From contig CAKZTQ010000018.1 in NCBI GenBank assembly GCA_937921735.1, forward strand, positions 1 to 47,815: a stretch of 47,815 bases of DNA, given 5' to 3'. Of the stretch, positions 1 through 47,815 are shown one piece after another. Position 1 is the stretch's first letter, and every line of letters starts with the position of its first letter. Position numbers and translations under genes: made by a program. This DNA is from an uncultured archaeon (GTDB lineage: Archaea; Hadarchaeota; Hadarchaeia; Hadarchaeales; Hadarchaeaceae). The notes below the pieces were generated by a model. The model saw nothing but the letters and a program-made list of their open reading frames with translations. It was not told the origin of the DNA and did not search any database.

Positions 1-767
1 TTCACCCTTTGGCCTAGCCCGAGCTCGAAGTCGAGCAAGTCCTCGACGTCGTTCCTGAGGAGGACGATCATCCCGAGCAGCCTCCCGTACCTAGCGAGCG
101 CCTCCACCTGCTCCTCGCTCCCCCCGCCCAGCATCGCCCCCACGCGCGTGCAGGCCTCGACGTCCGCCGCCTTCTTCCTCACCACCTCGAGGTACTCCTC
201 CGGCTTGACGTCGGTACGCCCCCGGAACCTCAGCTCCAGCGCCTCGCCGTCGAACATCTCGAAGTACAGCTCCTTCACCGCTCGAACTATGGCCAGCTTC
301 CTCTCGAGCGGCAGGTCCAGCCTCGCCAGACCCTCGAAGAGCTCCTGGAAACCCTTGAAGATCAGCGCGTCCCCGGCCATCAGGGAGAGGTCGACGCCGA
401 ACTTGCCCAAGACGGTCTGGCCCCATTCCTTCTCCTTCGTTTGATCTATGATGTCGTCGTGTATGTCCGTCGCGCCGCTAAGGAAGCTGAGCGCCCTACC
501 TATGGGCTCAGCGACCGAGGGGTCGCCGCCGACCGCTTCACAAGCTAGCGAGACGAGCGAGGGCCTCACGAGGTCGTGCCACTTCGACATGAAGTAGGTA
601 AGCGCCTCCTTCGCCTCGGAGCACTCGAGTCTCTCGGCCGCGACGCTCGCCTCGGCTTCCTTCACCGCCTTAGAGGCCCTTCCCTCGAAGAGCCTCCTAA
701 CCTCCTCCACCGCCCTCTCGTACTCGTCGCCCATCTTTGCCCGCCCTTGACCTCTCCTCTCAGCCAT
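1..767 (-). CDS. Polyprenyl synthetase family protein (isoprenoid chain elongation), 3' part cut by window edge
   Basis: Own translation of minus strand (not in ORF track): ...FLSGATDIHDDIIDQTKEKEWGQTVLGKFGVDLSLMAGDALIFKGFQELF..., first Asp-rich DDxxD motif followed by AGDALI. Start at 767 or, more likely, ATG at 734. Confidence 0.8.
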   Translation of the reverse strand, partial: MAERRGQGRAKMGDEYERAVEEVRRLFEGRASKAVKEAEASVAAERLECSEAKEALTYFMSKWHDLVRPSLVSLACEAVGGDPSVAEPIGRALSFLSGATDIHDDIIDQTKEKEWGQTVLGKFGVDLSLMAGDALIFKGFQELFEGLARLDLPLERKLAIVRAVKELYFEMFDGEALELRFRGRTDVKPEEYLEVVRKKAADVEACTRVGAMLGGGSEEQVEALARYGRLLGMIVLLRNDVEDLLDFELGLGQRV

Positions 768-812
768 AAGTATTTTGCCGCCGTTTGAGACGGCTGCCGT
801 CACGCCTTATAA

Positions 813-1069
813 ATGACCGTCCCTCAAAGGCTCAGCGGGACCTTGAGGAAAACGGCGAACGTTCGCTACTACGTAATCTACGATTTCAAGGGGAAGGCCC
901 CTCGAAGCCATTACCGCCTGCGGAAGCGCCTAGAATCTTCGGGCTTGGCCAAGTGGGTCCAGTTCGGCGTGGCGATGGTCGAGCGGCTTGACATCGCCCT
1001 TCAAATAGCAAACCTTTCGCTCGACAAGGGGGCAAGGTCAAAATCATCCGTGGGATCGAGCGCTGTTAG
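813..1069 (+). CDS. Small Cas2/VapD-like alpha-beta protein; reading frame broken by an apparent -1 shift in a G5 run (1028-1032)
   Basis: RYYVIYDFKGKAPRSHYRLRKRLESSGLAKWVQFGVAMVE...ALQIANLSLDKG, then in the -1 frame GKVKIIRGIERC stop at 1067-1069. Cas2-like beta1 (YYVIYDF) and WVQ.GV pattern. Start may be TTG 843, since a TATA box overlaps ATG 813. Confidence 0.45.
854..867. promoter_or_regulatory. Near-palindrome GGCGAACGTTCGCT, candidate operator copy 1
   Basis: Shares GGCGAACGTTCGC with the perfect palindrome at 1069-1088; lies just downstream of TATA-like cttataaat (804-812). Confidence 0.4.
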
Positions 1070-1088
1070 GTGGCGAACGTTCGCCACC
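1069..1088. promoter_or_regulatory. Perfect 20-bp palindrome GGTGGCGAACGTTCGCCACC, candidate operator copy 2
   Basis: Perfect inverted repeat directly upstream of TATA-like catatactt (about 1095) of the methyltransferase gene. Confidence 0.55.
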
Positions 1089-1129
1089 CAAAGCCATATA
1101 CTTGAGAGTGAGACCTTCATCGGGAGGGG

Positions 1130-2110
1130 ATGAGGGAGGATATCGTACAACATCTTCGGTGCCCCAGCTGCGGGAGCCCGAACTTGAGCTACGAAGCCCG
1201 CGAGCGGAGAGGTCCAGAGATATGGCGCGGGTGGCTGCGCTGCGAGGGGTGCGCGGGCGATTATGAGATCATCGAGGGCATCCCAGTGCTCGAGGTCGCC
1301 CCGCCGAGGAGGGCCATGCCATGCGAGCGATGCGGGCGACGCGTCGAGGCCATCTTGGAGCCTTGGCCATCTTTCGTGGGGCTTAAGGGCGGGCTCGCGC
1401 TCTGCCCGCGCTGCGGCGAGGTCCTCGAGGAGCTGAAATGCGAGGAGCTGGCACCGGAGGAGGAGAACTACATCCGCAAGAAGTTCGTGGAGGAGGACTT
1501 CGCTGGAACGGCCTTCATGTACGAGTGGGGGAGGTTGATCGTCCCCACCCTCGTCTACGGCTTCTCGTATCGGGCGTTGGCTAGGGTCACGGCGAGGAGG
1601 ATGGGGACGGGGGCTGGGCTATTCCTCGACGTCGCCACCGGCACGGGGATGGTCGCGATCGAGCTGGGCAGGCTCGTCCCCCAGCGGCGAATATTCGGGG
1701 TGGACCTAGCCCTGGAGATGCTCAAAATAGGTAGGAGGAAAGCCGAGCGGAGAGGTTTGAAAAATCTCGCGTTCATCAAGGGAGATGCGGAGAGGCTGCC
1801 CTTCAGGGATCAAACCTTCGACGGCGTGACTTGCCAGGCATCCTTCAACTTGTTTCCCCAGCCCGAGGTGGCCCTAGCCGAGATGTGGAGGGTCATGAAG
1901 CGTGGCTCCAAGCTCGCGATGAGCGTCGTCTGCCTACCGCCAAGGCCGAACCCCCTGCTGAGGGCCTTCCTCTACGTGGGCGAGAAGGTGGGGCACCAAG
2001 CCAGGTTCTTCAGCGGCAGCGAGGTCCGGGAGATGCTCGGAAAACACGGCTTTAAGGAGATCGATGCCGAGTGGCACGGCGCGGCGATGTTGATCGAGGC
2101 GAAGAAATAA
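1130..2110 (+). CDS. Class I SAM-dependent methyltransferase with N-terminal Trm112-like zinc-ribbon region
   Basis: LRCPSCGSPNLSY...LRCEGCAGDYEIIEGIPVL (Trm112-like), CERCGRR...CPRCGE, then FLDVATGTGMVAIEL..VDLALEML (SAM motif I). Confidence 0.85.
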   Translation: MREDIVQHLRCPSCGSPNLSYEARERRGPEIWRGWLRCEGCAGDYEIIEGIPVLEVAPPRRAMPCERCGRRVEAILEPWPSFVGLKGGLALCPRCGEVLEELKCEELAPEEENYIRKKFVEEDFAGTAFMYEWGRLIVPTLVYGFSYRALARVTARRMGTGAGLFLDVATGTGMVAIELGRLVPQRRIFGVDLALEMLKIGRRKAERRGLKNLAFIKGDAERLPFRDQTFDGVTCQASFNLFPQPEVALAEMWRVMKRGSKLAMSVVCLPPRPNPLLRAFLYVGEKVGHQARFFSGSEVREMLGKHGFKEIDAEWHGAAMLIEAKK

Positions 2111-2111
2111 A

Positions 2112-2615
2112 TTACCCCGCGGCGCCCTCGTGCGACGTCCCGCGCCCAAGGACGATGGAGCCCGTCTCCTTCTCCGTCTTCAGCACGACCAGGGTGCGGG
2201 TGCTGCTCACGCCCGGGATCCTGTCGATCTCGTGCAGGAGCTCGTTGAGCCTGAGCGTGTCCTCGGTGATCAGCTTCACGAACAGATCGTGCTCCCCCGC
2301 CACCTCGTGGATCTCCAGCACCTCCGGATGCTCCGCCAGCTTCGCTATCACCTCCCCACAGGTTCCCGGCGAGGTAGAGATGCCTATGAACGCCTTCAGC
2401 TTCTTGCCGACCGACGAGGGCTCGACGACCGCCACGAACTTCTTGATAACCCCCGTTTCTACCAACCTCCTCACCCTCTTGTGGACGCCCGAAGAGCTTA
2501 TGCCCAAGCTCTCGGCCAACTGGGCGTAGGGCAGCTTCGCGTCCGCCTGGAGCAGGTCCAGCAATTTTCTATCGATTTCGTCCAGCTGCAAATCCTCCAC
2601 CGCCTCGGCGCCCAA
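2112..2615 (-). CDS. Lrp/AsnC family transcriptional regulator
   Basis: LDEIDRKLLDLLQADAKLPYAQLAESLGISSSGVHKRVRRLVETGVIKKF plus RAM domain; TTG start. Confidence 0.92.
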   Translation of the reverse strand: MGAEAVEDLQLDEIDRKLLDLLQADAKLPYAQLAESLGISSSGVHKRVRRLVETGVIKKFVAVVEPSSVGKKLKAFIGISTSPGTCGEVIAKLAEHPEVLEIHEVAGEHDLFVKLITEDTLRLNELLHEIDRIPGVSSTRTLVVLKTEKETGSIVLGRGTSHEGAAG

Positions 2616-2636
2616 CCCTTGTCATTTTCCTCTCGT

Positions 2637-2656
2637 GAAAACTATTTATAGTTTTC
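2637..2656. promoter_or_regulatory. Inverted repeat GAAAACTAT-TT-ATAGTTTTC overlapping the minus-strand TATA box of the Lrp gene
   Basis: 9-bp perfect arms with 2-nt spacer about 25-40 nt upstream of the Lrp start; candidate autoregulatory operator. Confidence 0.55.
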
Positions 2657-2741
2657 GCAAAAATGATAAATAAAATTTCCAATTACCAAAATTTAGTAAA
2701 ATTTATATACCAGGAAGCGGATTTTTGCAAGGTGATCAGGG

Positions 2742-3713
2742 ATGCCGAAGTCGCTGGAGGCGCTCGTGGACGAGTCGAGCTTCGCCTTGGTCATAGGGAT
2801 AGGCGGCGGTGGCGACGTCGTCGGCACGCTACCTACTTCGCGTTACCTCCGCTGGCTGGGCCTCAAGACCATGGTAGGCGGTCTCACCTGGGAACGATAC
2901 GTGGTCGACCCCGAGCCGGGCCCCAGACGGATGGACGAGATCGTAAACATCGAGCTCCTCTCGGAGACCGTCGGGCTGGCCGACGCGAGCACGAGGACGA
3001 AGAAGGGGATAAGGTTCACCGAGTCCATCGTCGCCGAGGTGCTCAACGAGAGGACCCTGCTTATAGACCCCAACCTGGGCGTGCAGGGCATCGCCTCGGG
3101 CCTGAGGCGGGCGATGAGGAAGCTCGGCGCCGACCTGTTCGTGGGCATAGACGTGGGGGGCGACGTGCTGGCGGAGGGCACCGAGCAAGGCCTGCACAGC
3201 ATGCTCGCGGACAGCATGATGCTCGCCGCCATGGTCAACCTCGACTCGCCGTCGGTGCTGGGTGTGCTGGGCTACGGGAGCGACGGCGAGCTTGGGTTCG
3301 AGAAGCTAAGCGAGAACATCTCCCGCGTGGCCAGCTATGGCGGCTTCCTAGGCGCCCGAGGCCTTACACCGGAAGACTTGACAATGCTGGACGAGGTCAT
3401 CGCCAAGACCAAGACGGAGGCGACGGCGCTCGCGGTGGCGGCTGCGAGGGGGAAGAGCGGCGAGGTGGAGATCAGGGGAGGCTACCGCAAGGTCCTTCTC
3501 ACCCCGGCGTCCGCGATCACCTTCTACTTCGACCCGCTGGTGGTGTTCGAGCGCATAAGCAAGGTGGCCAAGGAGCTCGTGCGGACGAAAAGCCTGGACG
3601 AGGCGCAGGAGGTGCTCGAGCGCCTAGGCGTGCCCAGCGAGCTCACCTTCGAGCGCAACTACGAGTGGAAGAAGTACGCCTCGAGCGACAGGCTCTACGG
3701 GGGTAACGGATGA
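2742..3713 (+). CDS. DUF1152 domain-containing protein
   Basis: ALVIGIGGGGDVVGTLPTSRYLRWLG..., ...VGIDVGGDVLAEG.E.GL.SMLADSMMLAA...LGVLGYGSDGEL; TATA tttatatacc upstream. Confidence 0.8.
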   Translation: MPKSLEALVDESSFALVIGIGGGGDVVGTLPTSRYLRWLGLKTMVGGLTWERYVVDPEPGPRRMDEIVNIELLSETVGLADASTRTKKGIRFTESIVAEVLNERTLLIDPNLGVQGIASGLRRAMRKLGADLFVGIDVGGDVLAEGTEQGLHSMLADSMMLAAMVNLDSPSVLGVLGYGSDGELGFEKLSENISRVASYGGFLGARGLTPEDLTMLDEVIAKTKTEATALAVAAARGKSGEVEIRGGYRKVLLTPASAITFYFDPLVVFERISKVAKELVRTKSLDEAQEVLERLGVPSELTFERNYEWKKYASSDRLYGGNG

Positions 3714-4366
3714 GGCGCATAGACCTGCACACGCACTCGCTGCTCAGCGACGGCGAGCTCCTGCCCAGCGAGCTCGCGCGCAGGGCGGAAAGGCTTGGCC
3801 ACGAGGCGATCGCGATAACCGACCACGTCGACCTCTCCAACATCGACCTAGTGGTGCCGAGGCTCGCGAAGGTCGCGGGGGAGCTCAACCGCTACCTTGA
3901 AGCCAGAGTGGTGCCCGGCGCTGAGCTCACGCACGTGCCGGTGAAAAGCATGCAAAGGCTGGTCAAGCTCGCTCGCAGGTTGGGTGCCGAGCTGGTGCTC
4001 GTACACGGCGAGACCATCGTCGAACCGGTCCACGAGGGCACCAACGACGCTGCCCTCGCGTGCTCGGACGTCGACATCCTCGCGCACCCCGGTTTCCTCA
4101 CGCCGGAGCAGGCGGACAAAGCTAGGGAGGCGGACATCTACCTCGAGCTCACCTCGAGGCGGGGGCATTGCATCGCCAACGGCTGGGTCGCGCGCATCGC
4201 GATGGAGAGCAGGGCGAAGTTGCTGGTGAACACGGACGCCCACTCGCCCGAGGAGCTGCTGACGCTCGAGGAGGCGATGAGGGTCGCGAAGGGTGCCGGC
4301 CTCGGCGAGGAGGCGGCCGCCAAAGCCGTCGGCGAAAACCCCAAGCAACTGCTGAGGAGATTGTGA
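3710..4366 (+). CDS. PHP-domain phosphoesterase, candidate histidinol-phosphate phosphatase
   Basis: RIDLHTHSLLSDG...AITDH...VPGAELTH..., LAHPGFLT, NTDAHSPEEL; first gene of the his operon, overlaps hisC start. Confidence 0.8.
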   Translation: MRRIDLHTHSLLSDGELLPSELARRAERLGHEAIAITDHVDLSNIDLVVPRLAKVAGELNRYLEARVVPGAELTHVPVKSMQRLVKLARRLGAELVLVHGETIVEPVHEGTNDAALACSDVDILAHPGFLTPEQADKAREADIYLELTSRRGHCIANGWVARIAMESRAKLLVNTDAHSPEELLTLEEAMRVAKGAGLGEEAAAKAVGENPKQLLRRL

Positions 4367-5457
4367 TGGGAGAAGGGCGATCGATGCTGTCCAGAAGGGT
4401 GAGCGAGGCATTGGCCGCGGGCATCTCCTACCCGCTCGCGGCGGAGTACGACGTCGGAGCGAGGGTCAAGCTCAGCTCCAACGAGAGCCCGCTCGGTCCC
4501 TCGCCCAAGGTGATCGAAGCTGTGAAGCGAGAAGCGAGGCGACTGAGCAGATACCCCGATCCGCAAGCTAAGGAGCTAAAGCTGGCGATCTCCGAATACC
4601 TAAAGGTGGACGTCGATTGCATAACCATCGGAAACGGCTCCGACGAGCTGTTGGATCTCGTCTGCAAGGCCTTCCTCGACCCAGGCGACCGAGCGGTGAT
4701 CCCGGTGCCCACGTTCGCGATGTACGAGATAGCCTGCCGCGTGAACGGGGGGGTGCCGAAGTTCGTGGAGCTCGAGGGCTTCGGGTGGGATGCCTCCGCG
4801 CTCGTCGATGCGCTGGCGAACGCCAAGCTGGCCTTCATCGGGAGGCCGAACAACCCCACGGGCAACGGCCCGAGCTCAAAGCAGGTGCGCAGGCTATTGG
4901 CGAGCGGCAAGCTCGTAGTGGTCGACGAGGCATACGCGGAGTTCGCGGGTTACACGCTAGCAGGCCTCGCGGCGAGAGAGGAGAACTTGCTCGTGCTCCG
5001 CACCTTTTCAAAGGCCTTCGGGCTCGCGGGCCTTCGAGTGGGGTACGCGATAGGCACGCCCGAAGTCGTCAAAGTCCTCGAGAGCATCAGGATGCCGTTC
5101 AACGTCAACCGCTTGGCCCAGGCCGCTGCGGTCGCGGCCCTACGCGACCTCCGCCATATGCGAAGGGTGGTCGCCCTGGTGCGGAGGGGTCGCGAGTACC
5201 TGCGCCGGGAGCTGTCGAAGCTCGGCTTGCGCGTCCTGCCGTCGGAGGCCAACTTCCTGATGGCGGACGTGAGGCCCATAGGTGCCAGCGCGCCTGAGCT
5301 CTGCAGGTTCCTAGCGGGGCGCGGCATCCTCATCAGGGATCTTTCCGGCTTCAGGGGCGCGGGCGAGGGCTACGTCAGGATAAGCGTGGGCACTCGCGAG
5401 GAGAACGAGCAATTGGTTGGGGGGATAAAACAATTCAAGGAGGTGGTTGGGCTATGA
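4366..5457 (+). CDS. hisC: Histidinol-phosphate aminotransferase
   Basis: KLSSNESPLGPSPKV, NGSDELLDLV, GRPNNPTGN, VVDEAYAEF, RTFSKAFGLAGLRVGYAIG (PLP lysine); start set at ATG 4366 by TGATG overlap. Confidence 0.95.
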   Translation: MGEGRSMLSRRVSEALAAGISYPLAAEYDVGARVKLSSNESPLGPSPKVIEAVKREARRLSRYPDPQAKELKLAISEYLKVDVDCITIGNGSDELLDLVCKAFLDPGDRAVIPVPTFAMYEIACRVNGGVPKFVELEGFGWDASALVDALANAKLAFIGRPNNPTGNGPSSKQVRRLLASGKLVVVDEAYAEFAGYTLAGLAAREENLLVLRTFSKAFGLAGLRVGYAIGTPEVVKVLESIRMPFNVNRLAQAAAVAALRDLRHMRRVVALVRRGREYLRRELSKLGLRVLPSEANFLMADVRPIGASAPELCRFLAGRGILIRDLSGFRGAGEGYVRISVGTREENEQLVGGIKQFKEVVGL

Positions 5458-6311
5458 TAAAGATCGCCGTCCCCAAGGGACACTTGGAGGAACAGACCGT
5501 CCGACTGCTGGAGGACTCGGGCATAGGGGTGCTGGGCAGGGACGCGCGCCAGCTCTTCGCCCGCACTTACGACCCAGACATAGAGCTGGTGTTCGTAAGG
5601 GCTCAAGACATCGCCGACCTGGTGGCAAAGGGAGCGACCGACCTGGGCATCACCGGCTACGACCTCGTGCGCGAAAGCGGAAGCGACGTCGTGGAGCTCC
5701 TCGACCTCGGCTATGGCTCGACAAGGCTGGTGGTGGCGGCACACGAGAAGTCGGGCATAAAATCCGTCGAGGACATAAAGCCCGGCATGAGGGTGGCGAC
5801 GGAGTTCCCGAACGTCGCCAAGCAGTACTTCGCGGAGCAGGGGATAGCGGTCGAGGTGGTGCGCGTCACGGGCGCGGCGGAGATAACCCCGCTCATAGGC
5901 GTGGCCGACCTGATAGTCGACGTGACGAGCACGGGCACGACGCTCCGCACGCACGGCCTGCGCGTCGTCGGCACCATACTAGAGAGCACCGCGAGGCTGA
6001 TCGCGAACCCCCGAAGCCTGCAGGAGAAGAGGGCGAAGATCGAGGACATAGTGACAGCCATCGGAAGTGTCCTCAGGGCGAGGGGGAGGAAGTTGGTGTT
6101 GATGAACGTCCCGGAGGAGAAGCTGCCGGAGATCAAGCTGATAATGCCTGGCATGGCCGGCCCGACGGTCTCTAGGGTCGAGGCAGCAGAGCCGATGCTC
6201 GCGGTGCAGGCGGTCGTCGAGGAGAAGGACGTGTACGAGGTGGTGAAGCGGGCGAAGCGTGCGGGGGCGAGGGATATACTGGTCGTGCCCATCGAGCGGA
6301 TCCTCCCATGA
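5454..6311 (+). CDS. hisG: ATP phosphoribosyltransferase, long form
   Basis: MIKIAVPKGHLEEQTVRLLEDSG..., DLGITGYDLV, DVTSTGTTLR, C-terminal regulatory domain. Confidence 0.95.
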   Translation: MIKIAVPKGHLEEQTVRLLEDSGIGVLGRDARQLFARTYDPDIELVFVRAQDIADLVAKGATDLGITGYDLVRESGSDVVELLDLGYGSTRLVVAAHEKSGIKSVEDIKPGMRVATEFPNVAKQYFAEQGIAVEVVRVTGAAEITPLIGVADLIVDVTSTGTTLRTHGLRVVGTILESTARLIANPRSLQEKRAKIEDIVTAIGSVLRARGRKLVLMNVPEEKLPEIKLIMPGMAGPTVSRVEAAEPMLAVQAVVEEKDVYEVVKRAKRAGARDILVVPIERILP

Positions 6312-6326
6312 AGGAGGCGAGCAAAA

Positions 6327-7037
6327 ATGCTGGTGATCCCGAGCGTGGACATCAGGAAGGGAAGGTGCGTTCAGCTCGTCGGGGGAAGGCCCGAGGGCGA
6401 GAGGGTCTACGGTAGCCCCGTGGAGATGGCCCAGAGGTGGGTAGCGGAGGGGGCCCGTTACCTGCACATCATCGACCTCGACGCCGCGATGGGCACTGGG
6501 GACAACTTTAACGTGGTGGCGGAGGTGCTCGCGAACGTCCACGTCGGCGCCCAAGTCGGGGGAGGGGTCAGGAACTTGGAGCGGGCCTGCGAGCTGCTCG
6601 GGATAGGGGCCGAAAGGGTCATCCTGAGCACCGCGGCCATAGAGAAACCGGAACTCGTTCGAGAGCTGGTGGAGCTTGCGGGGAGCGCTAGGGTTATGGC
6701 AGCCGTCGACGCCAAGGCGGGAAGGGCGGTGATAAGGGGCTGGACGACGCCGACGCGATTGACCGCCGTGGAGGCGGCGAGGGAGTTCGAGCGCATGGGG
6801 GTCGGCTCCCTGCTGTTCACCAACGTCGACGTCGAGGGGAGGATGGCCGGCGTGGACGCCGACGCCATCCGCCAAGTAGTGGAGGCCGTTGGCATACCCG
6901 TCTTCGCGGCCGGCGGAGTCGCGACGCTCGAGGACGTGCGAAGGGCGAAGGAAGCCGGGGCGGCGGGGTTGGTGATAGGGATGGCGCTCTACGAGGGCAG
7001 GCTTTCGCTCAAGCAGGCGATGGAGGTGGCTGAATGA
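6327..7037 (+). CDS. hisA: ProFAR isomerase
   Basis: MLVIPSVDIRKGRCVQLVGG..., LHIIDLDAAMG, QVGGGVRNLE, FAAGGVATLEDV. Confidence 0.95.
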   Translation: MLVIPSVDIRKGRCVQLVGGRPEGERVYGSPVEMAQRWVAEGARYLHIIDLDAAMGTGDNFNVVAEVLANVHVGAQVGGGVRNLERACELLGIGAERVILSTAAIEKPELVRELVELAGSARVMAAVDAKAGRAVIRGWTTPTRLTAVEAAREFERMGVGSLLFTNVDVEGRMAGVDADAIRQVVEAVGIPVFAAGGVATLEDVRRAKEAGAAGLVIGMALYEGRLSLKQAMEVAE

Positions 7038-7609
7038 GGATGGGGGAAGTCCGGAGGAGAACCAAGGAGACGGACGTTAGGGTGAAGTTGAACTTGGACG
7101 GTTCTGGCGAGGCAAGGGTGGACACGGGTATCAAGTTCCTCGACCACCTGCTTGCCGCCCTGGCGAAGCATGGTTGCTTCGATCTCGAGGTGAGCGCGCG
7201 TGGCGACCTCGAACACCACGTCGCCGAGGACGTGATGATAGCACTTGGCTCCGCCCTGGAGAAGGCGCTGGGCGAAAAGACAGGCATACGCAGGACGGGC
7301 GACGCCGTTCTACCCATGGACGACGCGCTGGTGTTGGTGGCAGTGGACCTCAGCGGACGAGCGTACGCCGACATCGACGTCAAGTTCGCGAAGAAGCGGT
7401 TGGACGACCTGAGCTCGGACCTGATAGAACACCTACTCCAAACTCTAGCCGCGAACGGCAAGCTGAACCTCCACGCGCAGATCCTGCGCGGGCGGAACGA
7501 CCACCACAAGGCCGAGGCGATGTTCAAGGCCCTGGGCGTGGCGCTCGCGGAGGCCGCGAGCGAGGAGCCTAGGAGGCGAGGCGTGCCAAGCACGAAGGGG
7601 GTGCTGTAA
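7034..7609 (+). CDS. hisB: Imidazoleglycerol-phosphate dehydratase
   Basis: RRTKETDVRVKLNLDGSGEARVDTGIKFLDHLLAALAKHG, HHVAEDVMIALG, HHKAEAMFKALG. Confidence 0.96.
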   Translation: MRMGEVRRRTKETDVRVKLNLDGSGEARVDTGIKFLDHLLAALAKHGCFDLEVSARGDLEHHVAEDVMIALGSALEKALGEKTGIRRTGDAVLPMDDALVLVAVDLSGRAYADIDVKFAKKRLDDLSSDLIEHLLQTLAANGKLNLHAQILRGRNDHHKAEAMFKALGVALAEAASEEPRRRGVPSTKGVL

Positions 7610-8368
7610 ATGCTGACGAAGCGGATAATACCATGCCTCGACGTCCTCAACGGACGCGTGGTCAAGGGTACGAGGTTCAAACAGCTTCAAGAGGCCGGCG
7701 ACCCAGCGGAGCTCGCTAAGCGGTACGACGAGCAGGGAGCGGACGAGGTGGTGTTCCTCGACATAGGGGCGTCGCCGGAGGGTAGGGAAGCGATGTACGG
7801 CGTAGTCGAGCGCACCGCCAAGCAGCTCTCCGTCCCCTTGACGGTCGGTGGAGGGATCCGTTCGCTCCAGCACATTGAGCGCATGCTCCGCTCCGGGGCA
7901 GACAAGGTGGCCATAAACACCGCCGCCGTCGAGGAGCCAGAGCTCGTGCGGGCGGCGGCACAGCGCTTCGGGAACCAATGCATAGTCGTGGCCATCGACG
8001 CCAAGCTGGTGGGACCAAAGAAATGGGAGGTCTATATCTACGGCGCCAGAAGGCCCACGGGCTTAGACGCGCTGCAGTGGGCGAGGAGGGTGGAGGAGCT
8101 CGGCGCCGGCGAGATCCTCCTGACAAGCATTGACGCCGACGGCACGCGCGCGGGCTACGACCTCGAGCTCACGCGCGCGGTGGCGGAGGCGGTGGACCTG
8201 CCGGTGATAGCCTCCGGCGGAGCGGGAAATCCGCAGCACATCTACGAGGTCCTCACCGAGGGCAAGGCGGATGCCGCGCTGGCCGCAGGCATCTTCCACT
8301 TTGGCCTCTACACGATCCAAGACGTCAAGCGCTACCTGCATGAGCGGGGGGTGCCGGTGCGGCTTTGA
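7610..8368 (+). CDS. hisF: Imidazole glycerol phosphate synthase cyclase subunit
   Basis: [55 protein letters not shown]. Confidence 0.96.
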
Positions 8369-8381
8369 TGCGGCGGGAGCG

Positions 8382-9689
8382 ATGATCATGCCCTTAAAGC
8401 CAGTGCGCCTGTGGGAATGCTCGCGCGAGGAGAGGGAGCGCTTGCTGAGGCGTTCGGAGCTGGACGTCGCCTCGGTTGCCACCCAAGTAAGACAAATAGT
8501 GGAGGAGGTGCGCGAGAAAGGCGATGAGGCCGTGATCCACTACACCGAGCTCTTCGACGGCGTGAGGCTAGACCCCCTGCGGCTCCGCGTGAGCGAGGAG
8601 GAGCTCCGTGAGGCTTACGAGCGAGTGAGCGCGGACGTAGTCAAAGCCATGAAATCGGCCGCGAGGGCGATCAGAAAGTTCCATCTCAAACAATTGCCCC
8701 GCGAATGGATGGTGCAACTGCAGCCAGGCATAAAGGCGGGACAGCTCGTTCGACCTTTGGCTAGCGTGGGCATCTACGCTCCGGGCGGACTGGCGAGGTA
8801 CCCCTCGAGCGTGCTGATGGCCGCGATCCCGGCGAAGGTGGCGGGCGTCGAGAGGGTCATCATGTGCACCCCTCCCAGCCGCGATGGCGAGGTTGACCCG
8901 GCTATGCTCGTCGCGGCCGACCTCGCCGGCGTTGAGGCTGTGTTCAGGATCGGCGGCGCCCAGGCGATAGCGGCGATGGCGTACGGCACGCAGACCGTCC
9001 CCAAGGTGGACAAGGTGGTGGGCCCGGGCAACGTCTACGTCGTGGCTGCCAAGCAAGCGGTCGCGACTGAGGTCGAGGTCGACTTCGCTGCAGGACCCAG
9101 CGAGGTGCTCATCCTAGCCGACTCGTCTGCTAACGCAAACTACGTGGCGGCCGACATGATGGCGCAGGCAGAGCATGACCCTGCCGCGGCGGCCGTACTG
9201 GTGACCGTTTCCGAGGAGCTCGCCTCGAAGGTTCTCGCGCTGCTTCAGCGGGAGCTCGGGGAAGCCCCCCGCCGGGAGATCGTTAGTAGATCGTTGGAGA
9301 AGTACGGGAGCATCGTGCTAGCCCGCAACTTGGCGGAAGCCGTCGAATTCGTGAACGCGTACGCACCGGAGCACCTTCAGCTTATGGTCAAGCACCCCCA
9401 GCGAGTGCTCAAAGAGGTGAAGAACGCCGGCGCGATCTTCATAGGGCCGTACTCCCCCGTCGCGGCGGGAGACTTCGCCATCGGGCCCAACCACATCTTG
9501 CCCACCGGCGGGGCCGCGCGTGGGCGCTCGGGAATATCGGTGATGGATTTCCTGAAGCTCCCGACCGTGCAAGCGCTCACGAGGAGGGGTCTGAAGCAAG
9601 TGGCGGGAATCGTCGAGAAGCTGGCGGAGGTCGAGGGATTGCCCAACCACGCGAGAAGCGTGAGGGTAAGGTTGGGGGAAGAGAGGTAA
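8382..9689 (+). CDS. hisD: Histidinol dehydrogenase
   Basis: YAPGGLARYPSSVLMAAIPAKVAGV, GPGNVYVVAAKQAV, AGPSEVLILAD, DMMAQAEHDP, NHILPTGG; start trimmed from ORF-track 8271. Confidence 0.95.
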   Translation: MIMPLKPVRLWECSREERERLLRRSELDVASVATQVRQIVEEVREKGDEAVIHYTELFDGVRLDPLRLRVSEEELREAYERVSADVVKAMKSAARAIRKFHLKQLPREWMVQLQPGIKAGQLVRPLASVGIYAPGGLARYPSSVLMAAIPAKVAGVERVIMCTPPSRDGEVDPAMLVAADLAGVEAVFRIGGAQAIAAMAYGTQTVPKVDKVVGPGNVYVVAAKQAVATEVEVDFAAGPSEVLILADSSANANYVAADMMAQAEHDPAAAAVLVTVSEELASKVLALLQRELGEAPRREIVSRSLEKYGSIVLARNLAEAVEFVNAYAPEHLQLMVKHPQRVLKEVKNAGAIFIGPYSPVAAGDFAIGPNHILPTGGAARGRSGISVMDFLKLPTVQALTRRGLKQVAGIVEKLAEVEGLPNHARSVRVRLGEER

Positions 9690-9693
9690 AAAC

Positions 9694-10302
9694 GTGGTGA
9701 AGGTGGCGATATTGAACTACGGCGTGGGCAACTTGCACAGCATCCGCCAGGGGCTCGAGCGGGTCGGCGCCAGAGTGGTGATCACGGACGAGCCAGAAGA
9801 AATCGAAAGAGCCGATGCACTCGTGCTGCCCGGCGTCGGGACGCTAAGGGGCGCCATCGAACGATTATCCGACAAAAGGGGAGCGATCTGGAAGGCAGCT
9901 TTTGAGGACAAGCCATTGCTAGGGATTTGCTTGGGCTTGCAGCTACTGTTCGACCGGAGCGAGGAGGGGAATTCAAAGGGGCTGGGCCTCATGCGTGGGG
10001 AGGTGGTCAGACTACCCCGCGGGCTCAAGGTACCTCACATGGGCTGGAACTACCTAAGGGTGAAACGCTCGCACCCCATCGTCCGCGACGTCCCCTCGGG
10101 AAGCTATGTGTACTTCATGCACTCCTACTACGTACACCCTGAGGATCGAGACGCGGTCGTAGCCACCACAAGTTATGGCCCGGAGTTCCCATCCGTTGTA
10201 GCCTCTGGCTCGATCGTGGGCGTACAATTCCACCCCGAGAGGAGTGGCGAGCCAGGGATGCGGACGCTTCGCAACTTCGTGGAAATGGTGGGATCGGCGT
10301 GA
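9694..10302 (+). CDS. hisH: Imidazole glycerol phosphate synthase amidotransferase subunit
   Basis: ILNYGVGNLHSIRQGLERVG, LLGICLGLQLLF, VPHMGWNYL, VQFHPERSG. Confidence 0.96.
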   Translation: MVKVAILNYGVGNLHSIRQGLERVGARVVITDEPEEIERADALVLPGVGTLRGAIERLSDKRGAIWKAAFEDKPLLGICLGLQLLFDRSEEGNSKGLGLMRGEVVRLPRGLKVPHMGWNYLRVKRSHPIVRDVPSGSYVYFMHSYYVHPEDRDAVVATTSYGPEFPSVVASGSIVGVQFHPERSGEPGMRTLRNFVEMVGSA

Positions 10303-10697
10303 AGCTATCAATGGATCGAGCACGTGAGATCGCCAAGGCGCTGAAGTTCAAGGACGGCCTGATCACCGCCATCGCGCGGGACTTCAGAAGCAAGGACGTG
10401 CTGATGGTCGCGAACATGAACGAGGAGGCCCTGCTCAAGACCCTGACGACTGGTCTGATGCACTACTGGAGCCGCTCCCGTAAGCGACTTTGGCTTAAAG
10501 GCGAGACCTCAGGGCACTACCAGCGCGTGCGCGGGGTTTGGGTGGACTGCGACGGCGACGCGGCCGTGTTCGACGTGGAGCAGGTGGGCGCGGCATGCCA
10601 CGAGGGCTACTACTCCTGCTTCTACCGCAAGCTCAGGCGAGGCAAGCTCGTGACCGCGCTGAAGCGAAAGTTCGACCCAAAGAAAGTGTACGGGTAG
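10299..10697 (+). CDS. hisI: Phosphoribosyl-AMP cyclohydrolase (no HisE fusion)
   Basis: MVANMNEEALLKTLTTGLMHYWSRSRKRLWLKGETSGHYQRV...DCDGDA...CHEGYYSCFYR. Confidence 0.96.
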   Translation: MKLSMDRAREIAKALKFKDGLITAIARDFRSKDVLMVANMNEEALLKTLTTGLMHYWSRSRKRLWLKGETSGHYQRVRGVWVDCDGDAAVFDVEQVGAACHEGYYSCFYRKLRRGKLVTALKRKFDPKKVYG

Positions 10698-10754
10698 CAC
10701 ACCTCTACAACAGAAAATCTTTTGAACCCAAACCCTCAAGATAGAAAAGGTGCA

Positions 10755-11033
10755 ATGATGCGAGAACCTCCACAGTACATGGAGGAAGAAGAGGAGGAAG
10801 AGGAGGAGTACTGGCCCCTGAACATAAGATTTGAACTCATCGAGTACATCTTGCGCCGCTACGGCAGCTTGCAAGCGAAGGACATCGCACAGATCTTGGG
10901 CTGCGGGACCGACGAGGTTCGCCGAATGCTGCGGGAACTGGAGCGCTCTGGTAGGGTCAGAAGGGCAAAGCTCGGCAAAAACTACGTTTGGACCCCCGTT
11001 GAGGAGCCGCACCTGAACTTCATGTATTATTGA
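10755..11033 (+). CDS. Small winged-helix/HTH protein with Glu-rich N-terminus
   Basis: MMREPPQYMEEEEEEEEEYWPLNIRFELIEYILRRYGSLQAKDIAQILGCGTDEVRRMLRELERSGRVRRAKLGKNYVWTPVEE; start ATG 10755 preferred over TTG 10722. Confidence 0.7.
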   Translation: MMREPPQYMEEEEEEEEEYWPLNIRFELIEYILRRYGSLQAKDIAQILGCGTDEVRRMLRELERSGRVRRAKLGKNYVWTPVEEPHLNFMYY

Positions 11034-11176
11034 TCGTTCCATCCCATCGCATTGACCGCTAGCTGGATATGCTTGAGTCCCCGAAGAACTAGGGGTTCAT
11101 GTCCCTCCCTTGGTCCCTTCCGCACGAGGTCAAGAATTTAATAAGCAAGTTCCGTTCAATAATTCGGCGTGAACAG

Positions 11177-11611
11177 ATGGCCCACATGGTCGACGTTGGC
11201 GCGAAGCCCGAGGTCCCCAGATCGGCGACGGCTACCGGATTCATTCGCCTGAGGGGCAGCACCATCGAGAAGATCAAGGCAGGCGAAGTACCCAAAGGTG
11301 ATGTGCTCACTGTAGCGCAGACCGCTGCCATCTTGGCGGTCAAGCGCACCCCCGAGCTCATACCCCTCACCCATCCGATACCCATAACAGGTGTGGACGT
11401 GTGGCTTGAGTTGGAGGACGAGGGCGTCCGCGCGAGGGTAGAGGTCAGGAGTACGGGACAGACGGGCGTCGAGATGGAGGCGCTGGCGGGGGTCGCGGCC
11501 GCCCTGCTGACGGTTTGGGACATGGTGAAGGGTCTGGAGAAGGACGAGGCCGGCCAATATCCAACGACGGAGATTACCGATATCAGGGTGGAGAGGAAGG
11601 TGAAGGGATGA
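11177..11611 (+). CDS. moaC: Cyclic pyranopterin monophosphate synthase
   Basis: MVDVGAKPEVPRSATATGFIRL, PLTHPIPITGVDV, RSTGQTGVEMEALAGVAAALLTVWDMVKGLEKD. Confidence 0.95.
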   Translation: MAHMVDVGAKPEVPRSATATGFIRLRGSTIEKIKAGEVPKGDVLTVAQTAAILAVKRTPELIPLTHPIPITGVDVWLELEDEGVRARVEVRSTGQTGVEMEALAGVAAALLTVWDMVKGLEKDEAGQYPTTEITDIRVERKVKG

Positions 11612-12123
11612 GCGGGATAGAACACAAAAAGGATGTGCCGCAGCACCTGAGGGTCGCGGTGCTCACGATAAGCGACAGCCGTGCGGCGGCGATGCACGAG
11701 GGGAGAGACGAGGACGTCTCCGGGAAGCTCATCGAGCGTAGACTACAAGAGGCGGGCCATTCGTCCATCAGGTTGATCTTGCCAGACGAGACGGAGGAGA
11801 TACGGGCCGCCATCGAGAGGTTTTCCTCCGACCCGGAGACGGATGTCATAATAACCACGGGAGGCACTGGCATAACCAGGCGGGACGTCACCATAGAGAC
11901 GATAGCCCCCCTTCTGGAGAAGGAGCTGCCTGGGTTCGGTGAACTCCTTCGGCGCATCGGCTACGAGAAGGTTGGAGGCCCCGCCATCCTGACGAGGGCC
12001 ACCGCCGGGGTGATAAGGAGGAAGCCGGTGTTCTGCCTGCCTGGCGCACCCAACGCGGTCGAGGTGGCGATGGACCTCATCCTTCCTGAACTCGGGCACA
12101 TCGTCAAACACGCGCGTGAATGA
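11608..12123 (+). CDS. moaB: Molybdenum cofactor biosynthesis protein MoaB/Mog family
   Basis: LRVAVLTISDSRAAAMHEGRDEDVSG, DVIITTGGTGITRRDVTIETI, VFCLPGAPNAVEVAMDLILPELGH. Confidence 0.92.
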   Translation: MSGIEHKKDVPQHLRVAVLTISDSRAAAMHEGRDEDVSGKLIERRLQEAGHSSIRLILPDETEEIRAAIERFSSDPETDVIITTGGTGITRRDVTIETIAPLLEKELPGFGELLRRIGYEKVGGPAILTRATAGVIRRKPVFCLPGAPNAVEVAMDLILPELGHIVKHARE

Positions 12124-13369
12124 GATGTCCGTCCGAATGCGTGGCTTCACCAGCTACACCAAGCTTGCGGATGCGCTTGAGATGGTGCTCTCGAGGGTCA
12201 AGCAGCTGGAGCCGGAAGTGGTGCCCTTCGAGCGAGCCCTCAACAGGGCTCTGGCGGAGGACGTGATCTCGAGGGTGGACCTCCCCCCCTTCGACCGCGC
12301 GGCCGTCGACGGGTACGCGGTTCGGGCGGCGGACACGTTTGGGGCCACCGAATCCAAGCCGGTGAAGCTGAGGGTGGTCGGCTCCGTGGGCGTGGGGTCG
12401 GCGGCGAGGCTGGAGGTGGGTAGAGGGGAGGCCGCGAAGGTAGCGACGGGCGCCCCCATGCCTAGGGGGGCCGACGCGGTGGTGATGGTGGAACAAACTA
12501 AGACGGAGGGTGAACACGTCTTTATCTTCGCGAAGCTCCCGCCCGGCAAAAACGTGTCCGCCAAGGGCGAGGACGTGAGGAGGGGCGAGGTGATCCTCGA
12601 GAAGGGAAGGTTGCTGAGACCGCAGGAGGTGGGCATGCTAGCTGCCACGGGAAACGTGAAGGTAAAGGTGGCCCGAAGGCCTAAGGTCGCGATCCTAGCG
12701 ACGGGCGAGGAACTCAGGCCGCCAGGGGCGAGGCTGAGGGAAGGGGAGATAATCGATGCCAACAGCTACTCCCTAGCGGCGGCAGTTGAAAGCTGTGGGG
12801 GCCTGCCACGTCGCCTCGGGATGGTCCCCGACGACGCGCGGTCGCTGAGGCGAGCCTTGAGGAAAGCATCCGGATACGACATGGCCTTGATATCCGGCGG
12901 CAGCTCCGTCGGCGAGCAGGACTTGGTGCCAGACGTGATCGCCGAGCTGGGGGAGCTATTGTTCCATGGCGTGGCCATTCGCCCAGGAGGCCCTACGGCT
13001 TTCGGCGTGGTGGGAGGAAAGCCCTTCTTCGGGCTCCCAGGCTTCCCCGTCAGCGCGCTCGTCGCCTTTGACATGCTGGTGCGTCCCGCGCTCCGCCGCA
13101 TGCAGGGCCTGCCGGCGGATCGGGGCTATCCCAAGGTTCGCGCGCGGTTGGCGAGGAAGGTTAGCTCGACGCTTGGGCGAATGGGAATCGTGAGGGTGCG
13201 GGTCCGCGAGCAAGCGGGTGAGCTCGTGGCCGAGCCCATCCGAGTAGCCGGCTCAGGGATACTGAGCTCGATGACCCGCGCCGACGGATTTCTAACGGTG
13301 CCCGAGGATGTGGAGGGGCTGAAGGAGGGGAGTCTGGTCGAGGTGGAGCTCTACCGATGGCCGATGTAG
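12116..13369 (+). CDS. moeA: Molybdopterin molybdotransferase MoeA, copy 1
   Basis: LPPFDRAAVDGYAVRAADT, VATGAPMPRGADAVVMVE, LATGEEL, ISGGSSVGEQD, GLPGFPVSALVAF. Confidence 0.95.
   Translation: MNEMSVRMRGFTSYTKLADALEMVLSRVKQLEPEVVPFERALNRALAEDVISRVDLPPFDRAAVDGYAVRAADTFGATESKPVKLRVVGSVGVGSAARLEVGRGEAAKVATGAPMPRGADAVVMVEQTKTEGEHVFIFAKLPPGKNVSAKGEDVRRGEVILEKGRLLRPQEVGMLAATGNVKVKVARRPKVAILATGEELRPPGARLREGEIIDANSYSLAAAVESCGGLPRRLGMVPDDARSLRRALRKASGYDMALISGGSSVGEQDLVPDVIAELGELLFHGVAIRPGGPTAFGVVGGKPFFGLPGFPVSALVAFDMLVRPALRRMQGLPADRGYPKVRARLARKVSSTLGRMGIVRVRVREQAGELVAEPIRVAGSGILSSMTRADGFLTVPEDVEGLKEGSLVEVELYRWPM
12267..12339 (+). repeat. 73-bp block identical to 13532-13604 in the adjacent moeA paralogue
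   Basis: tctcgagggtggacctcccccccttcgaccgcgcggccgtcgacgggtacgcggttcgggcggcggacacgtt present in both copies. Confidence 0.95.
12443..12495 (+). repeat. 53-bp block identical to 13708-13760
   Basis: gcgacgggcgcccccatgcctaggggggccgacgcggtggtgatggtggaaca in both copies. Confidence 0.95.
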
Positions 13370-14643
13370 GCGGGGGCTTGGGATTGACGAACGATTGGAC
13401 GGCGGGATTTCTTCGCGTGAGGACCCTAGAGGAAGCAAAGCGTTTGTTGGAGGAACACTGGCGTCCCAAGCCCAGCGTGGCCGAGGTACCCCTCGAGAGG
13501 GCAGGGGGGCGAATACTTGCGGAGGACGTGGTCTCGAGGGTGGACCTCCCCCCCTTCGACCGCGCGGCCGTCGACGGGTACGCGGTTCGGGCGGCGGACA
13601 CGTTCGGCGCGGACGAGGAAACACCCATCGAGCTCCTTTGCGTGGGGCGCATACGAGCCGGTGATTGGCCGAAGCTGAGGGTGGGCAGGGGGAGGTGCGC
13701 TGAGATCGCGACGGGCGCCCCCATGCCTAGGGGGGCCGACGCGGTGGTGATGGTGGAACACGCTATCGCGGAAAAAAATGCCGTGAGGGTCTACCGCGCG
13801 GTCGCCCCGGGCGAGAACGTGGTGCAGCGAGCGTCCGAGGTCAAGCGCGGCGAGGTGGTCCTACCCGCGGGAAGGAGGCTGACCCCACAGCTCATCGGGA
13901 CCCTAGCTGCGGTCGGCGTAGGGAGGGTCAAGGTCTTCGAGCGGCCTCGGGTAGCGGTCATCTCCAGCGGCGCCGAGCTCACGAGGCCTGGCGGTAGGCT
14001 TGGACGTGGGAAGGTTTACGACATCAACGGGCCTGCGATATGCGAGGCCGTTAGAACCTGCGGCTGCGAACCGGTGTACCTCGGCATCGTGCGCGACGAG
14101 CCAGCGCGGGTGAGGTCCGCGATCGAGAAGGGCCTCGCTTCCTGCGAGGTGGTCATCATCTCCGGTGGCTCGTCAGCGGGCAGGGGGGACCTGGTGCCCA
14201 ACGTGGTGAGTGACATGGGGGAGCCTGGACTGTTAGTACATGGGCTCGCGATGAAGCCAGGAAAGCCGACCTTCGTGGCGGTGGTGAGCGGCAAGCCCGT
14301 ATTCGGGCTTCCGGGCTACCCGGTGTCCGCGTTCATGGTGTTTGACCAGCTCGTGGCGCCTTACCTGAGGGAGTTAGCGGGAGATCGGCAGGTCAAGCGG
14401 GAAAGGGCTGTGGCGAGGCTGAGCAGGAGGATATTATCGGCGAAGGGGAGGCGGGAGCTGGTGCCGGTTAAGCTACTTCGCCGAGACGGAGAGCTTTTAG
14501 CCGAGCCGCTCCTAAAGGGCTCTGGGGCGATCACGTCGCTTTCGATGGCGGACGGCTACATCGAGGTGCCGTTGGGGCGGGAGATGGTCGAGGAGGGGGA
14601 AATCGTCGAAGTCGTGATCTTTGGGGGCGCGGACGTTGCTTAG
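13357..14643 (+). CDS. moeA: Molybdopterin molybdotransferase MoeA, copy 2 (tandem paralogue)
   Basis: LPPFDRAAVDGYAVRAADT, IATGAPMPRGADAVVMVE, ISSGAEL, ISGGSSAGRGDLVP, GLPGYPVSAFMVF; overlaps copy 1. Confidence 0.95.
   Translation: MADVGGGLGLTNDWTAGFLRVRTLEEAKRLLEEHWRPKPSVAEVPLERAGGRILAEDVVSRVDLPPFDRAAVDGYAVRAADTFGADEETPIELLCVGRIRAGDWPKLRVGRGRCAEIATGAPMPRGADAVVMVEHAIAEKNAVRVYRAVAPGENVVQRASEVKRGEVVLPAGRRLTPQLIGTLAAVGVGRVKVFERPRVAVISSGAELTRPGGRLGRGKVYDINGPAICEAVRTCGCEPVYLGIVRDEPARVRSAIEKGLASCEVVIISGGSSAGRGDLVPNVVSDMGEPGLLVHGLAMKPGKPTFVAVVSGKPVFGLPGYPVSAFMVFDQLVAPYLRELAGDRQVKRERAVARLSRRILSAKGRRELVPVKLLRRDGELLAEPLLKGSGAITSLSMADGYIEVPLGREMVEEGEIVEVVIFGGADVA
13532..13604 (+). repeat. 73-bp block identical to 12267-12339
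   Basis: Direct comparison by eye; spacing 1265 bp. Confidence 0.95.
13708..13760 (+). repeat. 53-bp block identical to 12443-12495
   Basis: Direct comparison by eye; spacing 1265 bp. Confidence 0.95.
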
Positions 14644-15370
14644 GGCGGTCGCGGTGGTGGGCTACAGGAAGTCGGGCAAGACCACCATCGTCGAGGGTCT
14701 CGTGAAGGAGCTCGTGAGGCGGGGGTACAAGGTGGGGACGGTAAAACACATCCGCGAGAAGGACTTCAGCATCGACCAACGGGGCAAGGACACCTGGCGA
14801 CACGCGCAGGCGGGTGCCAGCACCGTGATCTGCATCGCCCCCCGCGAGGTCGCCACCATAAGTCGGCGCCGCACGAAGCTGGAGGAGGTCCTGCGCGCGC
14901 TCCGGGGGTTAGATTTCGTGATCATAGAGGGCTTCAGGAGGGCGAGCGGGATACCGAAGGTGGCGGTGGCTCGAAGCGTCGGCGAGGCGAAAGAACTTGC
15001 GGACGAATTCACGGTCGCGTGCGTTGGGCATCGCAAGCCTTGGCTGCCCCTATTTAAGCACGATGAGGCCGGGAAGCTCGCGGACCTCCTCGAGCAAAGG
15101 GTCCCGCCTTTGCTGCCGGGGATCGACTGTAGGCGCTGCGGCTACCAAAGCTGCAAGGAGTTCTCGCTGGCCGTAATCGCCGGGCGCGAGCGCTGGAACG
15201 GATGCCCAGCGCTGCGGGAGCGCGTGGTCCTCACCGTGGACGGCAAACGGGTACATCTAAACCCTTTCATCCAAGAACTCATCTCCGGGACGCTGGATGG
15301 GATGCTGTCCGCCCTGAAGGGGGTCAAGGGCAAGGAGATCGAGCTAAAGGTGAGGAGGCGTGCGCGATAG
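14621..15370 (+). CDS. mobB: Molybdopterin-guanine dinucleotide biosynthesis protein MobB with C-terminal Cys-rich (Fe-S-like) extension
   Basis: VAVVGYRKSGKTTIVEGLVKELVRRGYKVGTVKH, DTWRHAQAGA, DFVIIEGFR; tail GIDCRRCGYQSCKEFSLAVIAGRERWNGCPAL. Confidence 0.9.
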   Translation: MGARTLLRAVAVVGYRKSGKTTIVEGLVKELVRRGYKVGTVKHIREKDFSIDQRGKDTWRHAQAGASTVICIAPREVATISRRRTKLEEVLRALRGLDFVIIEGFRRASGIPKVAVARSVGEAKELADEFTVACVGHRKPWLPLFKHDEAGKLADLLEQRVPPLLPGIDCRRCGYQSCKEFSLAVIAGRERWNGCPALRERVVLTVDGKRVHLNPFIQELISGTLDGMLSALKGVKGKEIELKVRRRAR

Positions 15371-16271
15371 GTTCGGGAGGTCGCTCACGGGCTTGCGGAT
15401 ATCGGTCACCGACGATTGCAACTTGAACTGCTTTTACTGCCACCGGGAGGGATGCCCAGCGGGCTCTAGACGGATGTCGCCGGAGGAGATCGGACGGATC
15501 GCGGGGCTCGCCGCGGAGTTCGGCGTGCGCAAGGTAAAGCTAACCGGAGGCGAGCCATTGATGCGCAAGGACATCACGGACGTAATCAGGTCGATCGCTG
15601 AGACCGAGGTCTCCGAGATATCGATGACGACCAATGGAACGCTGCTGGCGGATGTCGCGGTAGAGCTGGCGGACGCTGGCCTTGACCGCGTGAACATCAG
15701 CCTCGATACCTTGAACAACGAGACCTACCGCAGGATAACTGGCGAGGACATGCTCGAGAACGTGCTTTCCGGCATCGAAGCTGCGATAGCTGCCGACCTC
15801 ACCCCGGTGAAGATAAACATGGTGGTGCTCGCCGGCATAAACGATGGGGAGATAGAGCGCATGATATCCTATGCCTTCCGGCAAGGGGCCATCCTCCAGC
15901 TGATAGAACTCATAGATGTGGGTGGAGGAGGTCCATCGCCCTACCACCACGACTTGGCCGAGGTGGAGCGGGAGCTGAGCCGGCGAGCCCTCGCCGTGGA
16001 GACGCGTGAGCACATGAACGCACGCAAGAAGTTCATCTTGCCCGACGGCGAAGTGGAGGTGGTTAGGCCCATGCACAACTCCGAATTTTGCATGCACTGC
16101 ACGCGCCTACGCTTGACGTCGGGCGGCTATCTCAAACCATGTCTGATGCGCAACGATAATTTGGTGGATGTCCTCACCCCGCTACGCGAGGGAATGATGG
16201 ACGAGGCGAGGGAGGCATTTAGAAGGGCGGTAGCGCTTCGAGAACCCTACTTCAAGCCCATGGGGGGTTAG
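15360..16271 (+). CDS. moaA: GTP 3',8-cyclase (radical SAM)
   Basis: RISVTDDCNLNCFYCHREG, KLTGGEPLMRKDI, NISLDTLNNETYRRITG, C-terminal FCMHCTRLRLTSGGYLKPCLM. Confidence 0.95.
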   Translation: MRDRFGRSLTGLRISVTDDCNLNCFYCHREGCPAGSRRMSPEEIGRIAGLAAEFGVRKVKLTGGEPLMRKDITDVIRSIAETEVSEISMTTNGTLLADVAVELADAGLDRVNISLDTLNNETYRRITGEDMLENVLSGIEAAIAADLTPVKINMVVLAGINDGEIERMISYAFRQGAILQLIELIDVGGGGPSPYHHDLAEVERELSRRALAVETREHMNARKKFILPDGEVEVVRPMHNSEFCMHCTRLRLTSGGYLKPCLMRNDNLVDVLTPLREGMMDEAREAFRRAVALREPYFKPMGG

Positions 16272-16273
16272 CG

Positions 16274-16978
16274 GTGTTAGCGGAACATCTGACATGGAAA
16301 CGGGTAGAAGAGTACCTTAGGAGGAGGGACGATGTGATAATTCCGGTGGGCTCGACCGAGGAGCACGGGTACCATTTGCCCCTTTCCACGGATACGATAA
16401 TAGCATTTGAGCTGGCAAAAGTGGTCGGCGAGAGGCTTGGGATCTTGGTGATGCCCTCAATCCCCTACGGCGTGTGCAGGCACACTGCCTCCTACCCGGG
16501 GACCACGGGCGTTGGTTTCGATTCCTTGAGGGATTTCGTCCAGGATATCCTCGACGATCTGTGGGGCAAGGGGTTCAAGGTTTTTTATTTGATCACCGGC
16601 CACGCGGGGAGCGCACACAAAGTTGCCCTTAGGGAGGCCGGCAGGAGCCTAGTGGTTAAAGGTGCGGAGGTTTATGTGATAGACCCCTATGAGTTAAAAA
16701 TTTCGGACCTCTTGGAGGAGAAGGCACCTTCATTTCCGGGACACGCGGACGAAGTGGAAACTTCGCTCATGCTTTACTTGAGGCGAGAATTCGTGGATGA
16801 GAAAAAAATCGCGGATGAGTTGCCTGAGCTGGAACGCTTTAGGTTAACTGAGGAGAGGCCGACGGCGTCCGGCGTATTCGGAAGGCCTACGCTCGCCTCA
16901 AGGGAAAAGGGCGAGAGGATCTTCAACAGGATGGTCGATGAAGTAATCAAGATAATCAGATCCCGCGAGACAAGCTAA
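16274..16978 (+). CDS. Creatininase family protein (possible ArfB-like formamide hydrolase)
   Basis: IIPVGSTEEHGYHLPLSTDTIIA, GHAGSAHKVALREA, HADEVETSLML. Confidence 0.85.
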   Translation: MLAEHLTWKRVEEYLRRRDDVIIPVGSTEEHGYHLPLSTDTIIAFELAKVVGERLGILVMPSIPYGVCRHTASYPGTTGVGFDSLRDFVQDILDDLWGKGFKVFYLITGHAGSAHKVALREAGRSLVVKGAEVYVIDPYELKISDLLEEKAPSFPGHADEVETSLMLYLRREFVDEKKIADELPELERFRLTEERPTASGVFGRPTLASREKGERIFNRMVDEVIKIIRSRETS

Positions 16979-16982
16979 GCCC

Positions 16983-17798
16983 GTGAGATTCATGAGGTAC
17001 GCGTTTTTGGTCGCGTACGATGGGACGGGCTACTATGGGTTCGCCAGACAACCCAACTTGCCCACCGTCGAGGAAGAGCTGCTGAAGGCCTTTCAGAGAT
17101 TCGGGCTGTACCACGAACTCTCTAATGCGAGGTATTGCGCGGCGGCTCGAACCGATAGAGGTGCAAGTGCCCTCGGACAAGTCGTGGCACTAGATGTGCT
17201 GAAGCTACCGGATATCCCGGCGCTCAACGCCATCCTGCCGCCGGACATCGCTATCTTGGAAGCAAGGGAGATGGATCACTCCTTCGACCCTAGGCGCCAT
17301 GCCATACGTAAATGCTACCGTTACATCTGTAAAGCGCCGAGGGATTTCGACCTGGGAAGGGCAAAGGAAGCGGCTAAGCTTTTTGAGGGTAAGCATGACT
17401 TCAAAAATTTTTGTAAGAGGGAAAAAGGCAGGCACACATGGGCGGAGATAATAAGGGCCCAAGTCGATGGCGACGAGGTTCTGACTCTCAACTTTGAAGC
17501 GAGAGCTTTTCTATGGCAACAAGCTCGCCGTCTCGTAAATGCCATCTTGGCGGTGGGCACCGGTGAGCTCAGCATAGAGAAATTGAAGGAACTGCTTGAT
17601 GGACAATTGGACTCTCCTATCGCGCCAGCCCCACCGGAGGGTCTAATCTTGATGAAGGTCGAGTACACCGACGTGAAGCTAGAACCTAATCCGAATTTAG
17701 CTCAAAAATTCATCGAACACCTGAACAAAAAGCTGGCATTTCATTCGCAGCGAGCCGCAGTTTATAAGAATATCTTAAGCACGATAACGAACACATAG
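16983..17798 (+). CDS. truA: tRNA pseudouridine synthase A (TruA family)
   Basis: YAFLVAYDGTGYYGFARQPNLPTVEEELLKA, CAAARTDRGASALGQV, FDPRRHAIRKCYRY, FLWQQARRLVNAIL. Confidence 0.92.
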   Translation: MRFMRYAFLVAYDGTGYYGFARQPNLPTVEEELLKAFQRFGLYHELSNARYCAAARTDRGASALGQVVALDVLKLPDIPALNAILPPDIAILEAREMDHSFDPRRHAIRKCYRYICKAPRDFDLGRAKEAAKLFEGKHDFKNFCKREKGRHTWAEIIRAQVDGDEVLTLNFEARAFLWQQARRLVNAILAVGTGELSIEKLKELLDGQLDSPIAPAPPEGLILMKVEYTDVKLEPNPNLAQKFIEHLNKKLAFHSQRAAVYKNILSTITNT

Positions 17799-17821
17799 AT
17801 AAATCATTTGGGTTGAAGTAC

Positions 17822-18964
17822 ATGCCTGAGCTATCCGAGAAAAGGATGAGGGAAATAGCCAGAGCGTTTGTAACACGTTCGATGAGGATAGGAAGAAGAC
17901 CAGGAGGGAGGTATGACTCAGTCAGGATCACCTACAATCCAACCGACCCTACCTGCGAGAAATTTGCCTTAATGGTGGAGGAGGAATGCTGGCGCCGGGG
18001 AGCCCATACCTTGTTGCTAACTCATCGCTCGTGGAGGGAGAGGAGAAGATACCAGTTAAAGCCAAAGGCATCGCTCAGCCAAATGAGCCCCTTCGCGGAG
18101 GCGATAGCGAGGAAAGCGGATGCGCTCATATTCATAGGAGAAGAAGATGAACCGAGTTGGGCCAAAGGGTTGCACGAGAAGATCAAGCTCACAGCACCCA
18201 TTCGTCAAAAACTGCGTGAGATAACCGATCGAAGAAAGATCAAATGGGCATATTTCGGCTGGCCTCTACCCGCTACGGCCAAAGCCTACGGGTGCCCTGT
18301 GGAGAAGTTTAGGGAGATTTTCTTCAGGAGTATAGAAAACACCTTCACGAAGAGGTTGCTAGATATCTGCAGGTACTATCGAGCCGCGCTAGCGGGCAAG
18401 GACGAGGTTCAGATAACAGCCGATGACGGGACAAACCTAACGCTTCGCATTCGAGGAAGACCGATCCTAGTGGACGATGGCATAATTTCGGACGAAGACA
18501 TGAAAAGGGGTGATGTGGGGGTAAATATACCGGCTGGAGAAGTCTTCGTGGCACCGCTAGAGACCTCGGCCGAAGGCGAAATCTTCTTCGAGAAAGTTGC
18601 AATCCCGGGCTTCGGAAAATTGGAACATCTACGGCTAAAATTCAACAAGGGGAAAATCGCTAGCTACAAAGCGGAAAGAGGGGAGGAAAACTTTAGAAGA
18701 TTCCTCGAGGCCAATACCGGCGAAAAAGACAGGATCGCCGAGCTGGGCTTCGGCTGCAACCCAGGAGCTGAGTACACGGGCGGAAGCATAATCGTCGACG
18801 AAAAGATATTCGGGACGATACACGTAGCGATAGGAAATAACCGAGGCGCCTATCACGGCAGGAACAGGGCATCCAGCCATTTAGACCTAATCAAGGACAT
18901 GTCGAGGGGACAGGTATTCGTGGACGGAAAGGTTATCATGAGCCGCGGGAAGCCCTTGTTGTGA
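17822..18964 (+). CDS. M29-type thermophilic aminopeptidase-like protein
   Basis: DDGTNLTLRI...NIPAGEVFVAPLETSAEGE...ELGFGCNPGA...IIVDEKIFGTIHVAIGNN...HLDLIKDM. Confidence 0.8.
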   Translation: MPELSEKRMREIARAFVTRSMRIGRRPGGRYDSVRITYNPTDPTCEKFALMVEEECWRRGAHTLLLTHRSWRERRRYQLKPKASLSQMSPFAEAIARKADALIFIGEEDEPSWAKGLHEKIKLTAPIRQKLREITDRRKIKWAYFGWPLPATAKAYGCPVEKFREIFFRSIENTFTKRLLDICRYYRAALAGKDEVQITADDGTNLTLRIRGRPILVDDGIISDEDMKRGDVGVNIPAGEVFVAPLETSAEGEIFFEKVAIPGFGKLEHLRLKFNKGKIASYKAERGEENFRRFLEANTGEKDRIAELGFGCNPGAEYTGGSIIVDEKIFGTIHVAIGNNRGAYHGRNRASSHLDLIKDMSRGQVFVDGKVIMSRGKPLL

Positions 18965-20180
18965 GACCCGCGAGATAGTCTATCTCCTTCTCCGTCAGCT
19001 CGAGTTGGGCTGCTATCCTAGATGCGGTTTTTTTATCGCGGGCAAAGATTATGCTCAAATAGGGGATGAAGTACTTCCTCGCCTCTTTGCTTGAGATGTG
19101 GCAATACCTAGCGATCTTTTGGGCGATGCCGTCGCGTAGCGCCCTTGCACCCCTCGTCTTAGCGTAAAGTAGACCAGAGCTCGGGACTTGAAACCGAACG
19201 TGCCTCATCTCACCCTCTCGTGCCACCGCGACACCACAGGTCATCAGGTCGCTCGCGTAACCCCACATCCCGTAGGCCTGCCTCTTTCGAGTCCGGCCGA
19301 GAAAGATGTCGGCGCGTGAAAGCGCCTCATAGACCCGCGCGAGGTCGGAGGGCTCTAAAAGCATCCTAGGCACATTTTCGCTTATCCAATCTATGGCATC
19401 ATCGGGGGGGCGATCGAGTGCCCAGAGGATTTCCCTCGCCTCCTTGCAGGTGGTCGCGTGGAGGAGCCGCGAGAGCACCTCGAATATGTTGGCCTCGCGA
19501 TCGCGTCTGTAGACGATCACATCTTTAATCGTCAGGCGACGTTTGCCGGTCGCCACGGCTTGAAGGTCGTTTATCGCGGATCGCAGGTCGCCTCTCGCTG
19601 CTTCGGCTATAACTTTAAGCGCCAAGGGTTCCGCCTCAATCCCCTCGGCACGAGATATCCGCTCCAAGGCCTTGACTATTGAATCCTCAGCGAGGCGTCG
19701 AAAGTTTACCGCAAAGCAGGCGGACCTGATATCAGCGGGTATGGCGTATTGATCGTTCGCGATGAGCACGATTGGATTTTGAGCTTGCTCGAGTAGTTCA
19801 CCTATCGCGCGATAGCCGCCTCGATCCACGGTGCCGTGGATGTTATCGGCTTCATCGAGAACGATGAGGCGTTTACCCACCACGCCCGCAAATAACGTCC
19901 CGCTGGTAGCGGCTGTGCCAGCGACCTGTTTGATCACTTCGAACGTGCGTTTGTCGCTCGCGTTGAGCTCTATGAGATCCCAACCCATCTCCCGCGCTAA
20001 AGCCCTAGCGGCGACGGTTTTACCGGTACCGGCAGGCCCATAGAGTAAAAGCGCGCGCCTCTTAGGCTTGCCTCTTTTCCATTCGTCTGCCCACTCGAGA
20101 ATGGATTTTATCGCTTGGGGCTGTCCGATCACCTCGCTCAGCTTGCGTGGAGCGTACTTCTCCACCCATGGCTCGGTCAT
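18936..20180 (-). CDS. rfcL: Replication factor C large subunit
   Basis: MTEPWVEKYAPRKLSEVIGQPQAIKSILEWADEW, LLYGPAGTGKTVAARALA, IVLDEADNIHG, RGDLRSAINDLQA. Confidence 0.95.
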   Translation of the reverse strand: MTEPWVEKYAPRKLSEVIGQPQAIKSILEWADEWKRGKPKRRALLLYGPAGTGKTVAARALAREMGWDLIELNASDKRTFEVIKQVAGTAATSGTLFAGVVGKRLIVLDEADNIHGTVDRGGYRAIGELLEQAQNPIVLIANDQYAIPADIRSACFAVNFRRLAEDSIVKALERISRAEGIEAEPLALKVIAEAARGDLRSAINDLQAVATGKRRLTIKDVIVYRRDREANIFEVLSRLLHATTCKEAREILWALDRPPDDAIDWISENVPRMLLEPSDLARVYEALSRADIFLGRTRKRQAYGMWGYASDLMTCGVAVAREGEMRHVRFQVPSSGLLYAKTRGARALRDGIAQKIARYCHISSKEARKYFIPYLSIIFARDKKTASRIAAQLELTEKEIDYLAGLTTRASRGS

Positions 20181-20326
20181 CTGAATACCAAAAAGAAGTA
20201 AGACTTGGCGGTTAAAGCTTTGATGACAAGGGCTTATCGAACAAATCTACGACATAGAAAATTTTAAAAATCCGCACCCAAGAAAATCTTCTGCAAAAGG
20301 AGGATGAAAGATAAAGGAGGCTGGAC

Positions 20327-20509
20327 ATGAGGGTTAGGGGACTCCTTCACGATGAGGCCGCCGTGGAGCCGCTCGTGATGAAGCTGCTGGCCGCGGTCGC
20401 GCTGCTCATCGTGGGCCTGGGCATAGGGATCGGCCTTTATAAGAGAGCCGGTGCTGCTGCCGAGAGCATGTTGGAGAACGCGATAGAAAACCTCGCCAAG
20501 GGAGCATAG
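20327..20509 (+). CDS. Small pilin-like protein, first of a four-gene single-TM cassette
   Basis: MRVRGLLHDEAAVEPLVMKLLAAVALLIVGLGIGIGLYKRAGAAAESML...; archaeal pilin-like DEAAV.P + hydrophobic H-domain; upstream aaaggagg SD. Confidence 0.6.
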   Translation: MRVRGLLHDEAAVEPLVMKLLAAVALLIVGLGIGIGLYKRAGAAAESMLENAIENLAKGA

Positions 20510-20512
20510 AGT

Positions 20513-20866
20513 GTGCCGGCGCTGAGGATGCTGGCCTCGGTCATCTTCGCTTCCTTGACCGTCCTGACCTTCGCCATGGCCTACAAATACGCTGGAGCTC
20601 TAGCAAGGGTGCGAGATGCGAGGGAGGCCGCTTTAGAGGTTGATGCTGCAGTGCGGGCGGTCATCGCGACGGGAGATCAAAGAAAGGTCAACGTTAGGAT
20701 ACCCGAAGGCTACGTGCTGAGCTTCGGGGATAACCGAATAACGATCGATGGCATAACCCTGCCGGAGGACGGTTATCCATTGCCCATCGTCGGGCCGGAA
20801 CTCGGATCTGGCACATACGTTTTGACCATCTCCTTCGAAAACGGAGCGATCTTGGTATCCACATGA
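20513..20866 (+). CDS. Single-TM secreted/pilin-like protein with beta-rich ectodomain
   Basis: MPALRMLASVIFASLTVLTFAMAYKYAGALARVRDAREAALEVDAAVRAVI...; GTG start 3 nt after the upstream stop. Confidence 0.6.
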   Translation: MPALRMLASVIFASLTVLTFAMAYKYAGALARVRDAREAALEVDAAVRAVIATGDQRKVNVRIPEGYVLSFGDNRITIDGITLPEDGYPLPIVGPELGSGTYVLTISFENGAILVST

Positions 20867-21294
20867 ACCTCACGCAGGTGTTCAAGACCCTGATCGTGTG
20901 CATCTTCGCGATCGCGCTCGTTTTGGCGAGCGCCTCAGCCTACCGGAGGCACCGAGCACTTACGAAGTTAGCGGAGCTCAGCGATGCAACTTCTGCAATC
21001 GTGGTCCACTTGACGGCCAATAAACTCGCTTACGTCGATGCCCTCGGCAACAAGCTAAATTATGTGATCGACCCGACCAAGTTTGAGGATCTAGATTTCA
21101 CCCTCAAGATAGGAGGCCAAAACTTCGGCTTCCAAGTGCAAGTGCAGGATTTAAAGGATGGATACTCCCTCGGCCCCTTCGGCCCAGTACCTCCAAGCAA
21201 TAGAGAGACTTGTTCTTTGGCAGTGGCATGCTCGCTGAGGTTGGATGGCCGATACGTGCCAGCTAAGTTGAGTGTGGTAGCGTGGTACGCTTAA
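20863..21294 (+). CDS. Single-TM secreted/pilin-like protein
   Basis: MNLTQVFKTLIVCIFAIALVLASASAYRRHRALTKLAELSDATSAIVVHL...; ATGA overlap with preceding gene. Confidence 0.6.
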   Translation: MNLTQVFKTLIVCIFAIALVLASASAYRRHRALTKLAELSDATSAIVVHLTANKLAYVDALGNKLNYVIDPTKFEDLDFTLKIGGQNFGFQVQVQDLKDGYSLGPFGPVPPSNRETCSLAVACSLRLDGRYVPAKLSVVAWYA

Positions 21295-21761
21295 CCGAGA
21301 GGGGCATCTCCGACGTGCTTTCAATCGCATTCATGTTCATCATCCTCATCGTGGGCAGCGCTATCATGCACGCTTATAGCTTGAGACCCCTTCAAGCCGC
21401 TACGGCGCGACAGCTCGAGCTCAAGTGCGAACATCTGTACGGAATGCTGGAAACATCATGGGTCGAGCCCTACTCGATCGGTATCTTGAAAGCGGCTGCT
21501 GAACAAATAGTGCTTGAATCGCCCGCGGTACCGGACCAGTACCTGCGCTCGTACGTGAGGGCAACACTTAACCACTTACGACCGCCTGGCTACGGCGTGG
21601 TCGTGCTACTAAGCCAAGGCGGCAAAACTTGGACGCTCACTTGTCCTGAAAATGCCCATGAGACCGACGAGCAATTCCTCGCGCGCGGGCAGATTTCCAT
21701 CACGAAAGCGGGCGGAGAAGTGGTAACGCTATCCGTAGAAGTTAAGCTCTTCAAGATTTAG
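21282..21761 (+). CDS. Pilin-like protein with archaeal RGIS-type N-terminus
   Basis: MVRLTERGISDVLSIAFMFIILIVGSAIMHAYSLRPLQ...; resembles archaeal RGISP(V)..L..II pilin N-termini; overlaps preceding gene. Confidence 0.6.
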   Translation: MVRLTERGISDVLSIAFMFIILIVGSAIMHAYSLRPLQAATARQLELKCEHLYGMLETSWVEPYSIGILKAAAEQIVLESPAVPDQYLRSYVRATLNHLRPPGYGVVVLLSQGGKTWTLTCPENAHETDEQFLARGQISITKAGGEVVTLSVEVKLFKI

Positions 21762-21766
21762 ATGCC

Positions 21767-24163
21767 TCAAAAACTTTGTGGAACCACTACCTGTTCTATT
21801 CTGGTCGGTTGATCGTTGTCCTTGTCCCGATGGAAGCGGTATAGATACCCACTGACCGCTGCCTCCAATCGCTCCTCATGCGTTATGAGCAGCACCTGGC
21901 GGACTATTTCCGGGACTCGCTCGCGCAGGGCAGTCGCGAGTTCCTGGATTCCCTCCGCGTCCAAGTTGTGGGTGGGCTCGTCCAACACCAACCAGCTGAG
22001 GGTCGGCGCCAGCACGATCGCGAACGCTATCCTTAACGCCAAGCAGGCGCAGGTTCGCTCGCCGCCGCTCGCAATGCCCTCCACCGGCAACCAATTGCCA
22101 AACCTGTCGCGCAGCTGCAGGACATAGTCCCCCTTGCCTTCTCCCTCCACGGCAAGCCTTATGCTAGTGAGGTCACCGTAGGGATAGATATCCCCCCACA
22201 GTTCAGCCATCGCCTCATTTACGGCCTCGATGAAGTTGCGGCGGAGCGATACCTGCGTCCTGGAAAGGGCTACCTGGATCGTCTGAAGGGCCTCCACCGC
22301 CTGTTGGAGATATTTGAGCTCAACCTCGTAGCGGGCGATCATGGCTTTTTTCTCCCGAAGGCTTTCGATGAGTTTGCGCCTCTCGGCTATCAACTGTTCC
22401 TTACCCGCCAGCTCAGCCTTGAGACGTTCATGCGTCCTGATCAACTCCTCCCAGCGGGCTTGCAACTCCCTGGCTCTCGCTTCGTCGTAGGTTCGCCTCA
22501 ACTGCCAGTGCTCGCGGCGCGCCCGCAGGCTCTCCGCGAGCTTTCGCTTGTGCTCCGACTCGAGTCTGTCCAATTCCTCGCGGAAGTGTAGGAGCTGCTT
22601 TAGCTCCTGAAGCCGTTCCCGCAGCTTTTCCAACTCTCGGCGCTGGCGGTCTACTTCGGATCGGAGCCCCTCCATTTCCACCCGCGCGTTCGTCAGCTCC
22701 TCGTTTAGGCTGAGGATCTCTTGCTCCACCCTCGAGCGCTCAGCTTCTAGCGCCTGAAGGCCCTCGACCTCCTTAGCGATCAACATGGCGCGCCTCTGTA
22801 GTTCTAACTTTTGGTTCAAGAACTCCTGTAGCTCAGATAAACGCTTCTCCAGCCGAGCGGCCAGCCTGCGATAATCCTCGATTCTTGCCCCACGATCCTC
22901 AAGCAATCGCTGTTTTCTATCCTCAGACAATGGGCTTTCGCACACGGGACAGATGGAACCCGCCATCGCAAGCTCATTAGACGCCTGTTCCAAGTCCTGT
23001 AGACGCGCGCGAGTTGCTGCTAACTCGTCGCCGACATCCCTGATCTCCACTTGCAGCCTTCCAATGGAATCGGTCAGTTCCTGTGTTCTCAAGCTTTCCA
23101 GCTCGCCGCGCAACCTGTGCTTGGCTTCTATTTCGCTCGAAATTTTTTCCAAGCGGTCGCTGTACATCTTTATCTTCGTCTCCAACTCGCGGACCCACGA
23201 GGTTGAGGAGGTCAGCTTTGAGCTCAAATCCTCCACCTTGCTTGAGGCCTCCCTGAATTCCCGTTCCGCATTTGCAACCTGTTTCCTCAGCTCCTCGCTT
23301 TCGATCCCCATCGCCCCGCCGAGCCTGGCCTTTACATCTTCCAATCGTTGGTTAAGCTGTGTTATTTCACCTTCGAGCTCCTTGAGGGATTTCTCGAGTT
23401 GCGCCAACCTTTGCTCAACCTCCCGCAACTGTTGCAGCTCCCTTTGGACGCTCTCGAGCTCTGGCTGCAGTTGTTTTAATCGCGCATGAATCCCTTGCTT
23501 CGAGAGCTCCAGCTCGTTCAACCCTTGTTCCAGGGCCGGCAGGGCCGCCAGAGCTGCGTCCTGCCTGAGCTCATTTAGAGCAGCCCGTCGGTCATCGATG
23601 CGCTCTTGGATGCGATGAACCAATGTGCCCATATTTTTGCGCGCAAGCTCTAGCTTATCTATGCTCAACAACTCGTCGATGCTCTCCATACGCTTCCCCC
23701 TCGGCAACGTCAGAAAATAATCCAGCCGATTTTGCTCGGAGTACACCGCTCGCTCAAAGAGATCATAATCGAGCTTTAGTATGGATTGAATTGCTTCGCT
23801 CACGCGCGTGGCGCTCGGACTTTCGATCAACTCGCCGCTCGCCTTGCGTAGCTCGGAAAAAGTCGTGCCGCTTCCCCGCTCGATCACGCGCTTGACTATA
23901 TACTCCTCCCCGTCCGGAGCGATGAAGCTCACTTCCACCTCCGCCGAGCCCATTTGCTTTGGCCTGTTCATGATGAGTTCATCCAGCTTGATCCTACGCG
24001 TTTGCACCTGGGGTAGGGTACCGAAGAGCGCGTAAGTTATGGCCTCGAGGACCGCCGACTTGCCAGCCCCCATCATCCCAACAAGCACGTTCGTGCCATC
24101 GCCGAATTTTATTTCGCTGTCGAGGTGCGTTTTCCACCCCTTTAGCTTGACGCGCGTTATCAT
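21767..24163 (-). CDS. rad50: DNA double-strand break repair ATPase Rad50
   Basis: LKGWKTHLDSEIKFGDGTNVLVGMMGAGKSAVLEAITYALFG, zinc hook SICPVCESPL, GGERTCACLALRIA, LVLDEPTHNLD. Confidence 0.95.
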   Translation of the reverse strand: MITRVKLKGWKTHLDSEIKFGDGTNVLVGMMGAGKSAVLEAITYALFGTLPQVQTRRIKLDELIMNRPKQMGSAEVEVSFIAPDGEEYIVKRVIERGSGTTFSELRKASGELIESPSATRVSEAIQSILKLDYDLFERAVYSEQNRLDYFLTLPRGKRMESIDELLSIDKLELARKNMGTLVHRIQERIDDRRAALNELRQDAALAALPALEQGLNELELSKQGIHARLKQLQPELESVQRELQQLREVEQRLAQLEKSLKELEGEITQLNQRLEDVKARLGGAMGIESEELRKQVANAEREFREASSKVEDLSSKLTSSTSWVRELETKIKMYSDRLEKISSEIEAKHRLRGELESLRTQELTDSIGRLQVEIRDVGDELAATRARLQDLEQASNELAMAGSICPVCESPLSEDRKQRLLEDRGARIEDYRRLAARLEKRLSELQEFLNQKLELQRRAMLIAKEVEGLQALEAERSRVEQEILSLNEELTNARVEMEGLRSEVDRQRRELEKLRERLQELKQLLHFREELDRLESEHKRKLAESLRARREHWQLRRTYDEARARELQARWEELIRTHERLKAELAGKEQLIAERRKLIESLREKKAMIARYEVELKYLQQAVEALQTIQVALSRTQVSLRRNFIEAVNEAMAELWGDIYPYGDLTSIRLAVEGEGKGDYVLQLRDRFGNWLPVEGIASGGERTCACLALRIAFAIVLAPTLSWLVLDEPTHNLDAEGIQELATALRERVPEIVRQVLLITHEERLEAAVSGYLYRFHRDKDNDQPTRIEQVVVPQSF

Positions 24164-25461
24164 CGCCTCCCTCCCCTGAGTTCAGCCTCGATCTGTTTCC
24201 CTACCACTTCCAGTACCTTCTCCAGTGCCTCCTCGGTCCTATCCTCCGCCAAAAGATCGTAGAGCGTCCGCATATCGAACACCTGCGCATATCCGATCTC
24301 GTGGAGGTGGGCTTCGAGCAATCTCATGGCTATCTCGTCCACGGGCAATCTATGCTCGCGCAACTCGCGTAGAAATCGTACCTTTTCCTGAAGTCCTGGC
24401 GCCGTAAGCTCGTCCTTATTTATCGCCACCAGCGCTTTATCGGCAAACTCTTGGACGATCGCCTCTTGATCGAAATCCCCCCGCGATGCATCTTTGGCGA
24501 GCGTTCCTCGTAGCCTAAGCCTTATCAAGGGGAGCTTATCCGGATTCCTCCTGGGCCTCGCGAGCAATTCGTGTAGCTTTTGCCTGATCGCATCGTTCAG
24601 CTGGGGTATGCCAACGTTATCGAATACCATTTCCTCGTAGAAAAAGTCACGCGTGCAGCGAAGTTCTACGAACTCATACCTCACCTCCTCCCCCAGGTCT
24701 AATAAATAGAAGCCCTTGGGCACCTGCGCTTCTATCGGAAGGAGCTGCGTGCGTTCCGTGCTACCCGGAAAAAGTAACGGCCTTCCATGTACCCTCGCCT
24801 CGGCATGATAATGGATATGCCCACAAATGTAAAGATCGAAACCTAACGGCAGATCTTCGAGGTCTATAGTTGGACTTTCCTCGCCAGAGAACACGAACTG
24901 TCCCACAGCTTGGTGCAGCATGAGGATGTTAAATGCCCCATTTACCGGTTTAGGGTTCCAAGCGCTGAGAACGCTCTTAGCGTAGCGCTCGGGCACGTTG
25001 CTCATGCCATGGATGGCCAACTTCCCGGCTGGGGTCTCCAAGATCAATGTATTGGTATGGAGGTGAACGAGAAAACCTGCCGCCTCGAGCGCCTCCACCG
25101 GATTGACCAACCCCTTAACTCGCCGCTCGTGATTTCCGTGTAGCGCCACGATCGGCACTCCCTTGAAGGCTACCGAGGAAATATCGTCCGGATTTTTATC
25201 GACGGTCCCGCTGAGCTTGACGTCCTTTTGTTCCCTCGCCAGCGCCGAAGCTAAAATCCGCATCGCGCGCGACCAGATTTCCTGTCTGGGTATACGTGTG
25301 TCGAAAATATCTCCCGGCATAAGGATGAGCTGAGCCCCAAGCTGAAGCGCTCGCTCCAGAGCCTCTTGAGCTTGGTCAAATGGATCCTGTTGTCGTGGGG
25401 TGCCCCACTTGGTCCCCAAATGAGTATCAGAGATGACGGCTATTTTCAATTCATTTCCCAC
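24160..25461 (-). CDS. mre11: DNA double-strand break repair nuclease Mre11
   Basis: KIAVISDTHLGTKWG, MPGDIFDTRIP, IVALHGNHERR, YICGHIHYHAEARVHG; overlaps rad50 start. Confidence 0.95.
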   Translation of the reverse strand: MGNELKIAVISDTHLGTKWGTPRQQDPFDQAQEALERALQLGAQLILMPGDIFDTRIPRQEIWSRAMRILASALAREQKDVKLSGTVDKNPDDISSVAFKGVPIVALHGNHERRVKGLVNPVEALEAAGFLVHLHTNTLILETPAGKLAIHGMSNVPERYAKSVLSAWNPKPVNGAFNILMLHQAVGQFVFSGEESPTIDLEDLPLGFDLYICGHIHYHAEARVHGRPLLFPGSTERTQLLPIEAQVPKGFYLLDLGEEVRYEFVELRCTRDFFYEEMVFDNVGIPQLNDAIRQKLHELLARPRRNPDKLPLIRLRLRGTLAKDASRGDFDQEAIVQEFADKALVAINKDELTAPGLQEKVRFLRELREHRLPVDEIAMRLLEAHLHEIGYAQVFDMRTLYDLLAEDRTEEALEKVLEVVGKQIEAELRGGRR

Positions 25462-27550
25462 CTGAGTCCCGCGCGACTTCAGGCTTCCTTTTCCCCCAAT
25501 CCTCTTTGCTGGGGCATCTGGGGTCTAAGCACATGCGATACGGCCTCATGCCTTGGCGGTTCACTTGGATCATCGGCGCACCGCATCTCTCGCAAGTTTT
25601 GTCCATTGGGATTATGGAGCCATTTTGGGGCAGGGGGAAGGAATTCTTACATCCCTTTTGGTAATTCGAACATCCAACGAATCTCTTGTGCGTCCTGCGG
25701 GAGACGATTACCTTTAGCTGACCCCCGCACATCGGACATGTTCCTAAGGTCTTCTGAAGCTGTTTCGTCCTCCTGTACGCTTCGCCGAGTTCCTCGCCTA
25801 TCTCAAGTTGATGCTGTCGGAACTTCTTGAAAATTTCGTCCAATTTCTCCTTGGCCTTTTCTATCACTTCTCGACTGCTGCGCTTCCCCTGTTGGATCGC
25901 CTCCATCTCCTTCTCGAAGTGAGCGGTGAGCTCCTCGCTGACTATCTCCGGGCAGTACTTGCTCAGCGTGTTGACCACTACGATGCCCAGCTCGGTCACG
26001 GAGATCTGATTGCCGAAAATGTAACCCCGATCGTACAACGTTTGAATGATGGGCGCCCTCGTGGCCTTAGTACCGAGGTTTCTCTTTTCGAGCTCCTTGA
26101 CAACGGACGCCGGATTGTAGCGTGGGGGAGGTTGCGTCTCCTTCTCCTCAAAGATCACCTGCTTCGGCATGAGCGTCTGTCCTTCGGAGAGCTGCGGCAG
26201 GATCACCTCCTCCGTCGCACCGTAGGGGCCATAATAGACCAGCCAGCCATCCTCGAGGATGCGGCGCCCCCTCAGGTAAAACTTCTGTCCCGCGACATCG
26301 AGTTCAACTTTAATGCTTTCCTTCAGCGCCGGCACACCGAAGACCGAGAAGAAACGCCTCACGATTAAGTCGTAGAGCTTTTGCTGTGGGCCCGTCAGCT
26401 TCTCTGGCTTTTCGCCGGTGGGGTGGCAGGAGGGATGAGCTGGGTCCACCTTTGGTCCCTCATTCGGCTTGAGCTCGGGCATCGCTAGGAGGCTCTCGGC
26501 GAGCTTGCGGTACCTTGGGATTTCGCCCAGGCGTTCGATTATCTCGGCGTAGTTTATCGTCGGGGGCAATTTCTGGGAGGATGTGCGCGGGTAGGTTATC
26601 AAGCCGGCGAGGTATAAGTTCTGGGCGAGCTGCTGCGTGCGCATGGGCGTGTAGCCGAAACAGCGGTAGGCCTCAGCTTGGAGAAGCCCTAGATCGAAAG
26701 GCACGGGTGGCGGTTGCCTATACTGGCGGGTTTGAATCGAAGTTATCAGGGCCGGTTTGCCTTGGCATAAGTCCCTGACCCTTTCGGCCTCCGCCTTGAC
26801 CGTAAATTTAGGCACCGCGTGCTCTGCCCTGAGCTCCTTGCCTTCGAGCTCGATGAGCAATCCTACTACCCAAAAAGGCTCCGGCTTGAAGGCCTTGATC
26901 TGCAGTTCGCGCTCCACCAATATCTTGAGAGCTGGGCTTTGCACCCGTCCAGCTGAAAGTTTCGCAAATCTTTGGTGAGCGGCCTCGACGGCCGAGCTTA
27001 AGGCCTTTGAGGTATTCATACCCCAGTACCAGTCTAGCACGTGTCTAGCGATGCCCGAATCCACCATTTCAAAACTCAGTTGGGGAAGCATGTTCTCATA
27101 CGCCCGGCGAAGGTCTTGGGCGGTGAGGGCTGAGAATTTCATTCGCTTGGCCGTCTTCACCGCGTGCTCGCCGCACAGGAACCTGAGAACGTTGAAGCCG
27201 ATGAGTTCGCCCTCGAGATCGAAGTCGCAACCGCAGATAAACTCATCCGCTCCCTTCGCAAGTTCCCTGATCGCCTCGGCAAATGCCCTAGCCCTCTCCG
27301 CTCTGCGGTTCACCTCATACGTCGGTACCCAATCTACATCGTAGACAGGATAATCGTGCATGGGCCTTACATTTTTAAGCGTGAAGAGATGTCCCAAGGC
27401 CGGAACTACGATCATCTGCTTTCCATCGCGCTCGAACTCGTAATACGGTATACCATTCAGCTCCCGCTTCACGGGCTTTCCTTCGGCGAGCGCCGAGGCT
27501 ATCTTTACTGCGGCGCTTGGCTTCTCGCAAATGATGAGGGCCCTACTCAT
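25451..27550 (-). CDS. topA: DNA topoisomerase IA
   Basis: ALIICEKPSAAVKIASALAEGK, DWYWGMNTSKALS, LSAGRVQSPALKILVERE, GLITYPRTSSQ (active Tyr), C-terminal zinc fingers CPMCGG...CERCGAP. Confidence 0.95.
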   Translation of the reverse strand: MSRALIICEKPSAAVKIASALAEGKPVKRELNGIPYYEFERDGKQMIVVPALGHLFTLKNVRPMHDYPVYDVDWVPTYEVNRRAERARAFAEAIRELAKGADEFICGCDFDLEGELIGFNVLRFLCGEHAVKTAKRMKFSALTAQDLRRAYENMLPQLSFEMVDSGIARHVLDWYWGMNTSKALSSAVEAAHQRFAKLSAGRVQSPALKILVERELQIKAFKPEPFWVVGLLIELEGKELRAEHAVPKFTVKAEAERVRDLCQGKPALITSIQTRQYRQPPPVPFDLGLLQAEAYRCFGYTPMRTQQLAQNLYLAGLITYPRTSSQKLPPTINYAEIIERLGEIPRYRKLAESLLAMPELKPNEGPKVDPAHPSCHPTGEKPEKLTGPQQKLYDLIVRRFFSVFGVPALKESIKVELDVAGQKFYLRGRRILEDGWLVYYGPYGATEEVILPQLSEGQTLMPKQVIFEEKETQPPPRYNPASVVKELEKRNLGTKATRAPIIQTLYDRGYIFGNQISVTELGIVVVNTLSKYCPEIVSEELTAHFEKEMEAIQQGKRSSREVIEKAKEKLDEIFKKFRQHQLEIGEELGEAYRRTKQLQKTLGTCPMCGGQLKVIVSRRTHKRFVGCSNYQKGCKNSFPLPQNGSIIPMDKTCERCGAPMIQVNRQGMRPYRMCLDPRCPSKEDWGKRKPEVARDSGGK

Positions 27551-27668
27551 AATCTACCAACACCTCTAAGGGGCAGAGCTTCTTTTTATCGATTCTGTGA
27601 ACTTAGGGGACATTATTATATATTGCTTAACCACAGAGGTCTCCGAAAGTAACCTCCTCGGCGTCAAA

Positions 27669-30515
27669 ATGAGCGTTTTCGATGAGCTGAACGAACGGGT
27701 ATCGCTCGCTGCGAAGGAGTTCTCGCTGAACGAGCCCACAAAGCCCCAGCAGCTTGCGATCCCCAAGATGCTGGAAGGTAAACACGTGCTCATCATCGCC
27801 CCGACCGGCACGGGGAAAACCGAGGCGGCGCTACTACCCATCTTCAGCATGTACCTTTCGCAGGAGCGGCCCCTCGGGATAAAGATCCTCTATATCGCGC
27901 CGCTCAGGGCCCTGAACCGGGACATGTTAACCCGTCTCACGCGGTGGGCTGAGGCGCTTGGGCTCACCATAGCGGTGAGGCACGGCGACACCGCCGTCCG
28001 CGAGCGAGAGCTGCAAGCCAAGCAACCGCCAGACATGCTCATCACCACCCCAGAGACCCTTCAGGCGATCATGCCTGGGAAGCGAATGAGGGAACACCTC
28101 AGGACCGTCAGATGGGTGATCGTGGACGAAATCCACGAGCTAGCTGAGGACAAGCGTGGGGCGCAGCTCTCGATAGGGCTCGAGAGGCTGGCCGAGCTAG
28201 CTGGCGAATACCAGCGCGTGGGACTCTCAGCGACGATCGGGAGTCCTCGTGAGGTAGCGAAGTTTCTCGTGGGCAGCTCTCGTGATGTAGAGATCGTCGA
28301 CGCATCCGACATCAAGGGGATGAAGATCTCGGTGGAATGCCCAATACCCACGCGGGGCGACGTGGAGCTCGCCGAGAAACTGTTTACGGGGCCAGCGATG
28401 GCCGCAAGGCTTAGGCGCTTGCGTGAACTGATGAACAAACGTGGCTCGACGCTGATCTTCGTGAACACCAGGGAGATGGCCGAGATCTTGGGCTCACGCC
28501 TTAGGCTGCTGGACCCTAGCTGCTCGGTGGGCGTTCACCACGGCTCGCTTTCCAAGGAAGTGAGGACCGAGGCGGAGGAGAGTTTCAGGAGCGAGAGACT
28601 GAAGGGCTTGATTTGTACCAGCTCTATGGAACTGGGCATAGATATAGGGACCGTCGACTTGGTCGTCCAATATATGTCCCCGCGCCAAGTCACTCGCTTG
28701 GCACAGCGGGTGGGACGCTCCGGACACCGCGTCGGTGAGCTTTCAGTTGGGGCGATCTTGGCCACCGATCCCGATGATATCATGGAGGCTGCCGCGATCT
28801 CCAGGCGAACGCTGGAGGGGGCTTTGGAATCGAGCAAGGTGCACGAGGGCGCTTTGGATGTATTAGCTCACCAACTCGTTGGGCTCTCTTTGGATAAGGG
28901 GAGCGTAGAAATCGATGAGGCTTTAGCGTTGGTGAGACGAGCATATCCCTACCGCAACATCTCGAGGGAGGAGTTGGTGAAGGTACTGGAACAGCTCGCT
29001 AGGGAAGGACTCGTGCGCCTCTTGGGCGAGAAGTTCGAGCGCAACAAAGCAGGGTGGAAGTACTACTTCTCAAACCTTTCTATGATCCCCGACGTCAAGA
29101 GATACGCCGTGGACGACCTCGCCTCCAGAAGATCGGTCGGTACTTTGGACGAAGAATTCATCGTTGCCCATGGCGAGCCAGGTGTGTCATTCATCTGTAA
29201 GGGCGAGGCTTGGCAGGTGGTTGAGGTGGACGCTGAGAGGGGGCGAGTGCTTGTGGAACCCGTCGACGACCCGCTGGGCGCGATCCCCGCCTGGGAAGGG
29301 GAGCTTATACCAGTTCCGTTTGAGGTCGCGCAGGAGGTCGGCCTCGTCAGGAAGACCGTCGCCCGACTTTTAAAGCAGGGGGTAAGGATAGAAGAAGTCG
29401 CTGCCAGCTTAGCGGCGAAGTATCCTGTGTCCAAGCAGGCGGCAGGCCTGTTCGTAGAATACATTAGAAAATACCTAGAAGAGGACTTGCCTTTGCCGAC
29501 CGATGATCGCGTAGTCGCAGAAATTTACGAACGGTTCTTGGTCTTGCACGCGTGCTTTGGAAGCTCGGTGAACGAGACCCTCGCTAGGGTATTGGCACCC
29601 CTCTTTTCGGCCAGGTTTGGCGCTAGCATAGCTATTAAGGTCGATCCATACAGGATAGCGTTCAAATTTCCGACGGAGATCGACAAAAGCACGGTGGAGG
29701 AGACTCTAAGGGGTCTCAAGCCTGAGGTGATCGAACCGATACTTACGCTCACGCTCAAAGATAGCCCAACGTATAGATGGCGGCTTGTGCACGTCGCCAA
29801 GCGTTTTGGGGCCATAAGACGAGATGCCGAGCTGACCAAGCTCAACCTGCGGCGCCTCGCAAGGGCCTTCGAAGGTACCCCCATCCACGAGGAGACGATG
29901 CGAGAGATAATGTTCGAGAAGCTGGACATAAACAAGGCTAAGGAGGTGGCGAATCTCTTATGGGAAGGCAGGATCGAGCTGGCTTTCGTTGTGAGGCCAA
30001 GCAGCGCTGGCCCAACTATTATTGGCTGGCCGATACTGAATGAACTATCTGCTGGCGAGCTCGTGGTGCCTAAGAGGGCTGAGAGTGAAATACTACGGGC
30101 GCTCAAACATAGGCTAAATCAGCACCATGTTAGGCTCTTCTGCATGAACTGCCTCGAGTGGTCCGCGCTGACCAAGGTCGAGCGACTGCCGGAGTTGCCC
30201 AAATGCGGGAAATGTGGCGCTAGGCTGCTCACCATACTCCCGCGAGAACATCGTCAATTAATAGAGATCATTCGCAAGCGAGCCGCTAGCAAACGGCTAA
30301 GCGAGGACGAAGGACGGTTGGCCGAGAGGGCTAGACGAATAGCCGATCTCATCTTGGCCTATGGCAAGCGCGCGGTGGTGGCTCTGTGTGGGCGGGGGAT
30401 AGGTCCTAGAACTGCCACTAGGATCCTAGCGATGGAATATAAAGAAGATGACTTTTACCGCGCCATCCTTTACGCTGAAAGACAATTCGCGCGCACAAAA
30501 CAATTTTGGGGCTAG
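27669..30515 (+). CDS. lhr: Lhr-family DEAD/DEAH-box DNA helicase
   Basis: IIAPTGTGKTEAALLPI, LYIAPLRALNRDM, VIVDEIHEL, QRVGLSATIG, CTSSMELGIDIGTVDLVVQ, RVGRSGHRVG; ATG 27669 preferred. Confidence 0.93.
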   Translation: MSVFDELNERVSLAAKEFSLNEPTKPQQLAIPKMLEGKHVLIIAPTGTGKTEAALLPIFSMYLSQERPLGIKILYIAPLRALNRDMLTRLTRWAEALGLTIAVRHGDTAVRERELQAKQPPDMLITTPETLQAIMPGKRMREHLRTVRWVIVDEIHELAEDKRGAQLSIGLERLAELAGEYQRVGLSATIGSPREVAKFLVGSSRDVEIVDASDIKGMKISVECPIPTRGDVELAEKLFTGPAMAARLRRLRELMNKRGSTLIFVNTREMAEILGSRLRLLDPSCSVGVHHGSLSKEVRTEAEESFRSERLKGLICTSSMELGIDIGTVDLVVQYMSPRQVTRLAQRVGRSGHRVGELSVGAILATDPDDIMEAAAISRRTLEGALESSKVHEGALDVLAHQLVGLSLDKGSVEIDEALALVRRAYPYRNISREELVKVLEQLAREGLVRLLGEKFERNKAGWKYYFSNLSMIPDVKRYAVDDLASRRSVGTLDEEFIVAHGEPGVSFICKGEAWQVVEVDAERGRVLVEPVDDPLGAIPAWEGELIPVPFEVAQEVGLVRKTVARLLKQGVRIEEVAASLAAKYPVSKQAAGLFVEYIRKYLEEDLPLPTDDRVVAEIYERFLVLHACFGSSVNETLARVLAPLFSARFGASIAIKVDPYRIAFKFPTEIDKSTVEETLRGLKPEVIEPILTLTLKDSPTYRWRLVHVAKRFGAIRRDAELTKLNLRRLARAFEGTPIHEETMREIMFEKLDINKAKEVANLLWEGRIELAFVVRPSSAGPTIIGWPILNELSAGELVVPKRAESEILRALKHRLNQHHVRLFCMNCLEWSALTKVERLPELPKCGKCGARLLTILPREHRQLIEIIRKRAASKRLSEDEGRLAERARRIADLILAYGKRAVVALCGRGIGPRTATRILAMEYKEDDFYRAILYAERQFARTKQFWG

Positions 30516-30588
30516 GTTGGGCGAGGGCCAAACTGGGGCAAACCGGCAAAGGTTAAATCGGACGCTGAGCCAAAATTAGCGAGATAAC

Positions 30589-30864
30589 ATGAGGATAAAG
30601 GTCAAGCCTTGGGGAATATTCCAGGAGATCATCGGCGGGCGTGAGCTGGAGGTAAACTTACCTGAACGGGCTAAGTTGAGGGATTTGCTCGATGAACTGA
30701 TCGAACGCTTCGGCGAAAAGCTCGCAAATGAGCTTTTCCAACCGGGCAGGCGGGAGGTCAAGCCATACATCAAGATCTTGCTCAATGGGCATGGCGCCGA
30801 GCTTGGGGCTGAACTCAGGGATGGGGATTCCGTCGCCCTGTTTCCGCCCGTGGGTGGTGGCTGA
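30589..30864 (+). CDS. MoaD/ThiS-family ubiquitin-like small protein (SAMP-like)
   Basis: MRIKVKPWGIFQEIIGGRELEV...LLDELIERFGE...ILLNGHGAEL...LRDGDSVALFPPVGGG, C-terminal GG. Confidence 0.9.
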   Translation: MRIKVKPWGIFQEIIGGRELEVNLPERAKLRDLLDELIERFGEKLANELFQPGRREVKPYIKILLNGHGAELGAELRDGDSVALFPPVGGG

Positions 30865-32134
30865 TCCGGTGGAAAAGATCATCCACGATCCGGTATACGG
30901 AAGCATGCGCCTGAGCGGCATCGTGTTGGATCTCGTCGACGTCATGGAGGTCCAAAGGCTTAGGGGCATCAAACAACTTGGCCTAGCACATCTCGTGTTC
31001 CCGGGCGCAAATCACTCTAGGTTTGAACATGCGCTCGGCGTCGCTCATTTGGTGGAGCGCTTGGGACAAGAGCTGGAGCTCCCCAAGGACGAACTCGACC
31101 TGCTTTTGGCGGCTGCCATGCTCCACGACATTGGACATCCCCCCTACTCCCACACCCTTGAGTACCTGATGAAGGATCACCTGGGCAAGGACCACATGGA
31201 GCTCACCGGAGATATCTTGCGGGGGGAAGTGGACCTCTGTGAGCCGAGCGAGCGCAGAGAGCTCAAGCGGATGAACGTACCGCTTGCCAAAGATATGCTC
31301 TCAAAGCATGAGATAAGCGCCGATGAGGTGGCGCGCCTCCTGCTGGGCAAACATCGCATGCCCTACCTAGGCCAGATCATCCACAGCTACATTGACGTGG
31401 ATCAGATGGATTACTTGATGAGGGATGCCCACTTCACGGGAGTGGCGCTGGGGATGATAGATGTTGACCGCCTCATGCGGACCCTCGTCGTATACAAAAA
31501 TCGCTTAGCGATCGCGAGTAAGGGAATTGAAGCGGTGGAGGGATTGCTCACCGCTCGCGCACTCATGTTCACCTCAGTTTACTTCCACCACACCGTTAGG
31601 ATAGCAGAGCTGATGTTGGCGAATGCGGTAGAGTTTGCAATGGAGCGGGGGGGTACGATAACCGAGGATAACTTCTACTTCCTCACGGACGCCCAACTAA
31701 CGGAGCGCCTTAGCTCGATGCAGGGCTATCCGCGTGAGATCGTGATGCGGTTACGCTATCGGAAGCTTTTCAAGACAGCGTACGTCGAGGAGAGGCGTGA
31801 GCTTACCGCCGCCGAGAAAAAACATCTCCTTAAGAGATATGGCGAATGGCATCTCATTCGTGAGTTACAGGACGAAATCGCCGAGGGGGCGGGGGTCCAG
31901 AGCGGATATGTTATCTTAGACGTTCCAATAGTCGATATCTTGCTATCCGAGCCTCGCCTAGAAAAGGTCGAGGTGCCGGTATTGGTGGATGGTAAACTCG
32001 TCAAGTTATCTAAGCTCTCGCCCATCGCCAACGCCCTGAAGAAAAGGCAAACGCCCCGCTATTTGCTGCGCGTGGTGGCCCCAAAGGAGTTCGTCGGTAA
32101 GGTGAAACGAGTAGCTGCGAGGGTTTTAGGCTAG
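30854..32134 (+). CDS. HD-domain (dGTPase-like) phosphohydrolase
   Basis: IHDPVYGSMRLSGIVLDLVDVMEVQRLRGIKQLGLAHLVFPGANHSRFEHALGVAHL, MLHDIGHPPYSHTLE; GTG start overlapping moaD-like gene end. Confidence 0.9.
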   Translation: MVADPVEKIIHDPVYGSMRLSGIVLDLVDVMEVQRLRGIKQLGLAHLVFPGANHSRFEHALGVAHLVERLGQELELPKDELDLLLAAAMLHDIGHPPYSHTLEYLMKDHLGKDHMELTGDILRGEVDLCEPSERRELKRMNVPLAKDMLSKHEISADEVARLLLGKHRMPYLGQIIHSYIDVDQMDYLMRDAHFTGVALGMIDVDRLMRTLVVYKNRLAIASKGIEAVEGLLTARALMFTSVYFHHTVRIAELMLANAVEFAMERGGTITEDNFYFLTDAQLTERLSSMQGYPREIVMRLRYRKLFKTAYVEERRELTAAEKKHLLKRYGEWHLIRELQDEIAEGAGVQSGYVILDVPIVDILLSEPRLEKVEVPVLVDGKLVKLSKLSPIANALKKRQTPRYLLRVVAPKEFVGKVKRVAARVLG

Positions 32135-32692
32135 CGCTTCGCGACCGAGCTCCGTGGGCCTTAGTCTTTCATCGAGATATCCTAGGACCTGCAACCTCTT
32201 AACGTACTCTTTGGCCATGACTATCGGGATGCCCGCATCTCCCGCCGCGCGCTCGATCGAAAGTTTTGTGTCCAAATCTCGAAGAATTATCCTACCGACC
32301 TCTCCTACAAGGATCTCGTGCGCAAGCTTTCTTTTCACCCTTGGTTCGATTTTAGGATGAGCGGCTAGGATATGATCGAGTAAGCCAGATTTAGCCTCAT
32401 ATTTTTCGGCGAGTATCCTTTGGCAATGGGTAGAGCCGGCCACGGCGGACTTTAGAATTTCAAGTTCTCGCGCCAATGCTTGAACGTTCTCGAGATATCT
32501 AGTCCTCTCTTCTTCTTCTGCCTCGAGTTTACTCCTGAGGGCCTCATTTGCGCCCCGAAGTCGCTCGAGCTCGTTGCGCAGATCATCGACCTGTGCGCGG
32601 AGCTTACGGGTCTTAAACCTTCCCTCGCCAGAGAATAGCATCCACCCGAGTAGGACGAATATTATGAATATCAGAAATGCCTCTGTCCACAT
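32126..32692 (-). CDS. Membrane-anchored coiled-coil protein with C-terminal winged-helix-like segment
   Basis: MWTEAFLIFIIFVLLGWMLF TM, heptad region VDDLRNELERLRGANEALRSKLEAEEEERTRYLENVQALARELEIL, C-term AKEYVKRLQVLGYLDERLRPTELGREALA. Confidence 0.6.
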   Translation of the reverse strand: MWTEAFLIFIIFVLLGWMLFSGEGRFKTRKLRAQVDDLRNELERLRGANEALRSKLEAEEEERTRYLENVQALARELEILKSAVAGSTHCQRILAEKYEAKSGLLDHILAAHPKIEPRVKRKLAHEILVGEVGRIILRDLDTKLSIERAAGDAGIPIVMAKEYVKRLQVLGYLDERLRPTELGREALA

Positions 32693-32786
32693 TCGAACAC
32701 CGCCGTCACTTAGCTCCCCTTAATTTAAGTCTATATGCCCTCCTAGCGGCAACGAATCAAAGGCCTTGGATGAATCACGGTTAGGT

Positions 32787-33875
32787 TCAGAACCGCATTG
32801 CCCTCGTGGGGCAAACCGAGACGCAGAGTCCGCAGCCATAACATTTACCTTGGTCGACCCTAGCGATCTTTCCCACCACGCGGACGGCGTTATAGATGCA
32901 ATGTTTCTCGCAGAGCCCACACCCGGTACACTTTGTCGCCAAAACTTCGGGTGGCTTAGCCCACGTGCGTAAGGGTTGCTCAGGCAAGTGCCTCAGGGCT
33001 ATACCCCGAAAGTCCTCGATGGACTCATAGCCCTTGATGCGCATGAACTTGGCGATCTCGTCGGCGATCAACCCGTAGATCTGCGGACCGCGGACGATCG
33101 CGGCCGTACAAACCTGCACGGCGCTTGCACCAGCCATGATGAACTCGATGGCATCGCGGCCATCGCTGATGCCTCCGACGCCGATCACGGGGAGGCGCAC
33201 GGCACGGCAGATGTCGGCGACGCAGCGAAGGGCCAAGGGTTTGATCGCGGGGCCAGAGAGCCACCCATAGCCCTTAGGTCCCCCCATCCACGGCATGGCA
33301 TTCTCTATATCTATCGCCAAGCAGGGACCGAGCGTATTTATCGCCACTAGGCCATCGGCACCCGCCTGCTCAGCGGCCCTAGCGAACTCGGTTATATCTA
33401 ACACGTTTGGGCTCAATTTGACGAACACCGGGATAGTCACAGTTTCCTTCGCGGCCCTGATAGCCTCTACCATTGGCGTCGGGTCGTGTCCCAAGTAGTG
33501 CGTAGAGAGCTCGAGGGCATCGACGCCGGCCTTTTCGACCCTCGGAGCCAACTCCCTGATCTCCTCGGGCTTGTACCCAATGCTCGCGATCAAGGGTAGC
33601 CCGGTCTTCTTGGCCTTTGCATACTCGTACTGCAACCATCGCTCGACCGGCAAGTCCGACCAGAGCTCAGCGTTCAGCAAACCATCCCTGATCTTGGCCA
33701 TGCACGGACGTGGTACTTCTGCCGGCCTTACGCTTACCGTCTTCGCCACAAGCGCGCCAGCACCGTGCTTCGCCGCGGCGACCAAGGCGTCGCCGTCCCT
33801 GACGGTAGGTCCGGCCGCTGGCATGACGGGATTCCGAAGCTTCAGGCCACATATCTCGACCGCTAGACTTACCAC
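32787..33875 (-). CDS. Dihydropyrimidine/dihydroorotate dehydrogenase family protein with C-terminal 2x[4Fe-4S] ferredoxin domain (PreA/YgfK-like)
   Basis: ICGLKLRNPVMPAAGPT, VFVKLSPNVLDITEFARAAEQAGADGLVAINT, PVIGVGGISDGRDAIEFIMAGASAVQV, CTGCGLCEKHC...CYGCGLCVSVCP. Confidence 0.88.
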   Translation of the reverse strand: MVSLAVEICGLKLRNPVMPAAGPTVRDGDALVAAAKHGAGALVAKTVSVRPAEVPRPCMAKIRDGLLNAELWSDLPVERWLQYEYAKAKKTGLPLIASIGYKPEEIRELAPRVEKAGVDALELSTHYLGHDPTPMVEAIRAAKETVTIPVFVKLSPNVLDITEFARAAEQAGADGLVAINTLGPCLAIDIENAMPWMGGPKGYGWLSGPAIKPLALRCVADICRAVRLPVIGVGGISDGRDAIEFIMAGASAVQVCTAAIVRGPQIYGLIADEIAKFMRIKGYESIEDFRGIALRHLPEQPLRTWAKPPEVLATKCTGCGLCEKHCIYNAVRVVGKIARVDQGKCYGCGLCVSVCPTRAMRF

Positions 33876-35255
33876 CTAGCTACCCCCCATCGCCCCGAGC
33901 TTCTGCCAAAGCCTTTCCGCTGACCTCCGCGCGATCCGGATGACTTCTTCCTCATCGAGCGTCAGCAACTTGCGCTCGCGCATCACCACGTTGCCCCCCA
34001 CGATCACCGTCTCGACGTCGTCCCCGTCTATGGTATTGACCAGGTGCCCTATCACGCTCTCCGGCCTAACTGGCGTCGGCGCCGTCGACGGGTCTATGAT
34101 GATGATGTCCGCTAACTTACCGGTCTCGAGGGAGCCGAGCTCGCTCTCGAGCCCGTAGAGCTCGGCCCCACGTATGGTCGCCATCTCCAAAACTTCCGTG
34201 GGCGAGATTACTCTAGGGTCACGGAGCATGGCCTTGTGGAGCAGAAAGGCCGCGCGGATATTCTCGAACCCATCGAATATGTAACCATCGTTGCCCAAGC
34301 CCACCGGGATGCCCATCGCCAACATTTTCACCACCGGTGCCACCCCAACCGCGTTCAACATGTTGCTCATCGGATTATGCGCCACCTTTGCGCCAGCGCG
34401 TTTGATCAATGCCAACTCATCGTCGTTCACGTGCACGCAGTGAGCTAGCACCACGTCGGGCCCAAGTAGTCCGGCATCGCTCAAGCGCTCGATCGTGCGC
34501 TTGCCGAATCGCTCGTAGTTGTGATACACGTCCACGAGCCCCTCAGACGTATGGATAGTGATGGGTGCTTTGTAACGGCTCGCGAGCTCCCTGACGTAGT
34601 GGAGGAGTTCATCGGAAACTGTAAACGAAGCGTGTATGCTAAACATCCCTCGAACGCGGGCTCCTTTCTTCACCTTCTTGATAAAGCGCTCGTTCTCCCG
34701 CACTCCGCGCGCGCCCTCGGCATGCGTACGCCTCTCGGTAGCTTCGAAGGCGATTATCCCCCGCATGCCCGATTGCTCCACCGCAGCCGCGATGCGATCG
34801 AGCACGCCAGCTATCGCATTTGGGCCGGAGAAGGTATCCGCGAAGAGGGTTGTGCCCGTCTTTATGAATTCCATGCAGGAAACCAAGGCGCTTGCATACG
34901 CGTCCTCGCGCGTCATGGCCTCGTCCATCGGCCACCAGATTCTAGTGAGGATTTGAGAGAAATCCGTCGGCGGTTCGATCTTTAGCGGCGCCCCCCTCAA
35001 AAGCATGCCGTAGAGATGAGTATGGGAGCATATAAGGCCCGGCATGACGATTTTATGTTTGGCATCGATCGTCTCGGCCGGTTTTTCTCCCGGCTTAATG
35101 CCGCGCCCAATTTCTACGATGCGGCCATCCTCGATGGAAATGGAACCATCGGAGATGATTCGGCGCTCCTTATCCATCGTGACTATCAAACCATTTTTTA
35201 TGAACAGGTCAACCAACTTCCCACCCCCTCGTAAGGACCAAATGCGGCGATGCAT
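33876..35255 (-). CDS. SsnA-like metal-dependent amidohydrolase (true start probably nearer the VDLFIKNG codons)
   Basis: HKIVMPGLICSHTHLYGMLLRGAPLKIEPPTDFSQILTRIWWPMDEAM, VLAHCVHV, LGNDGYIFDGFENIRAAF, APTPVRPESVIGHLVN. Confidence 0.85.
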   Translation of the reverse strand: MHRRIWSLRGGGKLVDLFIKNGLIVTMDKERRIISDGSISIEDGRIVEIGRGIKPGEKPAETIDAKHKIVMPGLICSHTHLYGMLLRGAPLKIEPPTDFSQILTRIWWPMDEAMTREDAYASALVSCMEFIKTGTTLFADTFSGPNAIAGVLDRIAAAVEQSGMRGIIAFEATERRTHAEGARGVRENERFIKKVKKGARVRGMFSIHASFTVSDELLHYVRELASRYKAPITIHTSEGLVDVYHNYERFGKRTIERLSDAGLLGPDVVLAHCVHVNDDELALIKRAGAKVAHNPMSNMLNAVGVAPVVKMLAMGIPVGLGNDGYIFDGFENIRAAFLLHKAMLRDPRVISPTEVLEMATIRGAELYGLESELGSLETGKLADIIIIDPSTAPTPVRPESVIGHLVNTIDGDDVETVIVGGNVVMRERKLLTLDEEEVIRIARRSAERLWQKLGAMGGS

Positions 35256-35338
35256 TTAAAAGTTTGGCAAGCGATATCTTCGCAAGCATCTTGACATGTT
35301 TTATAAACCATACCACCGATACGGGCGTGAGGGGAAAT

Positions 35339-35551
35339 ATGCCGGAATTCCCGTTGGCTGTTATGGATAGGCTCATCCGCAAGGTAGGAAAGGTTCGCGT
35401 CTCGCGAGGTGCTGCTTTGGAGCTAAGCGCCGTCTTGGAAGCATATGCCACCGATGTAGCTAAAGAAGCGATTAAGTTAGCTGAACATCGAGGGGCCAAG
35501 ACCGTAACTGACATCGACATCAGGGCGGCCGCATCCAGGATAAGAACATAA
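35339..35551 (+). CDS. Archaeal histone
   Basis: MPEFPLAVMDRLIRKVGKVRVSRGAALELSAVLEAYATDVAKEAIKLAEHRGAKTVTDIDIRAAASRIRT, 71 aa histone fold. Confidence 0.95.
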   Translation: MPEFPLAVMDRLIRKVGKVRVSRGAALELSAVLEAYATDVAKEAIKLAEHRGAKTVTDIDIRAAASRIRT

Positions 35552-35576
35552 GATATCCTGTGGCCGGGGGTGCCTT

Positions 35577-36911
35577 TTGGCAGACCTCATAATACGGAAC
35601 GCTAGGCTCGTCCTGCCGGAGGGTATCATCCAAGGTGAACTCGCGATCGATGATGGTCTGATCGCCGAGATCTCCAGAGTTAGGTTGCCCAAACGTGCGG
35701 CCGAAATAAACGCTAACGGCAAGCTGGTGATGCCGGGGGTTATAGACGTACATGCCCACATCTACGATCCTCGCTATTTAAAGCGCGAGGACTTTCGCAA
35801 CGGCACCGCCGCTGCGGCCGCTGGAGGGGTGACGAGCGTCATCGTGATGCCGCTAGATACCCCTATGGTGATGGTGGAGGAGCTGCAGAAAGTTATCGAG
35901 GTCGGACAAAAGCATAGCCTGATAGATTTTTCTTTACACGCAGGAAATTTCACCGCCGACGTCCCCGAGCACCTGTGTGCTGCGGCTGGCATTGGGATTA
36001 AGTCGTTCAAGATGTTTACCTGCGCACCGTACCGCGTTAACGAAACAACGTTGGAGAAGTTGATGTCGACCATCAAAAATATAGGTGGCATCGCATTCGT
36101 ACACGCCGAGGACGACAAGATCATCAGCAAAAACACCAAACGCCTGCTTAAAGAGGGGCGGAGAGACCCCCTAGCCCATGTCGAATCTCGTCCGAACGAG
36201 GCGGAGGAAAAAGCTATAAAAAAAATGATCGAGCTCGTCAAGAAAACTGAATGCAACCTGCATTTAGCCCATGTAACAGCCCGTCAGGGTGTTGAACTCG
36301 TGAATAAGGCTAAGTCCAAGCATGTGCGGCTGACGGCCGAAACCTGTCCACACTATCTGATCTTCACCAAGGAGGATATGGAAAAACTTGGACCTTACCT
36401 AAAGGTGAATCCAGCCCTAAAGAGTAGCGAGGACAGGGCCGCGCTATGGGATGGTCTAAGTAATGGAATTATCGACATCGTCGCATCCGATCATGCGCCC
36501 GGTACGCGGGCGGAGAAGGAGGTTGGCTGGAAAGATATTTGGGCGGCTCAAACAGGCGTCCCGGGCATAGAAACCATGCTGCCGCTGATGCTCGGCGAGG
36601 GGTTCGCGCGCGGCAGATTAACGCTCGAAAGGCTTGTCGATGCGCTTTGCACGCGGCCCGCCAAGATCTTTGGCCTTTACCCTAGGAAGGGCATCATCCG
36701 CGAGGGCTCGGATGCCGATTTGGTGATCGTCGATCTAAAGAAGGAGGTCACCATAAGGGCCGAGAAGTTGCACTACAAAGTCGGTTGGACGCCATACGAG
36801 GGGATGAAGATCAAAGGAGCGCCGGTGATGACCATATCTAGAGGCATCGTGATAGCTGAGGATGGCGAGGTACAGGCAAAACCCGGCCGGGGGCTCTTTT
36901 TAAGCCGTTAG
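35577..36911 (+). CDS. Cyclic amidohydrolase (HyuA/dihydropyrimidinase/allantoinase family)
   Basis: GKLVMPGVIDVHAHIYDP, GIKSFKMF (carbamylated Lys), FVHAEDD, LHLAHVTA, DIVASDHAPGTRAEKE; TTG start. Confidence 0.88.
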   Translation: MADLIIRNARLVLPEGIIQGELAIDDGLIAEISRVRLPKRAAEINANGKLVMPGVIDVHAHIYDPRYLKREDFRNGTAAAAAGGVTSVIVMPLDTPMVMVEELQKVIEVGQKHSLIDFSLHAGNFTADVPEHLCAAAGIGIKSFKMFTCAPYRVNETTLEKLMSTIKNIGGIAFVHAEDDKIISKNTKRLLKEGRRDPLAHVESRPNEAEEKAIKKMIELVKKTECNLHLAHVTARQGVELVNKAKSKHVRLTAETCPHYLIFTKEDMEKLGPYLKVNPALKSSEDRAALWDGLSNGIIDIVASDHAPGTRAEKEVGWKDIWAAQTGVPGIETMLPLMLGEGFARGRLTLERLVDALCTRPAKIFGLYPRKGIIREGSDADLVIVDLKKEVTIRAEKLHYKVGWTPYEGMKIKGAPVMTISRGIVIAEDGEVQAKPGRGLFLSR

Positions 36912-36958
36912 GAAATACGTTGCGATCATTTATCCGGATGCTTAAAAGGTGCCTTGGG

Positions 36959-38383
36959 TCAAGCGAAGAATGTTCGTCTTCGGACATCGCGCAAGCCGTT
37001 GAGGATAACTCGCCTGTCGCCGCTGGTCATGTTTCGCTCTGCTATAAGTTTTCCATACCAGCGAAGCGCTCGTAGAGCTTTGGCACCCCTTTCTGGCAGA
37101 TCGTAAACTGGAATACCGATATCTCGAAGAACATCGCGAACCGCTACGTACCAATCTCCGCCGATAGCTACGTTCACGACGGGCTTTTCCTCCACGCTTT
37201 TTGCGACGTCCGCAAGGAGCCTCATTTCCTCGGGCTCCAGCGGGCAGGAGTCGAACGCGGTGACCACCATTAAACCGTTGACCTGTGGATCCTCCAATAC
37301 CCGCCCCAAGACGAACCCGTAACAATTCGCCCCAGCGTTGGGGGTCAGGTTTATCGGGTTATCGGGGCAGACATCTGGATATCGTCTTTTTATGCTCTTG
37401 ATCACTCCTTCGGACAACCTCGCCAACTCGAAACCCTCGCGGCGGACGGCCTCAGCCGCCAGCATCGCTGGGCCCTCCGCACTGCCAACGATCGCGATGC
37501 TGTCGCTTGCCAAGGGGGGTTGTTTAGCAAGCGCTTCTGCCATGTCGAAGAATTCTTGTATATTCCCGGCCAAAACCGCCCCAGCCTGCTTCAGCGCTGC
37601 GCTGAAGATCCTTCCTCCCCAAATTGAAGGCCTCGCAAGCGTCGACCTCGTCGCGTCGCACCCGAGCGCCACCACTGGCTTTTGCTTTGAGGCCTCACGT
37701 AGGGCCTGTAAAAAACGCCTTCCATCGACGCTCGTCCTCTCCGCGTATACGCAAATGACGCGGGAGCCCTTCTCTTCCGCCAGGTAGCGCACTGTTTCGA
37801 CCGCACCAACGTCTACGCTGCCCTCGGTTACGGCGAACTTGCCCACGCCGATACCGTGCAAATGGGCCCAATCCACCATCGCGGGGCCAACGCCTTGGCC
37901 ACTGACGATAAATGAAGTGGCGCCCCGTCTCGGTATCGCCCGAAGCTTGGGCATCAAGCAAAGTCCATTGGAGGTGTTGACCACACCCACGATACCTGGT
38001 CCGAGCACCCTGATACCTCTTTTAACTGCTGTGCGCGAGAGCTGTTCAGCCTGGTCCTCGGTAAACCCGCTGGAGATCAAGGCCATTGCCTTTACGGCGC
38101 TTCTGTTCAGGAGCTTCCGCACGCAGTTGAGCGCTTGCTTCGGCTGCAGAACTAGGACAGCTAGATCGAGTTTCCTCGGCGCGGCTCTGAGATCTCTCGA
38201 AGTACCGTCTAGCTGGCCGCTGAGGTCCACCACATGCATTTTACCCTTGTAAAATCTTCGCATGGCTTGGACTATGGAGCGAAAAAACGTCGCGTGAACG
38301 TCGGCTTTTCGGACCTCCGAGCAACCTATTAAAATGACGGACTTCGGCTCGAAAATCGCTCTTATGCCATTTTCGGCCATCAA
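36959..38383 (-). CDS. ADP-forming acyl-CoA synthetase alpha-subunit-like protein with degenerate phospho-His motif
   Basis: CoA-binding domain IRAIFEPKSVILIGCSEVRK; ligase-CoA domain TSFIVSGQGVGPAMVDWAHLHGIGVGKF...DATRSTLARPSIWGGRIFSAALKQAGAV where SHTGxLAG is expected. Confidence 0.8.
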   Translation of the reverse strand: MMAENGIRAIFEPKSVILIGCSEVRKADVHATFFRSIVQAMRRFYKGKMHVVDLSGQLDGTSRDLRAAPRKLDLAVLVLQPKQALNCVRKLLNRSAVKAMALISSGFTEDQAEQLSRTAVKRGIRVLGPGIVGVVNTSNGLCLMPKLRAIPRRGATSFIVSGQGVGPAMVDWAHLHGIGVGKFAVTEGSVDVGAVETVRYLAEEKGSRVICVYAERTSVDGRRFLQALREASKQKPVVALGCDATRSTLARPSIWGGRIFSAALKQAGAVLAGNIQEFFDMAEALAKQPPLASDSIAIVGSAEGPAMLAAEAVRREGFELARLSEGVIKSIKRRYPDVCPDNPINLTPNAGANCYGFVLGRVLEDPQVNGLMVVTAFDSCPLEPEEMRLLADVAKSVEEKPVVNVAIGGDWYVAVRDVLRDIGIPVYDLPERGAKALRALRWYGKLIAERNMTSGDRRVILNGLRDVRRRTFFA

Positions 38384-39102
38384 CTGCCCTCCTTGAGTAT
38401 CATCCTAGCGTCGATGGCGATGGCTCCCTTTCCGCGATCGAACGCGAATACTGGATTTAAATCCAGCTCGGCTATTTCTGAAAATTCGCAAGCGAGATCC
38501 CCAACCTTCTGCAGCATGTCGGCGATGGCGTCCAAATCAACCTGCGGCTCGCCCCGCAAGCCGGCCAACACGGGATAGCCCTTGATTTCTCGTATCATCT
38601 CCTTCGCGTCCTCCGCGGTAAGGGGGGCAAGCCTGAAGCTTACGTCCTTCAAAACCTCTACCCATATGCCGCCGAGCCCGAACATCACCGTCGCGCCGAA
38701 GGATGGGTCCTGCATGGCGCCTACTATTACCTCCTTTCCTTGCGGAAGGTACTCCTGCACTGTGACGCCGGCGATGTTCGCGTTAGGCCTGTAGGCTCGA
38801 GCGTTGGCAAGTATCTCATCGAACGCCTGTCTGACCTCAAGCTCGGAGCTCAGTCCCACCCTCACGCCCCCCGCGTCGCTCTTGTGGACGATGTCGGGCG
38901 ATGCTATCTTCATGACCACTGGATATCGGAGCTCCCTCGCGATCCTCACCGCCTCGGAGGCATCTCTCGCCAGCTCGGAGCGAGCGACCGGTATTCCCCA
39001 AGCAGAGAGCACCTGCTTTGCCTCGTGCTCCAATAGCACTCGCCGACCCTGCCTTCTGGTCGACGCCAAAATTTCCGCGACCTTCTTCCGATCGGTCGCC
39101 AT
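38380..39102 (-). CDS. ADP-forming acyl-CoA synthetase beta-subunit-like (ATP-grasp) protein
   Basis: LLEHEAKQVLSAWGIPVARSELA, YPVVMKIASPDIVHKSDAGGVRVGL, ELDLNPVFAF; overlaps alpha gene. Confidence 0.9.
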   Translation of the reverse strand: MATDRKKVAEILASTRRQGRRVLLEHEAKQVLSAWGIPVARSELARDASEAVRIARELRYPVVMKIASPDIVHKSDAGGVRVGLSSELEVRQAFDEILANARAYRPNANIAGVTVQEYLPQGKEVIVGAMQDPSFGATVMFGLGGIWVEVLKDVSFRLAPLTAEDAKEMIREIKGYPVLAGLRGEPQVDLDAIADMLQKVGDLACEFSEIAELDLNPVFAFDRGKGAIAIDARMILKEGS

Positions 39103-39376
39103 ATAATCACGGGTTATTTACATTGGTCATTTTTATTATTTAAATTTTCCAAGCCCTTGCTACAAGTTTTGGGGATTTTTCTTTCTCCTTTTTAGATTTT
39201 CTGCATTTAAAAAGACGATTAATAAGTTTTAGGAAAGATAAAGATCTGTTTTTGGTTTAACACACCTATTCTTCCCCAACTAATCGGCCTACGTCTTTTG
39301 CCGAATTTTAAAGATGAAGCCCCCCTCAAAACTTAAAAATCGTGCGGGGCTATGGTTAATAGCCCGTGGTGATACG

Positions 39377-40333
39377 GTGGCCAAGACAAAGACTAGAGTC
39401 GTAGTGGCGCTGGGTGGGAATGCGATCCTCCAGAGGGGGGAAAGGGGAACATACGAAGAACAGCTCGCGAACGTGAGAAAGACGGCGGAGCAAATAGGTA
39501 AGATGATCTTGAGCGGAAAGTATCAAGTCGTCATAACCCACGGTAACGGTCCGCAGGTAGGTGCGATACTCCTCCAGAACGACGCCGGACAGAAGTATGG
39601 TATACCGGCGATGCCAATGGACGTCTGCGGCGCCGAGAGCCAAGGGCTGATAGGGTATATGATACAGCAGTGCCTCCGCGAGGTTTTCGTCAAGGCCGGA
39701 AGACCGGATATACCCGTTGCCACGGTGATAACCCAAGTTATCGTCGACAAAAACGACCCCGCCTTCCAAAACCCCACCAAACCGGTCGGCCCGTTCTACA
39801 CCGAAGAGGAGGCGAAAAGGTTGGCCAAGGAGAAGGGGTGGGTCGTGGTAGACGATGCCGGCCGCGGCTGGAGGCGCGTGGTGCCATCGCCCGACCCAAA
39901 GGACATCGCCGAGAAGGAGGCTATAAGATGTCTCCTCGACGCGCACGTCGTCCCCATAGCCTCGGGGGGTGGTGGAATACCCGTGATCGAGGAGGACGGG
40001 AAATTGAAGGGTGTGGAGGCGGTGATAGACAAGGACTTGGCGGGCGAGAGGCTGGCCGAAGCGGTGGACGCGGACGTGCTGCTGATATTGACCGACGTAG
40101 ACGGGGTGGCGATAAACTACAGGAAGCCCAATGAGCGGTGGCTGAGGAGGATGACGGTGCAGGAGGCGAAGCGATACTTGGAGGAGGGCCAGTTCGCGGC
40201 GGGCAGCATGGAGCCGAAGGTGAGGGCCGCCGTGAGGTTCATCGAGTGGGGAGGGAAACGGGCGATCATCGCATCGCTGGACCGGGCCCTAGAGGCCCTC
40301 GAGGGAGAGGCGGGCACGGAAATAGTAAGATGA
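39377..40333 (+). CDS. Carbamate kinase
   Basis: [102 protein letters not shown]. Confidence 0.95.
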
Positions 40334-40401
40334 TCCATCAAAGAAACCTTTTTTCGGAATCGATTTTTAGATGCGAACCTTAAATTTCCTTTTGGGATGA
40401 G

Positions 40402-41478
40402 ATGGCCAAAATCCCTCGAGAACTTGAAGGACTACTCGAACTTCCCACCGTCAGACCCGCTCTGCTTTGGGAAAAGGTCCAAGATAGCGAGGTAAAGTGT
40501 AGTCTTTGCGAGAGGCGATGCCAGATAAAGGAGGGATCGACCGGTTTTTGTGGGACGAGGGTCAACATCGGCGGTCAACTTTACACGATGGTCTACGGCG
40601 ATATATCCTCCCTCTCCGCCAACCCAGCGGAGAAAAAGCCCTTTTACCATTTTTATCCGGGCAAGCTTTTCCTGACGGCGGGCACGTATGGATGCACGTT
40701 TCGATGCCCATGGTGTCAAAACGCGTCCATAAGTCAAGTTTCTCCAGATCCACGCGAGGCCAACTACATAAGCCCGGAGCACTTCGTCAAGATCTCCTTA
40801 GAAGAGGGGTGCGTCGGGACCAGCCTGAGCTTCAACGAGCCCACCTTGCTCTTCGAATACGCGCTTGACCTGTTCCCCCTAGCGCACGAGAAGGGCCTAG
40901 TGAATACCTTCGTCTCGAACGGTTACATGACGCTCGAAGCGCTCCGGATGTTGCGCGACGCTGGCTTGGACGCCATCAACATCGATGTCAAAGGAGATGC
41001 CCAAGCGGTTCGGAAATATTGCGCGGCGAGGGTCGAGCCCGTTTGGCGAAACGTGCGGGAGGCCAAGCGCCTTGGGCTGCATGTGGAGGTGGTCAACCTC
41101 GTGATACCTGGGGTCAACGATCGCGAGGAGCAATTTAGGGAACTGGCGAGGCGCCACCTCCAAGAGGCCGGGGATGAAACGCCCCTGCACTTCACGGCCT
41201 ATTATCCCGCTTACAGGTTCGATGCCCCGCCTACCCCCGTCGCGACCCTCGAGCGAGCCCACGACGTGGCGGTGGCGGAGGGCTTAAAGTTCGTCTACGT
41301 GGGCAATGTGCCCGGACACCGCTACGAGAACACCTATTGCCCGAACTGTGGCAGACTGCTCATCGGTCGCTACGGGCTCGAGCTCATAAAGGTGGACCTC
41401 GAGGACCATCGATGCCCGAGCTGCGGGCGGGAGATCTCCATCGTGACGAAAAGTGGGACGAGGAGGCGGGCGAGGTGA
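40402..41478 (+). CDS. Radical SAM enzyme of the AmmeMemoRadiSam / PFL-activase-like family
   Basis: CSLCERRCQIKEGSTGFCGTRVN...FLTAGTYGCTFRCPWCQN (CxxxCxxC), FNEPTLLFEYALDL, VTTL C-terminal zinc-ribbon CPNCG...CPSCGREI. Confidence 0.88.
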   Translation: MAKIPRELEGLLELPTVRPALLWEKVQDSEVKCSLCERRCQIKEGSTGFCGTRVNIGGQLYTMVYGDISSLSANPAEKKPFYHFYPGKLFLTAGTYGCTFRCPWCQNASISQVSPDPREANYISPEHFVKISLEEGCVGTSLSFNEPTLLFEYALDLFPLAHEKGLVNTFVSNGYMTLEALRMLRDAGLDAINIDVKGDAQAVRKYCAARVEPVWRNVREAKRLGLHVEVVNLVIPGVNDREEQFRELARRHLQEAGDETPLHFTAYYPAYRFDAPPTPVATLERAHDVAVAEGLKFVYVGNVPGHRYENTYCPNCGRLLIGRYGLELIKVDLEDHRCPSCGREISIVTKSGTRRRAR

Positions 41479-42254
41479 CGATCGTCGTAGTCGTCAGGGG
41501 AGACCGGCCCGAGACGGTGGTGCCGCTCGCCTTGAAGGAACTGGGCATCGAGGTCAAAGGGAGAAAGGTGGTGATAAAGCCAAACCTCATCACCAACCGC
41601 CCCTACCCGGTGATCACTCCGCCCGAAACCGTGGGGGCCCTCCTCGATTATTTCAGGGAGGGCAACGAGCTCATCGTGGCCGAGGGCTCTGGCTTCGGCG
41701 ATACTAGGGAGATATTCAGGGATCAGGGTTACGAGGCGCTCGCCGAGCGTTATGGGGCGAGGCTCGTCGACCTCAATCGGGATAAATTTGAGTTACTCGA
41801 GCTACCGGAAGTCAGGGTGCTGAGGAGGTTCGAGCTGCCATCGACCCTCAAGGGTGCTTACCTCATCTCGGCCGCGGTCCTAAAGCGGCACTCGATAACG
41901 AAGGTGACGCTCTCGGTCAAGAACATGCTCGGCGCCACCATCGGGAGGGACAAGGGAAGGTTCCACAGGCTGGGCATAGACGAGAGCATCGTCGACATCT
42001 GCCTCTACCGAAAACCGGACCTCGCGGTCATCGACGGCAGGCTGGGCTTGAGCTCCGAGCTCGGAGGGGAAGCTAGGAAATTTGGGGTGATGATCTTCTC
42101 CGAGGACCCGGTCGCCGCGGATGCTGTAGGGTCGAAAATTCTTGGGGTCGAGCCCTCAAGCGTGCGACACCTGAAGTTGGCGCAGGAAGCGGGACTTGGG
42201 GTATGCGATCTCAAGAGGATCGAGGTGCGCGAGCTAAGCGCGGGCAGCACTTAA
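41475..42254 (+). CDS. DUF362 domain-containing protein
   Basis: KVVIKPNLITNRPYPVITPPETVGALLDYF...VAEGSGFGDTREIFRDQGYEALAERYG...SVKNMLGATIGRDKGRFH; GTG start overlapping upstream stop. Confidence 0.85.
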   Translation: MTIVVVVRGDRPETVVPLALKELGIEVKGRKVVIKPNLITNRPYPVITPPETVGALLDYFREGNELIVAEGSGFGDTREIFRDQGYEALAERYGARLVDLNRDKFELLELPEVRVLRRFELPSTLKGAYLISAAVLKRHSITKVTLSVKNMLGATIGRDKGRFHRLGIDESIVDICLYRKPDLAVIDGRLGLSSELGGEARKFGVMIFSEDPVAADAVGSKILGVEPSSVRHLKLAQEAGLGVCDLKRIEVRELSAGST

Positions 42255-43012
42255 CGAACGGGCTTGACCTCGCTGGAAATCGCGTCGTAGCCCTCTAGGA
42301 CCCTTTCAAAACTTATCCTTTTGCCCCCTACGATCTTGAGCTCAACATCTAGCGAGCCCCGCTCCACCCTTATGATGTTGTAGGAGTTGGCGAAGAACCC
42401 CCTCAGCCTCCTGCAGGAAACGCTGCCGGCGTGCACTATCGGCAAGCCATCGACGCTCAGCCTCCAAGGCCTGTGCTTGTGGCCGCAGAGTACCAAGTTG
42501 GCCTTGCCGGCTATAAGCGTGCGCAGGGCGTCTCCAGCGTCGACGACTATGTTGGGCCTAGTGCCGGTGTCGGGGATGGGTACCAAGTGATGGTGGAGGG
42601 CGACTATCTTGAACTTGTCCTCGTGCTTCCTCAAGACCTCATCGAACCATACTAGCTGGCGGTAGCCAACCTCACCCGTGTCCCTATCCGGCCTCGCGGT
42701 TCGAAGGTGGGCGATGAGTACCTCGTCGAGCACCAACATCTCAGGGCGAGGGAAGAAGTGATCCCAGAGCAAGAAGCCGGTGTGCTCGTAGTCGTGGTTG
42801 CCGCTGCCCACTAAAACCCTGCTACACCTGAGCTTTCCGATGTACCTCGCCGCTAGCTTGTACTCATCGAAGAGACCGGAGTTTGTGACATCGCCGGTGA
42901 TTATGACCACGTCCGGCTTTAGCGCGTTTATCTCCTTGATGGCCGTAGCTAGCATCTTCGGGGAGAACGTCTCCGCGCCGCAGTGCAGGTCAGATAAGTG
43001 AACGAGAAGCAT
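42251..43012 (-). CDS. Calcineurin-like metallophosphoesterase
   Basis: LLVHLSDLHCGAETF, VVIITGDVTNSG, VLVGSGNHDYEH, LVLCGHKHRPWRL. Confidence 0.9.
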   Translation of the reverse strand: MLLVHLSDLHCGAETFSPKMLATAIKEINALKPDVVIITGDVTNSGLFDEYKLAARYIGKLRCSRVLVGSGNHDYEHTGFLLWDHFFPRPEMLVLDEVLIAHLRTARPDRDTGEVGYRQLVWFDEVLRKHEDKFKIVALHHHLVPIPDTGTRPNIVVDAGDALRTLIAGKANLVLCGHKHRPWRLSVDGLPIVHAGSVSCRRLRGFFANSYNIIRVERGSLDVELKIVGGKRISFERVLEGYDAISSEVKPVR

Positions 43013-43019
43013 GTTCCCC

Positions 43020-44042
43020 CTATAGCTCGACTTCCTTGCACATGGTGAGGGCGAGCACCGCCATCTTGGCGAAGAAGTTGTCGTCGGCCTGCTCGTAGAT
43101 GACCGAGTTGGGCCCATCCATCACCTCGTCCGTCGCCTCCTCGCCCCTCATCACTGGCAGCACGTGGGTGACGATCGCCGGCCTGCCCATGAGGTCGTCG
43201 ACGTGGTGCTGCTCCAGCCTCCAATCTCGATATCTGTTGTAGATGGCGACCTCCCTGTCGACGCCAAACGCCGTTGCACCCACCCTCAGAAATTCCGCCG
43301 TCGCCCAATTCCTCGGAAAGACCACGTTTGCGCCTCGGAGCCCCTCCTCGAAGTCGTTGCTCACCTCGAAGCTCCCGCCGCTCTCCTCGGCGTTCCTTTT
43401 GGCGGCCTCGATTATCTTGGGGTCTATCTCGAAGCCCGGCGGGTGAACCAACGTCACATCCATGCCGAAGCGGGTAGCGATGAGCACCTCCTCTTGGATG
43501 CTGCATCTCCCGCGTGGCTTGCTTGAGTACGCCCAGGTCACGGCGTACTTCTTTCCCCTCACATCGCCGAGCTTGGCTTGGATCGTCATCATGTCCCCTA
43601 TCGCTTGCGTTGGGTGATAGGTGCAACAGGCCATGTTGATCACCGGCACCTTTGCAACCCTCGCGAATTCCTCGACCACCCTTCTCCCCGCGCCATAGAC
43701 GAAGTCTATAGCCTTGTCCAATATCCTTACTCCTATCCCGTCCGCGTAAGAGTCGTACATCTTCGCTGCGTCCTTCACCGCCTCCTCCATCCTCATCGTC
43801 GAGACATCGATGAAGGCCGGGTGTCCGCCTAGCATGGCGGTCGCGGCCTCGAAGGCGCCGCGCGTGCGCGTCGAGGGCGCGTAGAACACCATGAAGAAGT
43901 TCTTCCGATCGAGGAGCCTGGGTGGACGGCCCCCTCCCCTGACGATCGCCCTCAGCTTCCTGGCCAGGTCTATGGTTGCTTGGATCTCGTCGATGCTCCA
44001 ATCTTGAGTAGTTATCAGGTCGCGACCGTAGAGCTCAGCCAT
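43020..44042 (-). CDS. Knotted carbamoyltransferase, YgeW-like (OTC/ATC superfamily)
   Basis: FYAPSTRTRGAFEAATAMLGG, CTYHPTQAIGDMMTI, KKYAVTWAYSSKPRGRCSIQEEVLIATRFGMDVTLVHPPGFEIDPKIIEAAKRNAEESGGSF, HVLPVMRGEEATDEVMDGPNSV. Confidence 0.85.
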   Translation of the reverse strand: MAELYGRDLITTQDWSIDEIQATIDLARKLRAIVRGGGRPPRLLDRKNFFMVFYAPSTRTRGAFEAATAMLGGHPAFIDVSTMRMEEAVKDAAKMYDSYADGIGVRILDKAIDFVYGAGRRVVEEFARVAKVPVINMACCTYHPTQAIGDMMTIQAKLGDVRGKKYAVTWAYSSKPRGRCSIQEEVLIATRFGMDVTLVHPPGFEIDPKIIEAAKRNAEESGGSFEVSNDFEEGLRGANVVFPRNWATAEFLRVGATAFGVDREVAIYNRYRDWRLEQHHVDDLMGRPAIVTHVLPVMRGEEATDEVMDGPNSVIYEQADDNFFAKMAVLALTMCKEVEL

Positions 44043-44249
44043 CCGGACTCCCCAAAGTAATTTGCGCACGTGTTTTTAACTTTGTGGGGGCTGTAAACCC
44101 AACCGACCCCATTTTTCCCGAGCAAGGCATCATCTCTCCTGCCCACGTCGAAGTTTATGTTATCATTGGCAAGGACCCCAAGAAAGCGCTTAACGATGGC
44201 CCCCACCTACGACTATTTCACCGGACCCATGCCCCGCATAACATCGATC

Positions 44250-46199
44250 CTAAGGACGTTTCTTAAATGCGACCCTTCCGTACTTCGCTAGGTCCTCAGC
44301 GACATCCACCAGCCCCAGCCCCTCCAACGTCTCTCTATACTGTAGACCCGTCTCTATGTCCCAGCCGCGTTCGGCATAATACTCGTCCAGCATGGGTTTT
44401 AGATCCACCACCATCCCCTTCGCCGGCCCATCGGGCATCGGCTCCTTGAGGAAGCGCTCCGGCAAAGTGTCGTCCTTGCGGTCGAGGCCCAGCCTGGCGT
44501 TGAAGGCTCGCTTCAAGTTAACGATCCGCTCGGCCGCCGCCCTGACTTCCTCTACCCTCGAGAACTCCCGGATACCGGTGACGGCCGGCAAGATCCTCGC
44601 GTAGTCGTCGAAGTAAAAGGCGGGAGGCCACATCGTACCATACTTACAGGTGATGAGGGAGTCGACGACAGCGTAGAGGTCCTCGACGTCCTTGATCAAC
44701 ATGCCCTTGTACTTCGTCGAGAGCCTGTCACCTATATCCTTAGCCTTCTCCTCACCATATCTCTTGGCTATCGTCTCCCTGTAATCTAGCTCGTCGAGCG
44801 ACGAAAGCGCCCTGAGGTGCGCCCCGCCTATGACCGAGATCGCATGGGTTAGGCCTACCGATTGATGTGCCCTGCCGTCTTGTCCCGAGACCTCGAGCCC
44901 CTTCACGTGGATCGCCCAGCGCTCCGAGCCCTTGCCAATGCGCCGCGCTGCCTCCCGAACCCCCTCCGCCAAGACATCGCCGATCCCCTCGCGCGAGGCT
45001 ACCATCTCGACTAGCCTGACCATGGCATCGCCGTCGCCCCATCGCAGGGGCATGCCTAACTCTTGCTCCGTCAGGACACCCCGCTCGAAGCATTCCATCG
45101 CGAAGCTCACCGTGCCCCCGCAGCTTATCGTGTCCATGCCGTGCAAGTTGCAGAGTAGGTTGGCCCTCATTATCGCGGGAAAGTCGCTGACCAAGCAATT
45201 GGAGCCCAAGGCGACGATGGTCTCGTACTCAGGCCCCTCGCTGAGGGTGCCGGCGTACGGGCCGGAGCGCACGTGGCTCACCTTCTTGCACTGGATGCGG
45301 CAGTTCATGCAGGAGCGGCGGTGGACGATGAACTCCCGCTCGAACCTATCGGGCCCTATGTCATCGGCATGCTCGAAGACCCCCGTGGAGTGTCCCTTCG
45401 TCGGCAGCCTACCTATCTCGTTCTCCCACGCGACCAGCCCCGGCGTGCCGAAGCGGTAAAGAGCGTCGTGGGAGGCCTTCCCCCACTCGCCTCGCGTGTA
45501 GCGTTCGTGGGCCTCCTCCGCCAGCTCCCACGTGCGGTCGAAGTCGGCAACCTCGATGTCCCCGCTCCCCCGCACGGCCACCGCCTTAAGGCGCTTGCTG
45601 CCCATTACCGCTCCCACGCCCGTCCTGCCGGCGGCGCGCGCGCGATCGTTTATGATGCAGGCGAACTTCACGAGGCGCTCGCCGGCCTTGCCTATGCACG
45701 CGACCCTAACGCTCGGATCGCCGAACTCCTCCTCGATCATGTCCGTGGTCTCGGCGGTGGTCCTCCCCCAGAGCCCCTCCGCACTTCTGAGCTCAGCCCT
45801 GCCTTCGTCTATTGCCAAGTAGACCGGCTTTTCAGACCTCCCCTGGATCACCACGAGGTCGTAGCCAGCATACTTCAGCTCTGGGCCGAAGTAGCCGCCG
45901 GAGTGCGACTCACCCCAGATGCCGGTCAGCGGGGACCTCGTCACCACGCAGTATCTCCCGGACGGTGGGTAAACCGTGCCGGTGATGGGCCCTGTAGCGA
46001 AGATCAACAGGTTCTCGGGCGATAGCGGCTCGACCTCCGGCGTCACCTCGTCGTAGAGGATGCGCGCGGCCATCCCGCTGCCGCCGATGTAGTACCTCGC
46101 CCACTCCTCGCGGAGGGGGAGTTCGACGATCTTGCCGCGGGTGAGGTCGACGCGCAAGTACTTGCCGGTGTAGCCCTTGTAGGCGAAGACCACCTCCAT
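44250..46199 (-). CDS. Aldehyde ferredoxin oxidoreductase family (tungsten/molybdopterin) enzyme
   Basis: GKYLRVDLTRGKIVELPL, ARYYIGGSGMAARILYDE, ESHSGGYFGPELKYAGYDLVVIQG, RRSCMNCRIQCKK, SEGPEYETIVALGSNC. Confidence 0.93.
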   Translation of the reverse strand: MEVVFAYKGYTGKYLRVDLTRGKIVELPLREEWARYYIGGSGMAARILYDEVTPEVEPLSPENLLIFATGPITGTVYPPSGRYCVVTRSPLTGIWGESHSGGYFGPELKYAGYDLVVIQGRSEKPVYLAIDEGRAELRSAEGLWGRTTAETTDMIEEEFGDPSVRVACIGKAGERLVKFACIINDRARAAGRTGVGAVMGSKRLKAVAVRGSGDIEVADFDRTWELAEEAHERYTRGEWGKASHDALYRFGTPGLVAWENEIGRLPTKGHSTGVFEHADDIGPDRFEREFIVHRRSCMNCRIQCKKVSHVRSGPYAGTLSEGPEYETIVALGSNCLVSDFPAIMRANLLCNLHGMDTISCGGTVSFAMECFERGVLTEQELGMPLRWGDGDAMVRLVEMVASREGIGDVLAEGVREAARRIGKGSERWAIHVKGLEVSGQDGRAHQSVGLTHAISVIGGAHLRALSSLDELDYRETIAKRYGEEKAKDIGDRLSTKYKGMLIKDVEDLYAVVDSLITCKYGTMWPPAFYFDDYARILPAVTGIREFSRVEEVRAAAERIVNLKRAFNARLGLDRKDDTLPERFLKEPMPDGPAKGMVVDLKPMLDEYYAERGWDIETGLQYRETLEGLGLVDVAEDLAKYGRVAFKKRP

Positions 46200-46660
46200 C
46201 ACCTCAAGAGGGACCTCGGGCGCACAGCTTGGGCGATCGCCAGTCGCTTCTCGGCCGCCACTTGTCCTGGCTCGATCAGCCTGAGCGCCTCGGGCATGCA
46301 CAGCCTCACGCAGGCCGGGTCGCCGCCACAAAGGTCGCACTTGGCCGCCTTGCCCTCGATGATGGAGATCGCTCCGAAGGGGCAGGCCTCAACGCAGAGG
46401 GAGCAACCTATGCAGCGCGCCACGTCGACCTCGACCACCCCGGCTTTCGTCCGCCGGATGGCGCCGCTTGGACAGGCCCTCATACAGGGCGGGTCAGCAC
46501 ACTGCCGACAAGTGAGCGCGACGTCGATGGCCGGCTCCCGCCTTACCACGCGGATGCGGGATTTTTTTGGATTGAAAACCTTCTCGTGAACCCCCGAGCA
46601 GACCAGCTCGCATGTCCTGCAGCCCGTGCACTTTTCAAGGTCACAGAACACGTAGGGCAC
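46199..46660 (-). CDS. 4Fe-4S ferredoxin-type electron-transfer subunit, AOR partner
   Basis: CTGCRTCELVCSG, CRQCADPPCMRACPSGAI, CIGCSLCVEACPFGAI, KCDLCGGDPACVRLC. Confidence 0.93.
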   Translation of the reverse strand: MPYVFCDLEKCTGCRTCELVCSGVHEKVFNPKKSRIRVVRREPAIDVALTCRQCADPPCMRACPSGAIRRTKAGVVEVDVARCIGCSLCVEACPFGAISIIEGKAAKCDLCGGDPACVRLCMPEALRLIEPGQVAAEKRLAIAQAVRPRSLLR

Positions 46661-46733
46661 GTTCTTACCTCGACCAAGGGGGGTTCACTGACATCAAATA
46701 AAAATTTTACCCCCAAACCCAAACCCAAGAAAG

Positions 46734-46741
46734 TATAAAAA
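46734..46741 (+). promoter_or_regulatory. TATA box of the RadA/Sms-like gene (leaderless promoter)
   Basis: tataaaaa about 25-30 nt upstream of ATG 46765. Confidence 0.55.
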
Positions 46742-46764
46742 TCGCCTTACCCTAGTATTGAACA

Positions 46765-47815
46765 ATGCCTAAGTTCGATGAAATTCCGCTCTCGGAATTG
46801 CGGGAGATTTCACTTGGAAGAACCTCTTGGCTTTTGGACCTTATCAAGTTCGTAGAGGGTGGGACATACTTGTTAGCTGGTGAACCCGGGATAGGAAAAA
46901 CCACCCTTGCCCTCCAGGTTGGCTGCGATGTGGCCGAACAGGGGGAAAAAGTTCTTTATCTCACATCAGAACAGTCCCCCTCCGATCTGAAGTCGACAAT
47001 TTTGCGTTTGTTCGGTTCTGAGGGCGTTCCCCAAGGGGTGATTGATAACCTAATCATAGAGCCCCTCGTCAGGCTGGAGGATCTTGAGCTATGGCGGAGC
47101 CACCTCGTCGAGGCGGGCGTGGGGGAGTACCGCAACGTGAAGCTACTGATCTTGGATTCAATCCAAGCTGGTGGGATCTCGCCCACTGCTAGAAAGCCCT
47201 ACCGAGATCTAATTAGATTTACCACGGTTCTGAAAAACAGGGGCATCAGCTCGCTTCTCATTTCTCACGTGACAAAGGCGGGTCTTATCGCTGGACCGAA
47301 GGACATAGAGCACCACGTGGATTGCATCCTCCAGTATCGAAAGGCGTTCAAGCTTCGCCCGCTCTTCGTGCCCAAAAACAGGTTCGGGCCAGCGAGATTA
47401 GATCCGTTTGTGCTCGAGATGGGAGAGAGGGGCTTAGTTCCATCTCCTCACATTGCGCCGATGGGCTCAAAGATTCACGGGTTCGATCTATCGTCAGCTG
47501 TGGATGCGGAGGTGCAGGTAAAGGTCCAGATACCAAAGTGGGGCGAGAGACCCGGCTTGAGAGCTCCCTATCTTCCCGGCGAAAAAATCGAACAGCTAGT
47601 CGCCGCTGTGTGCGAAATCCCCGGCATCGATGCCTCCGCTTTGACTTATCTCATCCGCTGTTACGTGCCTGGGGCGCCCATAACATACGAGTTCGGGTTG
47701 GATTTGGCCGTGGTGGTTGGCCTATTGTCCTCCTACCTGCAACGGGAGGTTCCTAACACGTATGGTTTTTATGGTGAGGTCGACCTCATGGGTTCTGTGC
47801 GGTCGGCATCAGGAC
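46765..47815 (+). CDS. RadA/Sms-like RecA-family ATPase with Lon-like C-terminal domain, truncated by window edge
   Basis: Own translation (not in ORF track): FVEGGTYLLAGEPGIGKTTLALQVG, VLYLTSEQS, LLILDSIQA, FVPKNRFGPARLDPFVLEMGERGL (KNRFG motif), FYGEVDLMGSVRSASG; no N-terminal CxxC zinc finger. Confidence 0.85.
   Translation, partial: MPKFDEIPLSELREISLGRTSWLLDLIKFVEGGTYLLAGEPGIGKTTLALQVGCDVAEQGEKVLYLTSEQSPSDLKSTILRLFGSEGVPQGVIDNLIIEPLVRLEDLELWRSHLVEAGVGEYRNVKLLILDSIQAGGISPTARKPYRDLIRFTTVLKNRGISSLLISHVTKAGLIAGPKDIEHHVDCILQYRKAFKLRPLFVPKNRFGPARLDPFVLEMGERGLVPSPHIAPMGSKIHGFDLSSAVDAEVQVKVQIPKWGERPGLRAPYLPGEKIEQLVAAVCEIPGIDASALTYLIRCYVPGAPITYEFGLDLAVVVGLLSSYLQREVPNTYGFYGEVDLMGSVRSASG

Follow-up and report, generated by a model that had tools for sequence, protein, structure and literature searches.

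Does a short stretch of an uncultured archaeon's genome hold a counterpart of the bacterial purine/urate catabolism locus, and which of its genes form the unit? The window analyzed here, 47,815 nucleotides of contig CAKZTQ010000018.1 (GCA_937921735.1), comes from a Hadarchaeota MAG that is 83% complete (G000), and we compared it with its Hadarchaeota relatives across 27 genomes of the class. A first-pass annotation had placed genes for a dehydrogenase, an amidohydrolase, a hydantoinase, a carbamate kinase, and a carbamoyltransferase within about 11 kb. Open reading frames and family scans agree with that list, all five being present and intact. The features discussed below are as follows.

32787..33875, minus strand: predicted UacX-type flavin/Fe-S reductase (PreA1), from its identity to a Cetobacterium urate-cluster reductase, catalytic loop, and tree position
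33876..35255, minus strand: SsnA-family amidohydrolase (SsnA1), from its SsnA model score, clade, and intact metal ligands
35264..35551, plus strand: archaeal histone gene (Pfam CBFD_NFYB_HMF), between SsnA1 and the hydantoinase
35577..36911, plus strand: hydantoinase-type cyclic amidohydrolase (Hyd), with L-hydantoinase 1gkr as its best solved match
36959..38383, minus strand: ACD alpha-like protein (AcdA), from alignment with solved ACDs and a canonical ACD encoded elsewhere in this genome
38380..39102, minus strand: ACD beta-like ATP-grasp protein (AcdB; ATP-grasp_5, 291 bits)
39377..40333, plus strand: carbamate kinase
43020..44042, minus strand: knotted-type carbamoyltransferase (CT), with STRTR and HPTQ motifs and a TWAY knot segment
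44250..46223, minus strand: AOR-family (tungsten aldehyde ferredoxin oxidoreductase) gene (PF02730), beside CT
46199..46660, minus strand: 4Fe-4S electron-transfer protein paired with AOR (PadI/AegA/HydN-type ferredoxin family)

The five genes are split over both strands and interleaved with the histone gene, the ACD-like pair, an AmmeMemo radical-SAM gene, a DUF362 gene, and a phosphoesterase; they have no single-operon arrangement. Dehydrogenase and amidohydrolase genes are neighbors in 21 of the 27 genomes, beyond chance, and the hydantoinase and the ACD-like pair (36959-39102) usually accompany them. Three of the five genes make up the true unit, namely those for the dehydrogenase (32787-33875), the amidohydrolase (33876-35255), and the hydantoinase (35577-36911). 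The proposed check of linkage across related archaea therefore had a split outcome: the reductase-SsnA-hydantoinase core is conserved, but the carbamate kinase and, within Hadarchaeota, the carbamoyltransferase are unlinked to this trio. The earlier gene list also omitted the ACD-like pair, the block's conserved neighbor. The histone gene, found at the same position in G004, G017, and G022, is probably functionally unrelated to the block.

The dehydrogenase had been called PreA/YgfK-like, a label that we replace. Within its 362 amino acids, PreA1 carries a DHODH domain (PF01180) and two 4Fe-4S (Fer4) motifs; the FAD/NAD(P)H domain is absent. PreA1 is 46% identical to the Cetobacterium UacX-type reductase over 362 amino acids, versus about 30% for E. 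coli PreA, and a short, Cys-less catalytic loop is common to PreA1 and the Cetobacterium enzyme. All eight Fe-S cysteines are kept in 20 aligned PreA1 orthologues. In the tree, PreA1 falls in a 17-row clade with Cetobacterium UacX (96/97), apart from PreA and PyrD, UacX being represented by a single sequence. Loop, tree, and identity thus indicate that PreA1 is of the UacX (C. difficile/Cetobacterium) type, neither YgfK nor PreA. UacX-type reductases correspond to dehydrogenase family X1 of an earlier study (PMC4016543). Orthology to YgfK was rejected: a profile of PreA1 orthologues gives YgfK only 19 bits, and the YgfK branch in the tree has a length of 7. The LST loop common to PreA1 and YgfK is insufficient alone for orthology, and UacX is the better fit.

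The description of the amidohydrolase as SsnA-like was borne out by the tree, though the curated cut-offs are missed. The best family match of SsnA1 is SsnA at 413 bits (NCBIfam cut-off 444), the next unrelated family scoring 330; against TIGR03314 it reaches 398 bits (cut-off 455). It lies inside the SsnA clade (99/97), apart from the GuaD, DadD, and MtaD types, and groups with Haloarcula SsnA (97/88). The metal ligands H, H, H, E, H, and D are all present in the window. In relatives, the same spot holds a genuine SsnA (580 bits against the cut-off of 444) together with PreA and PreT-like genes. For Hyd, the family scan returned the hydantoinase/allantoinase/dihydroorotase family; the metal ligands and the carboxylated Lys are intact in the window, and the protein lies outside the PyrC clade. 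It is 31% identical to E. coli HyuA and closer, at 37%, to the Haloarcula hydantoinase.

Family membership, the UacX-type catalytic loop, the Fe-S and metal ligands, and class-wide synteny suggest that the conserved core is, on balance, probably an archaeal form of the part of reductive purine breakdown that UacX, SsnA, and HyuA carry out in bacteria. The proposal of an archaeal counterpart of the bacterial purine/urate locus is supported for the core and less certain for the carbamoyltransferase and carbamate kinase, which are unlinked to it in the other Hadarchaeota. In the proposed scheme, a ferredoxin-linked UacX-type flavoprotein would reduce, and thereby dearomatize, an oxopurine; we infer the substrate, the electron donor, and the direction. 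For this substrate, yanthine (2,8-dioxopurine) is the leading single candidate, at somewhat below an even chance. SsnA would immediately hydrolyze the unstable dihydro product, drawing the reaction forward, and the hydantoinase would next open the remaining five-membered ring to give a ureido acid. YgfK/UacX needs SsnA for its product, and their genes co-localize (PMC12507026).

Several observations weigh against this core reading. XDH family, YgeX, and YgeY gave no match in the 83%-complete G000, which extends the earlier remark that YgeX and YgeY equivalents lie outside the window; a full urate pathway, and fermentation of urate or purines by this archaeon, are therefore no more than possibilities. 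The window SsnA scores under its cut-off, and the data come from a MAG. Some lineages have a catalytically dead Hyd or SsnA, which would be needless for an ordinary catabolic enzyme, and CT and the carbamate kinase are not tied to the trio in relatives. Across all 27 genomes searched, YgeX was absent except for one weak match. A PLP enzyme beside a second CT was considered as YgeX; by family score it is ThrC-like, which leaves it a candidate replacement at most, and G000 yielded no orthologue of it. The trio is also retained in relatives without XDH. Where relatives do have XDH-family proteins, these are assigned to the family level, not to XdhD.

Could the trio instead serve pyrimidines? In Pyd-like reductive catabolism, ferredoxin-dependent reduction of uracil/thymine would be followed by Hyd as dihydropyrimidinase, with SsnA1 as a deaminase/ring hydrolase for related bases. 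The enzyme superfamilies are identical, the Hyd family includes dihydropyrimidinase, and a FAD-less layout is also found in ferredoxin-dependent PydAc (PMC7332683). We nevertheless consider this explanation unlikely, since the catalytic loop and tree put the dehydrogenase with UacX rather than PreA, true PreA and PreT-like genes are found separately in relatives, and SsnA marks the urate pathway rather than the Pyd pathway. De novo pyrimidine biosynthesis, with Hyd as dihydroorotase and the dehydrogenase as dihydroorotate dehydrogenase, would explain why PyrC and PyrD are among the best generic family-model matches, but it is extremely improbable. In other Hadarchaeota, pyrB, pyrC, and pyrD form a linked set of their own, and no convincing PyrF was found in G000 or in most trio-bearing genomes without pyrC/pyrD. 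The trio is retained in genomes that lost PyrC, PyrD, and PyrF. In addition, Hyd of the window has Tyr in place of the Arg in the PyrC HxHxR motif, and the PyrD catalytic Cys is gone. These losses and active-site residues led us to reject it.

A different possibility is that the block acts mainly as a protein complex whose role is structural, regulatory, or otherwise different, so that several of its subunits could do without catalysis. The AcdA phosphohistidine loop is missing in the window and in every block orthologue examined, and AcdA is syntenic with Hyd in most genomes; the AcdB beta-His is retained in the window and substituted in G001, G003, and G005. Moreover, several metal ligands are gone from both Hyd and SsnA1 in G001 and from Hyd in G002, although these open reading frames remain intact and syntenic, and the reductase retains all eight cysteines throughout. 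On the other side, SsnA1 and Hyd keep their catalytic residues in the window and most genomes, and the losses fall mostly within a single genus plus a few outgroup genomes; dN/dS of the dead copies is mostly saturated at synonymous sites and hence a poor measure of selection. We judge a primarily non-catalytic role improbable. A separate question about the block's role arises from the ACD-like pair, with its missing histidine, and from the catalytically dead copies of SsnA and hydantoinase. A relation of AcdA to FdrA/AllF (20% identity, E = 0.004) was too weak to establish.

The two remaining genes call for a separate assessment. The carbamate kinase was correctly named (arcC, 462 bits; cut-off 358). 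CT is an Asp/Orn carbamoyltransferase by family scan and scores under every curated cut-off (AcOTC 218, OTC 187, YgeW 140), including those of two YgeW models (140 bits, cut-off 453; 137 bits, cut-off 500). The tree groups it with knotted enzymes (YgeW and acetylornithine types), separated from ArgF/PyrB (99/98), and not inside canonical ArgF, the placement named beforehand as refuting; a closer grouping with YgeW (88/85) is on a long branch. The YgeW-type label consequently holds for the knotted group, but by score CT is not YgeW, and the VTWAYS...GMDV stretch cited for it, though present, is common to the whole knotted group, including acetylornithine types.

If CT belongs to the core pathway, it might phosphorolyze a ureido group to carbamoyl phosphate, from which the carbamate kinase could form ATP, a step that we put forward tentatively. 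Alternatively, and with an even chance, both enzymes work in the synthesis of arginine or other amino acids and lie near the block by coincidence, which concerns these two genes only and is compatible with the core reading. The carbamate kinase gene, present in 12 of 27 genomes, is near the trio only in the window genome and directly flanks argF, within arg genes, in eight of the 11 others. The best NCBIfam score of CT, under the cut-off, is that of N-acetylornithine carbamoyltransferase. In some hyperthermophilic archaea, carbamate kinase can supply carbamoyl phosphate for biosynthesis. However, an ArgF-type gene is encoded separately in G000, at C16. Knotted CTs adjoin a hydantoinase and AOR in G016/G017; in G004 they lie near genes for an adenine deaminase and a BMP transporter, and in L035 they form a row with SsnA1. 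The carbamate kinase gene and a CT of the window type are also found together in 10 of 12 genomes (uncorrected for ancestry). A Bathyarchaeota-labelled contig has CT-CT-PLP enzyme-SsnA in a row, and in other Hadarchaeota genomes neither CT nor the carbamate kinase adjoins the trio. The two are related in kind to the pathway and are no fixed part of the unit.

The AOR gene is a possible pathway partner. Several genomes have AOR close to CT and close to UacX-like/SsnA-like genes, and the FeS-AOR pair recurs; the CT-AOR adjacency statistics ignore shared ancestry and contig ends. Another contig of the window genome (C21) has a same-strand run of AOR, amidohydrolase, UacX-like, and SsnA-like genes with gaps of 2, 0, and 10 bp; G017 (C22) has a tight same-strand run of SsnA-like, UacX-like, FeS, and AOR genes, and in G004 (C3) AOR is close to a UacX-like/SsnA-like pair. 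That a tungsten AOR with its Fe-S subunit might substitute for molybdenum XdhD in reductive purine breakdown of these archaea is a speculative idea, and rather doubtful. An F420-type LLM protein on C21, considered as yanthine reductase, is over the methylene-H4MPT reductase cut-off and was discounted.

The reductive urate route, described for bacteria, was reportedly solved as late as 2025. If our reading is correct, a UacX-SsnA-hydantoinase block across a nearly uncultured class would widen the range of this route to subsurface archaea, pointing to ferredoxin-driven nucleobase breakdown there and offering direct targets for enzyme tests.

Among known systems, ADP-forming acyl-CoA synthetase (ACD) likewise has alpha-like and beta-like subunits encoded together, but the block alpha lacks the phosphohistidine loop and the beta histidine is not strictly kept in relatives. 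PydAc/PreA shares the DHODH-type barrel and ferredoxin-like Fe-S part with PreA1, and PydAc also has no FAD domain, whereas the PreA1 catalytic loop and tree position are unlike those of PreA. An archaeal ssnA-hydantoinase pair was already known from Haloarcula marismortui plasmid pNG700 (Haft and Self, 2008, PMC2276186). There the two genes are adjacent, with the window proteins 38% (SsnA) and 37% (Hyd) identical, but the surrounding genes encode a BMP ABC transporter, an LLM oxidoreductase, an NCS2 permease, and a ThrC-like enzyme, and the stretch of pNG700 read has no UacX-type reductase. The E. coli locus (ygeW-ygeX-ygeY-hyuA-yqeA ... ygfK-ssnA-ygfM-xdhD) matches the 11 kb of the window in reductase, SsnA, hydantoinase, knotted CT, and carbamate kinase; it differs in that the window reductase is not YgfK and has no FAD/NAD(P)H domain, CT falls short of the YgeW model, and the window genes are spread over both strands and interrupted by unrelated ones. 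The reductive urate (uac) cluster with C. difficile-type UacX (Li et al., 2025, PMC12507026) was compared through Cetobacterium somerae plasmid NZ_CP092520.1. Differences are that XdhD, YgeX, and YgeY were not detected in the window genome, that the archaeal block includes an ACD-like pair and a histone gene, and that a knotted carbamoyltransferase, unlinked in relatives, takes the place of D-aminoacylase. What the two have in common is a UacX-type, FAD-less Fe-S reductase with the same catalytic loop, an SsnA, and a hydantoinase.

Five genes within ~11 kb had been read in the first-pass annotation as an archaeal counterpart of the ygeW-hyuA-yqeA-ygfK-ssnA urate locus. All five are intact open reading frames, and family scans bore out the family given for each. 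They lie on both strands, interleaved with other genes, and thus do not form one operon. The genes considered here are:

32787-33875, dehydrogenase PreA1 (UacX-type)
33876-35255, SsnA1
35577-36911, hydantoinase Hyd
36959-38383, AcdA, alpha-like member of an ADP-forming acyl-CoA synthetase (ACD) pair
38380-39102, AcdB, beta-like member of that pair
39377-40333, carbamate kinase
43020-44042, knotted-type carbamoyltransferase (CT)

The window genome, G000 (Hadarchaeota), is 83% complete. Window G+C is ~0.59-0.66 in 1-16000 and ~0.53-0.60 in 16001-47815, the drop near 16 kb coinciding with the end of the histidine and molybdenum-cofactor genes; two MoeA-like genes stand in tandem at 12116-14643.

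All 27 genomes in the class were searched, and in 21 the dehydrogenase and SsnA-like genes are adjacent. Usually the hydantoinase follows ~60-380 bp past SsnA and is adjoined by an AcdB-AcdA-like pair. This trio of dehydrogenase, SsnA and hydantoinase is also retained in relatives lacking an XDH-family protein. Seven relatives carry a second module beyond the dehydrogenase, consisting of SsnA2 and then PreA2 with a PreT-like gene, broken off by the contig end in some. The one copy tested scored 580 bits for SsnA2 against the SsnA cut-off of 444, making it a bona fide SsnA, and 465 for PreA2, which passes the PreA cut-off of 335. Where the flank is readable (G014, G018), the module's place is precisely that between the dehydrogenase gene and the counterpart of window 32126-32692; G000 and the outgroup G022 have nothing at the corresponding spot.

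Window SsnA1 scores below the curated SsnA cut-off, and in the tree it falls inside the SsnA clade with Haloarcula SsnA, sister to bacterial SsnA plus SsnA2. Haft and Self (PMC2276186) had earlier recorded both SsnA and a hydantoinase from Haloarcula pNG700, so their presence in an archaeon is not in itself novel. All metal ligands are present in the window hydantoinase, which stands apart from PyrC. Elsewhere, in open and syntenic genes, several metal ligands are gone from both SsnA1 and Hyd of G001 (L080:6490-9536) and from Hyd of G002 (L096:861-2207), and one from Hyd of G003 (L077:3881-5227) and SsnA1 of G022 (L079:3985-5361). The reductase keeps all eight cysteines. AcdA and the block orthologues examined (L064-L096) lack exactly the phosphohistidine loop; the protein is kept beside the hydantoinase and evolves faster than AcdB.

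A biosynthetic role for the trio is very unlikely, because the only carbamoyltransferases of G000 are an ArgF-type enzyme and the window CT, and neither a PyrC/PyrD pair of the relatives' kind nor a convincing PyrF was found in this 83% complete genome. Twelve genomes (G000, G007, G009-G015, G018-G020), all incomplete, have neither a convincing PyrF nor linked pyrC/pyrD and appear to be without de novo pyrimidine synthesis. Nor did we find in G000, at 83% completeness, an XDH-family protein, YgeX, YgeY, a ThrC-like PLP paralogue or a second knotted CT. XDH-family proteins are present in 11 relatives. Genes for XDH, the PLP paralogue, the second CT and carbamate kinase tend to turn up in the same genomes, with shared ancestry uncorrected; some relatives therefore look better equipped for the full pathway.

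The CT, annotated as YgeW, does belong to the knotted group, apart from ArgF/PyrB (99/98), but its YgeW score is far under the cut-off and its grouping with YgeW is weak (88/85). Its named relatives are mostly from Candidatus Hadarchaeum and Hadesarchaea MAGs. The proposed linkage to the trio did not hold within Hadarchaeota: in relatives the CT lies away from it, repeatedly near genes of the tungsten aldehyde ferredoxin oxidoreductase (AOR) family. It adjoins an adenine deaminase in G004, with a BMP-type transporter beyond, and another knotted CT stands beside a hydantoinase and AOR in G016 and G017. On G017:C38 (L050:7422-9472), an MtmB-family monomethylamine methyltransferase and a B12-binding protein lie directly beside such a group. 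On a MAG contig labelled Bathyarchaeota, which could be misbinned, two CTs are followed directly by a cysteine-synthase-like PLP enzyme and then SsnA1 (L035:499-5312). Carbamate kinase occurs in 12 of the 27 genomes; because it adjoins argF in eight, it could reasonably serve instead to provide arginine synthesis with carbamoyl phosphate, although it co-occurs with the window-type CT in 10 of the 12 (shared ancestry uncorrected). A carbamoyl-phosphate step at the window locus, like the substrate of the ring-opening module, is something we infer.

Two further islands were noted. At G000:C21 (L084:9034-18073), ECF transporter genes run on one strand with genes for a Mer-like F420 protein, an amidohydrolase and SsnA-like, UacX-like and AOR proteins, the gaps ranging from -14 to 61 bp. 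The G017:C22 island (L089:427-20000) combines hydantoinase, AOR, FeS, UacX-like and SsnA-like genes with genes for the oxamate carbamoyltransferase subunit AllG, for amidohydrolases, and for a molybdopterin oxidoreductase and an agmatinase-family protein.

The window dehydrogenase is ~30% identical to E. coli PreA and 46% identical, over its full length, to a 4Fe-4S protein of a Cetobacterium cluster, with which it groups in the tree (96/97). In both, the catalytic loop is short and lacks the SCP cysteine that PyrD and PreA have. The presence of Fe-S motifs and the lack of an FAD domain point to ferredoxin as electron donor, as proposed for UacX (PMC12507026) and shown for PydAc (PMC7332683). 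The Cetobacterium cluster, which also encodes YgeX, YgeY, D-aminoacylase (UacY), SsnA, GuaD, XdhD-like and HydA proteins, is organised as in the UacX version of the reductive urate pathway (PMC12507026) and matches the X1 family of dehydrogenases reported in 2013 (PMC4016543). The reductase-SsnA-hydantoinase unit is a new archaeal variant of this known reductive ring-opening module.
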